Positions 1-64,000 of a DNA stretch of 64,000 bases are shown one piece after another (the first letter of the stretch is position 1; each line of letters opens with the position of its first letter). Origin of the DNA: Spirochaetaceae bacterium (GTDB taxonomy: Bacteria > Spirochaetota > Spirochaetia > Treponematales > Rectinemataceae); assembly GCA_025355995.1 (NCBI GenBank), contig JANXYQ010000071.1:1-64000 (forward strand), given 5' to 3'. The notes under the pieces are model-generated. The model was given only the letters and a program-made list of their open reading frames with translations, was not told the origin of the DNA and did no database searches. The translations under genes and the position numbers were made by a program.

Positions 1-276
1 GGCCCCGCAGGCCTCCCTGGCCTCCTCGTCCGAGCGGCCTCGCACCGCCAGCGTCATGAGCGAGGCCGAGGCCGTGCTGATAGCGCAGCCCTTGGCCTCG
101 AAGCGGAGGCCGAGCCCGCCTCCGGGGTCGGCCGTGACCTCGACCTTGATCGAGTCCCCGCAGGTGGGGTTCTCGTGGACCGCCGATTCGGGGATGTGGT
201 CCAGCCTAGCCGCCCCCCTCGGCGAGCGGTAATGGTCGAGGATGATCTCCTGGTAGAGCTCGTCGAAATCGCTCAT
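1..276 (-). CDS. sufU: SufU/IscU-type Fe-S scaffold protein, partial (C-terminus beyond left edge)
   Basis: The first 92 residues of a NifU_N-family scaffold or sulfur-transfer protein run off the left edge. Visible motifs are DHYRSPRG near residue 13, NPTCGD with the first ligand cysteine, and KGCAIS with the second; the third conserved cysteine lies outside the window. SufU proteins act next to SufS, either accepting persulfide sulfur or scaffolding a nascent cluster. The ATG at 276 overlaps the sufS stop by four bases (ATGA), so translation is probably coupled. Last visible gene of the SUF operon. SufU and IscU cannot be separated with certainty from this fragment, but the SUF context favours SufU. 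Confidence 0.85.
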   Translation of the reverse strand, partial: MSDFDELYQEIILDHYRSPRGAARLDHIPESAVHENPTCGDSIKVEVTADPGGGLGLRFEAKGCAISTASASLMTLAVRGRSDEEAREACGA

Positions 277-1535
277 GCGTAGAACCTCGAGGCGCCTTCG
301 AGGGCGAGGGCGAGGCGGTCTATCTCCTCCTCGGTATTGTAGAAGGCGAGGCTCGCGCGGGCGGCCGCCGGGATCCCGAGCCGCCTCATCAGGGGCTGGG
401 CGCAGTGGTGGCCGGCGCGCACGGCGATGCCCTCGCGATCGAGGTACTGGGCCACGTCGTGGGCGTGCACCGCGCCGAGGTTGAAGGAGAAGACCGGGCA
501 GCGGTCAGGGGCGGTGCCGTAGAGCGCGAGCCCCTCCATCGCTCCGAGCCGCGCCAGGGCGTAGGCCGAGAGCGCGAGCTCGCGCTCGGCGATCCAGTCG
601 AGGCCGAGCGAATCCGCGTAGTCGAGGGCGGCCCCGAGCCCGACGGCGCCGCCGACGTTGGGCGTGCCGGCCTCGAATTTCCAGGGCAGGTCGTTCCAGG
701 CGGACTCCTCGAAGCTCACGGAGCGGATCATGTCGCCGCCCCCCATCCACGGGGGCATGGCCTCGAGGAGGGCCTCCTTTCCGTAGAGCGCCCCTATCCC
801 CATGGGCCCGTAGGCCTTGTGGCCCGAGAGCGCGAGGAAGTCGCAGTCGAGGTCGCGTACGTCGATGCGCATGTGGGGGACCGACTGGGCGGCGTCGACG
901 AGGATGAGGGCGCCTCGCTCGTGGGCGAGGGCGGCGAGGGCCTTGACGTCGTTCACCGTGCCGAGGACGTTCGACGCATGGGCGACGGCGACCAGCTTGG
1001 TCCCCGGGTCCCAGTTCCTCCGGATCGAGTCCAGGTCGAGGGTCCCGTCGTCCTCGACGCGGGCCGCGGCCAGGCGGAATCCGCGACGGGCGCGGAGCAG
1101 CTGCCAGGGCACGATGTCGCTGTGGTGCTCCATCTCGGTCAAGAGGACGACGTCCCCCGGGCCGAGCCTCTCGCCGCCCCAGGAGGACGCCACCAGGTTG
1201 ATCGATTCGGTGGTCCCTCGCGTGAAGACGATCTCGCCGTCGCTCGCCGCCCCGATGAAGCGCCGCAGCTTCCCGCGGGCCTCCTCGTAGGCAGCGGTCG
1301 CCTCCTCGCCGAGGGCGTGGATCGCGCGGTGCACGTTGGCGTTGCTCCTCTCGTAGAAGCGCCTCATCGCCTCCAGCACCTGCCTCGGCTTCTGGGACGT
1401 GGCCGCGTTGTCCAAGTAGGCTAGGGGGCGTCCGCCCAGCTCCCGCGAGAGGATGGGGAAATCGGCCCTGACCTCGGCCTCGGAGGGACCGCCGGCGGCG
1501 CGTCTTACCCGGGCAGCCGCGACACCCATATCCAT
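273..1535 (-). CDS. sufS: Cysteine desulfurase SufS (group II)
   Basis: A PLP-dependent cysteine desulfurase of 420 residues, close to the family length, that supplies persulfide sulfur for Fe-S assembly. The PLP lysine is Lys240 in SGHKAYG. The catalytic cysteine is Cys378 in RAGHHCAQP. The MEHHSD stretch and the N-terminal LDNAATSQKP are typical of SufS. The ATG at 1535 sits behind a GGAGG-like site; the ATG at 1529 is an alternative. The start overlaps the upstream Rieske gene by about 31 bases and the end overlaps sufU by four, so all three are probably cotranscribed and translationally coupled. Confidence 0.95.
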   Translation of the reverse strand: MDMGVAAARVRRAAGGPSEAEVRADFPILSRELGGRPLAYLDNAATSQKPRQVLEAMRRFYERSNANVHRAIHALGEEATAAYEEARGKLRRFIGAASDGEIVFTRGTTESINLVASSWGGERLGPGDVVLLTEMEHHSDIVPWQLLRARRGFRLAAARVEDDGTLDLDSIRRNWDPGTKLVAVAHASNVLGTVNDVKALAALAHERGALILVDAAQSVPHMRIDVRDLDCDFLALSGHKAYGPMGIGALYGKEALLEAMPPWMGGGDMIRSVSFEESAWNDLPWKFEAGTPNVGGAVGLGAALDYADSLGLDWIAERELALSAYALARLGAMEGLALYGTAPDRCPVFSFNLGAVHAHDVAQYLDREGIAVRAGHHCAQPLMRRLGIPAAARASLAFYNTEEEIDRLALALEGASRFYA

Positions 1536-1825
1536 CCGCCCTCCGCCTTTGCCGCCCAGGCCCTCACCGGCCTGGTCGCGGGGAAGCCCGTGACCGCCCC
1601 CGTGCGCAGGTCGAACCGCGAGCCGTGCTTCGCGCAGGCGACCTGGCCCTCGGCCACCTCGCCCTCGGAAAGCCTGGAGTACTCGTGGGAGCAGACGTCG
1701 TCCAGCGCGAAGAGGCCTTCGTCTGTCCGGAATACGGCCACGCGGTCGTGTCCGACCGCCGTGCTCAAGGCCCCGTTCACGCCGGCGCCGAGCTCGGACT
1801 CGGCCGCGATTCGCTCCCACTCCAT
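1505..1825 (-). CDS. Rieske [2Fe-2S] ferredoxin embedded in the SUF operon
   Basis: A small soluble Rieske-domain protein of 106 residues. The two ligand pairs are visible as C-S-H in DDVCSHEY and C-A-K-H in ACAKHGSRFDL, so the C-x-H ... C-x2-H pattern is intact. There is no signal peptide or membrane segment, so it should be cytoplasmic. It resembles the ferredoxin subunits of non-heme oxygenases and NirD-like proteins. It lies between sufD and sufS, nine bases after the sufD-side neighbour and overlapping sufS, so it is likely an electron carrier used in, or maturing with, Fe-S assembly. That role is inference from position. Confidence 0.85.
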   Translation of the reverse strand: MEWERIAAESELGAGVNGALSTAVGHDRVAVFRTDEGLFALDDVCSHEYSRLSEGEVAEGQVACAKHGSRFDLRTGAVTGFPATRPVRAWAAKAEGGWIWVSRLPG

Positions 1826-1834
1826 GGCTTCCCC

Positions 1835-3076
1835 TTACGCGGCCTCTGCGAGCCGGCGGCGGATGCCCTCGAGGGCGGCTTCGCGGAAGGCATCCGGGGC
1901 GCGGCCGAGGATGTCCTCGAAGAAGCCTAGGACGAGCGTCTCCTTCGCCTCGGCCGCAGAGAAGCCGCGGCTCCGGAGGTAGAAGAGCTCCTCCTCGCCC
2001 AGGCGGCCGGTCGCGGAGCCGTGGCTGCACCTCACGTCGTCGTTGCCTATCTTGAGCGTCGGGAGCGAGTCGATCCGGGCGCCGGGGCCGAGCAGGAGGT
2101 TCCTGTTGGAGAGGAAGGCGTCGGTCCCGGAGGCGCCTTCGGCGACCTCGATCAGGCCCTGGAAGACCGCGTTGCCGCCCCCTGCCGCGGCGCCCTTGTA
2201 CGTGGCCCTGCTCGTGGCGCCGGGCGCCAGGTGGCGCAGGGCTGCACCGGCGTCGACGCTCTGCCCGGAGCCGCAGTAGTAGACGCCGTCGAGGCGCGCG
2301 TCCGAGCCGCGCCCGGCGAGGGCGCATTCCACGCGGGTCCTCGAGACGCCGCCGCCCAGGTCGACGCCGAGGCGGTCGAAGGAGCTGCCCTCGCCAAGCC
2401 TCGCCCCGACGGAGTGGAAGCCGAGCGAATCCGCCTCGAGGGACTGCAGCTCGAACAGGCGCAGGGAGGATCCGGCCTCGAGGAGGAAATCGCTCCTCGC
2501 GTCGCTCAGGATGGCCTTTCCGCCGGGCCCCGACCTGTGCGAGATCAGGGTCGCGCGCGCCCCCTCGCCCAGGATGACCGCGACCTGGGAGGCGGCGAAG
2601 CGCCCGCCCTCCTCGAAATCCGCATAGAAGGGTTCCTCTATCCTGAGCCCCGGCGGGACGAAGAGGAAGGCTCCCTGGAAGAGCTCGGCGAAATGCCAGA
2701 CCGCGACCCGGTCCCCCGATCCCGCCAGCGCGGCTCTGAGCAGGCTCTCGACGGCGCCGCGGCGCTCGGCGGGGACCGAGGCGAGGCCGCTCAGGCATAC
2801 CCCGAGCTCGGCCCAGCGCGCCGCGATCGAGACCTCGGCGCAGCGCCCCTCCGAGAAGCGGATGAAGCCCGCCGAGGCCGCCGGCTCTCCGCCCCCGGCG
2901 CAGCGGGCCTCTTCGTCGCCAGGCGCCTCCGGGACGAAGGAGCTGAGGTCGATCCCTCCGAGCCGCGTCCTGCGCCAGTCCTCGAGCTCGGCGGTAGGCC
3001 ACTCCATCGCGTCGAATCGGGAGCGGGCCTCCGAGCGCAGGTCCCGCAGCCAGGCGCCGGGCGAGGCGCCCATCAT
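1835..3076 (-). CDS. sufD: Fe-S assembly protein SufD
   Basis: A SufBD-family protein of 413 residues. The C-terminal half carries the family core, including KIGNDDVRCSHGSATG and ELFYLRSRG. It is expected to pair with SufB in the SufBC2D scaffold in the cytoplasm. The start is the first of two adjacent ATGs at 3076, overlapping the sufB stop as ATGA. The N-terminus (DWRRTRLGGIDLSSF) is typical of SufD and unlike SufB. The gene is followed nine bases later by the Rieske ferredoxin. Confidence 0.92.
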   Translation of the reverse strand: MMGASPGAWLRDLRSEARSRFDAMEWPTAELEDWRRTRLGGIDLSSFVPEAPGDEEARCAGGGEPAASAGFIRFSEGRCAEVSIAARWAELGVCLSGLASVPAERRGAVESLLRAALAGSGDRVAVWHFAELFQGAFLFVPPGLRIEEPFYADFEEGGRFAASQVAVILGEGARATLISHRSGPGGKAILSDARSDFLLEAGSSLRLFELQSLEADSLGFHSVGARLGEGSSFDRLGVDLGGGVSRTRVECALAGRGSDARLDGVYYCGSGQSVDAGAALRHLAPGATSRATYKGAAAGGGNAVFQGLIEVAEGASGTDAFLSNRNLLLGPGARIDSLPTLKIGNDDVRCSHGSATGRLGEEELFYLRSRGFSAAEAKETLVLGFFEDILGRAPDAFREAALEGIRRRLAEAA

Positions 3077-4476
3077 CCCACCGATCCTTCCATCTCGAGC
3101 TCGATGAGCCTGTTCAGCTCGACCGCGTACTCCATCGGCAACTGCTTCACGAGGGGATCCAGGAAGCCGGAGACTATCATGAAGGAAGCCTCGGCCTCGC
3201 TCATCCCCCTGCTCCGGAGGTAGAAGAGCTGGTCCTCGCCTATCCTGCTCACCCGCGCCTCGTGCTCGATCGAGACCTCGTCGGACTCGATCTCCATGGT
3301 CGGGTAGGTGTTCGTGCTGGAGGCCGAGTCGAGTAGGAGGGCGTCGCAGACGACCCGCGAGCGCACGTCGCGCAGGCCCGCCTCGACCTTGACGAGACCG
3401 CGGTAGGTCGCGATCCCGCCCCCCTTGCTGATGGACTTCGCGGTGATGACGGAGGAGGTGTGGCTCGCCGCGTGGACCGCCTTGCCCCCGGTATCCTGCT
3501 CCTGGCCCTTGCCTGCGAAGGCGATCGACAGGATCTCCCCCCTCGCGCCTTCCCCGACGAGATAGACCGAGGGGTACTTCATGGTCCGCTTGGAGCCGAT
3601 GTTGCCGTCGACCCATTCGACGACGGCGTCGCGGTGGACCGCCGCCCGCTTGGTGACCAGGTTGTAGACGTCGCCGGACCAGTTCTGGATCGTGGTATAG
3701 CGCACCCGGGACCCCGGGAGCGCGATGATCTCCACGACGGCGCTGTGTAGGGACTCGGTCGCGTAGACCGGGGCCGTGCAGCCCTCGATATAGTGGACGA
3801 AGCTCCCCTCGTCCGCGATGATGAGGGTCCTCTCGAATTGGCCGAAGCTCCTCGCGTTTATCCTGAAGTAGGCTTGCAGGGGCACGTCGACGCGCACGCC
3901 CTTGGGGACGTACACGAAGCTGCCGCCGGACCAGACCGCGCTGTTGAGCGCGGCGAATTTATTGTCGAGGTAGGGGATCACCGTGCCGAAGTACTTGCGC
4001 ACGAGGTCCGGATGCTCTCGGACGGCGGTCTCGGGGTCGGTGAAGACGACGCCTTGGCGGCTCAGGTCCTCCTTGATGCTGTGATAGACCATCTCCGAGT
4101 CGTACTGCGCCCCGACGCCCGCGAGGAATTTCCGCTCGGCCTCGGGGATGCCGATCCGCTCGAAGGTCTCCTTGATCGAGGCCGGGACGTCGTCCCAGCT
4201 CCGGCCCTGGGCGTCCATCGGGCTCGCGTAATAGCAGAGCGTGTCGAAGTCGATGCCCGAGAGGTCCGCGCCCCAGGAGGGCATCGACTTCTTGCGGAAG
4301 GCGCCGAGAGCCCTGAGCCGGTACTGGCGCATCCATTCTGGCTCGCCCTTCCGCTCGGAGATCGCGCTCACGACCCCCTCGTCGAGCCCGGCGCGCGTCC
4401 TGTACACGGACTCGTCGGGGAAATGGTAGCCGTGCGAGTAATCCCCCAGCTCAAGTACTGACGAGGCTGCCCTCAT
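3073..4476 (-). CDS. sufB: Fe-S assembly scaffold SufB
   Basis: SufB, 467 residues, the usual length. The start region contains YHFPDESVYRTRAGL, and the core contains VYVPKGVRVDVPLQAYFRI and SRGMSEAEAS, all diagnostic for SufB. It is the main cluster-building scaffold in SufBC2D. It overlaps sufC by 26 bases upstream and sufD by four downstream, which supports one operon with coupled translation. No lesion was seen. Confidence 0.96.
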   Translation of the reverse strand: MRAASSVLELGDYSHGYHFPDESVYRTRAGLDEGVVSAISERKGEPEWMRQYRLRALGAFRKKSMPSWGADLSGIDFDTLCYYASPMDAQGRSWDDVPASIKETFERIGIPEAERKFLAGVGAQYDSEMVYHSIKEDLSRQGVVFTDPETAVREHPDLVRKYFGTVIPYLDNKFAALNSAVWSGGSFVYVPKGVRVDVPLQAYFRINARSFGQFERTLIIADEGSFVHYIEGCTAPVYATESLHSAVVEIIALPGSRVRYTTIQNWSGDVYNLVTKRAAVHRDAVVEWVDGNIGSKRTMKYPSVYLVGEGARGEILSIAFAGKGQEQDTGGKAVHAASHTSSVITAKSISKGGGIATYRGLVKVEAGLRDVRSRVVCDALLLDSASSTNTYPTMEIESDEVSIEHEARVSRIGEDQLFYLRSRGMSEAEASFMIVSGFLDPLVKQLPMEYAVELNRLIELEMEGSVG

Positions 4477-5239
4477 TCGCTTCCTCCTCGATGCCGTAGC
4501 GCTCTCGGATCCAGTCGTAGCCCTTGGCCTCCAGGGTCTCGACCAGCTCCTTCCCGCCGGAGACGGCTATGCGCCCCTTGTACATAACGTGGACGAAGTC
4601 GGGGACGATCCGCTCGAGGATCCTGCGGTAATGGGTGATGACCAGGGCCCCGAATCCGGGGCCTCGGAGCCGGTTGACCCCGTCGGCCACCAGCCTCAGT
4701 GCGTCGATGTCGAGGCCCGAGTCCGTCTCGTCGAGTATCGCCAGCGAGGGCTTCAGCATGATCATCTGGAGCACCTCCATGCGCTTCTTCTCGCCGCCGG
4801 AGAAACCCTGGTTCAGGTAGCGGTTGATGAAGGCCTGGTCCATCTCCATGAAGTCCATCGCCGCGCGCAGGTCCTTGATGTAGGCCGATACGCTCATCCC
4901 CCCCGGGGGCGAGCGCAGCTCGATGGCGCGCTTCAGGAATTTCCCCACGGTCACCCCGGGAATCTCGACCGGGTATTGGAAGGCGAGGAAGAGCCCCCGA
5001 AGGGCCCTCTCGCTGGGGTCGAGGGCGAGGAAATCCTCGCCCTCGAGGAGGACTTCTCCGCCCCGCACCTCATAGGCGGGGTTGCCCATCAGCACGTTGG
5101 CGAGGGTACTCTTCCCCGACCCGTTGGGGCCCATCAGCGCGTGTATCTCCCCGGCCCTCACTTCGAGGTCGACTCCCGCGAGTATGTCCTTGCCGGCGAT
5201 TCCCGCCTCCAGGCCCTTTATGATCAGGTGCCCGGCCAT
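4451..5239 (-). CDS. sufC: SUF ATPase SufC
   Basis: An ABC-type ATPase of 262 residues that drives the SufBC2D scaffold. Walker A is GPNGSGKS at residues 37-44. The signature stretch is FSGGEKKRMEVLQM. Walker B is SLAILDETDSGLD, and the switch His is in VITHYRR. It has no membrane domain, as expected for SufC rather than a transporter. It begins ten bases after the sufT stop. Confidence 0.96.
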   Translation of the reverse strand: MAGHLIIKGLEAGIAGKDILAGVDLEVRAGEIHALMGPNGSGKSTLANVLMGNPAYEVRGGEVLLEGEDFLALDPSERALRGLFLAFQYPVEIPGVTVGKFLKRAIELRSPPGGMSVSAYIKDLRAAMDFMEMDQAFINRYLNQGFSGGEKKRMEVLQMIMLKPSLAILDETDSGLDIDALRLVADGVNRLRGPGFGALVITHYRRILERIVPDFVHVMYKGRIAVSGGKELVETLEAKGYDWIRERYGIEEEANEGSLVST

Positions 5240-5249
5240 GAAGCCTCCC

Positions 5250-5564
5250 TCATATCGGATAACCTAGGCTCACTCTCGCCTCCTCGCTCATCCTCTCGGG
5301 GCCCCATAAAGGGGACCACACGACCTCGACTTTCGGCTCCGTCGCGAAAGTCGCTTTCAGGGCTGCGGTTATCTCCTCGCGCAGATAGGCCTCCGCGGGG
5401 CAACCGGGGTAGGTCAGGGTGAAATCCACCTCGATCCGGCCCTCGCGGCTTTCGATCCGGTAAACCAGCCCTAGGTCCACGATGTTCCAATCGAGCTCGG
5501 GATCGAATACCCCCCTCAACGCCGAAAGCGCCGATTCCTTGGAAAAAGTCGTCGAAACGGGCAT
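5250..5564 (-). CDS. sufT: SufT/MIP18-family (DUF59) Fe-S assembly protein
   Basis: A 104-residue DUF59 protein, first gene of the SUF operon. The family core is visible as FDPELDWNIVDLGLVY, followed by TYPGCPAE with the conserved cysteine. DUF59 proteins of this type help mature Fe-S proteins. There is no clear Shine-Dalgarno site before the ATG at 5564; a good promoter ends only six bases upstream, so the message may be leaderless. A PaaD-like role is excluded by the SUF context rather than by sequence. Confidence 0.85.
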   Translation of the reverse strand: MPVSTTFSKESALSALRGVFDPELDWNIVDLGLVYRIESREGRIEVDFTLTYPGCPAEAYLREEITAALKATFATEPKVEVVWSPLWGPERMSEEARVSLGYPI

Positions 5565-5570
5565 ATGAGT

Positions 5571-5598
5571 ACTATATAAACTCTGTTATATAAGTCAA
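5571..5598 (-). promoter_or_regulatory. Promoter of the SUF operon with an overlapping inverted repeat
   Basis: On the minus strand the -35 box TTGACT (5593-5598) is separated by 16 bases from the -10 box TATAGT (5571-5576), which ends six bases before the sufT ATG. A perfect inverted repeat, TATATAA-N6-TTATATA, occupies 5573-5579 and 5586-5592, inside the promoter. The AT-rich island stands out sharply in this GC-rich sequence and is shared with the divergent gene at 5608. An operator for an Fe-S or redox regulator is plausible, but the regulator is unknown. Confidence 0.65.
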
Positions 5599-5607
5599 GA
5601 CATATAT

Positions 5608-6192
5608 ATGGAAATAATACTACTGCTTTGCAGCCCACGGGAGCGATCCTTCAATCGGTCCCTGGCTCTGCGCGCGTCCGAGCTGCTCTCCTCGGCAGGG
5701 CACGCGGTCAGGTTCCACGATCTCTGCGCGGAGGGCTTCGATCCGGTCATGGACGAGTCCGAGCTCGCCCGGGGCTTCAGCCTGAACCCCCTGGTCCAGA
5801 CCCACTGCGCCCAGCTCGGTTCTGCCGGCGGGCTCCTCGTGTTCCATCCCGACTGGTGGGGCGGGCCTCCCGCCCAATTGAAGGGCTGGATAGACCGGGT
5901 ACTGAGGCAGGGGGTCGGCTACGATCTGGAAGGAGCGGACCATGTCGAGAAGGAGTGGAGGCCCCTGCTGGGCGGGAAAAAGGCCCTGGTCTTCGTCACT
6001 ACCGATTCGCCGGACCCCGGCGACGCCTCGCGCCTCGAGCTGTTCTGGTCGAGGCAGGTACTCGGGAAATGCGGGATGATCTGCGGGTGCGAGGTGCTCA
6101 TGGATATGAGGGGAGGGCGTGCCGGGCAGAGGGTCGAATGGATGGCGAGCCTCGAGCGGAGGCTCGCCGAGACCTTCCCCGCCGGTGCCTAG
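5608..6192 (+). CDS. NAD(P)H:quinone oxidoreductase-like flavoprotein (Flavodoxin_2 fold)
   Basis: A 194-residue protein of the NQO/KefF/YwrO type that uses FAD or FMN to reduce quinones or similar acceptors with NAD(P)H. Key stretches are LLLCSPRERSFNRSLA (flavin phosphate loop), FHPDWWGGPPAQLKGWIDRV (the family's W-x-x-P core) and RQGVGYDL. No signal peptide. It is divergent from the SUF operon and shares its AT-rich promoter region. No Shine-Dalgarno site precedes the ATG. Its stop shares the tetranucleotide CTAG with the convergent ferredoxin remnant. Confidence 0.85.
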   Translation: MEIILLLCSPRERSFNRSLALRASELLSSAGHAVRFHDLCAEGFDPVMDESELARGFSLNPLVQTHCAQLGSAGGLLVFHPDWWGGPPAQLKGWIDRVLRQGVGYDLEGADHVEKEWRPLLGGKKALVFVTTDSPDPGDASRLELFWSRQVLGKCGMICGCEVLMDMRGGRAGQRVEWMASLERRLAETFPAGA

Positions 6193-6376
6193 CCGTCCTT
6201 GCCTATGGCCTCCGCCCCGCTCGCGGGCTGCTTGTATACGAAGGCGGTCCATCCGTCGTCCGCCATTTTAAAGCTCGAGGGCGCGAGGCTCGCGCACAGT
6301 CCGCAGTCCACGCAGGCGCCGTCGACATACCAAGCCCCGGTGGGGTGAGGGGGCTTCTCGCGCTTGAGTTCGCCAA
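6189..6376 (-). pseudogene. Remnant of a small [4Fe-4S] ferredoxin gene
   Basis: The minus strand reads WYVDGACVDCGLC, then APSSFK, then AFVYKQP and finally EAIGKDG-stop (TAG at 6189-6191). This is the pattern of a small ferredoxin family that normally runs ...YVD..CI.CDLC...YVYKQP...CPVEAIG.DG. Between YKQP and EAIG about twenty residues, including the last cysteine cluster (CPVEAIG), are missing. No ATG, GTG or TTG lies in this frame. A TTG at 6374-6376 behind a perfect GGAGGT (6381-6386) is in a different frame, so a frameshift in the C-rich stretch after it is likely. Two lesions argue for a pseudogene. Confidence 0.6.
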
Positions 6377-6438
6377 GGTTACCTCCAAGCCTAGAATATG
6401 ATGCCGGAAGGGCCCGGGAGGCGAAGGAGGAGAGGCCT

Positions 6439-7611
6439 ATGATGAAGGGCTACGATTACTTACTCATCGGCGCGGGCATGGCCTCGGCCGCGGCGGTAGC
6501 TGGGATCAGGCAGCTCGACGCATCGGGTTCCATCGGCATCGCGGGAGCCGAGACCGAGGCCCCCTATGCCCGCCCCCCGCTCTCGAAGGGACTCTGGAAG
6601 GACGCGACGATCGAGGGCATCCGCATGGATACCGGCGACGCCGAGCTCCTCCTGGGAGCGGCGGTCGCGAGCCTGGACGCCCCGGCCCACAGTGTCCTTC
6701 TGGAGGACGGGCGCTCCCTCGAGTACGGCAAGCTCCTCCTGGCCACGGGGGGCAGGCCCAGGCGGCTGGCCAGAGGAGGCCAGGTTCCCTTCTACCTCAG
6801 GAGCCTCGGCGACTACAGGTCGCTGCGAGCCGCAGCGGACCCGGCCTCGCGCTTCCTCGTGCTGGGGGGGGGCTTCCTGGGAGGCGAGATCGCGGCGGCT
6901 CTCGCGGCGAGCGGCAAGAAGGTAGTCCTAGCACTCCGCGGTGCGGGTCCCCTCGAGCGGATCCTGCCCCCCTTCCTCTCCCTCTTTCTCGGCGACTACC
7001 TGCGCGAGAAAGGCGTCGAGCTGCTGGCCGGGGAGAGCGTCGCCGCGATCGAGCCCCGGGGGACGGGCGGCCTCGCGCGGATGGATTCGGGGCAGGAGGT
7101 CGAGGCCGATGCGATAGTCGCCTGCCTCGGCCTCGAGCCGAACCTGGAGCTGGCCGAGGCGGCCGGACTACCCCTCGACGAGGGGATAGCGGCGGGCCCC
7201 GATCTTCGCGCCGGCGACCCGGCGGTCTTCGCGGCGGGCGACGTCGCCTCTTTCTACTGCGGCGCCCTCGGCCGCAGGATCCGCGTCGAGCATGAGGACA
7301 ACGCCCTCGCGATGGGCCTCGCGGCGGGCCGAAGCATGGCCGGAGCGGCCGAGCCCTATGACAGGATCCCCTACTTCTACTCGGATATCTTCGACCTCGG
7401 CCTCGAGGCGGTCGGCGCGCCGGATTCCCGGCTCGAGGCCTTCGTCGACTGGGAGCTGCCCTTCGAGAAGGGCGCGATCTACTATCTCGGGGAGGGGCGA
7501 GTTAGGGGGGTCCTGCTCTGGAACCTCCGGCGGAGGACCGAGAGGGCCCGCGCCCTCGTGTCGGAGGGCGGCCCCTTCCTCCCGGGGGATCTCGTCGGGA
7601 GGCTGCGCTGA
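6439..7611 (+). CDS. FAD-dependent pyridine nucleotide-disulfide oxidoreductase (AIF/BphA4-type)
   Basis: A 390-residue flavoprotein. The N-terminal FAD motif is LLIGAGMASAAA. The APYARPPLSKGLW motif is typical of ferredoxin/rubredoxin reductase-like enzymes. The NAD-binding motif is LVLGGGFLGGEIAAAL, and the second FAD motif is VFAAGDVASF. No CxxC disulfide is present, which fits the ferredoxin-reductase or AIF branch. The ATG at 6439 was chosen because AAGGAGG lies seven bases upstream. The nearby ferredoxin remnant (6189-6376) may once have been its partner. It converges on the nuo operon. Confidence 0.85.
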   Translation: MMKGYDYLLIGAGMASAAAVAGIRQLDASGSIGIAGAETEAPYARPPLSKGLWKDATIEGIRMDTGDAELLLGAAVASLDAPAHSVLLEDGRSLEYGKLLLATGGRPRRLARGGQVPFYLRSLGDYRSLRAAADPASRFLVLGGGFLGGEIAAALAASGKKVVLALRGAGPLERILPPFLSLFLGDYLREKGVELLAGESVAAIEPRGTGGLARMDSGQEVEADAIVACLGLEPNLELAEAAGLPLDEGIAAGPDLRAGDPAVFAAGDVASFYCGALGRRIRVEHEDNALAMGLAAGRSMAGAAEPYDRIPYFYSDIFDLGLEAVGAPDSRLEAFVDWELPFEKGAIYYLGEGRVRGVLLWNLRRRTERARALVSEGGPFLPGDLVGRLR

Positions 7612-7616
7612 GGCGC

Positions 7617-9089
7617 CTACCTCCCCGCGAGCGAGGAGATCGCCTCCATCAGCGGACCCGGGACGATGCCTATGGCCAGTATGCCCAGGCCTATGAGGGC
7701 CAGGGCGGCGCCGGCCAGCACGGCGGCCCGCGGCTCGCCCTGGGCTTCGGGCTCGCGGCCCCGGTACATGAGGGACAGCAGGCGCAGGTAATAGAAGAGC
7801 GAGGCGGCGCTGTTCAGGGCGAGGAGGACGACGAGAATCCGCATCGGTAGGATGCTCGCCGCCGACGGGACGCCGGAGCCCATTCCCGAGGAGATGAGCA
7901 TGAACTTCCCGATGAAGCCCGCCGTGAGCGGCATGCCCGCGAGGGAGAGGAGGGAGGCCGTCATGACGGCGGCGACGAGGGGCCGACGCGAGGCCAGTCC
8001 CCGGAAATTCTCGCGACCGGCGTCTGCCTGCGCGGACGAGATCGCGGCGATGCAGGCGAAGGCGCCCAGGGTCGAGAGCGAATAGGCTGCCAGGTAGAAG
8101 AGCGCCGCCGTCGCGCCGTTGGAGCCGCCGGCCGCCAAGGCTACGAGCAGATAGCCGAGCTGGGCTATCGACGAGCCGGCGAGCATCCTCTTCACGCGCT
8201 CCTCGCGGAGGGCCAGGAGATTTCCCGCTATCATCGAGGCGCCGGAGAGGGCCGCGATCGCCCATATCGCGGGAGCCGCGAGGATATGCGGGGCGAGGAC
8301 CCTGACGAGGGGAATGGCCATCGCCGCCTTGGATGCCGTCGCGATGAGGGCCGCCACGGGCGCGCTGGCCCCCTCGTAGACCTCCGGCGCCCACATGTGG
8401 AAGGGCGCGACGGCGAGCTTGAAGGCGAAGCCGACGCCCATCATCGCGAGGCCCGCCGCGAAGAGGGGACCGCCCGATCCCTCGGCCGCCGCCCGCGCGA
8501 TGCTCGACAGCTCGAGGCTTCCGGTCTGGTAGTACGCGAGGGCCATGCCGAAGAGGAGGAAGGCCGAAGCCACCGAGGCGAGGATGAGGTAGGTGAAGGC
8601 GGCCTTGCTCCCCTCGGGCCGTTCGCGCCGGTAGCCGACGAGGGCGTAGAGGGAAACCGAGAGGAGTTCCAGCCCCAGGAAGAGGCTGGCGAGGCTCGAG
8701 CTCGCGGCGAGGACGGAGGCCCCGAGGGTCGCGAAGAGGAGGAGTACGTAGTACTCTCCCCGCTCTCCCTCTCGCCGCGAAAGATAGGGCCCGGAGGCCA
8801 GGGCTATCGCGAGTGCCGAGACGAGGACGATCGCCGTGCCGATGAAGGAGAGGCCGTCCATCGAGAGCGCGCCTCCGACCTGCCTGGGCAGCATCTTCAG
8901 GGATAGCGCGAAGGACGAAACGAGCGCGGCCGCGAGGCCGATCGCGCACAGGGCGTAGGCTGCCGCGACCTTCCGTTTCGCGAAGGAGACGGCGGCCAAG
9001 GTCGCGAGGGCCGAGGCGGCGAGCACGATCAGCGGAGCCGCGGCGAAGGCGTCGTCGAGGCCCGAGGCGAGGCTGAGGTAAAAGTTCAT
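7617..9089 (-). CDS. nuoN: Complex I (NADH type) membrane subunit NuoN
   Basis: Antiporter-like proton-pumping subunit, 490 residues with about 14 hydrophobic segments. Family signatures are the Glu in SLFLGLELLSVSLYALVG and the Lys in FAFKLAVAPFHMWAPEVYEG. The ATG at 9089 overlaps the nuoM stop (ATGA). It is the last gene of the first nuo operon and converges on the FAD reductase with a five-base gap. Confidence 0.95.
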   Translation of the reverse strand: MNFYLSLASGLDDAFAAAPLIVLAASALATLAAVSFAKRKVAAAYALCAIGLAAALVSSFALSLKMLPRQVGGALSMDGLSFIGTAIVLVSALAIALASGPYLSRREGERGEYYVLLLFATLGASVLAASSSLASLFLGLELLSVSLYALVGYRRERPEGSKAAFTYLILASVASAFLLFGMALAYYQTGSLELSSIARAAAEGSGGPLFAAGLAMMGVGFAFKLAVAPFHMWAPEVYEGASAPVAALIATASKAAMAIPLVRVLAPHILAAPAIWAIAALSGASMIAGNLLALREERVKRMLAGSSIAQLGYLLVALAAGGSNGATAALFYLAAYSLSTLGAFACIAAISSAQADAGRENFRGLASRRPLVAAVMTASLLSLAGMPLTAGFIGKFMLISSGMGSGVPSAASILPMRILVVLLALNSAASLFYYLRLLSLMYRGREPEAQGEPRAAVLAGAALALIGLGILAIGIVPGPLMEAISSLAGR

Positions 9090-10579
9090 GGCGCCGTCCC
9101 TCCGGCTATGCCGGGCAGGGCGAGGGAGAGGAGGGCGAGCACCGGGCGGGGATAGAGGCCTATCCACAGGAGCGCGGCCAGGAGCAGGGCGAGCGTTCCC
9201 GTCTCGATGGCCGAGAGGTCGGCTACCGAGCGCTTCTCCTTGGCCTCGCCATGGAAGGCGAGCTGGAACATCCGCAGCGCGTAGGCCATGGCGAGGATCA
9301 GGCCGAGCCCCGCCGCGACGGCGACCGCCGCCTCGGCCTTGAAGGCCCCGAAGAGGACCAGGAGCTCTCCCACGAAGTTGCCCATTCCCGGCAAGCCCAG
9401 GAGGGCGAGGGTCAGTGCCAGGCCGAATGCACCCATCCTCGGCGCGGCTCGCGCGAGTCCGCCCATGCGGCCGAGCTCCCTCGTACCGATCCTGTCTTGC
9501 AGGGACCCGATCAGCATGAAGAGGGCGCCCGTGGAGAGTCCGTGGCTCAGCATCTGGATCACCACCCCGTTCCGTCCGGCCTCGTTCAGCGAGTAGGCGC
9601 CGACGAGGACGAAGCCGAGGTGGCTCACGCTCGAATAGGCGACGAGGCGCTTCATGTCCGACTGCCCGAGGGCCATGAGCCCGCCGTAGAGGATGCCCGC
9701 CGCGCCGATCCACATCGCGACGGGAGCGAAGGCCCGCGCCGCGTCGGGGAAGAGGGGGATGGCGAAGCGGAGGAGGCCGTAGCCTCCGGTCTTGAGGAGG
9801 AGGCCCGCGAGGAGGATGGAGCCCGCCGTCGGGGCCTCGGTATGGGCGTCGGGCAGCCAGGCGTGCAAGCCGAAGGCCGGGAGCTTGACCGCGAAGCCGG
9901 CGAAGAAGCCCAACATGAGGAGGAACTGGAGAGTCTGCCCGAGGCCGCCAGCGGTCCCCAGCAGCCGGTCGTAGGCGAAGGTGTACTCGCCCGTCGCGGC
10001 GCCGTGGGCGGCGTAGAGGCCCGCTATGGCCGCGATCATGAGGAGTCCGCCGGCCTGGGTGAAGATGAAGAATTTGACGGCCGCCCGATGCCTGCCCTCG
10101 TGTCCCCAGATGTCGATCACGAAGAACATGGGCACGAGCATGAGCTCCCACATGAAGGCGAAGAGGAAGAGATCGCTCGCGAGGAAGACGCCGTTGATGC
10201 CCGCGAGGGTGAGCGAGAGGCAGAAGTGGAAGGAGGGAACCCTCTCGCCGATGCCCTTCCACGAGGCGAGGACGGCCGCCGCGCCCAGGAGGCCCGACAG
10301 GGCGAGGAAGGGAAGGGAGAGGCCGTCGAGGCTGAGCGAGAAGGAGGAGCCCATCGAGGGAATCCAGGCGAGCTCGAGCCGCGCCGGTACCGCTCCTCCT
10401 AGCCAGGCGGCGGCGGCGAGGAGGAGGCAGGCGAGGCTGCCGGCGAGGGTCGCCGCCCGAGCCGCCGCGAGCCGCCCCGGCGCGCTCGAGCGCCCTCCGA
10501 GGACGAGGCTCGCGAGGCCGCAGGCCAGGGGGATGACGATGAATAGGGCCAGGCCTAAAGGAATTGCCTGAAGGTTCAT
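9086..10579 (-). CDS. nuoM: Complex I (NADH type) membrane subunit NuoM
   Basis: Antiporter-like subunit of 497 residues, many membrane helices. Visible signatures are FMWELMLVPMFFVIDIWG (conserved Glu), KLPAFGLHAWLPDAHTEAPT and YSSVSHLGFVLVGAY. It overlaps nuoL and nuoN by four bases each. Typical length for NuoM; no lesion seen. Confidence 0.96.
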   Translation of the reverse strand: MNLQAIPLGLALFIVIPLACGLASLVLGGRSSAPGRLAAARAATLAGSLACLLLAAAAWLGGAVPARLELAWIPSMGSSFSLSLDGLSLPFLALSGLLGAAAVLASWKGIGERVPSFHFCLSLTLAGINGVFLASDLFLFAFMWELMLVPMFFVIDIWGHEGRHRAAVKFFIFTQAGGLLMIAAIAGLYAAHGAATGEYTFAYDRLLGTAGGLGQTLQFLLMLGFFAGFAVKLPAFGLHAWLPDAHTEAPTAGSILLAGLLLKTGGYGLLRFAIPLFPDAARAFAPVAMWIGAAGILYGGLMALGQSDMKRLVAYSSVSHLGFVLVGAYSLNEAGRNGVVIQMLSHGLSTGALFMLIGSLQDRIGTRELGRMGGLARAAPRMGAFGLALTLALLGLPGMGNFVGELLVLFGAFKAEAAVAVAAGLGLILAMAYALRMFQLAFHGEAKEKRSVADLSAIETGTLALLLAALLWIGLYPRPVLALLSLALPGIAGGTAP

Positions 10580-12459
10580 ATGAGGGCCGCCGCGAGGAGG
10601 AGGACGGCGCCTACGGCCAGGGCCGCCAGGTACCGCCCCGGCGGGCCTTTCTGCGTCGAGGCGAGGCGCCGCGAGGCGCGCAGCGTCATCGAGCGCAGGC
10701 CCTCCGATGCGAGATTGACCGGATCGACGCCTTTTCCCGCGAGGCGGGAGAGCGGCCTCGCGAATGCGAAATCGTAGAGCCTATCGAACCCGAAACCGCC
10801 GCGGACGAAGGCGGCCAGCCTCGAGCCCCGAGCGCGGAGGGCGGGGCCGGCCTCCGTCGCGAGCTCCCTCTTGGCGAGCAGCCAGGCGAGGGGGATCCCG
10901 GCGAGGGAGAGGAGGAGGGGGGCCAGCGAGAGCAGGAGCTCCTGTCCGGCGGTCGCTCCGGTATCGGCTGAGGCAGGCAGGGCGCCGCCGAGGAAGGCGC
11001 CGAAGTAGGGTTCGCCGCCGAGGACGCGAGGGAAGTCGACGAGCCCTCCGACGAGGCAGAGGGCGGCGAGGACGACGAGGGGAAGGGCCGTGGAGGCTCC
11101 CATCGCGGAATGCCCGGATGCGCGGGGCCCGCGACTGGCGCCGGCGAATACCAGGAAGAGCATGCGGAAGGTGTAGAGGGAAGTCAGCAGGACTCCCGCC
11201 ATCGCGGCCCACCACAGGAGGCGGGCGTCGCCCCCTGCGTACCAGAGCCGCGCGATGATGGCGTCCTTGCTCGCCAGGCCCGCGGTGACCGGCGGCAGGG
11301 CCGTGAGCCCGAAGGCCCCAGCCAGGAAGGTCCAGAACAGCAGGGGCATTTTCTTCGCGACTCCGCCCATGGCGAGGACGTCCCTCTCGTGGCCGAGGGC
11401 GTTGATGATGGCGCCCGCGGCGAGGAAGAGGAGGGACTTGAAGAGGGCGTGGGTGGCGAGGTGGAAGATAGCGCCGGTCCAGGCCGCCGCGCCGAGGGCG
11501 AGGAACATGTAGCCTATCTGGCTCATCGTCGAGTAGGCGAGGATCCGCTTGAGGTCGCGCTGCGCCAGGGCGCTCGCTCCCGCGACGAGGAGGGTGACCG
11601 CGCCGGCGACCGCTACCGCCGTCATTACCTGCGGCGCTAGCGAGAAGAAGGCGTTCGTCCGCGCGACCAGGTAGACGCCGGCGGTCACCATCGTGGCGGC
11701 GTGGATGAGGGCGCTCACCGGGGAGGGGCCGGCCATCGCGTCCGGCAGCCAGGTGTGCAGGGGGACCTGCGCCGACTTGCCCAGGGCGCCGCCGAGGATG
11801 AGGGCCGCCGCGAGGACGGCAATCCCCGATCCGCGGCCCCACGCGGCCGAGGCGAGGCGAGGCGACTCGCTCAAGCTCAGGCTGCCCAGGTTGGCGGCTA
11901 TCAGGATGATCCCGAGGAGGAGGGCGACGTCGCCGACCCGGGTAACGATGAAGGCCTTGCGCGCCGCGTCGCCGTTGGCCCTGTCCCCGTACCAGAAGCC
12001 TATGAGGAGGAAGCTGCAGAGCCCTACGCCTTCCCAGCCCAGGTAGAGCAGGAGGAAGTTGTCCGCCAGCACGAGGATCAGCATGAAGGCCACGAAGAGA
12101 TTCATGTAGGCGAAGAATCTGTGATAGCCTTCCTCGCCCTCCATGTGCTCGATGGAGAAGAGATGGATCAGGAAGCCGACGATAGTCACCACGAGGATCA
12201 TCACGATCGAGAGGGCGTCGACCGAGAGCGCTAACGCCGGCGAGGCGGCGCCCAGGTCGAGCCAGGGCCACAGGCTCGTCGAATACGGGGCCTTCCCGCC
12301 GGAGGCGAAGAGCCAGGCGACCGCGCAAGCCGAGGCCGCCGAGAGCCCCGCCGCGGCGCTGCCGATGGCGCCGGCCGCCTTGCCCGGCAGCGAGCGGCCG
12401 AGGGCGAGCACGATGAAACCCGCGAGGGGAAAGGCCGGGACGAGCCAGATGAGTTCCAT
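10576..12459 (-). CDS. nuoL: Complex I (NADH type) membrane subunit NuoL
   Basis: The largest antiporter-like subunit, 627 residues. Conserved stretches are GWEGVGLCSFLLIGFWY, GKSAQVPLHTWLPDAMAGP and AYSTMSQIGYMFLALG. The C-terminal part (FGFDRLYDFAFARPLSRLAG) fits the lateral amphipathic helix arm of NuoL. It begins two bases after the nuoK stop and overlaps nuoM by four. Confidence 0.96.
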   Translation of the reverse strand: MELIWLVPAFPLAGFIVLALGRSLPGKAAGAIGSAAAGLSAASACAVAWLFASGGKAPYSTSLWPWLDLGAASPALALSVDALSIVMILVVTIVGFLIHLFSIEHMEGEEGYHRFFAYMNLFVAFMLILVLADNFLLLYLGWEGVGLCSFLLIGFWYGDRANGDAARKAFIVTRVGDVALLLGIILIAANLGSLSLSESPRLASAAWGRGSGIAVLAAALILGGALGKSAQVPLHTWLPDAMAGPSPVSALIHAATMVTAGVYLVARTNAFFSLAPQVMTAVAVAGAVTLLVAGASALAQRDLKRILAYSTMSQIGYMFLALGAAAWTGAIFHLATHALFKSLLFLAAGAIINALGHERDVLAMGGVAKKMPLLFWTFLAGAFGLTALPPVTAGLASKDAIIARLWYAGGDARLLWWAAMAGVLLTSLYTFRMLFLVFAGASRGPRASGHSAMGASTALPLVVLAALCLVGGLVDFPRVLGGEPYFGAFLGGALPASADTGATAGQELLLSLAPLLLSLAGIPLAWLLAKRELATEAGPALRARGSRLAAFVRGGFGFDRLYDFAFARPLSRLAGKGVDPVNLASEGLRSMTLRASRRLASTQKGPPGRYLAALAVGAVLLLAAALI

Positions 12460-12461
12460 AG

Positions 12462-12794
12462 CTACCTGTCCCCCTTCGATGGTCGGCCGGAAAGAGCGCC
12501 GGTAAGGGTGCCCGTGAGGGTGTCCGTGAGGGTGCCCGTGAGGGTGAGGATGAGGGCCAAACCTACCGCCACCTCCGCCGCCGCCGTGACCAGGAGGAAG
12601 ATGAACATGACCTGCCCCGCTGGCTGGCTCCAGCGGGCGCCCGCGATTATGAAGGCGAAGCCCGCCGCGTTGAGCATGATCTCGGCGCAGAGGAGCATGA
12701 AGACGAGGCTCCTCCGCGCGACGATGCCCGCGAGGCCGATGGCGAAGAGCGCCGCCGCGAGGGCGAGCGCGGCCTCGAGACCTTGTCCGCTCAT
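12462..12794 (-). CDS. nuoK: Complex I (NADH type) membrane subunit NuoK with a repeat-made C-terminal tail
   Basis: A 110-residue NuoK with three membrane segments. The conserved glutamates are seen in FMLLCAEIMLNAAG and VTAAAEVAVGLALI. The start ATG at 12794 overlaps the nuoJ stop by four bases. The last 20 residues or so are unusual: a repeated T-G/D-T-L pattern encoded by four 12-base units at 12502-12549, after which the protein ends in a short polar tail. The core is normal, so function is likely kept. Confidence 0.93.
   Translation of the reverse strand: MSGQGLEAALALAAALFAIGLAGIVARRSLVFMLLCAEIMLNAAGFAFIIAGARWSQPAGQVMFIFLLVTAAAEVAVGLALILTLTGTLTDTLTGTLTGALSGRPSKGDR
12502..12549 (-). repeat. 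Four tandem 12-base units at the 3' end of nuoK
   Basis: Read on the plus strand, the units begin at 12502, 12514, 12526 and 12538 and follow GTGAGGGTGCCC with one to three changes each. In frame they encode repeats of Thr-Gly/Asp-Thr-Leu at the NuoK C-terminus. Length variation by slipped-strand mispairing would stay in frame. Confidence 0.9.
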
Positions 12795-13318
12795 CGCTCG
12801 CCTCCTTCGGGTCTCGCGGGCGAGTCGCGCCTGCCGAGGTGGAAGGCGCCGACGAGGCCGGACAGGAGGAGGAAGGCGGCTATCTCGCCGCAGATCGCGT
12901 ACTCGCCGAAGAGGGCGATTCCCACGGCCTTGGGTTCCACCGTCTGCGGCGGGACGGCCGCGGGGAGGGAGGCCGCCCCCGGAGCCAGGAGCCCGGGCTC
13001 GGCGAGGAAGGCGTACAGGAGCTCGCCGAGCAGGACGAGGGCGAGGAGGGAGGGGCCGATCCATCCCGCTCCCCTGGGCCGCGCGTCCTCGGAGCCGAGC
13101 ATCATCACGACGAAGACGAAGAGGACGAGGATGGCGCCTGCGTAGACGATCACCTCGAGGGCGGCCGCGAAGGCCGCCCCGAGCGCGAGCATGGCCACGG
13201 CCAGGGCGAAGAAGGAGACGATCAGGTAGAGCAGGGCGTGCACGGCCCTCCTCTGGAGGATCACCGCCAGCGTCGACGCGACGGCTACGGCGGAGGCGAC
13301 GGCGAGTAGGGCGTTCAT
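12791..13318 (-). CDS. nuoJ: Complex I (NADH type) membrane subunit NuoJ
   Basis: A 175-residue membrane protein with the NuoJ core ALHYLIVSFFALAV-like segment near residue 30 and FVFVVMMLG in helix 3. The start ATG at 13318 gives the normal N-terminus (MNALLAVASAV); it lies 13 bases after the nuoI stop. It overlaps nuoK by four bases. A Pro/Ala-rich loop sits near residues 105-125. Confidence 0.93.
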   Translation of the reverse strand: MNALLAVASAVAVASTLAVILQRRAVHALLYLIVSFFALAVAMLALGAAFAAALEVIVYAGAILVLFVFVVMMLGSEDARPRGAGWIGPSLLALVLLGELLYAFLAEPGLLAPGAASLPAAVPPQTVEPKAVGIALFGEYAICGEIAAFLLLSGLVGAFHLGRRDSPARPEGGER

Positions 13319-13331
13319 GTCTCGTGCCTCG

Positions 13332-13814
13332 TCATGGCAGCAGGCTCCTCGGGTCGACGGGCTTCTTCGGCCTGACCCCCGCGACCGCGTAATAGTCATA
13401 CCCGGGATACTTGCCCTCGCCCTCGACGAGGAGGTCCTCCTTCTCGTAGACGAGGTTTTTGCGCTCGAACTCGCTCATCTCGTAGTCCGGCGTGAGCTGG
13501 ATCGCGTAAGTGGGGCAGGCTTCCTCGCAGAAGCCGCAGAAGATGCACCGGGAGAAATTGATGCGGAAGAAGGCGGGGTAGCGGCGGCCGTCCGGCCTCG
13601 TCGCGGCCTGCAGGGAGATGCAGGAGGGAGGGCAGGCGGCGGCGCAGAGGTTGCATGCTACGCAGCGCTCCTCGCCGGCGGCGTCCCGCGTCAGCACGAT
13701 CCTCCCGCGCCATCGGGGAGGCAGTCGGCGCTTCTCCTCGGGATACTGCACGGTGACCCGCGGCATGAAGAGGTGCTTGAATACTATCCAGATCGAACGC
13801 AGGGCGCTCCACAT
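13332..13814 (-). CDS. nuoI: Complex I (NADH type) ferredoxin-like subunit NuoI
   Basis: Two [4Fe-4S] motifs, [12 protein letters not shown] and [12 protein letters not shown], carry clusters N6a and N6b between the peripheral arm and N2. 160 residues, normal length. The N-terminal segment ([19 protein letters not shown]) is the usual membrane-contacting helix. Confidence 0.96.
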
Positions 13815-13832
13815 GCTGTGCTCCTCTGCCCG

Positions 13833-14801
13833 CTATCTCGGCCCGGCCGTCGCCAGGACGATCGCGCCAGTGGCCACGAGGTTGACCAGGGCTAGCGGCA
13901 GCATCAGCTTCCATCCGAAGGAGATGAGCTGGTCGTATCGGGGGCGCGGCAGCGAGCCGCGCACGAGGATGAAGACGGCGATGAAGAATACGGTCTTGAC
14001 GAGGAACCAGGCAATCGGCGGGAGGAAGGGGCCCGACCAGCCGCCGAAGAAGAGCGTGACGATAATCGCGGAGTTCAGGGTCACGCCGACGTACTCGCCC
14101 AGGTAGAACATCGCGAATTTGAAGCCCGAGTACTCGGTGTGATAGCCGGCGACGAGCTCGTTCTCGGCCTCGGGGAGGTCGAAGGGAACGCGCCTGGTCT
14201 CGGCGAGCGAGGCGACGAAGAACACCGCGAAGCCCAGCGCCTGCGGGACGCAGTTCCACAGGCCCTTCTGCGCGTTCACGATATCCACGAGGCTGAAGGA
14301 TCCCGCCTGCGCGACGACGCCCAGGAGGGAGAGCCCCATGAAGACCTCGTAGCTCACCATCTGTCCCACGGCGCGCACGCTGCCCAGGAGGGAGAACTTG
14401 CTGTTCGAGGCCCAGCCCGACAGGGCAACACCGTAGACGGCCAGCGAGGACATGCCCAGGAAGAAGAGGAGCCCGACGTTGAAATCGGCCACGACGAAGC
14501 CCGGCGCGAGGGGCACTACCGCGAAGGAGGCGAGGGCGGTCGCGATCACGATCGGCGGGGCGAGCACGAAGACGACCTTGTCCGCGAAGGGCGGGACCCA
14601 GTTCTCCTTCGCGAATATCTTGACCGTATCGGCGACCACCTGGAGGAGCCCGAGGGGACCGACCCTGTTCGGGCCGGAGCGCTGTTGCAGCAGGCCGAGG
14701 AGCCTGCGCTCGAGCCAGATGCTGAGCGCCGCGACGATGAGGACGCCGAAGAGGACGGAGAGGATGCCCGCGACGATGGGGAAACCGGCGGTTTCGCTCA
14801 T
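13833..14801 (-). CDS. nuoH: Complex I (NADH type) membrane subunit NuoH
   Basis: Quinone-chamber subunit, 322 residues. Conserved signatures are [37 protein letters not shown] and [17 protein letters not shown]. The ATG at 14801 overlaps the nuoG stop as ATGA. Length and motifs are typical. Confidence 0.97.
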
Positions 14802-17569
14802 CGCGCCGCCTCCTTCGAGGGCCGCACCGCCGCCCAGGACGCGAGGGGAGCCCCCGGCAGCGCGGGCAGGCCCCAGGGCAGCTCGGCGACGCCCTCCGGC
14901 AGGTCCGAAATCGCGACGCGCAGGACCTGGGGGACGGAATCCGCTCCCTCGAACCGGATCTCGGCGCTGGCCCCCTCGGTCAGGCCCAGGCGAGCCGCGT
15001 CCGGCGGGCAGATGAAGAGCCGGGGCTCCGGGATGCGGGTGGCGAGGGCGGGCGACTTGGCGGAGAGCTCCTCGGAGCCGAAGGCGAAACGGCGCGGCAG
15101 CACCAACAGGGCATCGCCCCGCCTGGCGAAGGCGGCGGGAATCCCCGGCGCGCCGGCCCCCGCGCCCCCGAAGGCGAGCTCCCGCAGGGCAGCCCTGCCA
15201 GTCTCCCCGCCGAAGATCCGCGCGCCGATCTCGGCCCCCTCGCCCGCGGCCGAGGGGCGCAGGGCGCCTCCGACCTCGGACTGGAATTTGTGTAGCGACT
15301 GGTCGGAATTCCAGCCCGGTGCCCAATAGCGGGAGAGCAGGGACGGCGGAGCCGCGATCGCCCCTTCCATCGAATAGGCCAGGCCGGAATCGGGATCGAG
15401 GCGGGGATCCGGATCGCGAGGGTCGAGGTTGGCGTGCATCGAGGTTCGGCCGCTCTCGCGCCGGGCTCCGCGGGGTATCTTCTTTCCGAGCATTCTGAAC
15501 GTCGAGGGCGGGGCCGCGTCCACGATCGCGGCGAGCTCGGGAAGCTCCGAGGCTATGGCCGCCAGGATGCCGTCGAGGCTTCTCGGCTCCCTTCCCGGCG
15601 CCGCGAGCTCGTCCAGGGTTCTCCATCCGTCCTGGACGGGGAACTCGCAGGGGCGCAGGGCGATGAAGCGCTGGGCGCGGCCCTCGAACGAGAGGAAAGT
15701 TCCCGAGCCCTCGAGGAGGGTGGCGGCTGGAAGGACGAGGTCCGCCTCCCTCGAGGTGGCGCTGGGCGAGTGGTCGAGGACGATGGTCGCCACGGCCAAG
15801 GCCATGAGGGAGGGACCGTCGCCGCGCACGGCCGCCCGCGACAGGTCGGCCTCCGCGACGACCAGGGCGGCCGGCTCCGGAGCGCCGGCCAGGAGGCGGG
15901 CCGCCGACTCGAGGCCGCCCGCCGCGAGCATGGCCGCGCCGAGGCTGTTCGCCTCCGGGAAGACGAGGCAGATCCTCGCGTCCTGCCCAGCCGCGACGAG
16001 GGCCGACAGGACCGCGGCCGCGGCGCCGACGAGGGCGGCGCTGGCGAGGCCCGAGCCCGATACGACGAGGGGCCGCTTGGCGCGCATCAGGGCGGAGGCT
16101 ATCCGCCGCGCAAGCGCCTCCCGTTCCTCGCCCATGCCCTCGGGCGCGGGACAGGTCGGGTCGATGAAGGCGGCGACCGCGTAGCCGAGCCTCGCGATGT
16201 CGTCGGGAGCCGCGCGGTAGCTGGCCTCGGCGCATTCGTCCAGGGGGCCCGGCCCCGGGCTCGCCACGAAGAAGGGTCCGGGCCTGTCCTGGACGGCCTC
16301 GCGCAGGGCCGCGTCGTCCCAGGCGGGAATCCTCTTCTCCCGCATCGCGGTTTCGTTCGGCGCGTTGCGCGACGCCTGCCTCAGACGGAGCGCCAGGATG
16401 GGCGCGCCGTTCCAGACGTCCTCGCCGAGGACGAGGACGGCGTCGGAGAGCTCGGCCTCGCGGGGCGACGCGACCCTCCGACCCGCGGCGCGGAGGACGT
16501 CGCGCATCAGGCGGTGGAGGGCGAGTTCCCCGTCGCTGATGGCGACGAAGAAGCGATCCGCCCCGACGAGCGACCTGAGCGCGAAGTTGGTCTCGAGCGA
16601 GGCGCGGGGCGAGCCGATGCCGATCGCGCCCGGCTTGGACAAGGCGGCCCGCGCGGCGGCGATCGCGGCCTCCCGTGGCGCGGGGACCTGCCCGCCCGCC
16701 TCCTTGACGAGGCAATGCCTCAGCCTGTCGCCCGAGTCGGCGAAGGCCTGGCCGAAGCGGCCGCGATCGCAGAGGAAGCAGCCGTTGACGTCGGCGTTGT
16801 AGCGAGGCCTCACGCGGCGGAGCTCGCCATAGCGCTCCCCGGGGAGGGTGGAGCAGCCCACCGCGCAGTGGGGGCAAACCGAGGGGCTCGTGCGGAGGTC
16901 CCACTTGCGGGTGGGGCGCGAGGCCTGGACCTTGTCCGTGAAGACACCCGTGGGGCAGACCTCGCAGAGGTTGCCGCTGAACTGGCTCTCGAGCGCGCCG
17001 TCTTCCGTCCTTCCGAAGAACACGGAGTCGTGCCACCCCTGAACGTCGAGGTCCTTGCCTCCGGCGTAGTCGCGGTAGAAGCGGACGCAGCGATAGCATT
17101 GGATGCAGCGGTTCATCTCGTGCGCGACGAAAGGCCCCAGGTCCTGGCTGCGGTGCGTCCTCTTCTCGAAGCGGTAGCGTCGCCTGACGTGCCCGGTCAT
17201 CACGGTCATGTCCTGGAGGTGGCACTCGCCGCCCTCGTCGCAAATCGGGCAATCGTGGGGATGGTTGACCATGAGCCATTCGATGATGCCCGCGCGGAAG
17301 GCCCGCGCCTCGGGGTCCTCGATGGACGCCCGAAGGCCGTTGACCACGGGTGTCATGCAGGCCATCGCGATCCTGCCCCTCGCGTCGGCCTCGTCCTTGT
17401 AGAGCTTGACCCCGCACTGCCTGCAGGCGCCCACCGAGTGCATGGCCGGGTGCCAGCAGAAGTAGGGCAGGTCCAGGCCCAATGAGAGGCAGGCTTCGAG
17501 GAGGTTCTTGCTCTCGGCGCCCTCGATGGAGTAGGGCTTCCCGTCCACGATTATGTTGGCGACGCTCAT
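14798..17569 (-). CDS. nuoG: Complex I (NADH type) large Fe-S subunit NuoG
   Basis: A 923-residue subunit of the NADH module. The N-terminus has the [2Fe-2S] ferredoxin motif around CRQCGVKLY, then [14 protein letters not shown] (N5-type ligands), CIQCYRC (N4-type) and [14 protein letters not shown] followed by GCFLC fits the extra N7 cluster site. The rest is a molybdopterin-oxidoreductase-like domain without obvious cofactor use. The ATG at 17569 overlaps the nuoF stop. Length matches the E. coli type. Confidence 0.95.
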
Positions 17570-18804
17570 TTGTACCTGCAGCCTTTGCGTGCGACGTGAT
17601 CCTCGAAGTCCTCGCGGAAGAGCTTGAGCGCGCTCGCGAGCGGCTCCATGGCCCCGGGGGCGAGAGCGCAGAAGGTGCGGCCCGGAACAAGGGACCGCGC
17701 GTGATGCTCCAGGATTTCGATGTCGCCCATCTCGCCCTCCCCGGACTCGAGGGCCTCGAGGCTGCGCCGCACCCAGGGCAGGCCCTCCCTGCAGGGCGTG
17801 CACCAGCCGCAGGACTCCCGCGCGAAGAAGCGCTCCAGCGAGAGCACCATCCCGACCGGGCAGGTCCGGTCGTCCAGGACGACCATGGTGCCCGTGCCCA
17901 GCCGCGAGCCGGCGGCCGCCACCGAGTCGAAATCCATCTTGACGTCCAGCTTGGAGGCGGGGAGGAAGTCGGTGGAGGCGCCGCCGGGGAGGAAAGCGCG
18001 CAAGGCCCGGCCCGGATGCATTCCCCCGGCGCGTTCGAGGACCTCGCCCGCGCTGACGCCCAGGGGGAGCTCCCAGAGGCCGGGCGAGGCGACCCAGCCG
18101 CTCGCGCCGTAGATCTTGGTCCCTCCGTCGGAGGAGGCCGATAGCGCCTTGAACCACTCGGGGCCTTCCCTCATTATGTGGGGGAGGTTGCAGAGGGTCT
18201 CGACGTTGTTGACCACCGTGGGCCTGCCCCAGAGGCCGGAGACCTGCGGGAAGGGGGGCTTGTTCCTGGGCACCGCGCGCTTGCCTTCTATGGCGTTGAG
18301 CAGGCCGGTCTCCTCGCCGCATAGATAGCGGCCCGCGCCCAGGTGGAGGTGGAGCCTCAAGCCCTCGAGCAGCCCGGCGACCCTCGCCTCGCCGACGGCC
18401 TTCTCGAGCTCGAGTGCGCAACGAGTATACTCGCGCCTGAGATAGATGAACGCGGTGCCGGCGCCTATCGCGGTGGCGGCTATCGCCAGCCCCTCGATCA
18501 GCTGGTGCGGATCGCCCTCCATGAGGTAGCGGTCCTTCATCGTGCCGGGCTCCTTCTCGTCCGCGTTGACGACGAGGTAGCGCTCGCCGCCGTCCGGCGG
18601 AGGGACAGCCGCCCACTTCATCGCGGTGGGGAAGCCCGCCCCGCCCCTGCCCCTGAGGCCCGAGGCCTTCACGGCCTCCTGGACGGCGGGAGCGCCCAGC
18701 TCGCGGGCGCGCGCCAGGCCGAGATAGCCTCCGGCCGCCCTGTATCCGGCGAAGGAGGCTGCCCCTCCACCCGCGGGCATCCTAGCGCTGAGCGGCGTCG
18801 CCAC
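17566..18804 (-). CDS. nuoF: Complex I NADH-binding subunit NuoF
   Basis: Carries FMN and the NADH site. [16 protein letters not shown] and [20 protein letters not shown] are the flavin and NADH motifs; [12 protein letters not shown] holds the N3 [4Fe-4S] cluster with a distal Cys in RTFCAL. 412 residues. The GTG at 18804 has GGAGGAAG just upstream and overlaps nuoE by 23 bases; an ATG at 18780 with a one-base gap is the alternative. Confidence 0.95.
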
Positions 18805-19276
18805 GCTTCCTCCCGCGGATGCCGTCCAGTATGGCGTCCAGTTTTTCGGTCGTCAGGCCGCCGTAGGCCTCGCCGTCGATCATCGCGGCGGGAGCGGCTT
18901 CGCAGAGCCCGAGGCAGCCCGCCGGGACGAGGGTGAAGAGCCCGTCGGCCGTCGTTCCCCCGAGCTCGACGCCCAGGCGCTCCCGCAGGTGATCGAGGAT
19001 GCTCTCGCCGTCCCTGATCCAGCAGCTGACCGAGTCGCAGATCTGGATGACGTGCTCCCCGACGGGGAGGCGGTAGACGAGCTCGTAGAAGGTGGCGACG
19101 CTCTCCGCCGAGGCGGATGAGATCCCCAGCTCCCGAGCGGCGTCGGCGAGGGCCTCGTCTCCGAGCCAGCCCCGGGCCTCCTGGGCGATCATGAGGGCCT
19201 CGGAAAGGGCGGCCCGCCTGGAAGGGTAGCGGCCCGCCTCGGCCTCGATGCGTTCCTTCTCGTCGCGGCTCAGCAT
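18782..19276 (-). CDS. nuoE: Complex I [2Fe-2S] subunit NuoE
   Basis: A thioredoxin-fold [2Fe-2S] protein of 164 residues, holder of cluster N1a. Ligand cysteines are in CDSVSC and GCLGLC, the standard C-x4-C and C-x3-C spacing. The N-terminal helical part (YPSRRAALSEALMIAQEARGW) is typical. Ten bases after the nuoCD stop. Confidence 0.95.
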   Translation of the reverse strand: MLSRDEKERIEAEAGRYPSRRAALSEALMIAQEARGWLGDEALADAARELGISSASAESVATFYELVYRLPVGEHVIQICDSVSCWIRDGESILDHLRERLGVELGGTTADGLFTLVPAGCLGLCEAAPAAMIDGEAYGGLTTEKLDAILDGIRGRKRGDAAQR

Positions 19277-19286
19277 GCTGCCTTCC

Positions 19287-21038
19287 TCATCTGTCCACGT
19301 CCGCCAGCACGTAGTCGACGCTGCCCAGGATCACGACCAGGTCCGATATGGTGAGCCCCCTCGCCATCATGGGCGCCATCTGGATGTGGGCGAAGGAGGG
19401 GGTCCGTATCCGGGTGCGGTAGGACATGCCGCCGCCGTCGCTCACTAGGTAATAGGAGTTCTGCCCCTTCGCGGCCTCGACGGTCGCGCAGGCTTCGCCC
19501 GGCGGGAGGTTCGGGCCCCAGCTCACCGCGAGGAAGTGGTCGATCAGCGTTTCGATGTCGCGCATCGTGCGGTCCTTCGGCGGCGGGACCGCGAGGGGGT
19601 GGTCGGCCTTGTAGGGCCCCGCCGGCATCCCCGCGACGCACTGCTCGATGATGCGCAGGCTCTGCCTCATCTCCTCGACGTGGATGGCGAGGCGGTCGTA
19701 GGAGTCCCCGCCCGTCGCCGTCGGGACGTCGAAGTCGAAGCGCTCGTAGCCGCCGTAGGGCCGCTTCTTGCGCAGGTCCCAGTCGAGTCCGCAGGCGCGC
19801 AGGAAGGGGCCCGTGGCGCCCCACTCGACGGCCTCGCCCAGGCTGAGCGCGCCGACGCCGACGGTGCGGGCCTTGAAGAGGCTCGAGCGCATTATGGCCG
19901 CGTCGTAGTCCTTCAGTGTCCCCCTCATGTGCTTGACGAAGGCGAGGACCATCTCGTCCCAGCCCCGTGGCAGGTCCATCGCCACGCCGCCTATCCTGAA
20001 CCAGCCCGGGTGCATGCGGCCGCCGGTCACCGCCTCGACGATGTCGAAGGCGCGCTCGCGGTCGTTGAACATGTAGAAGACCGGGGACATCTGGCCGACG
20101 TCCTGGCTGAAGGTGCCGTAGAAGACGAGGTGGCTGATGATGCGGAAGAGCTCGGCCATCATGACGCGGATCACCAGGGCGCGCTCGGGCACCTCGATGC
20201 CCGCCAGCTTCTCGACCGCGAGCAGGTAGGGCAGCTCGTTCATCGAGCCGGCCAGGTAGTCGATCCGGTCGGTGTAGGGGATGTAGGTGTGCCAGGACTG
20301 CCGCTCGCCCATCTTCTCGGCGCCGCGGTGGTGGTAGCCGATGTCGGGGTAGAGGTCGACGACGACCTCGCCCTCGAGCTTGGCGACGAGCCGCAGGACC
20401 CCGTGAGCGCTGGGATGCTGGGGGCCGATGTTGATATAGAAGGTGCCGGCCCCGGCTTCCGGCCCCGGCCCGTCGACCTGCCATTTGACCGGATCGAATT
20501 TCAGCTCCTCGAGCATCGCTGCCTGCTCGTCCTCGCTCATGCCGAAGCGCCCCATGTCGGTGGCGCGGGCGGGATGCTCCTTGCGCAGGGGGTGGCCCTC
20601 CCACCACGGCGGCATGAGGATGCGCCTTAAGGCCGGACGCCCCTCGAAGGCGATGCCGAACATGTCCCAGACCTCGCGCTCGTAGAAGTCGGCGCTCGGC
20701 CAGAGGCAGGTCGCGCTCGGGACCGAGGGCGCCTGGCCCTCGAGGGCCACCTTGATGCGGAGATCCTCGTTCCTCTCGAAGGAGAGGAGCTGGTAGACCA
20801 TGGTGAAGTCCGAGGGCGGCTGCCCCTCCCGGTGGGAGCGCTCGCGCTCGTCGATGGCGGTCAGGTCGTAGAGCATCGGGTAGGCTCCGGACCGCGCCGT
20901 CTTGAGGTAGGAGAGGAGATCGAGGAGGAGGCCGGGCTCCACCCAGGCGGTGGGCAGGCCGTCCGCGGTCTCCTGCGCGTGGATTCGCTCGGCGCCGAAG
21001 GTCTCGGCGAGCTCCCTCAGGATGGCGTCCCTCTCCAT
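19287..21038 (-). CDS. nuoCD: Complex I fused subunit NuoCD
   Basis: One 583-residue protein combines NuoC (residues about 1-175; motifs [12 protein letters not shown] and GHPLRKE) and NuoD (from about 205; motifs [22 protein letters not shown] and the C-terminal [18 protein letters not shown]). The fusion is the E. coli arrangement. The second nuo cluster in this window keeps nuoC and nuoD separate, so the two clusters have different histories. Confidence 0.96.
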
Positions 21039-21047
21039 CGGCCTTTC

Positions 21048-21641
21048 CTATATCCCGTCCGGCGGCTCGAGGCCGCCGCGGACGCGCCGCTCGTCGCGCA
21101 TGATGTCGCGCATCGAGGGCCTCGCGGGCTTGACCACGCCCTGGGGCCCCACCACCCAGGATAGGGGCCGCTTCTCCTGCTCGATCGATTCCTGCAGGAG
21201 GGTCAGCCCGCGCATGAAGGAGTCGGGGCTCGGGGGGCAGCCCTGGATGTAAATATCGACGGGGAGGAAGGAGTCCACTCCCTGGACGACGCTGTAGATG
21301 TCGTACATCCCGCCCGAGCCCGCGCAGGAGCCCATCGATATCACCCAACGCGGCTCCATCATCTGCTCCCACATGTGCCGCACGATGGGCGCCATCTTCT
21401 TGAACACCGTGCCGGCGACTACCATGACGTCCGCCTCGCGCGGCGAGCCGCGGATGATCTCCGAGCCGAAGCGCGCCAGGTCGTACTTGCTCGTGAGGGC
21501 GGTCGCCAGCTCCACGTAGCAGCAGGAGAGGCCGAAGTTGAAGGGCCAGAGTGAGCGCGAACGGCCCCAGGCCAGGAGGTCAGCCCTGCGCGCGAGCTGG
21601 ATGTCCGCGAAGGGGTGGGCGGAAGGGTCGGGCGCCTTCAT
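21048..21641 (-). CDS. nuoB: Complex I (NADH type) subunit NuoB
   Basis: Holder of the terminal cluster N2. Ligands are seen in [10 protein letters not shown] (tandem cysteines), MGSCAGSGG and [10 protein letters not shown]. 197 residues. It overlaps nuoA by four bases at its start and is nine bases from nuoCD. Confidence 0.96.
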
Positions 21642-22036
21642 TTGGACAGTCCGTGCCTCTTCAGGTGCTCGGCGGCGCGCAACCTGCCCCAGTCGAAGGC
21701 CCCGGACTTCCAGAGGTAGGCGAGGCCGAGGACCGTCTCGATGAGGAAGGCCAGCATGGCCGCGAAACCCGGCCAGCCGAGCTCGCGCGCGGCGACGGCC
21801 CAGGCGAAGAGGAAGACCGAGGAGGCGTCGAAGACCACGAAGAACATCGCGATGAGGTAGAAGTCGGCGGGGAAGGGCACTCGCGCGCTACCGGTGGGAA
21901 GGACGCCCGATTCGTAGGGAGCGCCCGTGCCGCGTTGGGCATGGCGCTCGCCCAGCAGGTGGGTGACCCCGAGAAGGAAGGCCACCAGCGCGATCACCAG
22001 GAGAAGATAGCTAGCCAGCGCCGCCATTCCACCCAT
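21638..22036 (-). CDS. nuoA: Complex I (NADH type) membrane subunit NuoA
   Basis: Three membrane segments in 132 residues. [18 protein letters not shown] and [15 protein letters not shown] are the loop and helix signatures. No Shine-Dalgarno site precedes the ATG at 22036; a strong promoter has its -10 box six bases upstream, so the transcript may begin at the start codon. Confidence 0.95.
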
Positions 22037-22042
22037 CAGTCG

Positions 22043-22071
22043 ACCTTAGGCGAGCTCCATCCCGCTGTCAA
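22043..22071 (-). promoter_or_regulatory. Promoter of the first nuo operon
   Basis: Minus-strand -35 box TTGACA (22066-22071), exactly consensus, 17 bases, then -10 box TAAGGT (22043-22048), then six bases and the nuoA ATG. The -35 box contains the TGA stop codon of the upstream prenyl synthase. Geometry predicts a leaderless nuoA message. Readthrough from menG and the prenyl synthase is also possible. Confidence 0.75.
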
Positions 22072-22925
22072 GCGGAAAGGGCTTGGCCGAGCACGTAATC
22101 GAGGAGTGCGGAGACCCCGGCCGAGGCGGACTCCAGGACTGAGGCGGCCTTCCTCGTCCTGCGGGCGTATTCCTCGGTCCTGGCGCGGAGGTCGACCGCG
22201 GGATCCAGGCCGTGGTCGCGGTCCGCGAGGTCGTCCAGCATCTGGAATGTGAGGCCGAAGAGGAGGCCGAATTCCCCCAGGTTCCGGGCTTCCTCCTCCG
22301 AGGCGCCGGCGACCAGGGCCCCTCCCACGCAGCAGGACGAGAAGAGCGAGGCGGTCTTGTCCTCGTTGATCTCGAGATACTCCTTGAAGCCGAGGCTCCT
22401 CCCCGGGGCTTCCTGCGCCAGTATCTCGCCGACGCACATCTTCCTCGTAGTTCCCAGGAATAGGGAGAAGAGGCGGGCCCGGAGCGCGGGCTCGACCGCC
22501 AGCTGGGAGAGGAGGCCGAAGAACTCGGTGTAGAGAATGTCCCCGGCCAGGACCGCGACGCGGTTGCCGTAACGCTTGTTCAGGCTGACCTGATGCCGGC
22601 GCTCCTCCGCGCCGTCGATGATGTCGTCGTGGACGAGGGAGGCGGCGTGGAGGACCTCCACCGCGGTGGCGAGGCCGACCGCCGCCTCTCGAGGGATCGC
22701 GTCGCCGCGCCCGCGCGCGCCGCCGCGCCCGGCGAGGGCCGAGAGGAGCACCAGGGCCGGCCTCAGCCTCTTGCCGGGCACCGAGAAGGGGTGACGCGCG
22801 ATCTGGTCGAGGATGGCAGAGCCCTCGCCGCGGGAGGAGGCTATCCTCGCCGCCACGGCGCCCAGCTCCTCCTCGACGGCCGCCATCTCGCCGCGGATGG
22901 GCGCGAGCACGCTCGAGAGTTCCAT
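22068..22925 (-). CDS. Polyprenyl diphosphate synthase (probable menaquinone side-chain synthase)
   Basis: A trans-prenyltransferase of 285 residues. GKRLRPALVLLSA is the first conserved region, LVHDDIIDGAEERR is the first Asp-rich motif (DDxxD) and QMLDDLADRD is the second. It makes a long isoprenoid diphosphate from FPP or GGPP and IPP. Directly abutting menG (no gap) and upstream of nuoA, it most likely makes the menaquinone tail. Chain length cannot be told from sequence alone. It is somewhat shorter than the usual 320 residues. Confidence 0.88.
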   Translation of the reverse strand: MELSSVLAPIRGEMAAVEEELGAVAARIASSRGEGSAILDQIARHPFSVPGKRLRPALVLLSALAGRGGARGRGDAIPREAAVGLATAVEVLHAASLVHDDIIDGAEERRHQVSLNKRYGNRVAVLAGDILYTEFFGLLSQLAVEPALRARLFSLFLGTTRKMCVGEILAQEAPGRSLGFKEYLEINEDKTASLFSSCCVGGALVAGASEEEARNLGEFGLLFGLTFQMLDDLADRDHGLDPAVDLRARTEEYARRTRKAASVLESASAGVSALLDYVLGQALSA

Positions 22926-23663
22926 TTACGGCGCCGCCCTCGCCGCCGGGGCGGGGCGGATGACGGTGCCGATATGCAGGTAAGCCGCGCCCCAGGTGAG
23001 GCGGCGCACCGCTATCTCCGCGAGGCCCGCCGCCCTCATGATCTCGGCGAAGGCCTCGGGCCCGGGATGCCTCGCGATGGATTCGGCGAGGTAGACATAG
23101 GCGGCGTCGTCGCCGGCCACGAGCTTCCCCGCGGCGGGGAGTATCCTTCTCAGGTAGAAGAGATAGGGAGTCCTAATCGGGCGAGCGAGCTCGGTGCTCA
23201 TCTCGAGGACCATGACCTGGCCCCCCGCGACCGTCACGCGGGCCATCTCGGCGAGGGCCCTGGCCTTGTCGGGGATGTTGCGCATCCCGAAGGCTATCGC
23301 CGCGACGTCGAAGCAGCCATCGGGGTAGGGCAGCTCGAGCGCGTCCGCCGGCGCGAGGGCGATCCTGTCGCCCAGGCCCCGCCTCGATACCTTGGCCCGG
23401 CCGATCTCCAGCATGGGCAGGGCGATGTCGACGCCCTCGACCTCGATATCCGGAAAGGCGAGGGCCGCCATGATCGCGAGATCGGCCGTGCCAGTAGCCA
23501 CGTCCAACAGTCGGCCGTCGGCCCGGAAGCGCATCTGGCGGACCGCCGCCCTCCTCCACGCCAAGTCGCGCCGAAGGCTCAGGACGCGGTTCGCGAGGTC
23601 GTAGGTCTTGTGATACGTCGAGAATATGTCGCGGACGACGAGTTTTCTCTCCTCCTCGTCCAT
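22926..23663 (-). CDS. menG: Demethylmenaquinone methyltransferase MenG/UbiE
   Basis: A SAM-dependent C-methyltransferase of 245 residues for the last step of menaquinone synthesis. The SAM site is LLDVATGTADLA; the family signature AIAFGMRNIPDKARAL matches UbiE/MenG. The N-terminal VRDIFSTYHKTYDLANRVLS is typical. The ATG at 23663 is chosen because GGAG lies ten bases upstream; a GTG at 23672 is too close to that site. The stop abuts the prenyl synthase start. Confidence 0.93.
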   Translation of the reverse strand: MDEEERKLVVRDIFSTYHKTYDLANRVLSLRRDLAWRRAAVRQMRFRADGRLLDVATGTADLAIMAALAFPDIEVEGVDIALPMLEIGRAKVSRRGLGDRIALAPADALELPYPDGCFDVAAIAFGMRNIPDKARALAEMARVTVAGGQVMVLEMSTELARPIRTPYLFYLRRILPAAGKLVAGDDAAYVYLAESIARHPGPEAFAEIMRAAGLAEIAVRRLTWGAAYLHIGTVIRPAPAARAAP

Positions 23664-23763
23664 ATCAGCCACGCTCCGGTACCGTCTGGATCCCACTCTG
23701 CCTCCCAAGCGCCCACATACCATAGCCTGGAGTCGGCCGAATCGCCAGCGGCGGCCGCGCCGC

Positions 23764-23792
23764 TTGCGCAGGCCGACGGCGGGGCCTATTAT
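23764..23792 (+). promoter_or_regulatory. Candidate promoter for the UbiA-type prenyltransferase gene
   Basis: TTGCGC (23764-23769), 17 bases, TATTAT (23787-23792), about 80 bases before the ATG at 23874, which has its own GAGGAGG site. It lies in the 210-base divergent space between menG and the prenyltransferase; nothing else was recognised in that space. Confidence 0.5.
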
Positions 23793-23873
23793 CCCCCACG
23801 AGGCGCCCTTCGGGACGCCGGTCGGGGCGAGAGGGCGATAGAGGCGATCGGCGGGGAATCGAGGAGGTAGGGC

Positions 23874-24785
23874 ATGCCCAAGACAGGAGCGGCGAGGAAA
23901 TTCATCGGGCTCTCGAGGATGACCCACTCGGTCCTGGACGTGGCCCATCCGGCGGCCGGCGCCATACTGGTCCTGGGTTCGGCGCCCCCGCTCGGGATCG
24001 CGGCCTTAGGCCTGCTCTCGGCCTTCTCGGGCTTCACCGCCGTATTCGCCCTCAACGACGTCATGGACGCGAAGGTGGACGCGGAAAAAATGGCCAAGTA
24101 CGCGAAGGACTCCGAGGCCTTCGACCTCGACTCCGTCGGCGCGAGGCATCCGATAGCCCAAGGATCCTTGAGCCGGCGCGCGGGCTGGGTCTGGGTGGCC
24201 GCCTGGGGCCTCGTCTCCCTCGTCACCGCCTTCCTGTTGAAGCCGCTCTGCGCGGCCCTCCTCGTCGCGGCCATAGCCCTCGAGGTCCTCTATTGCAGGC
24301 TCCTGCGCGTCACGCATTGGAAGGCCCTCCTGTCGGGGCTCATGGTGGCCACCGGCGGGCTCGCCGGGGTCTTCGCGGTGAGCTCGAGCCCGGCTCCCCT
24401 CGCCGTGGTCCTCTTCGCCCTCTGGGCCGCGTCCTGGGAGATCGGCGGGCGCAATATCCCCAACGATTGGAGCGATATCGAAGAGGACATCAACCTCGGG
24501 GTCAGGACCCTGCCCATCCGCTTCGGGCGGATCGCCTCGTCGAGGATCGCGGCGGCTTTTGCCACGGCGACGATCCTCTGCAGCCTCGCCTTTCCCTTCG
24601 CCGTCCCCGTCAGGAACCAGGAGCTCTACCTCGGCCTGGCCCTCGCCGCGGATTTCGTGCTCCTAGCCGGTCCGGCATTGCGCTGGCTCCGCGATCAGAC
24701 CACCGAGGCGGCGATGGCCTACTTCAACAAGGCCTGCTTCTATCCCCTCGCGCTGTTCGCGGCCCTCGCCATCGGTCTCATTTGA
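23874..24785 (+). CDS. UbiA-family prenyltransferase (MenA/MqnP-like)
   Basis: A membrane prenyltransferase of 303 residues with about eight or nine hydrophobic segments. The first Asp-rich motif is FALNDVMDAKVD and the second is IPNDWSDIEED, both needed for Mg-diphosphate binding. Basic residues follow in GARHPIAQGSLSRR. Such enzymes join the polyprenyl tail to an aromatic head group. With menG and the prenyl synthase divergent upstream, the product is probably a menaquinone precursor. Whether the head group comes from the classical (MenA) or futalosine (MqnP) route cannot be decided here. Confidence 0.82.
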   Translation: MPKTGAARKFIGLSRMTHSVLDVAHPAAGAILVLGSAPPLGIAALGLLSAFSGFTAVFALNDVMDAKVDAEKMAKYAKDSEAFDLDSVGARHPIAQGSLSRRAGWVWVAAWGLVSLVTAFLLKPLCAALLVAAIALEVLYCRLLRVTHWKALLSGLMVATGGLAGVFAVSSSPAPLAVVLFALWAASWEIGGRNIPNDWSDIEEDINLGVRTLPIRFGRIASSRIAAAFATATILCSLAFPFAVPVRNQELYLGLALAADFVLLAGPALRWLRDQTTEAAMAYFNKACFYPLALFAALAIGLI

Positions 24786-25509
24786 AGTCGGCGCTCGCGA
24801 ACGCGTAGAGGTCCTTGACCTGAGCCGCGGACAGGGCATCCGTCCCGTAGGCGGGCATGTCCCCGCCCTTCCCGTCGGGCATGGCCGGCGCGCGGAGGAA
24901 GCGGTCGAAGGTCTCCAGGCTCGCCAGCCGCTTGGAGCCCTTGACCGGGAGGGAGGCGACGTTCGAGTTGCCTCCGCCCTGGTGGCAGGCCTGGCAGTTG
25001 GCCGCGAAGAGGGCCTGCCCCTGGGCGTAGCCGGCCGGCGCCGAAGCGGACGAGGACGAGACTTTGGAGGAGGTCTGGGAGAAGCCTCCGTAGACCAAGG
25101 TGGCCCCGAAATAACCCAGGGCGACTACGGCGACGAAGGAGAGGCTGTAGATCGCGACCATGACGGCATTGTGTATTTTGGCCTTCCCCCCGAGGAATAT
25201 GCCCAGGCTCAGGAGGACGAGGAGGATGGCCGCGAGCGCTATCTTTATCTGGATAGCCGGAATCATTTTGGCGTGATAGAAGTGGATCCAGTCGAGGACC
25301 CCGAACAGGATCGATGGGAAGGCGAAGACGAGGCCGAGGATCGAAGCGTGTCGGGCGGTGAGGATGAGCTGCTTCCGCTTGAAGATCAGGGCGACGACGA
25401 AGAAGACGAGGGCTCCGATGACCAGTCCTATCGGGATATGGACTATCGGGGCATGCAGGGGATCGGAAAAACCCAGTTTCGCGAGGAATCGATAGAGCGC
25501 GTCGATCAT
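24778..25509 (-). CDS. DUF2231-like membrane protein with C-terminal cytochrome c domain
   Basis: A 243-residue protein. Residues 20-160 contain about four hydrophobic helices, starting with LHAPIVHIPIGLVIGALVFF. A Ser-rich linker follows, then a cytochrome c domain with CQACH (heme c site) and a probable axial Met in GGDMPAYG. The cytochrome domain should face the periplasm. It converges on the prenyltransferase gene with an eight-base overlap. A similar H-P/x-x-V-H motif occurs in the rubredoxin fusion at 39643-40203. The electron partner is unknown. Confidence 0.8.
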   Translation of the reverse strand: MIDALYRFLAKLGFSDPLHAPIVHIPIGLVIGALVFFVVALIFKRKQLILTARHASILGLVFAFPSILFGVLDWIHFYHAKMIPAIQIKIALAAILLVLLSLGIFLGGKAKIHNAVMVAIYSLSFVAVVALGYFGATLVYGGFSQTSSKVSSSSASAPAGYAQGQALFAANCQACHQGGGNSNVASLPVKGSKRLASLETFDRFLRAPAMPDGKGGDMPAYGTDALSAAQVKDLYAFASADFK

Positions 25510-25679
25510 ACTGCTACTCCTCCCGTTCTAATTCCAGTTATAGCATCGAGGGCTCGAGAACACCACCTCAATCGCGGCGGTGCAAACCCGCGCTTGTATT
25601 TTGGCGAGTCGGAGTTATGCTTACGGTGGTTTGGCGACGTCGCGAATATGGGATCTGCTCCGCCACGGGAGGGAATGCC
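25510..25679. other. Divergent intergenic region upstream of the TCA operon
   Basis: 170 bases between the membrane cytochrome c gene and aconitase. A GGGAGGG ribosome site lies just before the acn ATG. A TATAAC box on the minus strand (25537-25542) could serve the cytochrome gene. No convincing -35 box, riboswitch or RNA gene was seen. Confidence 0.4.
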
Positions 25680-27596
25680 ATGAAGGGTACGATTGCCGAG
25701 AAAATCCTGAGGGGCCACCTCGTCGAGGGCGAGTTGCTCGCAGGAAGGGAGATAGGGCTCAGGATCGACCAGACCCTGACCCAGGACGCCACGGGCACGA
25801 TGGTCTATCTCGAGTTCGAGTCCATGGGCCTCGACAGGATCAAGAACGAGCTCGCGGTCAGCTACATCGATCACAATGTGATCCAAACGGACTACCGGAA
25901 CGCCGACGACCATAGGTTCCTGCAATCCGCAGCGAAAAAATACGGCGTTATTCTATCCCAGCCGGGCAACGGGGTATCGCACCACATCCACCGCCAAAGG
26001 TTCGGCATCCCCGGCAAGACCCTCCTGGGCTCGGACAGCCATACGACGACGGGCGGATGCCTCGGCATGCTGGCCATGGGCGCCGGGGGGATAAGCGTGG
26101 CCATGGCCATGGCCGGCCTGCCGTACTACATCAACGTGCCGGAGATCTGGCGGATCAGGGTGTCGGGCTCCTTCCAGCCCTTCGTCTCGGGGAAGGACCT
26201 CATCCTGAGCCTGCTCAAGGACCATTCCTGCTCGGCTGGCATCGGCAGGATCATGGAGTTCGACGGCCCCGGGCTGCGCACCATGGATATGGCCGCCCGC
26301 GCGACCGTCGCGAACATGTCGGTGGACATGGGCTTCACCGCCTGCGTCTTCCCCTCGGACGAAGTCACCCGCGACTTCCTCGCGCGCAACACCCGCGCGG
26401 GCGACTTCCGAGCCCTCGCGGCGGACCCGGGCGCAGAGTACGAGCGGACCACCGAATTGGACCTCGGCGACATAGAGCCCATGGTCGCATGCCCGAGCAA
26501 TCCCGACAACGTCAAGCCGGCGAGGGAGCTCGCCGGAGTCCGGGTGCACCAGGTCATCATCGGTTCCTCCTGCAACGGCGACTACAGGGACTTCATGATC
26601 GCCGCGAAGATCGTCGAGGGAAAACTGCGCCATCCCGAGCTGAGCTTCGAGATAAACACGGGGAGCAGGCAGACCCTGGAGAACATCCTCGCCGCGGGCG
26701 GCCTGCGCGCCCTCATCGACGCCGGCGCGCGGGTGCACGAGCCCGGCTGCCTCGGCTGCATCGGCATGGGGCAGGCGCCGGCCACGGGCACCAATTCCCT
26801 GCGGACCTTCCCGCGCAACTTCAAGGGCCGGAGCGGGACCCTCGACGACGCGGTGTACCTCTGCTCCCCGGAGACCGCCGCCGCCTCTGCCCTCGCCGGC
26901 TCGATCACCGATCCGAGGACCCTCGGCGACTGCCCGGCCGTAGAGTACCCCGATACCTACAGCTTCAATCCGGGCTGGTTCATCCTGCCGCCGGGCTCGG
27001 GCGGCGAGGTCGAGCTGATCAAGGGACCGAACATCAAGCCCTTCCCCCGCTTCCCAGCGCTCGAGGACGCCGTGCGCGGGGAGGTCCTCATCAAGGTGAA
27101 GGACGACGTCAGCACCGACATCATCATGCCCGCGGGCACCCAGGTCCTGCCCCTGCGCAGCAACATCCCGGAGATCAGCAAGTACGTCTTCTACGTCATC
27201 GACAAGGACTTCGCCGCGCGCGCGGCCGCCAAGGGCGGCGGCGTGGTCGTCGGGGGCGACAACTACGGCCAGGGCTCCTCGAGGGAGCACGCCGCCCTGG
27301 CGCCGCGCTACCTCGGCGTGCGGGCCAAGATCGCGAAGAGCTTCGCGAGGATACATAAGGAGAACCTCATCGATTTCGGCATCCTCCCCCTCGTCTTCGC
27401 CGACCCCGCGGACTACGACAACATAGCCCAGGGCGACCTCGTGGAGATCGGCGGGCTGCGGGCCTTCGTAGCCTCGGATCGCTCGGAGCTCGCGATCCGC
27501 GTGGGGGGCTCGGAAGTGAAGGCGGTCCTCGACGTCTCGCCCCGGCACAGGAGGATACTCCTCGCCGGCGGCGTGCTCAACCTGGTTCGCGATTGA
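25680..27596 (+). CDS. Aconitate hydratase, single-chain short (Aquifex) type
   Basis: A 638-residue aconitase, clearly shorter than the 850-900 residue AcnA/AcnB types and like the IPMI-related type described for Aquifex. [4Fe-4S] ligands are in IIGSSCNGDYRD and EPGCLGCIGMG. HTTTGGCLGMLAMGAGG and SDSH near residue 115 form the substrate region. The swivel domain contains GDNYGQGSSREHAAL. It isomerises citrate to isocitrate in the first part of the TCA cycle. First gene of the TCA operon; ten bases before sdhA. Confidence 0.93.
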   Translation: MKGTIAEKILRGHLVEGELLAGREIGLRIDQTLTQDATGTMVYLEFESMGLDRIKNELAVSYIDHNVIQTDYRNADDHRFLQSAAKKYGVILSQPGNGVSHHIHRQRFGIPGKTLLGSDSHTTTGGCLGMLAMGAGGISVAMAMAGLPYYINVPEIWRIRVSGSFQPFVSGKDLILSLLKDHSCSAGIGRIMEFDGPGLRTMDMAARATVANMSVDMGFTACVFPSDEVTRDFLARNTRAGDFRALAADPGAEYERTTELDLGDIEPMVACPSNPDNVKPARELAGVRVHQVIIGSSCNGDYRDFMIAAKIVEGKLRHPELSFEINTGSRQTLENILAAGGLRALIDAGARVHEPGCLGCIGMGQAPATGTNSLRTFPRNFKGRSGTLDDAVYLCSPETAAASALAGSITDPRTLGDCPAVEYPDTYSFNPGWFILPPGSGGEVELIKGPNIKPFPRFPALEDAVRGEVLIKVKDDVSTDIIMPAGTQVLPLRSNIPEISKYVFYVIDKDFAARAAAKGGGVVVGGDNYGQGSSREHAALAPRYLGVRAKIAKSFARIHKENLIDFGILPLVFADPADYDNIAQGDLVEIGGLRAFVASDRSELAIRVGGSEVKAVLDVSPRHRRILLAGGVLNLVRD

Positions 27597-27606
27597 GGGA
27601 GGTCGA

Positions 27607-29337
27607 ATGCGGCGGGAATACGATGCGGTGATCGTCGGCGCGGGCGGCGCCGGGCTGTACGCGGCCCTCGAGGCCTCGAGCGCGGGCAGGGTCGCGGTCG
27701 TCTCCAAGCTCTACCCGGTCCGAAGCCACACGGGCTGCGCCCAGGGCGGCATCGGCGCGGCCCTGGGCAACCTCGAGGAGGACCACCCCGAGTGGCACGC
27801 CTTCGACACGATCAAGGGCGGCGACTATATGGTGGACCAGATGGCGGCGCGCATACTCGCCGACGAGGCGGTGCAGGCGGTCTACGACCTCGAGAACATG
27901 GGCCTGCCCTTCTCGAGGACGCCGGAGGGCCTCATCGACCAGCGCAGGTTCGGCGGCCACACCAGGAATTTCGGCGAGGCCCCCGTGCGCAGGGCCTGCT
28001 ACGCGGCCGACAGGACGGGCCACATGATCCTGCAGACCCTCTACCAGCAATGCATCAAGCATGAGGTGGATTTCTACAACGAGTACTTCGTCGTGGACCT
28101 CCTCCTGGATGGCTCTTCCTGCGTGGGCCTCGTCGTCCTCGAGCTGAAGACCGGCGAGCTGCATACGATCAGGTCCAAGGCCGTCATGCTCGCCACCGGC
28201 GGCTTCGGGCGGATGTTCAAGACCACCTCCAACGCCTACGCGAACACGGGGGACGGCCCTGCCCTCGCGCTCCGAGCCGGCATCCCCCTCGAGGACATGG
28301 AATTCTACCAGTTCCATCCCACCGGCATCGCCGGCATGGGAATCCTCATCACCGAGGCGGTGAGGGGCGAGGGCGGGATCCTGAGGAACAGGAGGGGCGA
28401 GCGATTCATGGAGATGTACGCGCCCAAGCTGCTGGACCTGGCGCCGCGCGACCTCATCAGCAAGGCCATCCTGAGCGAGCTCAAGGCCGGCAACGGCATG
28501 AGGGGAGACAGGCAGATCGACGACTACGTCCTCCTCGATGCGACCGCGCTCGGGAAGAAGGTCGTCGAGGAGAAGATCCCCGACATAGCCGACTTCTGCC
28601 GGACCTACCTGGGGATCGATCCCGCGACCGACCCGATCCCCGTCCAGCCCACCGCCCACTACGCCATGGGGGGCATCCCGACCGACGTCCACGGACGGGT
28701 CCTGGGCGCCGGCGGCGGGGCCTGTCCCGGGCTGTATGCCGCGGGGGAATGCGCCTGCGTCTCCGTGCACGGCGCGAACAGGCTCGGCACCAACAGCCTC
28801 GTGGATCTCGTCGTCTTCGGCCGCAGGGCCGGGAGGCACATCGCGGACTATATCGCCGGCGCGAGCCTAAGGCCCCTCGCCGCCGGGAGCGAGGACGGAG
28901 CCCGGGACAAGGTGAAGCGGCTCAAGACCGGCAGGGGGGCCCACGGAGGGGCGATCCGCGAGGCCATGCAGAAGACCATGATGGAGAAGGTCGGGATCAT
29001 ACGCGAGGGGGAGGAGGGGCGGAGCGCGGTAGCCGAGATCGAAGCCTTGCGCGACGAGTACCGCGGCGCCCGCGTCGACGACGCCGGCGCGGCCTTCAAC
29101 ACCGACCTCCTCGAGCTTCTCGAGCTCGAGAACCTCCTCGACCTCGCCTTGGTCACCGCCCACGCAGCGGCCAGGCGGGAGGAGTCGAGGGGCGGCCACA
29201 CGCGAGACGACTTCCCGGAGCGCGACGACGCGCGCTGGCTCAAGCACTCCCTCGTCAGGCTCGTTTCCGGCGTCCCGGAGTTCTCGTACAAAGACGTCGA
29301 TACGAGCCTCTACCCGCCCAAGCCAAGGGTCTACTAG
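27607..29337 (+). CDS. sdhA: Succinate dehydrogenase/fumarate reductase flavoprotein subunit
   Basis: 576 residues. FAD motif AVIVGAGGAGLYAALEA; covalent-FAD histidine in VRSHTGCAQGGIGAALGN; active-site stretch QFHPTGIAGMGILITEAVRGEG; C-terminal HGANRLGTNSLVDLVVFG. Context in a TCA operon favours succinate oxidation. It is followed 12 bases later by sdhB; no membrane-anchor gene (sdhC/sdhD) is present in the operon. Confidence 0.95.
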   Translation: MRREYDAVIVGAGGAGLYAALEASSAGRVAVVSKLYPVRSHTGCAQGGIGAALGNLEEDHPEWHAFDTIKGGDYMVDQMAARILADEAVQAVYDLENMGLPFSRTPEGLIDQRRFGGHTRNFGEAPVRRACYAADRTGHMILQTLYQQCIKHEVDFYNEYFVVDLLLDGSSCVGLVVLELKTGELHTIRSKAVMLATGGFGRMFKTTSNAYANTGDGPALALRAGIPLEDMEFYQFHPTGIAGMGILITEAVRGEGGILRNRRGERFMEMYAPKLLDLAPRDLISKAILSELKAGNGMRGDRQIDDYVLLDATALGKKVVEEKIPDIADFCRTYLGIDPATDPIPVQPTAHYAMGGIPTDVHGRVLGAGGGACPGLYAAGECACVSVHGANRLGTNSLVDLVVFGRRAGRHIADYIAGASLRPLAAGSEDGARDKVKRLKTGRGAHGGAIREAMQKTMMEKVGIIREGEEGRSAVAEIEALRDEYRGARVDDAGAAFNTDLLELLELENLLDLALVTAHAAARREESRGGHTRDDFPERDDARWLKHSLVRLVSGVPEFSYKDVDTSLYPPKPRVY

Positions 29338-29349
29338 GAGGATGCGGCC

Positions 29350-30090
29350 GTGCTGATAACCTTCCAAATCCAGCGCTACGATCCGGAGAAGGACGCCTCC
29401 CCTCATTTCGAGGATTACGAGATCGAGCTCGAGCCCGAGAGCAGGGTGCTCGACGGCCTGGTCCGCATCAAGACCTACGTCGACGGCAGCCTCGCCTTCC
29501 GCAAGAGCTGCGCCCACGGCATCTGCGGCTCGGACGCCATGCTCATCGACGGCGAGGAGAGGCTCGCCTGCAAGACCCTCCTGCGGGACCTCGGGGCAAA
29601 GCCCGGCGGCAGGATACGCATCGAGCCGCTCAAGGGCCTGCCCCTCCAGCGGGACCTCATGGTCGACCAGGAGAAGTTCTTCGACGCCTACCGCTCCGTC
29701 AAGCCCTACCTGATCAACGACGAGCCCCCCGGCCCGAAGGAGCGGATCCAGAGCCCGGCCGAGAGGGAGGCGATCGACGAGCCCACCAAGTGCATCCTCT
29801 GCGGCTCCTGCTATTCGGCCTGCCCCGTGATCCGCGAGAAGAATCCCGAGTTCCTCGGCCCCGCGGCCGTCCTGAACGCCTCGCGCTTCGTCTTCGACAG
29901 CCGCGACAGGGGGTTGCCCGAGCGCCTGCCGGCCTTGGACAGGCCCGACGGGATCTGGGCCTGCGAGAGCAAATTTCGCTGCACGCAGGTCTGCCCGAGG
30001 GGCATAAAGGTGACAAAAAGCATTAACTTAACTAAAGCTAGGATCGAGACGCTCAGGAGCATCAAGAAGAAGGCCATGGGGGATCTCTGA
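29350..30090 (+). CDS. sdhB: Succinate dehydrogenase/fumarate reductase iron-sulfur subunit
   Basis: 246 residues with three clusters: [2Fe-2S] ligands in SCAHGICGSDAM and LACKTL, [4Fe-4S] in CILCGSCYSACP and the third cluster with CTQVCPRGI. The GTG at 29350 is used; an ATG at 29342 reads into a stop after four codons. AGGAGG at 29336-29341 is well placed. The stop overlaps the sucC ATG by one base (TGATG). Confidence 0.95.
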   Translation: MLITFQIQRYDPEKDASPHFEDYEIELEPESRVLDGLVRIKTYVDGSLAFRKSCAHGICGSDAMLIDGEERLACKTLLRDLGAKPGGRIRIEPLKGLPLQRDLMVDQEKFFDAYRSVKPYLINDEPPGPKERIQSPAEREAIDEPTKCILCGSCYSACPVIREKNPEFLGPAAVLNASRFVFDSRDRGLPERLPALDRPDGIWACESKFRCTQVCPRGIKVTKSINLTKARIETLRSIKKKAMGDL

Positions 30091-31232
30091 TGAAACTGAT
30101 GGAATACCAGTCCAGGCAACTGCTCTCGGAGTTCGGGATTCCGATACCGGAGGCCGAGGTCTGCGATACGGGAGACGAGGCTGCGGCTATCCAGTCCCGC
30201 CTCGGGGGCATGGTCGTCATCAAGGCCCAGGTGCTTTCTGGCGGCAGGGGCAAGGCGGGCGGGGTCAGGATCGCCAGGACTCCCGAGGAGGCCAGGACGG
30301 TGGCGAGCCGGATCCTCGGCCTGGAGATAGGCGGCCAGAAGGTCCGCAGGCTGCTCGTGTCGCGGGCCGTGAAGAGCGTCAAGGAATACTATCTGAGCGT
30401 TTCCGTCGACCGCAACTCGAGGGGACTCGAGCTGGTCTTCAGCGACAAAGGCGGGATCACCATCGAGGAGGCCGCCGCGGACCATCCGGGCAGGATCCGG
30501 CACCTGAGCCTGGATCCCTTCGGCGGCCCCGAGGCGGCATCCTTCCTCGCGGGAATAGACGCGGGCGCCATCGGAGAGGACATCGCGCGGCGCGTGCTCG
30601 GGATCGCCTCCTCCCTGTTCCGCCTCTGCTCCGAGAGGGGCTGTGTGCTCGCCGAGATCAACCCGCTGTCGCTCGAGGAGGGAGGGACCCTCGTCGCGCT
30701 GGACGCCAAGCTCGTGCTCGACGACAACGCCGTCCCGATGCATCCCGAGCTCGCCTCCTTCCGCAATCCCGAGGAGTACGGAAGCGACGAGAACGAGGCG
30801 CGCGAGGCGAGCTTGAGCTATGTCGGCCTGGACGGGAACATCGGCTGCATGGTCAACGGCGCCGGGCTCTCCATGGCTACGATGGACCTCATCAAGCATT
30901 ACGGCGCCTCGCCGGCGAATTTCCTGGATATCGGGGGGAGCTCGAATCCGGAGAAGGTCGTCAAGGCCTTCTCCATCCTGACCAGGAACCCGGGCGTCAA
31001 GGCGATACTGGTGAATATATTCGGGGGAATCACCCGCTGCGACGACGTCGCGAACGGCATAGTCAAGGCGAGGTCCATGATCGAGATCAAGGTGCCTACG
31101 GTGATCCGCCTGATCGGCACCAACGACGGGAAGGCCAGGGAGATACTGGCGGGGGCGGGCATCGAGGCCTACAGCGACCTCGGCGAGGCGATACGGCGGG
31201 TCGTGGCCTTCGCGGGCGGGGTAAGCGCATGA
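30090..31232 (+). CDS. sucC: Succinyl-CoA synthetase beta subunit
   Basis: 380 residues with an ATP-grasp fold (QVLSGGRGKAGGV), Mg-binding AEINPLSL and the C-terminal region GGITRCDDVANGIV. Makes ATP or GTP from succinyl-CoA with SucD. It overlaps sdhB by one base and sucD by four. Confidence 0.96.
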   Translation: MKLMEYQSRQLLSEFGIPIPEAEVCDTGDEAAAIQSRLGGMVVIKAQVLSGGRGKAGGVRIARTPEEARTVASRILGLEIGGQKVRRLLVSRAVKSVKEYYLSVSVDRNSRGLELVFSDKGGITIEEAAADHPGRIRHLSLDPFGGPEAASFLAGIDAGAIGEDIARRVLGIASSLFRLCSERGCVLAEINPLSLEEGGTLVALDAKLVLDDNAVPMHPELASFRNPEEYGSDENEAREASLSYVGLDGNIGCMVNGAGLSMATMDLIKHYGASPANFLDIGGSSNPEKVVKAFSILTRNPGVKAILVNIFGGITRCDDVANGIVKARSMIEIKVPTVIRLIGTNDGKAREILAGAGIEAYSDLGEAIRRVVAFAGGVSA

Positions 31233-32089
31233 GCATCCTGGTCGACGGGGATACGAAGGTCATCGTTCAGGGAATCACCGGCAGGGACGGCTCCTTCCAC
31301 GCGAGGAGCATGCTCGCCTACGGGACCAAGGTCGTGGGCGGGGTAACTCCGGGCAAGGGCGGCCAGCGTCTCGACGAGCTGCCGGTGTTCGACGGCGTCG
31401 GCGAGGCGGTGAAGGCCACCGGGGCGACCGCGACCGTCATCTTCGTGCCGGCGGCCTTCGCCTCCGCGGCGATACGCGAGGCGGCCGATAGCGACCTGAG
31501 CCTGATCGTCTGCATTACCGAGGGCATTCCCCTGATGGAGGCGGCGCGCAATTATCGCTACGCCAAGGACCGGGGGAAGGTCCTCGTCGGCCCCAATTGC
31601 CCGGGCCTGATCACGCCGGGGCACTGCAAGATCGGCATCATGCCGGGCCAGATACACGCGGCCGGTCGCGTCGGCGTGATCTCGCGCTCGGGTACCCTCA
31701 CCTACGAGATCGTGCATGCCCTGACCGCGGCCGGGATCGGCCAATCCACCTGCATCGGCATCGGGGGCGACCCGATTACTGGACTGAGCTTCGTCGAGGT
31801 CCTCGAGATGTTCGAGCGCGACCCCGGCACCGACGCCGTCGTCCTGATCGGCGAGATCGGGGGCGAGGCGGAGGAGGAGGCGGCCGAGTACGTAAGGAAG
31901 AGCCTCTCGAAGAGGGTAGTCGCCTTCATCGCCGGCAGGACCGCGCCGGCCGAGAAAAAGATGGGCCACGCGGGAGCGATAATTTCGGGTTCGCGAGGCA
32001 CGGCGGAGTCGAAGATCAAGGCCTTCCGCGAGGCGGGCGTGACCGTCGTCGATCGGCCCGACCAGGTTCCCGAGGCGCTCAGGGGCTAG
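31229..32089 (+). CDS. sucD: Succinyl-CoA synthetase alpha subunit
   Basis: 286 residues. CoA-binding region VIVQGITGRDGSFH, PNCPGLITPG, and the phosphorylated active-site His in KKMGHAGAIISG. One base separates its stop from the sucA start. Confidence 0.97.
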   Translation: MSILVDGDTKVIVQGITGRDGSFHARSMLAYGTKVVGGVTPGKGGQRLDELPVFDGVGEAVKATGATATVIFVPAAFASAAIREAADSDLSLIVCITEGIPLMEAARNYRYAKDRGKVLVGPNCPGLITPGHCKIGIMPGQIHAAGRVGVISRSGTLTYEIVHALTAAGIGQSTCIGIGGDPITGLSFVEVLEMFERDPGTDAVVLIGEIGGEAEEEAAEYVRKSLSKRVVAFIAGRTAPAEKKMGHAGAIISGSRGTAESKIKAFREAGVTVVDRPDQVPEALRG

Positions 32090-32090
32090 G

Positions 32091-34787
32091 ATGCTCAACA
32101 ACGACTTCGGCTTGCTGGAGGAGCTCCTCTCGCCCGCGAGCGTCGGGCGGGCGCTCGACAACCGAGCCGAGGATTTCCATCCTGGGAGCCTCGCAGGCTA
32201 CGAGCAGGCCAGGGTGGACAGCCTGGTCTGGGCCTACCGCGACGTGGGCTACCTCTATGCGGACCTGAACCCCCTCGGCGAGAGCTACTCGGAGATATTC
32301 ACCTCCCTCGCGCGCGTCAAGGAGAGCAGCTACCACCGCCTGGGGCTCGAGGATTTCGGCCTGTCGGAGTCGGACGCGGAACGGGAGTTCTACGTCGGCG
32401 GGGGAATGCGCCGGAGGATGCGGCTCCGGGAAATCGTAGAGGTCTTCAGGGCCGCCTACTGCGGCGAGGTCGGGCTCGAGTTCCTCCATATCCAGAACAA
32501 GGAGATGAGGGAGTGGCTCATCGATCGCATGGAGGCTCCGTCCGGGCCGCCCGCGCTCGGCGATACGCGGCGCAGGAGGCTGCTCGAGGACCTCGTCGAG
32601 GCCGAGGAGCTCGAGCGCTTCCTCCACGGGACCTTCGTAGGCCAGCGGCGCTTCTCGCTCGAGGGCTCCGAGGCGGTCATACCCGCCCTGCGCGCCCTGA
32701 CGGACGGCACGCTCGCCCGGGGGATCGAGCGCGTCGTGATGGGCGCCGCGCACCGCGGCAGGCTGACCATCCTCGCGCTCATAGTGGGCAAGCCACTGGA
32801 GGAGCTCTTCTATCTGTTCGAGGAGGGTTTCACGCCCGGCGTATACGGCGGCAGCGACGACGTCAAATACCATATCGGCCATTCCTCCACCCTTCGGCGC
32901 GAGGACGGCTCCTCCCTGGAGATTTCGCTTACGCCCAACGCCAGCCACCTCGAGTCGGCGGGTCCCATCGTCGAGGGCCGCGCCCGCGGCCTCCAGGACC
33001 TCCTCGGCGACGAGGGCAGGAAGAGGGTCCTGCCCGTGATCCTCCACGGCGAGGCGGCCTTCTCCGGGCAGGGCGTCGTAACCGAGGTCTTCAACCTGTC
33101 CCAGCTCGAGGGCTACTCGGCCGGCGGCACCATCCACGTGGTGATCGACAACCAGATCGGCTTCACGACGCCCTCGCGCAACGCGCACTCGAACCTCAAC
33201 CCCACCGACATCGCCAAGATGAATCCCGTTCCCGTCTTCCACGTCAACGGCGACAGGCCCGAGGCCGTCGTCCGAGTCATGGAGGCCGCCCTCGACTTCC
33301 GCCAAGCTTTCGGGAGCGACGTCGTCGTCGACATCCTCTGCTACCGCAGGCATGGGCACAACGAGGGCGACGAGCCCTCCTTCACCCATCCGCGCATGTA
33401 CGAGCTCATCAAGTCCCATCCCAGCGTCGCCGCGCTCTACGGCGACGCGTGCGCCGCCTCCGGCCTCTTCGCCCCGGGGGAGCTGGAGGGCATGAGGCGC
33501 GACTACAGGGCCGCGCTCGAGGCGGCGCTGAGCAGGGAGCGCGAGGCGGTCCGGGCCGCGGCGGCCGGACCCTCGGCGGCCGGACCCTCGGCGGAGACGC
33601 GCATCGGCCTGCCGGAGCTCTCGCGCATCGTGGAGGGACTCTACGCGCCTCCTCCGGGATTCGAAATCCACGACAAGCTTAGGAGCATAGCGGCGGGCAA
33701 GCTCGCGGCCTTCAAGGAGAAGGGGCTCCTGGATTGGGCTACGGCCGAGACCGCGGCCTTCGGCAGCCTCCTCCTCGAGGGCCTCCGCGTGAGGCTCTCC
33801 GGAGAGGACGCGGCCCGCGGGACCTTCTCGCAGCGGCATCTCGAGTGGTGGGAAACGGGCGCGAGGGCCGGCGCCTCCTCCTACCTTCCCCTCGATCACC
33901 TTTCCCCGGGCCAGAGGAAGATGGAAGTATACGACAGTCCCCTCTCCGAGTTCGGCGTGCTGGGCTTCGAGTACGGCTACGCCTCGGAGCAGAAGGATGC
34001 CCTGGTGATGTGGGAAGCGCAGTTCGGCGATTTCTGCAACGGGGGCCAGGTCGTCATCGACAACTACGTCGCCGCGGCCGAGGCCAAGTGGGGCTCGAGG
34101 AACGGCCTCGTACTCCTCCTGCCCCACGGCTACGAGGGCCAGGGGCCCGAGCACTCGAGCGCCCACCTGGAGCGCTTCCTCCTCCTCTGCGCCGACGGCA
34201 ATCTCCGCGTCGCGAATCCGAGCACGCCCGCCCAGTATTTCCACCTCCTGCGCGCCCAGGCCAAGGATCCCTCCAAGAAGCCGCTGATAGTCATGACGCC
34301 CAAGAGCCTGCTCAGGAACCCCGCGGCCGTGTCGCCCGTCTCCGCCTTCCTGGGCCCGGGCTTCCTTCCCGCTATCGACGATCCCGCCGTCGCTAAGGAG
34401 CCGGCGGCCAGGCGAGGGGTGTCGAGGCTGCTCCTCTGCTCGGGAAGGATCTACTACGAGCTCGCGAGGATGAAGGAAGCCGGGAAACGCGAAGATATCG
34501 CGATAGTCAGGATAGAGCGGCTCTATCCCTTCCCCGCGGGCGAATTGCGCGAGCTCCTGGCCTCCTACCCGAAGGCGCGCTCCTTCGCCTGGGTGCAGGA
34601 GGAGTCGAGGAACAGGGGCGCTTGGGGCTACGCCCGCGACCGCTTCGAGGAGGCCTTCCCCTCCTTGGCCCTCGGCTATGTCGGCAGGAAGGCGAGCGCG
34701 AGCCCCGCTACGGGATCGCACGAAAGGCACGCGAGCGAGGAGGCCGCCCTCCTGGCCGCCGCCTTCGGCGGAGCCTCGGAGGCATAG
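32091..34787 (+). CDS. sucA: 2-oxoglutarate dehydrogenase E1 component
   Basis: 898 residues, thiamine-diphosphate dependent. The N-terminus has the YRDVGYLYADLNPL E1o region; MGAAHRGRLTILA and HGEAAFSGQGVVTEVFNLS are conserved; GHNEGDEPSFTHPRMY is near the ThDP site; the C-terminal half has LLPHGYEGQGPEHSSAHLE. It decarboxylates 2-oxoglutarate and hands succinyl to SucB. A perfect 15-base tandem repeat at about 33561-33590 encodes AAGPS twice in a linker. Immediately followed by sucB. Confidence 0.95.
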   Translation: MLNNDFGLLEELLSPASVGRALDNRAEDFHPGSLAGYEQARVDSLVWAYRDVGYLYADLNPLGESYSEIFTSLARVKESSYHRLGLEDFGLSESDAEREFYVGGGMRRRMRLREIVEVFRAAYCGEVGLEFLHIQNKEMREWLIDRMEAPSGPPALGDTRRRRLLEDLVEAEELERFLHGTFVGQRRFSLEGSEAVIPALRALTDGTLARGIERVVMGAAHRGRLTILALIVGKPLEELFYLFEEGFTPGVYGGSDDVKYHIGHSSTLRREDGSSLEISLTPNASHLESAGPIVEGRARGLQDLLGDEGRKRVLPVILHGEAAFSGQGVVTEVFNLSQLEGYSAGGTIHVVIDNQIGFTTPSRNAHSNLNPTDIAKMNPVPVFHVNGDRPEAVVRVMEAALDFRQAFGSDVVVDILCYRRHGHNEGDEPSFTHPRMYELIKSHPSVAALYGDACAASGLFAPGELEGMRRDYRAALEAALSREREAVRAAAAGPSAAGPSAETRIGLPELSRIVEGLYAPPPGFEIHDKLRSIAAGKLAAFKEKGLLDWATAETAAFGSLLLEGLRVRLSGEDAARGTFSQRHLEWWETGARAGASSYLPLDHLSPGQRKMEVYDSPLSEFGVLGFEYGYASEQKDALVMWEAQFGDFCNGGQVVIDNYVAAAEAKWGSRNGLVLLLPHGYEGQGPEHSSAHLERFLLLCADGNLRVANPSTPAQYFHLLRAQAKDPSKKPLIVMTPKSLLRNPAAVSPVSAFLGPGFLPAIDDPAVAKEPAARRGVSRLLLCSGRIYYELARMKEAGKREDIAIVRIERLYPFPAGELRELLASYPKARSFAWVQEESRNRGAWGYARDRFEEAFPSLALGYVGRKASASPATGSHERHASEEAALLAAAFGGASEA

Positions 34788-34789
34788 CC

Positions 34790-35893
34790 ATGAAAGAGGA
34801 AATCAGGGTACCGCCCGTCGGGGAATCGATCGCGCGGGGCCAGCTGGCGAGCTGGCTCAGGAGGGGAGGCGAGTTCGTCTCGAAGGGCGAAAGCCTCTTC
34901 GAGCTCGAGACCGAGAAGGCGAGCATGAGCGTGCCTTCCCCCGCGGGCGGCCGACTGGAGATTCTGGTTCAGGCGGGAGTCGAGGTCGGGATAGGGCAGG
35001 TAGTGGGCTTGATCGACACCGCAGCCGAGGGCCCCGCGCCGCGCATAGCCGAGGGCGCCGCGCCTAGCGCGGCCGAAACTAGGGCCCCTATAAAAACGGC
35101 CGCGCCAGCCGAGGCGAGGCCGCCGGCGAGCCCGGCCATGCCCGCGCCCGAATCGGCCTCGCCCGCCCCAGTCGAGGAGAGGCCCCCATCGCGCGGGGGG
35201 ATAAAGCGAAGCCCCCTCTCGATGATCAGGAAGACGATCGCACGACGCCTCGTCCAGGCCCGCCAGGAAGCCGCCCACCTCACGACCTTCAACGAGGTCG
35301 ACATGAGCGAGGTGATCAGGATGCGGGAGGCCGATGGGGCGGATTTCGGCGAGCGATACAAGGTGAAGCTGGGCTTTATGTCCTTCTTCGTCAAGGCCGC
35401 GGTCCGCGCCCTCCAGGAATATCCGGTCGTCAACGGCCGGATCGAGGGGGATGAGCTGCTGAGCCCCGACTTCTACGACATCGGGGTAGCCGTGTCCACC
35501 GACAGGGGTCTCCTCGTGCCCGTGCTGCGCGACGCGGACGCCCTCGGCTTCGGCGAGATCGAGCTCAAGATAAGCGAGCTCGCCGAGAGGGCGAGGGACA
35601 GGAGGATCGAGCTCTCGGAGCTCCAGGGAGGCACCTTCACCATCACGAACGGCGGGGTCTTCGGCTCCCTCCTCTCGACGCCCATCCCCAACTACCCGCA
35701 ATCCGCCGTGCTCGGCCTCCACGCCATCCAGCGCAGGCCGATTGCGGTCGGCGACGAAGTGGCGATCCGGCCGATGATGTACCTAGCCTTGACCTACGAT
35801 CATAGGCTCATCGACGGCAGGGACGCGGTGCTCTTCCTAGCCAAGGTCAAGGAGTGCATCGAGAATCCGCAGAGACTGGTTTTCGGCCTGTAG
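34790..35893 (+). CDS. sucB: 2-oxoglutarate dehydrogenase E2 (dihydrolipoyl succinyltransferase) without a visible E3-binding domain
   Basis: 367 residues. The N-terminal lipoyl domain (1-78) has the lipoyl lysine in ELETEKASMSV. A 65-residue Ala/Pro-rich linker follows and leads straight to the catalytic domain (SPLSMIRKTIARRLVQAR ... LTYDHRLIDGRDAV, catalytic His/Asp). The peripheral subunit-binding domain that normally docks E3 is not recognisable between them. The protein is about 40 residues shorter than E. coli SucB. The ATG at 34790 follows the sucA stop by two bases. No lpd gene is nearby. Confidence 0.92.
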   Translation: MKEEIRVPPVGESIARGQLASWLRRGGEFVSKGESLFELETEKASMSVPSPAGGRLEILVQAGVEVGIGQVVGLIDTAAEGPAPRIAEGAAPSAAETRAPIKTAAPAEARPPASPAMPAPESASPAPVEERPPSRGGIKRSPLSMIRKTIARRLVQARQEAAHLTTFNEVDMSEVIRMREADGADFGERYKVKLGFMSFFVKAAVRALQEYPVVNGRIEGDELLSPDFYDIGVAVSTDRGLLVPVLRDADALGFGEIELKISELAERARDRRIELSELQGGTFTITNGGVFGSLLSTPIPNYPQSAVLGLHAIQRRPIAVGDEVAIRPMMYLALTYDHRLIDGRDAVLFLAKVKECIENPQRLVFGL

Positions 35894-35910
35894 CGCCGAG
35901 GGAGGATGGT

Positions 35911-37056
35911 ATGGGCGAGATGGCCTACGCGAAGGGGCTCGAGGGCGTCGTGGCCGGCGAGAGCTCGATCTGCAGGATCGACGGAGAAGGGGGCAGGCTC
36001 TTCTATCGAGGCTACTCGATCGAGGAGCTCTCCTCCGAGTCGAGCTTCGAGGAGGTAGTCTACCTCCTGCTCTACGGGAAGCTCCCGACCAGGTACGTCT
36101 TCGACGAATTCTCCCAGAGGATGCGCTCGGCGCGGGCCCTGCACCCGAAGGTGGTGCAGATGATCCGGAATTTCCCCGAGGGGGGGAAGCCCATGGAGCT
36201 GCTCCAATCCGTGATGGCCTACCTCTCGGGCTACGTCGAGCACCGGATCGAGCATTCGTCCGAGTGCAACTGCAGGCAGACCCTCCACCAGGTCTCGCAG
36301 CTCGCGACGGTGGCCGCGACCTATTACCGCCTCAAGAACGGGCAGGACTACCTCGAGCCGAGGATGGACCTGTCCCACGGCGCTAACTTCCTGTACATGC
36401 TGCGCGGGCGCGAGCCCGACCCGGACGAGGGGAGGATAATGGACGCCTGCCTCGTGCTGCACGCGGAGCACGGCTTCAACGCGTCGACCTTCACCGCGCG
36501 CGTCGTCGCCTCGACGCTGTCGACCTGCTACTGCAGCATCGCGGCCGCGATTGGCGCCCTTTACGGCTCACTGCACGGCGGGGCGAACGAGAAAGTCTTC
36601 GACATGCTCGAGCGGATCGGCTCGGTGGACAAGGTCGAGGCCTGGGTGGGCAAGGCCTTCGAGGAGGCGCAGAAGATCATGGGCATGGGACACCGGATCT
36701 ACAGGACCAAGGACCCCCGCTCGAAGGTCATGGAGGACTTCCTCAAGGCCCTGTCGGCCAAGACCGGCCGGCACGAGCACCTCGACATGCTCAAGAAGAT
36801 CGAGCAGCTCGCGACGCCGAAATTCGAGTCGAAGGACAAGAAGATCTACCCGAACGTGGACTACTACTCGGGCTCGGTCTACCACCTACTCGACATCCCG
36901 AAATACCTCTTCGCGCCCATCTTCGCCGTCGCGAGGATCGCCGGCTGGCTCGCCCATATCCTAGAGCAGCGCGAGGGCAACAGGATCTTCCGGCCCGACA
37001 GCGTCTACACGGGCCCTGGCGAGAGGCCCTACGAGAGGATGGAAGCGAGGACCTAG
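35911..37056 (+). CDS. gltA: Citrate synthase
   Basis: 381 residues, the short type. Catalytic residues appear in GSLHGGANEKVF (His), MGMGHRIYRTKDPR (His) and YPNVDYYSGSVYHLL (Asp). The ATG at 35911 has GGAGG at 35901-35905. Substrate choice between citrate and 2-methylcitrate synthesis cannot be proved from sequence, but the TCA operon context favours citrate. Its stop shares CTAG with the convergent FMN dehydrogenase stop. Confidence 0.93.
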   Translation: MGEMAYAKGLEGVVAGESSICRIDGEGGRLFYRGYSIEELSSESSFEEVVYLLLYGKLPTRYVFDEFSQRMRSARALHPKVVQMIRNFPEGGKPMELLQSVMAYLSGYVEHRIEHSSECNCRQTLHQVSQLATVAATYYRLKNGQDYLEPRMDLSHGANFLYMLRGREPDPDEGRIMDACLVLHAEHGFNASTFTARVVASTLSTCYCSIAAAIGALYGSLHGGANEKVFDMLERIGSVDKVEAWVGKAFEEAQKIMGMGHRIYRTKDPRSKVMEDFLKALSAKTGRHEHLDMLKKIEQLATPKFESKDKKIYPNVDYYSGSVYHLLDIPKYLFAPIFAVARIAGWLAHILEQREGNRIFRPDSVYTGPGERPYERMEART

Positions 37057-38126
37057 CCCCTATCAGGCGCCTTCCAGAGCACCCTCTCGGAGATTTCGGC
37101 GAGCGAGGCTACGCCCGTCATCTTCATCGCCTTGGCGAGGTCGGAGGCCAGCAGCTCCATCTGGGCGCGCACTCCCTCCTCGCCCCCCCCAACGGCCGCC
37201 CTGACCAGGTCGCGCCCGACGAGGACGGCGTCCGCCCCCAGGGCGAGCATCTTGAGGACGTCGTAGCCCGTTCTCACGCCGCCGTCCGCGATGACGAGCG
37301 CGGCGCCGCGGATCCTCCGGGCGATCCCCGGGAGTACCTCCGCCGTGCCGGGCGTGCAGTCGAGCACCCTGCCGCCGTGGTTGGAGACCACGACCGCCTT
37401 GGCCCCCGCCTCCACCGCGGCCTCCGCGTCCTCGGCGCACATCACGCCCTTGACGACGAAGGGCAGGGAGGTGGAGGAAGCGAGCTCCCTGAGCTCGCTG
37501 ATCGATTTCCGGTACACGGGCTGGGCATGGGCATTCATCGCGTAGGAGCCCTGCCCGTCCACGTCGACTCCGACGGCCGCGCAGCCGGCTCGCTCGGCCT
37601 TCTCCATGAACAGCTTGATCGCGTCCTGGGACCTCGGCTTGATTATCTGGACGCCCCATCCGCCGGACTCGGCGATCGCCTCTATCCCGAAGGGCCTCTC
37701 GGGCGAGTAGTTGAAGGAGTCGCCTCGCCAGCCCATCGAGGCGGCGGCCTTGCAGCCGCGCACGACGGCGCGGCAGAACTCTGCCTCGCCCATGACCGAC
37801 TCCCCGCCGAAGCTGTTCACTCCGGAGACGCTCGCGCCCATGATGGGCATCGCCAGCTCCTTTCCGAAGAACGCGAAGCTCGTGTCGCTCAGGAAATCGG
37901 GACCGATGAGCAGGGGCCTCAGCTTCAGGGCCTCGAGGGCCCTGATGTTGTTCGCGAAGGAGGCGCCTGTGCCCGGCCCCCCCATCCCGATGGGAGAGCC
38001 GTAGGAATGGCCCTGGCAGATCCTCGAATCAAGGCCGTCGCAGGTCTTGTAGGCCGCGCAGAAGCCCTTCAGCTTGGCCCGCGCCGATTCGCGCGCTTCC
38101 TCGACCGACATCTTACCATCCGCCAT
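37053..38126 (-). CDS. FMN-dependent 2-hydroxyacid dehydrogenase/oxidase family protein
   Basis: 357 residues, a TIM-barrel flavoenzyme of the lactate/glycolate oxidase superfamily. The active-site His is in VVVSNHGGRVLDCTPGT; the FMN phosphate site is VIADGGVRTGYDVLKMLALG followed by ADAVLVGRD. KGVMCAEDAEAAVEAGA contains the active-site Lys. It is cytoplasmic, with no membrane-loop insertion like that of LldD. AGGAGG precedes the ATG at 38126. The substrate (lactate, glycolate, malate or another hydroxyacid) is not known. It lies between gltA and fumC. Confidence 0.8.
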   Translation of the reverse strand: MADGKMSVEEARESARAKLKGFCAAYKTCDGLDSRICQGHSYGSPIGMGGPGTGASFANNIRALEALKLRPLLIGPDFLSDTSFAFFGKELAMPIMGASVSGVNSFGGESVMGEAEFCRAVVRGCKAAASMGWRGDSFNYSPERPFGIEAIAESGGWGVQIIKPRSQDAIKLFMEKAERAGCAAVGVDVDGQGSYAMNAHAQPVYRKSISELRELASSTSLPFVVKGVMCAEDAEAAVEAGAKAVVVSNHGGRVLDCTPGTAEVLPGIARRIRGAALVIADGGVRTGYDVLKMLALGADAVLVGRDLVRAAVGGGEEGVRAQMELLASDLAKAMKMTGVASLAEISERVLWKAPDRG

Positions 38127-38262
38127 GGCTCGCCCTCCTGTTTTGCCCGGAACCCACGATCGAGTCTTGCGCATTTTCCGCCCGCAGTAAAGCCCGATCG
38201 CGACCGCCTTGCCCGCCGGCGCGGGGGCGAAGTACCTTTGAGGCTCCGGGGAGGGTCGTCGA

Positions 38263-39642
38263 ATGAGTGACAGGAATGAAAGCGACAGCATGGGCGACAT
38301 CCTCGTGGCCGAGGATAGGCTCTGGGGGGCGCAGACTCAGCGCTCGCTCGAGAATTTCCGCATAGGGCGCGAGCTCATGCCGATCGAGGTGATACTCGCC
38401 CTCGCCTCGATAAAGAAGGCCTCCGCCCTCGCCAACGCCCGCCTGGGGGAGCTGCCCCCCGATAAGGCGGCGGCCATCGCCGAGGCCTGCGACGCGATCC
38501 TGCGCCGCGAGCTCGACGGGCATTTCCCCCTATCCGTGTGGCAGACGGGATCGGGAACGCAGAGCAACATGAACGTCAACGAGGTAATCGCGAACTACGC
38601 GAGCTCGAGGGCCGGTCTGCCCCTCGGCTCCAAGAAGCCCCTGCACCCCAACGACGACGTCAACAAGTCCCAATCGAGCAACGACGTCTTCCCGGCGGCG
38701 ATGCGGCTCTCCGCGGCGCTCGAGGTCCGGGACAGGCTCCTGCCCGCGGCCCGGGCCCTCCAGGCGAGCCTCGGCGCCAAGACGGCGGAGTTCGGCGGGA
38801 TCGTCAAGACGGGAAGGACCCATCTCCAGGACGCGGTGCCCATCACCCTGGGCCAGGAGTTCTCGGGCTACGCCGAGCAGCTGCGGCTGGGTATAGGCAG
38901 GATCGAGCCGGCGCTCGAGGGGATCCTGTCCCTTCCCCTCGGCGGGACCGCGGTGGGCACCGGCCTGAACGCCCCGGCGGGCTTCGGGGAGCTTGCCTGC
39001 GAGGAGCTGGCGGCGATCAGCGGGCTTCCCCTGAGGGCTGCGGACAATAAATTTGCCTTCATGGCCGCCCACGACGACCTCGTCCATCTCTCGGGATCGC
39101 TCAACGCGCTAGCCGCCGCCTTGATGAAGATCGCGAGCGACCTCCGGCTCATGGGCTCGGGTCCCAGGTGCGGCCTCGGCGAGCTCCTCCTCCCGGAGAA
39201 CGAACCGGGCAGCTCCATAATGCCGGGGAAGGTGAATCCCACCCAGGTGGAGGCGATGACGATGGTCTGCGCGCGGGTCTTCGGCAACCATGCGACCGTC
39301 ACCTTCGCCGGCGCTTCCGGCCAGCTCGAGCTCAACGTCTTCAAGCCCGTGATCATCTATAGCCTGTTGCAGTCCATAAGCCTCCTCGCGGGGGCTATGG
39401 CGAGCCTCGACGAGCGCTGCGTCAGAGGGATCAAGGCTAACGAGGGGCGCATCCGCCGGGACCTGGCGCGGAGCCTCATGACGGTGACCGCCCTCAACCC
39501 GCATATCGGCTATGACGCCGCGGCCAGGATCGCCAAGCTCGCGCACGACCAGGACCTGACGCTGAGGGAGGCGGCGGCGAGGCTGTCGCTCCTCACCGCC
39601 GAGGAATTCGATGCCCTGGTCAAGCCCGAGGAGATGGTCTGA
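38263..39642 (+). CDS. fumC: Fumarate hydratase class II
   Basis: 459 residues. Motifs: QTGSGTQSNMNVNEVIAN, HPNDDVNKSQSSNDVFP, GRTHLQDAVPITLGQEF and the signature GSSIMPGKVNPTQ. It converts fumarate to malate without an Fe-S cluster. GGGGAGGG precedes the ATG. It is divergent from the FMN dehydrogenase and abuts the convergent rubredoxin fusion. No promoter could be assigned in the 136-base gap 38127-38262. Confidence 0.97.
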   Translation: MSDRNESDSMGDILVAEDRLWGAQTQRSLENFRIGRELMPIEVILALASIKKASALANARLGELPPDKAAAIAEACDAILRRELDGHFPLSVWQTGSGTQSNMNVNEVIANYASSRAGLPLGSKKPLHPNDDVNKSQSSNDVFPAAMRLSAALEVRDRLLPAARALQASLGAKTAEFGGIVKTGRTHLQDAVPITLGQEFSGYAEQLRLGIGRIEPALEGILSLPLGGTAVGTGLNAPAGFGELACEELAAISGLPLRAADNKFAFMAAHDDLVHLSGSLNALAAALMKIASDLRLMGSGPRCGLGELLLPENEPGSSIMPGKVNPTQVEAMTMVCARVFGNHATVTFAGASGQLELNVFKPVIIYSLLQSISLLAGAMASLDERCVRGIKANEGRIRRDLARSLMTVTALNPHIGYDAAARIAKLAHDQDLTLREAAARLSLLTAEEFDALVKPEEMV

Positions 39643-40203
39643 TCAGCCCGGGAATCTCGAGGAGAGGAGCCCGAATCCGGCCATGCCGAGGACGACCGCC
39701 GCGCCGAGCGAGAAAACCTGCAGGATCGCGAAGCCCGCCATCGCCAGGCCGTCGAGGTCCGTGTACAGGGACAGGAAGCCCGCGCCCAGCGTGGCGACCA
39801 GGAACAAGGACCCGACTATCATCTTGCGGATGAGGAGCGGCGTCGTCACCTTGCGGAAGCGCAGCTTGCCGTCGTAGATGCCGGCCGCGAAGGCCAGGAC
39901 GACCGAGAAGGGAAGGAAGATCGAGAGCACGCGCGTCGTGTCGAGCAGGGCGGTCCTGACCCTTCCCTCGACCAGGAAAAGCATCGCCGCAGCCAGGACG
40001 ATGAGCATGGGCACTATCGCCTGGGGAAGGTGGACTACGATCGGGTGGATATGGAGGTCGAGGATCCTCTTGCGCTTTTCGGAGATGTTTTCCTTGTAGG
40101 GCTCGAAGACCTTCGCGCTGACGCCGCAGGCCGGGCAGAGCTCGCCTAACTTGCTCGCTTCCATTATGTAGCCGCAAGCCTTGCACCTCACGTAGTCCTT
40201 CAT
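39643..40203 (-). CDS. Rubredoxin-type domain fused to a DUF2231-like membrane domain
   Basis: 186 residues. Residues 6-27 are a rubredoxin-like zinc/iron knuckle, CKACGYIM ... LCPACGV. A membrane domain follows with about four helices, beginning HIHPIVVHLPQAIVPMLIV. The knuckle should be cytoplasmic. The H-P-x-V-x-H-x-P start of the membrane domain recalls the cytochrome c fusion at 24778-25509. The function is unknown; a membrane electron carrier is plausible. It has its own promoter and an AGGAGG site, and abuts fumC. Confidence 0.75.
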   Translation of the reverse strand: MKDYVRCKACGYIMEASKLGELCPACGVSAKVFEPYKENISEKRKRILDLHIHPIVVHLPQAIVPMLIVLAAAMLFLVEGRVRTALLDTTRVLSIFLPFSVVLAFAAGIYDGKLRFRKVTTPLLIRKMIVGSLFLVATLGAGFLSLYTDLDGLAMAGFAILQVFSLGAAVVLGMAGFGLLSSRFPG

Positions 40204-40239
40204 GTTCGACTCCTCCTCGCCTATTACGGCTCAGCGGGA

Positions 40240-40268
40240 AGTATAGGCCTGGTCCCGGCGGCGGGCAA
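40240..40268 (-). promoter_or_regulatory. Candidate promoter for the rubredoxin/membrane fusion gene
   Basis: Minus-strand TTGCCC (40263-40268), 17 bases, TATACT (40240-40245), then a 36-base leader with AGGAGG before the ATG at 40203. Confidence 0.55.
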
Positions 40269-40288
40269 GACGGACTTTCCCATCGGGC

Positions 40289-42001
40289 CTAGCCGTTGAG
40301 GCTCACCGCCCCGTGGCCCCAGCGGCCGCGGGGCATGGCTACCGCGGTCCAGGTCGCCGCCCACGAGGAGGCCGATTCGGGTACGGCCGACCAATAGCCC
40401 ATGGCCAGGCCCGCGGCGGAGCTGCCCAGGACGCTCGTGCCGCCGAACTGGTAGATGCGGGCGGGCGAGCTCGAGGCGGATAACGCCGCGGCGCCGTAGG
40501 CGATCGCCTGGGGATAGGCGTTCGCGGCGGCGACCCAGGCGGCGGGAGCGACGAAGGGGGCGGCGAGGCAGTATGCCGAGCTCGTCGTAGTCGCGGAGCT
40601 GGTGGTGGAGTTCACGAAGCAGTTGGCGGCGGACGCGTAGACCGATATCCCGCCTATGATCATCGCGAAGGCGTCGCTCCCCGCGGGCGCGTAGGCGGCG
40701 CCCGAGAAGCCCGCCCGCCCGGCCGGGAGGACGACCTCCGTGGTCCCCGAGAGGAGGGCGTTGAGGGAGGGCACGAAGCCGTCGTGGGTCGCCGCGGTCG
40801 TCGTAGCCGCGGTGCGCCCTCCGAGGTCGTAGACGGCGTTCCCGTAGGAATACGAGAAGCGGTCCGACTCCGCGGCGCCGAAGGCAGTCCTGCCGCCGAC
40901 CGTCCAGCTGTCGCCCGCGATGCTGTATTCGTAGGTCGTCGCGAAGCCGTTCCAGGCCGAGAGGGCCGTCGGCCCGCCGCTGCCGCCCAGCACGTAGATC
41001 TTGCCGCCGAGGACAGTCGCACAGATATTCGCGCGGGCGGCGTTCATCGACTGGCCGTTCGACCAGAAGTTCGCCGCAATGTCGTAGATCTGCACGAGGT
41101 CGCGGACGTTGCCGTCCTTGTCGAAGCCTCCGACGACGAAAAGCTTGCCTCCGTAGGCGGCGTAGCCCGCGAAGCTGACGGGCGTCGGGAGGCTGGTGAC
41201 CGCGGGGTACCAAGCGGCCGTAACCGGGTCGAAGAGGTCGACGGCCGCGACCGTGTCCGAGTAGGAGGTCGCCGAGATGCCGCCGACGAGCCAGATGCCC
41301 CGCGCCTTGCTCGCCGAGGGCACTCCCTCCGAGGCCGTCGCCGCGCTGTATTCGGGGCTCGTGTAGGTGCGGGACTCCGATACCGTCGAGGCGACGCGAT
41401 AATAGTACACCGTGCCCGGAGCGAGATTGGGTATCTCGAGGGTGTGGCTGGTCTCGGCGGTCGAAGAGCCGGAGGCGAGGGCGGCGTACGCGCCTTCGGT
41501 GGTGCCGTACTGGATCCGGGCGATCGTCGCCTTGCTGGTCGTGAACTCGATCGTGAGGCTGCTCTGCGAGCTTACGACGACGGGCGCTGCGGTCAGGTAC
41601 GCTGCCGGCTCGGTCGCCGCGCTGTACTCGGGACTCGAGAAGGCGCGCGAATCGTCCAGGACGGATACGATGCGATAGTAGTAGGTCGTTCCGGCGGCGA
41701 GGCTCGCCATCGAGAGCGAGTGCGTGGCGGTCGAGTCGCCCGACTCGGAGACGAAGGCCGTATACGAGCCCGGGGCCGTCCCGTACTCGACCCGCTCCCT
41801 GGCCGCGCGCGTCGTGGAGAAGCTCAGGCTCATCGAGTCGATGTCCTTCGTCATTGCTGGCGCGGCGACGAGCGCCACCGTCGGCGCGGCCGGCGGCCCC
41901 GAGAGGATGCTGCTGTCGCAGGACAGGGCGAACGCGGCGGTAAGGACCATCGCGGCGGTCAGCGGGACGGCGCGTCCGATGCGCCTATTCTTACGTATCA
42001 T
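40289..42001 (-). CDS. Secreted lipoprotein with two Fn3-like domains and Kelch repeats
   Basis: 570 residues. A basic N-terminus, a hydrophobic stretch and a lipobox-like FALSC near residue 25 suggest a lipoprotein. Two fibronectin-III-like domains follow (about 40-130 and 135-220); each ends in the same pattern, TYYYR...SSPEYSAAT and VYYYR...TSPEYSAAT, so one is a duplication. The rest has Kelch-type blades (GIWLVGGI, KLFVVGGF, KIYVLGG, RIYQFGG). It is predicted to lie on the cell envelope and bind protein or sugar. The ATG at 42001 has GAGGAG upstream. Eleven bases after the preceding envelope gene. Confidence 0.75.
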   Translation of the reverse strand: MIRKNRRIGRAVPLTAAMVLTAAFALSCDSSILSGPPAAPTVALVAAPAMTKDIDSMSLSFSTTRAARERVEYGTAPGSYTAFVSESGDSTATHSLSMASLAAGTTYYYRIVSVLDDSRAFSSPEYSAATEPAAYLTAAPVVVSSQSSLTIEFTTSKATIARIQYGTTEGAYAALASGSSTAETSHTLEIPNLAPGTVYYYRVASTVSESRTYTSPEYSAATASEGVPSASKARGIWLVGGISATSYSDTVAAVDLFDPVTAAWYPAVTSLPTPVSFAGYAAYGGKLFVVGGFDKDGNVRDLVQIYDIAANFWSNGQSMNAARANICATVLGGKIYVLGGSGGPTALSAWNGFATTYEYSIAGDSWTVGGRTAFGAAESDRFSYSYGNAVYDLGGRTAATTTAATHDGFVPSLNALLSGTTEVVLPAGRAGFSGAAYAPAGSDAFAMIIGGISVYASAANCFVNSTTSSATTTSSAYCLAAPFVAPAAWVAAANAYPQAIAYGAAALSASSSPARIYQFGGTSVLGSSAAGLAMGYWSAVPESASSWAATWTAVAMPRGRWGHGAVSLNG

Positions 42002-42012
42002 GGCTATTCTCC

Positions 42013-42903
42013 TCAACGTCCGTAGGATATCGATAGTAAGCCGCCCATCGTTACGAAGGGCGCGGCCTTTTGGAGGTAGGCGTCCGCCCTGCCCTCGAGG
42101 CGGGCGATCAGCCCCGAGCCCAACTCGGCCTCGAGGCCGGCCGCGAGGCCGAAGGCCGCGGTCGGGTTGCCGTAGCTGGAGGGGACCGTCGGCGCCCCGC
42201 TCAGGCCGATGTAGGCGGGTCCGGCCGACAGGCTCACGAGGGGCCTCAGGCCTTCGAGGAGCTTTCCCCCGCCCCGCGCCGCGTCGAAGCGATAGCTGAG
42301 CACGGGGCGGACCGACGCGAAGGCGTAGGATAGCCCGCCCGCCAGGTAATCGGCCCCCGAATAGGCGAGGTCGAAACCCGCATAGAGGCCGTGGGCCAGG
42401 CTAAGCGCCCAGTCGGCGCCCGCGGAGGCGGTCCAGCTCGGGCCGAAGGCGCTCGCTCCCGAGAGGACGGGGGCGTAGGCGCCGCCCCCCGCCCTCACGA
42501 GGAATCTCGGGCCCGAGTAGGCCGAGCGGAGTTGCGGATCTACGATCGAGGCGATGAGCGAAGGCGCGAGCCTCTGCGTGCCGAAGGAAGTCTCCAATGT
42601 GAGGCCTTCGTCGTCATAGCCCGCGATCCTGCCCCCGAGGACGGAGGAATCCAGGAGCAGGACTTCCACCCGAGTATCGGCGATCGCGGATAGATCGGTT
42701 TCGCTGCGCAAAATCGAACCGATATCCAGGCTTTGGCTCTGGCCGGCGATCTCGCAGGCGATCTTGCCGCCCGAGGTTCCCACGATCGTTCCGAAGAGGA
42801 GGCGGCCGTCCCGCAGGAATAGGATTTCCGGCCAAGCGCTCGCCTGGCGGCACAGGCCGAGGCCGATAGCCAGGGCTAGGATGCGCGATAGTCTTGTAAC
42901 CAT
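42013..42903 (-). CDS. Predicted secreted/outer-membrane protein of unknown function
   Basis: 296 residues with a signal peptide (MVTRLSRILALAIGLGLC, cleavage near ASA-W). The N-terminal 100 residues contain a small beta domain (LRDGRLLFGTIVG). The rest has alternating, Gly/aromatic-rich strands ending in ISYGR, which suggests a small beta barrel. The family is not recognised. Ahead of the ATG there is an AT-rich promoter and no ribosome site. It appears to be cotranscribed with the Kelch lipoprotein. Confidence 0.6.
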   Translation of the reverse strand: MVTRLSRILALAIGLGLCRQASAWPEILFLRDGRLLFGTIVGTSGGKIACEIAGQSQSLDIGSILRSETDLSAIADTRVEVLLLDSSVLGGRIAGYDDEGLTLETSFGTQRLAPSLIASIVDPQLRSAYSGPRFLVRAGGGAYAPVLSGASAFGPSWTASAGADWALSLAHGLYAGFDLAYSGADYLAGGLSYAFASVRPVLSYRFDAARGGGKLLEGLRPLVSLSAGPAYIGLSGAPTVPSSYGNPTAAFGLAAGLEAELGSGLIARLEGRADAYLQKAAPFVTMGGLLSISYGR

Positions 42904-42907
42904 ATGT

Positions 42908-42936
42908 TGTATATCGGTATAAATATAACAATACAA
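42908..42936 (-). promoter_or_regulatory. Promoter of the envelope protein pair
   Basis: Minus-strand TTGTAT (42931-42936), 17 bases, TATACA (42908-42913), ending four bases before the ATG at 42903. No Shine-Dalgarno site can fit, so translation may be leaderless. The 60-base gap is strongly AT-rich. Confidence 0.6.
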
Positions 42937-42963
42937 GAATTATTGAGAAGAAACCTTTTGCGC

Positions 42964-43727
42964 CTAACCTCTGCCGGATGCCCTCAGCGCCCGCCACTCC
43001 GCGATATCCGCGGGCGGCGGGGGGGCCTCCCCGGCCTTCCTGCGCTCGAGCCGCAGGGCGCCCCGGGGGCAGGCGAGGACGCAGAGGCCGCAGCCCATGC
43101 AGCGCGCGAGGTCGACGGCGATCGCCTCGCCGCCGGCCGGGCCGGCGAGGGACAGGGCCTTGAATTGGCAGCGGCCGACGCAGGCTCCGCAGCCGACGCA
43201 AGACCCGGCGTCGACCGCGATCTGGAAATCGGCCCGGGCTACCGCGCTCATGATCCCGTACTCCGCGATGCCGCGCATGATGCCGCAGCAGCAGGTACAG
43301 CAGTTGCAGAAGTAATCGATACCGTCCCGGTAGTTCCCCGAGGAATGGACCAGGCCCGCTTCTTCCGTCATCCTGAGTATCCGGAGCGTCTCTTCCTTCG
43401 AGATGGCCCTGTCCGCCGCGCTGCGGTCGAAGGCGTTCCCGACCGGGGCGAAGACCAGGCAGGACTCGAGCGGATGCCCGCAATCCTTTCCGAGGAGCCT
43501 CTGCCGCTATCGGCATATGCAATCGCGGACGCCCCAAGAGAGGGCGCCTTCCAGCATTTCCGCCGCGCGCTCGCCGCCTCGAGCCGCAGCGAGCAGGCCA
43601 GCTCCGCCTCCTCGGGCTCGAACATTCCCTCGAGGAGCCGGAGCTCGGCCCCCGAGGCGGTCGGCGGGAATCGGTTGGGCAGGGCGTCCAGGACCCCCGC
43701 CAAGCGGCCGTAGACTCCTTCCTTCAT
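42964..43727 (-). pseudogene. Broken 4Fe-4S dicluster ferredoxin-type gene (internal deletion, frameshift, amber stop)
   Basis: The N-terminus (MKEGVYGRLAGVLDALPNRF, then FEPEEAELACSLRLEA) and the C-terminus (GLVHSSGN, CNCCTCCCGIMRG, CVGCGACVGRCQF, CMGCGLCVLACP) match a known ferredoxin-like family of roughly 350-370 residues. About 100 residues between LRLEA and WGVRDCICR are missing and the two sides are in different frames. A TAG at 43507-43509 then interrupts the reading frame right after CICR; it continues as RQRLLGKDCGHPLESCLVF. The ATG at 43371 could still give a 135-residue dicluster ferredoxin. The start overlaps the plsC stop (ATGA). Confidence 0.75.
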
Positions 43728-44473
43728 CGGAGTCCTCCACCCGGCAAGCCCGAGGCTATCGCCGCGCGGACTCGGTCGGCCAGCTGCCTCCTATCCTCGA
43801 TTCCCATGCCCTCGGTGGCGATCGGCTCGTGGACGATGAAGGAGGTCTCGGCGGGCCGAATCCGCCTGCCCTCCTCCCAGACGCGCCAGGTGCCGTCGAT
43901 GGTCACGGGAACGATCGTCGCCCCTGATTTCGTGGCAAGCTTGAGGCTACCCTTCCGGAAGGGACCCATTCGGGGACCCCTGCTGCGCGTGCCTTCCGGG
44001 AAGACGATCATCGCGCGCCCGCGCCGGATGTTTTCCGCGCCGCGATCGATCGAGCGGAGCGCCTTCCTCGCCGACTTCCTGTCGATGAAAACCGAGCCCA
44101 GGACGGCGATCCAGACGTTCAGTATGGGGACGAAGAGCGCCTCTTTCTTCGCGACGAAGCCCACGGTCCGCTCGACGCAGGCCAGGACGAGTAGGATATC
44201 CATGTCGCCCTGGTGGTTGGCTACGAAGCAGATGCGAGGGTCGTCCGGGATCTGCTCGAGGCCGGAGACGCGGATGCGCGCCCCCGCCGCCGCGAGGACG
44301 CTGCGCGCCCAGGCGCGCACCGCCGCCTGCGCGAGGGGCCGGGCCCCCGAGGAGAGCCCTAGCAGCGCGAGGGCTCCGTAGGGCAGGCAAACGAGGAGGG
44401 AGAGGACGAGGGACAGCCAGAAGTACGCGAAAAAAAGTATCGTTCGGGGCATCGGCCGATAATGAGCCTTCAT
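43724..44473 (-). CDS. plsC: 1-acyl-sn-glycerol-3-phosphate acyltransferase (PlsC family)
   Basis: 249 residues. The N-terminal hydrophobic segment anchors it in the inner membrane. The catalytic H-x4-D is in NHQGDMDILLV, and VFPEGTRSRG is the phosphate-binding motif. It makes phosphatidic acid from lysophosphatidate. Upstream of the broken ferredoxin, overlapping it by four bases. Confidence 0.9.
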   Translation of the reverse strand: MKAHYRPMPRTILFFAYFWLSLVLSLLVCLPYGALALLGLSSGARPLAQAAVRAWARSVLAAAGARIRVSGLEQIPDDPRICFVANHQGDMDILLVLACVERTVGFVAKKEALFVPILNVWIAVLGSVFIDRKSARKALRSIDRGAENIRRGRAMIVFPEGTRSRGPRMGPFRKGSLKLATKSGATIVPVTIDGTWRVWEEGRRIRPAETSFIVHEPIATEGMGIEDRRQLADRVRAAIASGLPGGGLR

Positions 44474-44518
44474 CGAGCCTCGCGCAACTGGTCGGGGACG
44501 CGAGACGCCGTTTTTATG

Positions 44519-44524
44519 TATAAT
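44519..44524 (+). promoter_or_regulatory. -10 box TATAAT five bases before the ATG of the small gene at 44530
   Basis: Perfect -10 consensus in a short AT-rich stretch; a good -35 box was not found. Spacing to the ATG leaves no room for a ribosome site, again fitting a leaderless start. Confidence 0.5.
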
Positions 44525-44529
44525 GACTG

Positions 44530-44763
44530 ATGATGATCAGCATTTTCGATGAGCTGTCCGGCAAGATCGGGCGAAACGCCAGTCGCGGCTCCCGGGACGG
44601 CGCGAGGCGAGACCTCGGAATCCTGCTATTCTCCCAGAGGGAGGATATCCTAGGGCTCTGGAAGGCCGCCGACCGCTGCGCCGGAGGCGAGGCCGAGGCC
44701 GCCGGCGAGCTGCGCGCAGCCGTCGAGAGTCTCAGGCCCCTTTTCGGCGAGAGGAAGGGGTGA
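44530..44763 (+). CDS. Small hypothetical protein, 77 residues
   Basis: Not recognised. Sequence starts MMISIFDELSG and contains a basic stretch (RNASRGSRDGARR), then predicted helices (ILLFSQREDILGLWKAADR and AAGELRAAVESLRPLF). No signal peptide or cysteine motif. It is followed 22 bases later by the flavodoxin-like lipoprotein, so they may form one unit. Start supported by a -10 box only. Confidence 0.55.
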   Translation: MMISIFDELSGKIGRNASRGSRDGARRDLGILLFSQREDILGLWKAADRCAGGEAEAAGELRAAVESLRPLFGERKG

Positions 44764-44785
44764 GGCGAGGAATGGAGGATGCAGC

Positions 44786-45424
44786 ATGAAATTGTCCCTT
44801 TTTGCCGTCGTCGCCACGGCCTTCATCCTCGCCCTATCCTGCGCCTCCAAGCCGAAGGATGGAACGGACGCCTCGTCGGGAGCCAGCGCCTCGGGAAGGA
44901 ATGCGGCCCTCGTCACCGATTCCATCGAGCCGATCGCCGGGGGGAGCAGGACCCTCGTGGTCTATTTCTCCCAGGGCAGCGCGACCAAGCGGGTGGCGGA
45001 GGACCTGGCCCTGATCTTCGGCGCCGATCTGGAGGCCATCGCTGAAAAAAAAGCCAGGTCGACCGGCTTCTTCGGTTTCATGCACTCCGGCTACCAGGCC
45101 ACTTTCAAGATAGCCAGCCGCATCCAGCCCCCCGTCCGGGACCCTAAGGACTACGGCAGGGTCCTCGTCCTCACTCCCGTGTGGTCCTGGAACCTTTCGC
45201 CGCCGGTCCGCGCCTGGCTTCGCCTCATGAAGGGCTCTCTTCCCGCCGCCGGTTTCGGGACCGTCTCGGGCGACACCGAGCCCGACAAGATAGCCGCCTC
45301 GATGGCCAAGGAAGCGGGAGCGGCGCCCCTCGCCATCGTGGGTTTCAGCGATCGCGATTTCAGCCCCGAGAACCGGGACGCCTATATAACGAAACTCTCG
45401 AGCTTCGTTGAGAAAATGCGGTAA
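44786..45424 (+). CDS. Flavodoxin-fold lipoprotein
   Basis: 212 residues. The N-terminus has a signal sequence with lipobox LALSC at about residue 19, followed by a Ser/Gly-rich tether. The rest is a flavodoxin domain: TLVVYFSQGSATKRVAEDLA is the FMN phosphate loop and VLVLTPVWSWNLSPPVRAWL is the second flavin loop. If exported, it is a flavin-binding protein outside the cytoplasm, which is less usual than a soluble flavodoxin. The partner is unknown. Start 22 bases after the small gene. Confidence 0.75.
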   Translation: MKLSLFAVVATAFILALSCASKPKDGTDASSGASASGRNAALVTDSIEPIAGGSRTLVVYFSQGSATKRVAEDLALIFGADLEAIAEKKARSTGFFGFMHSGYQATFKIASRIQPPVRDPKDYGRVLVLTPVWSWNLSPPVRAWLRLMKGSLPAAGFGTVSGDTEPDKIAASMAKEAGAAPLAIVGFSDRDFSPENRDAYITKLSSFVEKMR

Positions 45425-45446
45425 CTATCGAAAGGATGCCGAAAAC

Positions 45447-46412
45447 TTGAAACGCACGCTGGCCTCATGCTTCCTCGCGCTATCGCTCGCCTGCGCCTCC
45501 TCCCAGGCCGCGCCGGACAGGCTCGCGTTCTCGGAGGTATGGGCATATCTGTTGGACGGCGAGGAGAGCTCGCTGTCTTCCTCCTATCCCATCACCGATG
45601 TCTGCTACTTCGGGGCCGGCATCAACTCGCATGGCAAGCTCGTCGGCGTCCCTAATCGGGCCAAGCTCGGCTCCTTCAAGGGACGGGTGCAGCTTGTCGT
45701 CGCGGAGATCGGCAACTACGCGCTGACCCATTTTTGCCTGGACCCGGCCTATCCCCTCCGCGACGCCCTGGTAGCCGATATCGTCAAGTCGGCCGAGGCC
45801 TTCGACGGCGTCCAGATCGACTTCGAGGCCGTGGGCTCCTCCGATTACGATTATTTCTACGGCTTCCTCGCTCAGCTCAAGGCCGGCTTGGGCGGCAAGG
45901 CCCTGAGCGTAGCCCTTCCCGCGAGGATGAGCGAGAAGACCGATTATTTCGGCGTCGAGCGCATCGGAAAAGTCGTCGACAGGGTCCTCGTCATGGCCTA
46001 CGACGAGCACTGGAGCGCGAGCGAGCCCGGTCCCGTCGCCTCGATCGAATGGTGCAAGAGCGCCGCCGCCTATGCCGCCTCGAAGGTAGCCCTCGGCAAG
46101 CTGGTCATGGGCCTTCCCTTCTACGGCCGCGCCTGGGCCGACAAGAGCCTCGCGCGGGCGTATAAGTACTCGAGCCTGGCGGGGCTCAGGGCCGAGAAGG
46201 GCATCGAGGCCGTCCAGAGGGACGGCGCCATCCCCTTCGTGGAATACAGCGAGACGGTGAAGGTGAGGCTGTACTTCGACGACCTGCCGTCGACCCGCGC
46301 GAGGCTCGGCATGTACCGAGCGGCTAACGTGAGGAACGTGGCCTTCTGGCGGCTCGGCCAGGAGGACCCCGGCGTTTGGGGCGGCATCTCGATCGAGCCT
46401 TCTGCGCTTTAG
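45447..46412 (+). CDS. Glycoside hydrolase family 18 protein, secreted
   Basis: 321 residues, a TIM-barrel GH18. The catalytic signature is DGVQIDFEAVG, with Glu as acid/base; the usual third Asp of D-G-x-D-x-D-x-E is Gln here. MAYDEHWSAS and GLPFYGRAWA are typical later strands. The TTG at 45447 is chosen because it gives a signal peptide with a lipobox-like LSLACAS; no ATG in frame does so. Acts on chitin-like or peptidoglycan glycans. Similar single-domain proteins occur in spirochaetes and Firmicutes. Stop overlaps the convergent kinase remnant. Confidence 0.8.
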   Translation: MKRTLASCFLALSLACASSQAAPDRLAFSEVWAYLLDGEESSLSSSYPITDVCYFGAGINSHGKLVGVPNRAKLGSFKGRVQLVVAEIGNYALTHFCLDPAYPLRDALVADIVKSAEAFDGVQIDFEAVGSSDYDYFYGFLAQLKAGLGGKALSVALPARMSEKTDYFGVERIGKVVDRVLVMAYDEHWSASEPGPVASIEWCKSAAAYAASKVALGKLVMGLPFYGRAWADKSLARAYKYSSLAGLRAEKGIEAVQRDGAIPFVEYSETVKVRLYFDDLPSTRARLGMYRAANVRNVAFWRLGQEDPGVWGGISIEPSAL

Positions 46413-47568
46413 CCGACGCGGGGCGTCGGGGTCTCCTCGTCCGTGAATCGCAACCTGCACGAGAATTCCCGATCCTCGAGGAAATCCGGCCAGGCCCGCA
46501 GGTTTCCCTGGGCCAGGCTGGTGATCAGCCTCAGGCCCAGGTGACCGCCCCCGCTTGACGTCGAAGCCGGGAGCCGGGCCAATCCCGTTGTCGGAGACCG
46601 TCAGGCTGATCTCGCCGTTATCGTCCCTGCTCGGCAGGATGCGGATTTCGCCCATCCTGTCGCTCGGGAATGCGTATTTGAGCGCGTTCGTGACGAGCTC
46701 GTTCACGATCAGGGTGTAGCTCGCGACCAATTGCCTCGCCAAGTCCCCGAAGGTAGCTCATGAGGTCGATATGCGAAAAATCGCCGGTCTTATAAAGCTG
46801 GTTGTGGACCAAGGACATCGACAGGATCCTGTCGATCGATACCGCGAAGGCCGCTTTCAGCCGGTCGTCCCCTATCGCGTTGGCGTGGAGCCGAAGTATA
46901 GAGATTATCACGCTCATGTTGTTCTTCGTGCGATGGTAGACTTCCCGCAGCAGGATCTCTTTTTCGGCGAGCGATCGGCCGATCTGCTCCTCCGTTTTTA
47001 TCCGCTCGGTGAGGTCCTGCCCGAACGCCGACAGCCCGAAGACCTTGCCCTCCCGTCGTAGCAGGTTGTCGCTCAGGTAGAAGACCTTCGATATCCCGGG
47101 CAGGCCCAGCTCGTTGGATCGGCGCAGCCCCACGACGAGGATCGTCGCCAGCCACGCGTACTCCATCAAGAAGACGAAGCGGATTACGCCGATACCGATC
47201 AGGGAATCGATGACTATCAGGATAATCCCTCTGCCGACCTCCTTGTAGGCGAAGTCCAGCCCGAAGGGGAGGGCGACGTATCGCCGCTTGATGAGCTTCG
47301 TTTCCTCGGCGATGAACCAGAGCAGGGCGAAGCCCGATATGGTGCTCGCGATCACCTCGCCCCTGAGCCAGAAGACGCTTTGGAGGGGGAAGTCCACGTT
47401 GTACTCGCCCGAACAGAAAAGACAAAACGAGAATCCCCCGAGGCAGATCAGGATGAAGGCCATCCAGCTTTTTTTTTCGTCTCTTCGGGACCAGGCGAGG
47501 AAGTCGCTGATGGCTATGGTCAAGCATATCGAGGCTATGATCAATGTCGGTATCGAACATACCTTCAT
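46409..47568 (-). pseudogene. Broken membrane sensor histidine kinase (HWE/HisKA_2 type)
   Basis: The N-terminus has about six hydrophobic segments, then a short PAS-like remnant (GLSAFGQDLTER) and the phospho-acceptor region LREVYHRTKNNMSVIISI. After DLMSYLR the frame shifts at a G run; in the next frame DLARQLVASY runs straight into TLIVNELVTNALKYAFP, so about 30 residues of the usual spacing are missing. After DNGIGPAPGFDV a second shift at a G run moves to GGGHLGLRLITSLAQG and a stop at 46409-46411. The kinase is almost certainly inactive unless both shifts are sequencing errors. Confidence 0.7.
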
Positions 47569-47691
47569 ATGTCAAAACGTCCTGACTGTCTCATGGAATT
47601 GGAGTACTATGATCTTATCCGATATTTGCAAAATGGCCAGCGATTATCACTGTCGAGTCGGGGCGGGGAAGATCGATGGAGGAGGGGCGAC

Positions 47692-48270
47692 ATGGCTATC
47701 CTGAAGCAGATCGAGACGAGAAGGGCATACCGGGCCCTGGACTCCAGGCCCATAGATAGGGAAACCCTGGGACGCCTGGTCCAGGCAGCCCACCTATCCC
47801 CTTCCGCCGGCAACAACCAGCCGTGGCGCATTATCACCGTCGTGGATCCCGAGCGGCTGGAAGCCCTGAAGTCCGCGTTGAGCCCCGGCAATTACTGGGC
47901 CAAGAAGTCGCCCGCGATCGCCGCCTTCGTGACGAGCCTCGACTGGGACCAGCGCCTCGACGGGGGCAGGGACTACGCCTTCTTCGCCCTCGGCATGGCC
48001 GCGATGTCCTACCAGATCCAGGCGGTCGAAGAGGGCTTGATCTCCCACCCGATCGCGGGTTTCGACGCGGCGGCCGCCAAGCGCCTGCTCGGCATTCCCG
48101 ATGCCGCCGTCCTCGAGACCTTGATCGTCCTAGGCTATCCCGGCGAGGGCTCGGGGCTGAGCGAGAGGCACCAGGAGAGCGAGAGGGGACCCCGTATCAG
48201 GAAGCCCCTCGTCGAGATAGCCGCCTTCGACGCCTGGAACGACGGCCTCCTTCCCCTGGCCAAGAAGTGA
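47692..48270 (+). CDS. Nitroreductase-family flavoprotein
   Basis: 192 residues. RRAYRALDSRPIDRETLGRL is the FMN phosphate-binding N-terminus, AHLSPSAGNNQPWRII is the core motif, and LIVLGYPGEG is the C-terminal motif. FMN-dependent reduction of nitro, quinone or similar compounds with NAD(P)H; the substrate is unknown. GGAGG precedes the ATG at 47692. Divergent from the broken kinase. Confidence 0.9.
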   Translation: MAILKQIETRRAYRALDSRPIDRETLGRLVQAAHLSPSAGNNQPWRIITVVDPERLEALKSALSPGNYWAKKSPAIAAFVTSLDWDQRLDGGRDYAFFALGMAAMSYQIQAVEEGLISHPIAGFDAAAAKRLLGIPDAAVLETLIVLGYPGEGSGLSERHQESERGPRIRKPLVEIAAFDAWNDGLLPLAKK

Positions 48271-48279
48271 GGGCGGACG

Positions 48280-48561
48280 ATGGCGGACATCAGGAAAGGC
48301 GCGGACTCCTTTTTCGTCGGGGAGGATCCCGGGGAGCGCTTGGCTGAGATCGCCTTCCGCAGGGAGGAGGGCGGCAGGATAGTCATAGACCATACCTCCG
48401 TATCGGACGGACTGAAGGGCCGAGGCGTGGGCGCGGAGCTCGTCGAGGCCGTAGTCGGCCTCGCTCGGGCCGAAGGAGCCATGATCAGGCCGGTTTGCCC
48501 CTATGCCAGGAAGCTTATGCTCAAGACCCCCGAATACGCCGACGTCCTTTTTCTAAATTAG
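48280..48561 (+). CDS. Small GNAT-like N-acetyltransferase (YjdJ/NATD1 type)
   Basis: 93 residues. RIVIDHTSVSDGLKGRGVGAELV carries the acetyl-CoA loop (G-R-G-V-G), and VCPYARKLM is the C-terminal signature of this short GNAT subfamily. The substrate is unknown. Nine bases after the nitroreductase stop, likely one unit. Confidence 0.85.
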   Translation: MADIRKGADSFFVGEDPGERLAEIAFRREEGGRIVIDHTSVSDGLKGRGVGAELVEAVVGLARAEGAMIRPVCPYARKLMLKTPEYADVLFLN

Positions 48562-48578
48562 GCCTCTATCGGTTAGTC

Positions 48579-48584
48579 TATAAT
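48579..48584 (+). promoter_or_regulatory. -10 box TATAAT upstream of the Crp/Fnr regulator
   Basis: Consensus -10 at 48579-48584, 54 bases before the ATG at 48639, which has a GGAGG site. No strong -35 box at 16-18 bases, as often found at activator-dependent promoters. Confidence 0.5.
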
Positions 48585-48638
48585 GTTGAATCCGCCTCTC
48601 GCCGACGCGAGACGGCCGCGGCGACGGAGGTCACGGGC

Positions 48639-49340
48639 ATGCCTGCCAAGAATGGGTCCGGTTCGATTGATAGGTTCCTCGAGGTCTTCGGCTTCCTCCT
48701 CCCGCTCGGGGAATGGCCCCCAGCGAAACGGCATCTGGTGCTGGAATCCCTCAATTTCCGGGAGATGGAATTGGGGACGACGATACTGCGCGAAGGGCAG
48801 GTCTGCTCGAGCGTTCCCTTCGTCCTCGATGGCTCCATCCGAGTGTTCAAGTCCGCCGAGTCGGGCAGGGAAATCACCCTCTATCGCATCGAGGCGGGAG
48901 AGAGTTGCATCCTGAGCGCGGGCTGCGGAAGCGGCCTAGCCGCCTTCCCCGCGAGCGCCGTGACCGAGAGCGCGACCAGCGCGGCCTTCTTGCCGAGCGA
49001 GACCGTCAAGAGGCTCTTCGCCGAAGGCGCCTCGTTCCGGGATTTCGTCCTCGACCAGTATTCGCGCCGGATGGCCGAAGTCATGGAGCTAGTCGAGGAA
49101 GTCGCCTTCAGGCGGGTCGACGAGCGCCTCGCGCAATGGCTGCAGGAGCAGTGCTCGGCGACTCCCTCCGGCCTCGTGGTGGCGACCCATCAGGAGCTCG
49201 CGGACCATGTCGGCACCTCGCGCGAAGTCGTGAGCCGCATCCTCAAGGATTGGGAGCAGCGGAAAGCCCTGGAAATTTCTCGCGGGTCCCTGCGGCTCCT
49301 CCCTGCCTTCGAGGGCCTGCGCGAGGGGCTGAAGGGCTAG
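48639..49340 (+). CDS. Crp/Fnr-family transcription regulator
   Basis: 233 residues: cyclic-nucleotide-type beta roll at about 25-135 (TTILREGQ, SIRVFKSAESGREITLYR) and a C-terminal HTH (ATHQELADHVGTSREVVSRILKDWEQ). Cysteines in GESCILSAGCGSG and QVCSSV could sense redox state, but the N-terminal four-Cys Fe-S motif of true Fnr is absent. Genes of this type are often next to DUF2892 and thioredoxin-fold genes, as here. It probably regulates the next two genes. Confidence 0.85.
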   Translation: MPAKNGSGSIDRFLEVFGFLLPLGEWPPAKRHLVLESLNFREMELGTTILREGQVCSSVPFVLDGSIRVFKSAESGREITLYRIEAGESCILSAGCGSGLAAFPASAVTESATSAAFLPSETVKRLFAEGASFRDFVLDQYSRRMAEVMELVEEVAFRRVDERLAQWLQEQCSATPSGLVVATHQELADHVGTSREVVSRILKDWEQRKALEISRGSLRLLPAFEGLREGLKG

Positions 49341-49358
49341 CGATATTCTCCGGCATCG

Positions 49359-49372
49359 GTGACGGGTGTCAC
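49359..49372 (+). promoter_or_regulatory. Candidate Crp/Fnr operator GTGAC-N4-GTCAC
   Basis: A perfect inverted repeat, GTGAC (49359-49363), four bases, GTCAC (49368-49372). The 5-4-5 geometry equals that of Fnr/Crp sites. It lies between the Crp/Fnr gene and the DUF2892 gene. Confidence 0.5.
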
Positions 49373-49437
49373 TGTCATTCACCCTGTCTGTGGGCATATT
49401 TGCCTCAAGCCTAAAGGATTTTAGGCGGGAGGTTCAT

Positions 49438-49626
49438 ATGAAACTGAAGAATATCGGGAGCGCGGATAGGGTTATCAGGATCGTCCTCGGCGTCGCCATC
49501 GCCGTCCTCGGCATAGCCTTCAAGAGCTGGCTCGGGCTGATAGCCATCGTGCCCCTAGCGACCGCGGCCGTGGGAACCTGCCCCCTGTACCTGCCTTTCG
49601 GCATCTCGACCAGGAAGAAGGCATGA
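49438..49626 (+). CDS. DUF2892 membrane protein (YgaP-tail-like)
   Basis: 62 residues, two hydrophobic segments. NIGSADRVIRIVLGVAIAVLG and the end GTCPLYLPFGIST are diagnostic for DUF2892. The function of the stand-alone protein is unknown. GGGAGG precedes the ATG. It overlaps the glutaredoxin start (ATGA). Confidence 0.88.
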   Translation: MKLKNIGSADRVIRIVLGVAIAVLGIAFKSWLGLIAIVPLATAAVGTCPLYLPFGISTRKKA

Positions 49627-49853
49627 GCGTAGTCGTATACTCGACGCCCTCCTGCCCATATTGCACACTGGCCAAGAAATATCTCAACGAGAAGTCGGTT
49701 CCCTATGAGGACTACGACGTCTCTCGCGACCAGGTCCGGGCAGAGGAGATGATTCAAAAGTCAGGACAGATGGGCGTCCCCGTCCTCGACGTGAACGGCC
49801 GCATTATCGTCGGCTTCAGTCCGGCCGCGATCGAGAGTGCGCTGAAGGTTTAG
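49623..49853 (+). CDS. Glutaredoxin-like protein (NrdH/YruB type)
   Basis: 76 residues, thioredoxin fold. Active site CPYC in STPSCPYCTLAKKYL; cis-Pro in GVPVLDVNG. Cytoplasmic thiol reductant of small size. Translationally coupled to DUF2892 and likely in the Crp/Fnr regulon. Confidence 0.9.
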   Translation: MSVVVYSTPSCPYCTLAKKYLNEKSVPYEDYDVSRDQVRAEEMIQKSGQMGVPVLDVNGRIIVGFSPAAIESALKV

Positions 49854-49860
49854 GCCAATG

Positions 49861-49897
49861 AGCGGCGCGCGAGGCCGAAGGCGGATCGCGCGCCGCT
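49861..49897. terminator. GC-rich hairpin between convergent genes
   Basis: A perfect 12-base inverted repeat, AGCGGCGCGCGA (49861-49872) and TCGCGCGCCGCT (49886-49897), with a 13-base loop. It lies just after the glutaredoxin stop and overlaps the stop of the convergent methyltransferase. No T-run follows, so it is a terminator-like hairpin of the intrinsic-without-tail kind, or an mRNA end protector. Confidence 0.6.
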
Positions 49898-50459
49898 AGC
49901 GCTCGAGCGTGTACAGTGCTAGACGCTGAAGGTGGGTTGTTTCGATTTTCGCGAAGCCTGCGTTCTTCGCCAAATCCGCGATAAGCTCGCTCTTCATGCG
50001 ATGCTCCAGCGGCGGCCCGCCGTTCTCCGTGCGATACTGCCACTCCAGGACTGCGACGCGCCTGCGGGAAACGCGATGCGCTTCCTTGAGCGCCTCCTGG
50101 GCGTCATCGGCCTCATGCAGCACCATCCCCAGAAAGGCTAAATCGAAGGACCGATCGGGAAAGGGAAGCTTTTCCGCGACTCCTTCCAGGAATATGCAGG
50201 AAGGCGCGAGAGACCTCGCCGTCTCGAGCAATTCCGCGTTCAAGTCTATGCCGGTAGCCGCGATCCCCGCTTTCGCGAAGGCTTCGGCGAATACGCCCGT
50301 GCCAGTGCCCACGTCGAGAGCATTCCCGATCTCCAGGCCCTCCATGCAGAGCGCTACGACGCGCGGCACTTCCATCATGGCCATCCGCTCCGGCGAGCGG
50401 AGCCGGTCGGGGCCGCCGCGGAAGCGTCGCTCGTTGCCCTCGCCCTTCGAAGCGCTCAC
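49896..50459 (-). CDS. Class I SAM-dependent methyltransferase
   Basis: 187 residues. The SAM motif is ALDVGTGTGVFAEAFA, with TGIDLNAELL and AEKLPFPDRSFDLAFLG, as in UbiE-like small-molecule methyltransferases. The substrate is unknown. It overlaps the stop of the second nuoN by four bases (ATGA), so it is the tail gene of the second nuo operon. A link to quinone chemistry is possible but unproven. Confidence 0.82.
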   Translation of the reverse strand: MSASKGEGNERRFRGGPDRLRSPERMAMMEVPRVVALCMEGLEIGNALDVGTGTGVFAEAFAKAGIAATGIDLNAELLETARSLAPSCIFLEGVAEKLPFPDRSFDLAFLGMVLHEADDAQEALKEAHRVSRRRVAVLEWQYRTENGGPPLEHRMKSELIADLAKNAGFAKIETTHLQRLALYTLER

Positions 50460-51895
50460 CTGAGGACCGCCGCCGCGATCGCCTGGGTCCAGGCCGTCAA
50501 CGGGCCCGGAAAGACGCCCAGGCCGACCGTAGCGAGCGCCGATAGGGCCAAGATCGCTTTCTGCGCGATAGGAACCCGAATCCTCGATTCATCCTCCGCC
50601 TTCTCCATGATTATCACCCTGATGACCGAGATGTAGTACGAGATGGACACGAGGCTCATCAGAAGGGCGAGGGCGGCGAGCCATAGCTTGCCCTGCCTGG
50701 CTACCTCGGCGAGGAGGTAGAATTTGCCCAGGAAGCCCGCGGCCGGCGGTATTCCCGCGAGGGAAAGAAGGCAGACCAACAGGCTCGCGGCCATGAAGGG
50801 CGAGCGCTTCCATAGGCCCCTGAGGCTGGCGATCTCCCCCGAGCGGCCTCCGTCGCCGAAGGAGGATATGGCCGCGAAGATGCCTACGTTGGCGAAGAGG
50901 TAGAGGACGATGTAGTAAAGGAGGGCGCTGAGGCCCGCCCGCGAAGCGGCGACGAGGCCCAGGAGCATATAGCCCGCGTGGGCGATGCTGGAGTAGGCGA
51001 GGAGCCGCTTCATGTTGGTCTGGGGAAGGGCTATAAGATTGCCCACGACCATCGAGAGGACCGAGAGCGAGATTACCACGAGGGACAATCCTCCCCCGTT
51101 CGAAGGCAGGACGAAAAAAAGCAGCCGCGCGAGGGCCGCGAAGCCCGCCGTCTTCGAGCCTACGGCGAGGAAGGCGGCCACCGGAGTCGGCGCGCCTTCG
51201 TAGATGTCCGGCGACCACATGTGGAAGGGCACGGCGGCGATCTTGAACGCGAATCCCGCGAGGGCCATGACCCCGCCGATGACGGCGAGGGGATCTCCCG
51301 AGGCGGGGCCGAATGCGGGTTTGGCCAGGGCGGCGGCGACATCGCCATAGGCGAGGCTCCCCGACGCGCCGAAGAGGAGGCTCAAGCCGAAGAGCAGCAC
51401 GGCCGAGGAGATGGCGCTCAGGAGAACGTACTTAGTTCCGGCCTCGGTGGACTTGCCGCTCGCCCTGTCGTAGGCGGTCAGGACGACGAGGGGAATCGTC
51501 ATCAGCTCGAGTCCGATGTAGAGGCTGAGGAAATCGTTGGCCGAGCTCAAGACCATCATCCCGACGAGGGAGAAGGCCAGAAGCGCGAAGAACTCGCTCC
51601 GAGACTCCTCCAGGCCGGCGGTGAAGCGAAGCGACATGAGCGCGACGAGGAAGGCGGCGGTGATGAAAACCCGCTTGAAGAAGAGGGCCAGCGGGTCGTT
51701 TAGGAAGCGCCCTCCGAGGAAGGAAGAGCCATGCCCCGGAGCGAGGAAGGCCAGGGCCAGGAGCCCTAGGAAGGCGATGGCCGCGATGTAGCCCGTCATC
51801 TCGCGCTTTCCGCGCGGGGCGATAAGGCCGACGGCCAGGAGGCTTAGGGCGATTAGGGCCGCGACGAGCTCCAAGCGAATTGCCGAGAAGTCCAT
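50456..51895 (-). CDS. nuoN: Second complex I: NuoN
   Basis: 479 residues, about 14 helices. Signatures: SLYIGLELMTIPLVVLTAYD (conserved Glu) and FAFKIAAVPFHMWSPDIYEG (conserved Lys). Only moderately similar to the first-cluster NuoN. It is the last Nuo gene in this cluster; one base is shared with nuoM. Confidence 0.94.
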   Translation of the reverse strand: MDFSAIRLELVAALIALSLLAVGLIAPRGKREMTGYIAAIAFLGLLALAFLAPGHGSSFLGGRFLNDPLALFFKRVFITAAFLVALMSLRFTAGLEESRSEFFALLAFSLVGMMVLSSANDFLSLYIGLELMTIPLVVLTAYDRASGKSTEAGTKYVLLSAISSAVLLFGLSLLFGASGSLAYGDVAAALAKPAFGPASGDPLAVIGGVMALAGFAFKIAAVPFHMWSPDIYEGAPTPVAAFLAVGSKTAGFAALARLLFFVLPSNGGGLSLVVISLSVLSMVVGNLIALPQTNMKRLLAYSSIAHAGYMLLGLVAASRAGLSALLYYIVLYLFANVGIFAAISSFGDGGRSGEIASLRGLWKRSPFMAASLLVCLLSLAGIPPAAGFLGKFYLLAEVARQGKLWLAALALLMSLVSISYYISVIRVIIMEKAEDESRIRVPIAQKAILALSALATVGLGVFPGPLTAWTQAIAAAVLR

Positions 51896-53403
51896 CAGAA
51901 GGTCCCTCCGATATGCAACGAGGCGATGCGCTGGACGATGGGCAGGACGCCGCCCGTTATCGTGTCCATGATCAGGCGCGGATAGAGGCCGAGGCCGATC
52001 AGCACGGCCGCGAGGAGGACGATAGGCACCATCTCGACTCCGCGAGCGTCGCTCAAGTGGTCCCAGCGCGGGTTGCGCGGGCCGAAGAAGACGCGCTGGA
52101 AAACCAGGAGCACGTAGATAGCCGTCAAGACCACCGAGGAGATGGCTATTACGGAGATGACCGGGTAGACCTGCATGGCGCCGGAGAATACCGCGAATTC
52201 CGCGACGAAGTTGAACATGCCGGGCAGGCCGAGCGAGGCGAGCCCCGCGATGAGGAAGGCGGCGGCGACTCGCGGCATCTGGTGGGCGAGCCCGCCGAAG
52301 TCGGCGATGGCCCTCGTGTGGGCCTTGTCGTAGATCAGTCCGACGACCGCGAAGAAGAGGGCTGCCATGATTCCGTGGGCGAACATCTGCGCTACCGCCC
52401 CATCCATCGAGGCCGCGTTGAGCGACGCTATGCCGATGAGCACGAAGCCCATGTGGCTGATCGAGGAATTGGCGACGACGAACTTGAGGTCCTTCTGCAC
52501 CATCGCGACGAAGGCGATGTAGACGGCGTTGACGGCCGCGAGCACGGCGATGAGGGGCGCCCAGAAGGCGGCTCCCTCCGGGAAGAGCCCCACGCCGACG
52601 CGGATCAGGGCGTAGCCGCCCAGCTTCATGATGACGCCGGCGAGGAGCATCGAGATGGCCGTGGGCGCCGCCGAGTGGCCGTCCGGCGTCCAGCGATGCA
52701 AGGGGAAAAGCGGTATCAGGACGCCGAATCCGGCGAGCATGAGGAAGAAGGCGAATTTCTGGAAGCCCGCGTCGAAATGGATGGTCGAGAGCGAGGCTAG
52801 GTCGAAGGTCCAGACCCCCAGGCCGCGAGCCGGGTCGTGGGCGTAGGCGAAGATGGCGATGATGGCGACGAGGGAGATGGCCGATCCCGCGAGGAGGTAC
52901 ATCGTGTACTTCATCGCCGCGTACTCTTTCCGCGTGCTTCCCCAGACGCTGATGAGCACGTACTTCGGTATCACCGCGATTTCGATGAACATGAAGAGGA
53001 CCAGGAGGTCCATCGACATGAAGACGCCGAATACCCCGCCGACGAGCAGGAGCGTATAGATGAAGAACTCCTTGGACCTCGTCTCGAGGCGCCAGGTCAC
53101 GAAGACCCCGGCGAACAGGATGATCGCCGTAAGGAGCACGAGGGGAAGGCTCAAGCCGTCGACGCCGAGGTCTAGGTTGATCCCGAAGTTTCCTACCCAG
53201 GGAATCCGCGCGACGAACTGCATGCCGGCGAGGGAGCGATCGTAGAGGATCATGGTGGCCAGCGAGAGCGCGAGCGCGAAGGAGGATGAGACGAGGGCTA
53301 TTGCGCGTATGGCGCTCTTTCGCCCCTCGGGGATCAGCGCGAGGAGGAGGGCTCCGGCGAAGGGCGAGAGGAGGATCGCCGGGAGCAGGGGAAGGCCGCT
53401 CAT
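51895..53403 (-). CDS. nuoM: Second complex I: NuoM
   Basis: 502 residues. FMFIEIAVIPKYVLISVWG holds the conserved Glu, PLFPLHRWTPDGHSAAPT and ANSSISHMGFVLIG are conserved channel stretches. Overlaps nuoL by four bases. Clearly divergent in sequence from the first-cluster NuoM. Confidence 0.95.
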   Translation of the reverse strand: MSGLPLLPAILLSPFAGALLLALIPEGRKSAIRAIALVSSSFALALSLATMILYDRSLAGMQFVARIPWVGNFGINLDLGVDGLSLPLVLLTAIILFAGVFVTWRLETRSKEFFIYTLLLVGGVFGVFMSMDLLVLFMFIEIAVIPKYVLISVWGSTRKEYAAMKYTMYLLAGSAISLVAIIAIFAYAHDPARGLGVWTFDLASLSTIHFDAGFQKFAFFLMLAGFGVLIPLFPLHRWTPDGHSAAPTAISMLLAGVIMKLGGYALIRVGVGLFPEGAAFWAPLIAVLAAVNAVYIAFVAMVQKDLKFVVANSSISHMGFVLIGIASLNAASMDGAVAQMFAHGIMAALFFAVVGLIYDKAHTRAIADFGGLAHQMPRVAAAFLIAGLASLGLPGMFNFVAEFAVFSGAMQVYPVISVIAISSVVLTAIYVLLVFQRVFFGPRNPRWDHLSDARGVEMVPIVLLAAVLIGLGLYPRLIMDTITGGVLPIVQRIASLHIGGTF

Positions 53404-55289
53404 TTGAGCAATCCTCCCAGCAGATCGGTCGAGAGGGCGAGGGCCGCTATCGCCACCGCGCCGAAGATGACGAGGGCATAGCCTTGAAGCCTGCCCGACT
53501 GAGTCAGCCTAAGCTTTCGCCCCGTCGCCCTCGTCGCGGCGCCCAGGCCGTCGAAAAGGCCGTCGATGACCTTATGATCGATCCAATCGAAGGCCCTTCC
53601 TCCGGCGAGCATGACTCGCGCGAAGATCCAGCCGTAGATCTCGTCGATGTAGAATTTATGGTCGAGCAGTCGATAGGCGGGCCCGAATGCGGCGGCGACG
53701 CGCTCGGCCTTGATGAGCTTTTTCCCGTACATTATCCAGGCCAGGCCAATGCCGCCCACCGCGACGAGCGAGGAGATCGCGGCCGTAGTCAGGTCGAGTC
53801 TCGATTTCTCGCCCTCGCCGAAGAAGATGAAGGAGCCGAAGGAAAACCCGAATGCTCTCTCGAACCAGGGCGAGCCGATGAGCCCGGCGACGACCGAGAG
53901 GGCGGCCAGGACGAGGAGGGGAATAGCCATCGCGGGTCCCGACTCGTGGGCGCGAAGGCCCTCGGTCGAGGCCCCGCCGAAAGCCGTAAATATCAAGCGG
54001 AACATATAGAAGGCAGTCATGAAGGCGACGCCGAGGCCGAGGACGTAGAGCCCGACGTGGCCCGAACGCAGGGAGGCGAGGAGTATCTCGTCCTTGCTCC
54101 AGAAGCCCGCGAGAGGGAATATGCCGGATAGCGCGAGGGCCCCGATCGTGAAAGCCCAAGCGGTAATCCTCATTTTTTTCCCGAGCCCGCCCATCTTGAA
54201 GATGTCCTGCTCGCCCGTCGCGTGGATGACGCTGCCGGCCCCGAGGAAGAGCAGGGCCTTGAAGAAGGCGTGCGTCGTCAGGTGGAACATGCCGGCGCTC
54301 ATCGAGCCGACGCCCAGGGCCATGAACATGTAGCCGAGCTGGCTCAGGGTCGAGTAGGCGAGAATGCGCTTGATATCCTTCTGCACGAGGGCGATCGAGG
54401 CCGCGAAGAGGGCCGTGAAGCCGCCGATGTAGGCCATGCCCTCCATGACCGCGGGCACGCTCGCGAAGAGGATGAAGCCTCTCGCAATGAGGTAGACGCC
54501 GGCGGCCACCATGGTCGCGGCGTGGATGAGGGCGCTCACCGGAGTCGGGCCTTCCATGGCGTCGGGCAGCCACACGTGGAAGGGGAACTGGGCCGACTTG
54601 CCGAGCGGGCCGATGAAGATGAGGGCGGCGATGAGGGGAAGCATCGCGCCGCCCTTGGCCAGGGGTATCACCGTGGAAAGCTCGGTGAAATCGAAGCTGC
54701 CGAAGAGCTGGAAGAGGAGGAGCACGCCGACCATGAAGCCGAAATCCGCCCAACGGTTGGTGATGAAGGCCTTCCTGCTCGCGTCCGCAGCCGATTTTTT
54801 CTCGAACCAGAAGCCTATGAGGAGATAGGAGCAGAGGCCGACGAGCTCCCAGAACGAGAAGGTCTGGAAATAGTTGTCTGCGACTACGAGGCCGAGCATC
54901 GAGAAGGCGAAGAGCGACAGATAGGCGTAATACCTCGAGAACCCGGGATCGCCCTTCATGTACCCGAGCGAGTAGATCATCACGAGGAAGGCTACGAGGC
55001 TGACGATGACGCACATCGTGGCCGAAAGGGGATCTACCAGAACGCCCATGGATATCTCTAGGCCGCGGAAATGGCCGATAGCCGGGATCGAGAGCCACTT
55101 GATCGATTCATGTGCGCCGGCGGGGTCGGCGAGGACGCCGACGAGGAGCCCTATCGAGAGAACTAACGAGGCCGCGGCCGCGACGATGCCGACCATCGCG
55201 CTCAGGGCCTCGGTGCGTCTCGTCATGAACGCGATGAGGATGAAGGCCGCCAGGGGCGCGAGGACGAGGGCGATCGCGGCGTTTACCAT
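53400..55289 (-). CDS. nuoL: Second complex I: NuoL
   Basis: 629 residues, with FWELVGLCSYLLIGFWFEK, GKSAQFPFHVWLPDAMEGP and AYSTLSQLGYMFMALG. The C-terminal arm is present (FYIDEIYGWIFARVMLAGGR). Overlaps nuoK by seven bases and nuoM by four. Confidence 0.95.
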   Translation of the reverse strand: MVNAAIALVLAPLAAFILIAFMTRRTEALSAMVGIVAAAASLVLSIGLLVGVLADPAGAHESIKWLSIPAIGHFRGLEISMGVLVDPLSATMCVIVSLVAFLVMIYSLGYMKGDPGFSRYYAYLSLFAFSMLGLVVADNYFQTFSFWELVGLCSYLLIGFWFEKKSAADASRKAFITNRWADFGFMVGVLLLFQLFGSFDFTELSTVIPLAKGGAMLPLIAALIFIGPLGKSAQFPFHVWLPDAMEGPTPVSALIHAATMVAAGVYLIARGFILFASVPAVMEGMAYIGGFTALFAASIALVQKDIKRILAYSTLSQLGYMFMALGVGSMSAGMFHLTTHAFFKALLFLGAGSVIHATGEQDIFKMGGLGKKMRITAWAFTIGALALSGIFPLAGFWSKDEILLASLRSGHVGLYVLGLGVAFMTAFYMFRLIFTAFGGASTEGLRAHESGPAMAIPLLVLAALSVVAGLIGSPWFERAFGFSFGSFIFFGEGEKSRLDLTTAAISSLVAVGGIGLAWIMYGKKLIKAERVAAAFGPAYRLLDHKFYIDEIYGWIFARVMLAGGRAFDWIDHKVIDGLFDGLGAATRATGRKLRLTQSGRLQGYALVIFGAVAIAALALSTDLLGGLLK

Positions 55290-55591
55290 TTGAGTCCCTC
55301 CAGGTCATCCACGTTCGTGTTCCCGCGTTTGCGATAGAGCGTGAGGATCATCGCGAGCGCGACCGCCACCTCGGCCGCCGCGACCGCGACGATGAAAACG
55401 GCGAAGGCCTGCCCAAGCGGCTCCGCGTGGTTCCCGAAGCGGTCGAAGGCGACCAGGTTCAGGTTTACGCCGTTGAGCATGAGTTCCACGCCCATGAGGA
55501 CGGCGATCGCGTTGCGCTTGGCGACGGCCCCTATGAAGCCGATGCAGAAGAGGAGGGCGGCGAGGACCAGGTAGTGGTTCAGGCCTAACAT
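55283..55591 (-). CDS. nuoK: Second complex I: NuoK
   Basis: 102 residues, three helices. Conserved glutamates in VLMGVELMLNGVNLN and AAEVAVALAMILTLY. It has the normal C-terminal length; the repeat-made tail of the first-cluster NuoK is absent. Overlaps nuoJ by seven bases. Confidence 0.95.
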   Translation of the reverse strand: MLGLNHYLVLAALLFCIGFIGAVAKRNAIAVLMGVELMLNGVNLNLVAFDRFGNHAEPLGQAFAVFIVAVAAAEVAVALAMILTLYRKRGNTNVDDLEGLKW

Positions 55592-56112
55592 TTCGATTTC
55601 TCCCTTCCCTTGCCGATGACTACCGCGCCCGCGAGGGCGGCGAGGAGGAGGAGGGCAGAGGCTTCGAGAGGGAGGGCCAGCTGACCAAGGAAGAGATTCG
55701 AGATCGCGACCGCGCTGCCTCCAGCGGGCGCTTGGGGCACATCGGCCGGGGGAGCGGCGCGCGACGCCCCGGCGACTGTGACCGCCCTCGCGAGGAGGGC
55801 GAAGAGCGCGAGGCCGACCAGGCCCGCGATGATGCCATAGCGGTTGAAGCCGTTCGACCCGTCCATCCTGTCGCGCTTGGTGAGCATGATGCCGAAGACG
55901 AAGAGGATCGATATGGCGCCGACATAGACCAGTATCTGGACCACCGCGATATAGTCGGCGCGCAGGAGGAGGTAGACGAAGGCCATTCCCAGGAAGGCCG
56001 CGGCCATGTATAAGGCGCTATGGACAAGATTGCGCGACAGGATCATGGCGAGGGCGGAGATCACGACCAGGGCCGCGAAGGCGTAGAATAGGAAGCTTTC
56101 CATGGCGGTCAC
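55585..56112 (-). CDS. nuoJ: Second complex I: NuoJ
   Basis: 175 residues; LVHSALYMAAAFLGMAFVY and VVQILVYVGAISILFVFGIM are the core. GTG at 56112 overlaps the nuoI stop; an ATG at 56103 is the alternative. A Pro/Ala-rich loop is present, as in the first NuoJ. Confidence 0.93.
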   Translation of the reverse strand: MTAMESFLFYAFAALVVISALAMILSRNLVHSALYMAAAFLGMAFVYLLLRADYIAVVQILVYVGAISILFVFGIMLTKRDRMDGSNGFNRYGIIAGLVGLALFALLARAVTVAGASRAAPPADVPQAPAGGSAVAISNLFLGQLALPLEASALLLLAALAGAVVIGKGREKSKC

Positions 56113-56552
56113 GCCCCCTTTCCGTCGGCAGGCCCGGGAGGAGGCCCCGAATTCCGAGCCTCCGCCGGCCGGTACGAGCTCCCCCTCCAGGTGAAGACCG
56201 TATCATCCTTCCGGTAGCAGGCGAGAGTGAAGTCAGTCTTGAAAAAGATCGCGTCCTTCGGGCAGGCCTCGACGCAGAGCCCGCAGAACAGGCAATAGCC
56301 CAGGTTCATGCTATAGCGCTCGAGTTGGCGCCTGTTCTTCTCCCCGACGAAATAGTCGACCTTGATGACCCCGTTCGGGCAGGCGTCGGCGCAGAGGCCG
56401 CAGGAGATGCAGGCGTCGGCGTCGAAGCCGAAGGAGCCCTTGCTGCGCGGGGAGAGGTCGGGCAGGACCTCGGGATAGGCCTGAGTGACCTTCTTCATGA
56501 GGAAGCGCTTCGCGGTCGTAAAGAGACCCTGTGCCAATCCTATGCCGAACAC
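56109..56552 (-). CDS. nuoI: Second complex I: NuoI
   Basis: 147 residues, two [4Fe-4S] motifs: CISCGLCADACP and CLFCGLCVEACP. The N-terminal KRFLMKKVTQAYPEV segment fits the membrane contact. Without NuoE/F/G, these clusters are the entry side for electrons in this complex. Confidence 0.95.
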   Translation of the reverse strand: MFGIGLAQGLFTTAKRFLMKKVTQAYPEVLPDLSPRSKGSFGFDADACISCGLCADACPNGVIKVDYFVGEKNRRQLERYSMNLGYCLFCGLCVEACPKDAIFFKTDFTLACYRKDDTVFTWRGSSYRPAEARNSGPPPGPADGKGA

Positions 56553-56555
56553 GCC

Positions 56556-57611
56556 TTACCTCCCGACCGTCGAGAAATATTGATAGAGCTTGATGCCGAC
56601 CCCCGTGAGGAGGATGTTCGCGATCGAGAGGGGGATGAGGACCTTCCAGTTGAATTTCATCATCTTGTCGACCCGGGCCCTCGGAAAGGACCAGCGGAGC
56701 CAGAGGATCACGAGGACCATGGCCCAGGTCTTGCCGATGAACCAGAGGTAGCCGGGGAGGAGGGGTCCCTCCCAGCCGCCGAGGAAGAGGGTGGCGCCGA
56801 GGGCGGCAACGCTGAAGAGATTGGCGTACTCGGCCATGAAGAAGAGGGCGAAGCGCATGCCCGAGTATTCCGTATGGTAGCCGGCGATGAGCTCCTGCTC
56901 GGCCTCGGTCATGTCGAAGGGCGAGCGCGTGAGCTCCGCGAGGGACGCGACGATGAACACGAAGAAGGCTATGGGCTGGAGGATTATGTTCCAGAGCGTA
57001 TGCTGGGCAGCCGATATCGAGCCGAGGTTCATCGATCCCGAGAGCATCACGACGCCGATCATCGAGAAGGCGAGGGGGATCTCATAGCTGATCACCTGGG
57101 CGACCGTCCGCATCCCGCCGAGCAGGGAGTACTTGTTGTTGGAGCCCCAGCCCGCCATCAGGATGGCGATGGTCGAGGTCGAGGAGACGGCGACGAAGAA
57201 GAGGAGGCCCGCGCCCATATCGATGGGCGCGAGGCCCTTCCCGTAGGGCAGGAATCCGTAGAGGACTATCGTCACCGTGAAGATGAGCACCGGGGCGAAC
57301 TTGTACACTCGCTTGTCTACCGCGGCCGGCATTATCGATTCCTTGCCGATCAGCTTGACCGCGTCGTTTATAGATTGGAGGAGGCCGAAAGGGCCTACGC
57401 GGTTGGGCCCGAGGCGCTCCTGGAAGAAGGCGGCGAAGCGCCGGTCCACCCAGAGGATGACGATGATGTTCACCGTGACGAGGGCCGCTATCGCGACGAA
57501 GGAGACGAGGGCCATGATCGCGTCGGTCAGGCCCGGCGCGAAGCCCCAGGAACCCATGGCGCCCCGGAGGAGGCCTGAGACGATGAGGAAGAGGTCGTTC
57601 AAAGTCTGCAT
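56556..57611 (-). CDS. nuoH: Second complex I: NuoH
   Basis: 351 residues. FQERLGPNRVGPFGLLQS, LTRSPFDMTEAEQELIAGY and HTEYSGMRFALFFMAEYANL are the quinone-chamber signatures. Three bases separate it from nuoI, eight from nuoD. Confidence 0.96.
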   Translation of the reverse strand: MQTLNDLFLIVSGLLRGAMGSWGFAPGLTDAIMALVSFVAIAALVTVNIIVILWVDRRFAAFFQERLGPNRVGPFGLLQSINDAVKLIGKESIMPAAVDKRVYKFAPVLIFTVTIVLYGFLPYGKGLAPIDMGAGLLFFVAVSSTSTIAILMAGWGSNNKYSLLGGMRTVAQVISYEIPLAFSMIGVVMLSGSMNLGSISAAQHTLWNIILQPIAFFVFIVASLAELTRSPFDMTEAEQELIAGYHTEYSGMRFALFFMAEYANLFSVAALGATLFLGGWEGPLLPGYLWFIGKTWAMVLVILWLRWSFPRARVDKMMKFNWKVLIPLSIANILLTGVGIKLYQYFSTVGR

Positions 57612-57619
57612 CCTTCCCC

Positions 57620-58726
57620 CTACCTGTCTATCTCGCCGAGGACTATATCCAGCGAGGCGAGGGTCGCGACGAAGTCCTGGATCGTAAGTCCCGGAGCTAT
57701 CTCGGGAACTATGGCTATGTTGGCGAAGGCGGGAGAGCGGAGATGCATCCGGTATGGTCTCTCGCTCCCATCGCTCACGATATGGTAGCCCTGGATCCCG
57801 CGAGTGCTCTCGATAGTCCCGAAGGCCTCGCCCGCGGCGGGCTTCCAGGCCTTGGGCAGCTTCGTGCGCAGCGGTCCCGAGGGAAGGCCGTCCAAGGCTT
57901 GCTCCACTATCCTGACGCTCTGGTGGATCTCGAGGAGGTGGATGTAGTAGCGGTCGAAGGTGTCGCCGCCTCGCAGGATGGGCACTTCGAAATCGATGCG
58001 GTCGTAGACGCTATAGGGCGCGTCCTTGCGCAAATCGAGGCCGACGCCCGAGGCCCGCAGGTTCGGTCCGGTCATGCCGAACTCGAGGGCCGTCCCCGAC
58101 TCGATCACGCCGATGCCCTTGGTCCGTCCCTGGAATATCTCGTTGCCGGACACGAGACGGTCGAAGTCGGCGAGTCGCGAGCGGAGATCCTCGAAAGTGC
58201 GCTTGACCTTCGATTCGAACTCGCTCGGGAGGTCCTCGATGACGCCGCCGGCTACGATGTAGTTGATGGTCATGCGCGAGCCAGTCACCGCTTCCAGGAG
58301 GTCCAGGATGCCTTCGCGGGCGGTGAATGCGTACATCCAGCCGGTCACGGCGTTGAGGTCGATGACCATGCTCGCGAGCATGACGAGGTGGCTCGCGATC
58401 CGCTGGAGTTCGCCTACGATGACGCGCAGGTACTCCGCCCTCTCGGGAACGGCGACGCCGCCGAGCTTTTCCAGCGCCATGGCGTAGCCCCAGGTGTTGA
58501 GGGCGCCGGACAGATAGTCGAAGCGGGAGGTGAAGGGCGCGAACTGGGCGTAGGTCCGGGACTCGGCCAGCTTCTCCATCCCCCGGTGCAGGTAGCCGAT
58601 GACGTTCTCGCAGGACACGATGGTCTCGCCGTCGAGGCGCAGCCTGGCGTGGTAGACGCCGTGCGTGCTCGGGTGCTGCGGGCCTAGGTTGAGGCTATAC
58701 TCTTGGGTCTCCAGCGTATCGCTCAC
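57620..58726 (-). CDS. nuoD: Second complex I: NuoD
   Basis: 368 residues, separate from NuoC. NLGPQHPSTHGVYHARL and VIGYLHRGMEKLAESR are the quinone-site region; the C-terminus ends TLASLDIVLGEIDR. The [NiFe]-hydrogenase C-x2-C motifs are absent, so it is not a hydrogenase large subunit. The GTG at 58726 overlaps the nuoC stop. Confidence 0.95.
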   Translation of the reverse strand: MSDTLETQEYSLNLGPQHPSTHGVYHARLRLDGETIVSCENVIGYLHRGMEKLAESRTYAQFAPFTSRFDYLSGALNTWGYAMALEKLGGVAVPERAEYLRVIVGELQRIASHLVMLASMVIDLNAVTGWMYAFTAREGILDLLEAVTGSRMTINYIVAGGVIEDLPSEFESKVKRTFEDLRSRLADFDRLVSGNEIFQGRTKGIGVIESGTALEFGMTGPNLRASGVGLDLRKDAPYSVYDRIDFEVPILRGGDTFDRYYIHLLEIHQSVRIVEQALDGLPSGPLRTKLPKAWKPAAGEAFGTIESTRGIQGYHIVSDGSERPYRMHLRSPAFANIAIVPEIAPGLTIQDFVATLASLDIVLGEIDR

Positions 58727-59151
58727 GGCCGCCCCCCTTCCTGGGCTTCGGCGAAGCGAGGCGTCCGCCTGACGACGAAGTCCTTGCGCAGAGGGTGTCC
58801 CTCGAAGTCGTCCATGCAGAGAATGCGCTTGAGTCCCGCCCGGCCCTCGAAGCGGATGCCCATGAGGTCCCACACTTCCCGCTCGAGCACGTCCGCCGCC
58901 TTCCACACGCCGACCAGGGATGGGAGGCTCGGCTCGTCGGCGCCGGATTTTTCGGCGCTCACCCTGACCGTGAAAAAGCCGACGCGTCCTTCCCCGCCCC
59001 TGTCCAGGAGGCGATAGGTCAGTTCGTAGCGCTCCGGCCGGTCTACCGCGACTATGTCGAAGAGGATGAAATCGCCGAGAGCCTTGAGCGCGGCCATGGT
59101 CGCGACGAGCTCGGCTGCCGATACGGCTATCTCCCTCGCGCCCTCACGCAT
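58723..59151 (-). CDS. nuoC: Second complex I: NuoC
   Basis: 142 residues, a short 30-kDa subunit. Motifs: [20 protein letters not shown] and [13 protein letters not shown]. Not fused to NuoD, unlike the first cluster. Overlaps nuoB by eight bases. Confidence 0.93.
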
Positions 59152-59656
59152 GGAGCTTCGCCTTCGCTATGGCCGGGCTCCGCAGCTTCGCTCGGAGCTT
59201 GAGGAAGGCGTCGATGAGGGCTTCGGGCCGCGGCGGACAGCCAGGCACGTAGACATCGACGGGCACGATCTTGTCAACGCCCTCGACCACGGAGTACGAA
59301 TCGGCGAAAGGCCCGCCGCAGATGGCGCAGCTGCCCATCGCCATCACGTACTTGGGCTCGGGCATCTGGTCGTACAGGCGCCGAAGCAGGGGGGCCATCT
59401 TGTCCGTCACGGTCCCCGCGACGATCATGAGGTCGGCCTGCCGCGGCGAAGGGCGGAATACCTCGAAGCCGAAGCGCGAGAGGTCGTAGCGCGCCCCGCC
59501 CGCGGCCATCATCTCGATGGCGCAGCAGGCGAGGCCGAAGGCGACCGGCCAGATGGAGTTCGACCTGCAGAAATCGAGGCCCTTCTCCACCGAGGAGAAG
59601 GCGATATAAATGGCGTTGTTCTTGAGTTCCTCTACGTCCCTCTCGGCTAGTTCCAT
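59144..59656 (-). CDS. nuoB: Second complex I: NuoB
   Basis: 170 residues. N2 ligands: [20 protein letters not shown] and [10 protein letters not shown]. The ATG at 59656 overlaps the end of nuo[21 protein letters not shown] is a normal N-terminus. Confidence 0.96.
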
Positions 59657-60003
59657 TCGAAGGCTCCCTTGCGCCAGGCGTACCAAATCCCCATCGCGAG
59701 CACCGCGATGAATATCGCCATCTCGGCGAAGGAGACCATCCCCGAGGCCTTGAAGGTCAGCGCCCAGGGAAAGAGGAAGACGGTCTCGACGTCGAAGACG
59801 ACGAAGACCAGCGCGTATAGGTAGTAACCGATCTTGAACTGGATCCAGGTCTGTCCCTCGGTGTCGAGTCCGCACTCGTAGGTGCGCTCCTTCTCCCTCC
59901 CGCCGTGGCGGGGGCGGAAGAGCCAGTTGGTCGCGAGGACCACGAGTGCGAAGAGCATTCCCCCCGCGGCGAAGATGACGAGGGGCAGGTATCCCGTAGA
60001 CAT
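59647..60003 (-). CDS. nuoA: Second complex I: NuoA
   Basis: 118 residues, three membrane helices. [18 protein letters not shown] is the cysteine-bearing loop and [15 protein letters not shown] the conserved helix. It starts 17 bases after the stop of the FAD/Fe-S gene. Confidence 0.95.
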
Positions 60004-60020
60004 ATGCGCCTCCGCCCCTT

Positions 60021-63000
60021 CTAGAAGATCGCCGTCGCCGGCAGCTTCTTGGTCTTGATATAGCCGATCATCGAGGGAGTCACTATTTTCGCGATCGCCG
60101 GCAGGACGTGGGGCATCATGTGGTCCATCGTCTTGGGCATGAGGTCGGGCATCTGCTTCCGCATGTGCTCGGGCATGGCGATCATCCCCTCGATTATCGC
60201 GAGCATGGCTGGCATCACCTTCGGCATGAGTATGGGCATGAGCAGGGGCATCATGCCCGGCATCATCGCGGCCATGAGCCTGTCGAGGCCGGGAACCTTC
60301 GCCAGCCGCATCATGCCGCGCAGGGGCAGGGGAAGGGCCGCGATCATATCCGGTATGAGCATGGTCATGAGCTTGGCCATGTTCTCCGTCTGCATGAGGG
60401 TAATGACTTTGTCGAAGACGCCCCACATCTCGAGCGCGTAGCCCGTCGGGTCCGGCAGGTCAATGCCGAGGCCCTTGGCGGCGAGCGACGCGAGGTCCTT
60501 TACCGGCATGTCCTGGTGATTCACGTCGGCAGATACCCGCATCTGGAACTGGCAGCAGGGGCAGAGTGCCACGACGGCGTCGGCCCCGGTCGCGATGGCC
60601 TCGTCTATCTTGCGCTTGCCGAGCACGTTGGCGGTGGGCTCGGGCTCGCTGATGCGGGTCAGGACCGAGCCGCAGCACAGCGCGTCCTCGCGGTTGTGCG
60701 CCATCTCGACCAGAGTGACCCCGGGTATGGCCTCGAGCATCGTGCGCGGAGGCTCGTATATCCCTCCGGCGCGCCCGATGTGGCAGGAATCGTGGAAGGT
60801 CACCTTCAGGTCCACGCTATGGGTGAACTTCATCTCGCCCGACGCTATCTTCTCGGCGACTATCTCGGAGTAGTGCTTGGCCTCGATGCCGTACTCGATC
60901 CCGAGCTTCTTGGCCCATTGCGGGTAGTAGGTGTGCCAGGTGAGCCAGCAGGCGGGGCAGGAGGCGACTACCGTCTTCACCCCCTTCTCCCGCATCTTGG
61001 AGATGTTGTGCCTCATTATCTCCTCGAAGACGTCCCAGCGCCCCGAGACGAGCATCGGTATGCCGCAGCAAGCTTCGTCCTTGCCGAGGGTGGTGAACTC
61101 GATCCCCGCCGCTTCGAGGAGGCGCGCCGAGCCAACCGCGATGTCGGGCTCGACGAAGGAGGCGGTACAGCCCGCGAAGTAGGCGACCTCGGCCCTGTCC
61201 TTGATCTTGGCCCTAAGGTCCTCCGGGATCCACTTGTCGCGGTCCGCGGCGAAGCTGGCCCAGATGTTCTTCTCCTTGCGCGCGCTCGCCGCCATGAGCT
61301 CGAAGGCCGGGAAGGTCATCTGCTTGCCCGTGTTCACGAGCTCTCCGCGCATCACCGCCCAGGAGTTCTCTATGGGCAGGTCCAGCTGGCACTCGAAGTC
61401 GCAGCGCTCGCAGGTCGTGCACATTAAAAAGGAGTCGGTGACCTCCTGATCGAATTTGTCCTTGCCCTCGGCAACACGGCGGATGAAGGCCCACTTGCCC
61501 CGGGGGCTCGACGACTCCCAGCCCTTGCCGTCATAGAGGGTGCAGACCTGCCTGCAATAGCCGCAGCCCGCGCAGGCGTAGGCGTACCAGACGATGTCGC
61601 CGGGCACGCCGCGCTTGGCCTGCCAGACCTCTTTGAGCCGCGGCTTCACCGTGTTGCCCATGATCCTCACTATGGGCTCGAACCAGAGCGCGAGGGTGAT
61701 GACGAGCTTCATGAGGGGTATGCCGGAGAGCTTGCGCGAGTTGAAGAGATCGCGGTCGTCCTTGTCCCGCTTGTGGCCCTGCCAGAGCTTGAGCCTCATG
61801 CCGTGGACGGCGCGGGCCTCCTGGGCGAGGAAGAGGCCGGAGGCGTAGGCGCGGCCGCCCAGGCGCTTGGCGAGCCTCAGGATGCTCAAGGAGAGAGTGA
61901 AGGCGAGGTTGAAGCTGAACTTCCTCGAGTCGTGCGGGATGAGGCAGAGGAGGATGACCTCCTCGCCCTTCACCGCCGTGGCCTCGACGACGACGGGCGG
62001 CTTGATCATCGCCTCGAGGCGGTTGTAGAAAGTCGAGAGGGCCGAGAGGGGGATGATCACCTCGGCGGGAACCATCGAGGGGCCGATGCGCTTGGCCTTC
62101 ATCGGATTGAAGCGATCCGCCCACTCGTGGTCCCTCATCCAATCAGGCAGCCAGGAGGCGCCCGCGGCCGCCACTATCGCCCTTAACTTGGGCTCGGCTT
62201 CGGCCGCCCTCGATTCGGGGCAGGCGAGCATCATGATGTAGGATTCCGGGAGAATCGGCCGAGGGTGGGGCTCGCCGTTGTGCGTCTTGGGCGGAACCAG
62301 GTTCTTGAGCCGGGCGGCCGTCGGGTTCATGAAGCCGACGTGCCAGAGCGGCAGTCCCTGCCTCTGCGCCTGGACGATGATCTCCTGCACCTTGGATATG
62401 GTTAGGGCTTCGATCGCGAAGACTCTATCGGCCTCGCTCCTGCGCAGGCGGATGGTGAGGCTCGTGATAATGCCCGTCGTGCCCATAGCCCCGCCCACGA
62501 GGGCGAGATCGCGGCCGGTCAGCAGCCGGCGCGAGCCATCGGGGTTGATCAGGGTCGCCGATTCGACGTTCTGCTCGAACCAGCCGTACTGGTAGCTGCC
62601 GAAGCCCCCGCCGCCCTGGGCCAGCCAGCCGCCGACTGTGGCGCCGGGGGTGCTCGTCGGCATCATGCGCGGAGCGAGGCCGCGGAAGGCGAGCTGGAAT
62701 ATCAGCTGCTTCCATACTATGCCGGGCTCGACGGTGGCGGTCATTTTCTCCGCGTCGACCGAAATGACCTTGTCGAGGTGAATCAGCTCCACGACCACCG
62801 CGCCGTCGGGGGGCACGACGCCGCCGTAGCCGGAGGTCGCGGCCGCGCGCGGCACGACCTGGACCTTGTTTTTCGCGGCCCATTCTACTACTGCGGCTAC
62901 CTCGGCCTCGCTCCTGGGTTGGACTATGGCCGAGGGAACCGTGCGGCCGACGAGGAGCTTGGGCATGGAGGGCAGCTCTCCGATGTCGCTCTCGTAGAGG

Positions 63001-63092
63001 TGGCGCTCGCGCTCGCTCACGTTGATTCGCAGGCCGTCGATGCGTTCCAGCGAGGCGAGGGCCTCGGTACCCAGATCCCTAAGCTTCGACAC
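60021..63092 (-). CDS. Large FAD/Fe-S oxidoreductase (GlcD-GlcF/YdiJ-like fusion) with Met-rich tail, upstream of the second complex I
   Basis: 1023 residues. An FAD_binding_4 domain (about 50-200) has [36 protein letters not shown] and [10 protein letters not shown] second domain follows to about 480. Two [4Fe-4S] motifs sit near 505 ([11 protein letters not shown]) and 557 ([11 protein letters not shown]). Two CCG-type domains follow, with ACCGIP, SCPACW, FHDSCH, LCCGS and CPCC. Residues about 880-1010 are hydrophobic and rich in Met and Pro (some 26 Met). The order resembles E. coli YdiJ and GlcD+GlcF, which oxidise D-2-hydroxyacids. The GTG at 63092 has AGGGGG upstream. First gene of the eleven-subunit nuo operon; a role as electron donor to it is inferred. 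Confidence 0.85.
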
Positions 63093-63257
63093 GGTTTTCC
63101 CCCTGAAGGATCTCGAAATTCTGTGAGGGTAATTCTATTTTGAGAAAAGTCTAGTCGACGAACCGGAATCGCTCTGTGACCAAAGCTACATATCGAGGGC
63201 TCAATCTTCGATAATCCGGATCGAAATGTCGAAGCCTCTGGGGGAATTACGACGTTC
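63093..63257. other. Intergenic region upstream of the FAD/Fe-S gene
   Basis: 165 bases. A possible minus-strand -10 TAGAAT (63132-63137) is the best promoter element seen; the matching -35 is weak. AGGGGG lies just before the GTG. No RNA gene or clear hairpin was recognised. Confidence 0.35.
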
Positions 63258-64000
63258 CTAGATCCGTATGCCCTGAACGGCCAGCGAAACCAGGGCTACA
63301 GCCGCCCAGCAGGCCAGCCCGAGGAGTATCGGCCGCAGGCCGTTCTCGATCAGCTCCCTCGGCTTCGTGTTGAGGCCGATTGCGGCCATCGCTGCGCAGA
63401 TGCCGAACTTGCCGACGTCGTTCAGCGTCGGGAACGATTCTGCCGGGAGTATCCCGATCGTCCGGACGAGGGATGCCGCGAGGAAGCCCAGGACGAACCA
63501 GGGGAAGATCTTCGCGAGGTCGACGTTCCCGCCTTTTTTCGCTGAGCCGCGCTTCCGGTAAAGCGCGAGTATCAGGGTTACCGGGATTATCATGAGGGTG
63601 CGGGTTAGCTTGACGACGGTGGCGTAGCGACCCGCCTGGTCGCTATAAGAGAAGGCAGCAGCCACCACTGATGACGTGTCGTTGATCGCCGTCCCGGCCC
63701 AAAGCCCGAATTGGCTATCGGACATCTTGAACAGGTGGCCGAGGGCGGGAAAGACGAATACGGCGATAATGTTGAAGAGGAAAATAGTAGAGATCGCAAA
63801 GGCGACTTCCGTATCGTCGGCCTCGATCACCGGGGCGGTCGCCGCTATAGCGGAGCCTCCGCAGATCGAGGTCCCGACGCCGATCAGTATCTTCGTGTTC
63901 GCGTCGAGGCCGAGGGCTTTCCCGACAAGATAGGCCGTGATGAAGGCTGCAGTGAGCGTGAATAGCATGACGGACAGGGATTGCAGGCCTACCCGCGCTA
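63258..64000 (-). CDS. YeiH/UPF0324-family membrane protein, partial (N-terminus beyond right edge)
   Basis: The last 247 residues or so of a polytopic membrane protein. GVGTSICGGSAIAATAPVI and GLWAGTAINDTSSVVAAA are diagnostic of YeiH (UPF0324), and the end has FGICAAMAAIGLNTKPREL. The reading frame is open to the window edge; the ATG at 63968 is internal, since family-like sequence (GLQSLSV) precedes it. Putative inner-membrane exporter; the substrate is uncertain (sulfonate or sulfate has been suggested for the family). Confidence 0.82.
   Translation of the reverse strand, partial: ARVGLQSLSVMLFTLTAAFITAYLVGKALGLDANTKILIGVGTSICGGSAIAATAPVIEADDTEVAFAISTIFLFNIIAVFVFPALGHLFKMSDSQFGLWAGTAINDTSSVVAAAFSYSDQAGRYATVVKLTRTLMIIPVTLILALYRKRGSAKKGGNVDLAKIFPWFVLGFLAASLVRTIGILPAESFPTLNDVGKFGICAAMAAIGLNTKPRELIENGLRPILLGLACWAAVALVSLAVQGIRI

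Follow-up and report, generated by a model that had tools for sequence, protein, structure and literature searches.

The FAD/Fe-S oxidoreductase studied here ends in a Met/Pro-rich C-terminal domain of about 140 residues that is conserved and not an oddity of one gene; it is the signature of a distinct subfamily of stand-alone FAD/Fe-S oxidoreductases. The domain is real, undescribed in the databases and literature that we searched, and not a feature of complex I. Its four-residue Met/Pro repeat makes it an unusual domain in an otherwise known kind of redox enzyme, and it probably docks the enzyme to a membrane or to a partner.

Domain layout and composition

The tailed gene lies in a 64,000-nucleotide stretch of Spirochaetaceae DNA (the window), where it occupies positions 60021-63092 on the minus strand and encodes 1023 amino acids. 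FAD_binding_4, two [4Fe-4S] motifs and two CCG domains follow one another in this order, and the tail takes over from about residue 880, past the last hallmark of the enzyme, the second CCG motif, which ends at Cys847. The features referred to in this study are the following:

61797..63074, minus strand: VAO-type FAD domain, residues 7-432, with FAD_binding_4 at 53-187 (Pfam PF01565, E 4.5e-35; mLDHD 8jdy, Z 23.7 over 7-432)
61377..61583, minus strand: two [4Fe-4S] motifs CxxCxxCxxxC, C507-C517 and C558-C568 (Pfam Fer4_17/Fer4_8; motif inspection)
60552..61169, minus strand: two CCG domains with C642, C675, C676, C712, C715 and C770, C806, C807, C844, C846, C847 (Pfam CCG, E 1.3e-36, two stretches)
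60021..60455, minus strand: Met/Pro tail domain, residues 880-1023 plus stop codon (conserved in 26 aligned members; absent from the eight tail-less relatives inspected)
60297..60446, minus strand: N-terminal part of the tail, residues 883-932, short predicted helices (alignment and model)
60201..60275, minus strand: tetrad array A, residues 940-964, within a predicted long helix at about 936-970 (alignment and model)
60057..60176, minus strand: tetrad array B, residues 973-1012, with a predicted long helix at about 981-1014 (alignment and model)
59647..60003, minus strand: nuoA, which heads an 11-gene nuo operon and begins 17 bp after the stop codon of the tail; the intervening bases include an SD-like GGAGG

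The CCG cysteines listed are invariant in all 26 aligned members, and both CCG motifs are complete with five Cys each, which at motif level is the HdrB-type noncubane pattern. The N-terminal domain has the VAO-type FAD fold of GlcD- and D-lactate-type enzymes. The HxGDGNxH metal motif is that of the C-terminal FAD-oxidase domain of 2-hydroxyacid dehydrogenases; it was found neither in the window protein nor in three relatives tested, and Pfam gave no FAD-oxidase_C match in the window protein (E up to 1).

An earlier note on this DNA had described a Met/Pro-rich tail, and the translation bears this out: 26 Met and 16 Pro fall within the final 140 residues, as against 27 Met in the first 879, and the repeated units that the note had named, [26 protein letters not shown], are present. 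When the whole protein was shuffled 2000 times, the most Met-rich stretch of 140 residues contained 12.7 Met on average and 21 at most. Given that GC3 in the tail is like that in the body (0.91 and 0.90, respectively) and that the tail is conserved in other lineages, it is real coding DNA. Two other frames overlap it. The reading frame of nuoA continues without a stop upstream of its start and overlaps the tail out of frame, giving a 259-residue, His/Asp-rich, start-extended ORF (59647-60426, minus strand), and an antisense His-rich frame (60108-61427, plus strand) mirrors the Met codons; both are traps for automatic gene callers.

Conservation and distribution of the tail

A profile of the tail matched 2 of 247 genomes sampled from the window's phylum, 14 of 345 from the phylum of G290, 14 of 63 from the class of G288 and 10 of 396 from the phylum of G289, plus G018. 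With one fragment dropped from the G290-phylum sample and one from the G289-phylum sample, the count stands at 40 copies in 39 genomes, always on the same FAD/Fe-S protein of about 1,030 aa. Three weak matches had been set aside before this count: one in G375, spanning 31 profile positions in a 36-aa frame (E 1.5e-7), one in G1064 (E 0.003) and an additional one in G472 (E 0.007). Their loci (L057, L232, L058) contain no Met/Pro-rich frame of note. On no other protein was the tail found in the 1051 genomes (247 + 345 + 63 + 396) or in viral contigs, the latter holding no relative of it at all. Matches in the plasmid collection (27 records) were partial and confined to the Fe-S part, none of them reaching 80% of the query.

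For 33 of the 40 copies the open frame is 1,023 aa or longer; the seven shorter ones comprise four at contig ends (G569, G667, G681, G695), two broken copies (G398, G562) and that of G1024. Copies broken into several frames were seen at L078 (2164-5321) and L080 (about 4517-6107), where a pseudogene or an assembly error would account for them. Full-length relatives with the same tail are 43-48% identical to the window protein and come from the window's own family (L003, L004), Syntrophomonas sp. UBA5288 (L032), isolate GSL_GB14_3 (L033) and a Deltaproteobacteria MAG (L034).

The 26 aligned tails are 138-160 aa long, contain 21-30 Met and 17-23 Pro, and share 34-46% identity with the window tail. 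In one of the alignments used, the L076 sequence includes X where part of its body is masked. Twenty-three tail columns are invariant in the 26 members, Met and Pro among them; those in the N-terminal part are W890, F893, I897, A906, M909, A919, P921, M927 and M928. For five close pairs with usable dS in both parts, dN/dS was 0.045-0.10 in the tail and 0.038-0.12 in the body; by this estimate, purifying selection on the tail is strong and equal to that on the enzyme body. A chance or low-complexity expansion was rejected because the tail is conserved and its dN/dS is low. No other member has diverged nearly as far as the window copy, which sits on a lone long branch (1.37) and is changed at 25 of 202 columns that are invariant in the other 25 members. 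The copies of G010 and G018, which belong to the window's family, fall in another clade (100/100), and this placement suggests that they and the window copy were perhaps acquired separately.

Tail and enzyme body occur together

A profile of the enzyme body matched 58 of 63 genomes in the class of G288 (E up to 1e-40) and 86 of 345 in the phylum of G290 (E up to 1e-60). In both groups the scores split cleanly: intact members over about 1,000 bits are the tailed ones, and below them are relatives encoded as two proteins of about 490 and 390 aa or as single fusions of about 860-960 aa. All eight tail-less relatives inspected (L115-L119, L144, L145, L147) stop at about the position of residue 876, just after CCG; a ninth candidate, L157, yielded no C-terminal CCG frame. 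Because the body scores split cleanly and the inspected tail-less relatives end after CCG, the tail defines a subfamily.

These end points, together with scores far under the NCBIfam cut-offs, also confirm the earlier view that the tail lies outside the YdiJ and GlcF architecture. YdiJ-type and GlcD-GlcF-type enzymes share FAD_binding_4, a dicluster ferredoxin and CCG with the tailed protein, in one chain or in adjacent genes, whereas the tailed protein reaches only 41.7 of 1350 bits for the D-2-hydroxyglutarate dehydrogenase YdiJ (NF049975), 74.1 of 567.9 for GlcD and 65.6 of 333 for GlcF.

Four-residue period and predicted structure of the tail

Met and Pro in the window tail recur at lags 4, 8 and 12 and form two arrays, at residues 940-964 and 973-1012. 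At lag 4 there are 12 Met-Met pairs, where 4.4 would be expected, and Pro-Pro pairs number 6, 6 and 7 at lags 4, 8 and 12, where about 2 would be. Over its last 75 residues the tail keeps to a strict tetrad, [Met/Phe/Leu]-Pro-polar-[Leu/Met/Val]. Across the 26 sequences, Pro 945, 949, 953, 957 and 961 of array A and Pro 974, 982, 986, 994 and 1002 of array B are present in 88-100%, and Met 973, 977, 981, 985, 989 and 993 of array B in 77-100%.

Hydrophobic moment analysis of the averaged alignment revealed a peak at 90 degrees for residues 936-970 (permutation p 0.0006) and at 92 degrees for residues 973-1012 (permutation p 0.0002). In both arrays the moment was near zero at 100 degrees, the normal helix angle, and the tail therefore does not encode a straight amphipathic helix lying flat. 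Individual sequences peaked at 85-93 degrees, or about 4.0 residues per turn, in 26 of 26 cases for both arrays, and the N-terminal part of the tail (about 882-932) had no significant periodicity (p 0.24). The height of the moment is not by itself unique to the tail, because 36-residue windows of the body come close (up to 0.34 at 90 degrees and 0.425 at some other angle, compared with 0.41 in the tail). Familiar coiled coils have 3.5-3.75 residues per hydrophobic repeat, a range outside which the 4.0 of the tail falls.

Mean hydropathy is positive in 24 of the 26 tails, yet low in many, and net charge ranges from -9 to +4, being negative in 15. An integral membrane segment is expected to have a 19-residue mean hydropathy above about 1.6, a value exceeded in only five of the 26 tails. 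The window tail reaches 1.78 in a stretch that Pro and Lys interrupt. No 19-residue stretch of the window protein scores higher, and the other most hydrophobic ones are near residues 196, 367 and 457-478. A transmembrane anchor is unlikely, as hydropathy is too low in 21 of 26 tails and Pro too regular. Metal binding, which the earlier note had offered as one possible function, was rejected, since no invariant tail residue among the 26 members is Cys or His.

AF2 models were built from four sequences each. The model of the tail alone was all helix (pLDDT 80.6, pTM 0.68), with helices at 10-27, 30-39, 41-47, 50-60, 64-98 and 103-142 of a 151-residue segment starting at residue 873; that of the full protein was weak (pLDDT 59.1, pTM 0.40). 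By prediction, the tail thus consists of short helices followed by two long ones with Met, Pro and Leu/Phe every four residues, which would leave one polar position in each four. The full model retrieved EtfD, D-lactate dehydrogenase and HdrB in a fold search, through its other domains; the tail lay outside these matches. A Foldseek search with the tail alone gave no match in PDB, which does not in itself prove a new fold, and one meaningless match among viral structures. Pfam and NCBIfam searches over the 26 tails produced scattered chance-level matches (lowest E 0.0077 in one member and 0.005 in two, respectively), no chain among the PDB sequences was matched by the tail profile, and the literature searched contained no description of the tail.

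Gene neighborhood and complex I

No conserved partner gene was found beside the 31 copies examined. The gene is mostly solitary, and only an ArsR-type regulator recurs, at most about 70 bp upstream in seven of the 31 (L035, L037, L076, L078, L079, L081, L082). HTH_5 was confirmed for the regulator in L037, L079 and L082, and also in L077, where it lies 1.4 kb upstream. The window copy has no ArsR-type gene directly upstream; at 165 bp upstream, on the same strand, is a YeiH-like PF03601 membrane protein that runs past the window end (63258-64000, minus strand). In L094, L096 and L097, genes for serine dehydratase beta and alpha, the tailed gene and a Na/H-exchanger/TrkA-type gene form one row on one strand (families checked in L096). 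Acyl-CoA-dehydrogenase-like genes, recognized by inspection, lie about 0.3-2.5 kb downstream in L078, L079 and L091.

The window copy alone adjoins nuoA, and the 17-bp gap on the same strand suggests co-transcription in the window lineage, where the tailed protein may feed this complex I. The proposal in the earlier note that the tail would bring the protein to NuoA/NuoH did not hold, by the very test that the note had set: none of the 31 other copies lies near nuo genes (flanks examined, at most about 19 kb; the contigs of L076, L089 and L098 end within about 310 bp downstream). In G010 and G018, the counterparts of this nuo operon, whose NuoB and NuoD are 79-80% and 64-65% identical to those of the window, start at nuoA without the tailed gene, and the tailed protein is encoded elsewhere in both genomes. 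NuoD matches (E up to 1e-20) were equally frequent among carriers and non-carriers of the tailed protein, at 20 of 28 genomes in each set; this comparison does not factor in completeness, and its control genomes were hand-picked from the same two groups and include two NuoD matches of only about 164 bits (G637, G639). G320, G341 and G377 carry the tailed protein and gave no NuoD match at that threshold. In a set of 58 relatives of the window genome, the three genomes that encode the full-length tailed protein are also the three with the closest NuoD (over 500 bits), too few to weigh much. Neither a conserved nuo linkage nor a co-occurrence of the kind that would mark an electron-input module substituting for NuoEFG was found. 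Docking specific to nuo was rejected on the absence of linkage in 31 copies, the G010 and G018 operons without the gene and the lack of genome-level association; the tail is independent of complex I.

The window also carries a second nuo locus (7617-22036, minus strand) with matches to NuoA, B, D, H, I, J, L, M and N and with NuoF (PF01512) at 18181-18672. The genome thus has NuoF, and the nuo operon at 50-60 kb is a separate, EFG-less set. A single 1285-aa frame at 13833-17690 (minus strand) matches NuoH with its residues 976-1274, and its first 975 residues have no Pfam match (E up to 1e-5); it may be a fusion, or a mere frame left open by high GC.

Discussion

The mycobacterial ETF:menaquinone oxidoreductase EtfD (M. 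smegmatis, PDB 9ojn) resembles the tailed protein in having two cubane [4Fe-4S] motifs, two CCG domains and an extra region after CCG, and it was matched by residues 495-878 of the full AF2 model with Z 23.9. As described in its report (PMC13083937), EtfD differs in its five membrane helices and heme b and receives electrons from a separate ETF, whereas the N-terminus of the tailed protein is a VAO-type FAD domain; the tail of EtfD is disordered and poorly conserved, whereas the Met/Pro tail is ordered by prediction and highly conserved. The route proposed there leads from ETF through the CCG clusters, the two cubanes and heme b to menaquinone (PMC13083937). The tailed protein has the two [4Fe-4S] and two CCG motifs of EtfD/DUF224 proteins and no multi-helix membrane domain with heme ligands. 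HdrB and HdrD are like it in both CCG motifs with five Cys (HdrB 5odc_B, Z 19.8) and differ in having neither a fused FAD domain nor the tail; heterodisulfide chemistry would not be expected in the tail-carrying bacteria.

Our preferred reading, which we put forward tentatively, is that the helical, Met-lined, Pro-kinked domain docks this EtfD/HdrB-like electron wire on the membrane face. A membrane-binding or docking tail was also the suggestion of the earlier note, and this part remains our best guess, detached from NuoA/NuoH. The mostly hydrophobic surface would hold the otherwise soluble enzyme on the cytoplasmic side of the membrane without crossing it. Substrate electrons would enter at the fused FAD and travel by way of the CCG clusters to the two cubane clusters, the order proposed for mycobacterial EtfD, before passing to an acceptor in the membrane, probably menaquinone; in this scheme the tail would take the place of the five membrane helices and heme of EtfD. 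Because the gene precedes nuoA in the window lineage, these electrons may there also be passed to the EFG-less complex I or be drawn from it. We favor membrane docking because a mostly hydrophobic, predicted-helical, Met-lined domain is the best candidate for membrane contact. The conservation of the tail, its body-like dN/dS, the moment near 90 degrees, the helical model and the mostly positive hydropathy are consistent with it, as is a cluster part that matches EtfD and HdrB in a protein with no EtfD-like membrane module.

Several observations hold this reading back. The charge of the tail is often neutral or acidic, while many membrane-surface helices are basic. The near-zero moment at 100 degrees and the non-periodic N-terminal part of the tail also count against it. 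The tailed protein contains no recognizable quinone site, and the models rest on four sequences, the full one being poor. Precedent, by contrast, speaks for the reading: EtfD and HdrB work in wires that end at quinone or disulfide (PMC13083937), and S. wolfei reportedly relies on a membrane Fe-S protein (DUF224) to link EtfAB with menaquinone (PMC3582634); the carrier L032 shares its genus with S. wolfei.

Docking to a partner is nearly as likely. The Met-lined tetrad helices would then bind an acyl-CoA dehydrogenase- or ETF-like donor, a soluble acceptor or, by self-assembly, a second copy of the enzyme. In EtfD, electrons probably enter at the CCG end, which faces away from the membrane, and the disordered C-terminal tail at that end is proposed to bind ETF (PMC13083937); the Met/Pro tail is likewise C-terminal to the CCG domains, and this geometry favors a partner over the membrane. 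The neutral-to-acidic charge and low mean hydropathy of many tails fit a soluble packed bundle, and the acyl-CoA-dehydrogenase-like genes downstream of three copies would suit such a donor, whereas the mostly solitary gene, with no conserved neighbor beside 31 copies, argues against it.

A broader version of membrane docking is doubtful: the tail would represent a new module, a Met/Pro tetrad helix or tetrapeptide turn-spiral of 4.0 residues per repeat, that provides membrane-surface docking and quinone access for a soluble flavin/Fe-S wire in several bacterial phyla. It is unlikely that the tail is an intramolecular lid, packed on the CCG and FAD domains of its own chain and shielding oxygen-sensitive clusters. 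The strict, subfamily-specific coupling of tail and body and the many invariant Met and Pro, suited to a specific packed surface, agree with a lid, and EtfD shields its clusters from solvent (PMC13083937); however, tail-less CCG relatives manage without one, and the full AF2 model is too weak to show contacts.

Very little weight falls on a tail that puts the enzyme at NuoA/NuoH as an electron input replacing NuoEFG: the spacing to nuoA and the three relatives with both proteins, perhaps the product of two acquisitions, are outweighed by the unlinked copies, the operons without the gene, the equal NuoD counts in other groups and the three carriers with no NuoD match. Least probable of all is a binding site for a hydrophobic small ligand, such as a fatty-acyl or other lipid substrate, for which speak the fitness of flexible Met-rich surfaces, as in the SRP54 M domain, for varied hydrophobic ligands and an FAD domain without HxGDGNxH, whose substrate need not be a 2-hydroxyacid; the tail profile, with 0 PDB chains matched, does not support a resemblance to SRP54, and no sequence or fold match to a lipid-binding protein was found.

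The tail marks a solitary, widespread and uncharacterized redox enzyme of bacteria that include Syntrophomonas-type anaerobes, and its strict four-residue Met/Pro period across lineages is a structural puzzle in its own right. If the tail docks to the membrane, it would connect an electron wire to quinone without transmembrane helices or heme, and would serve as a simple sequence marker for such a connection.
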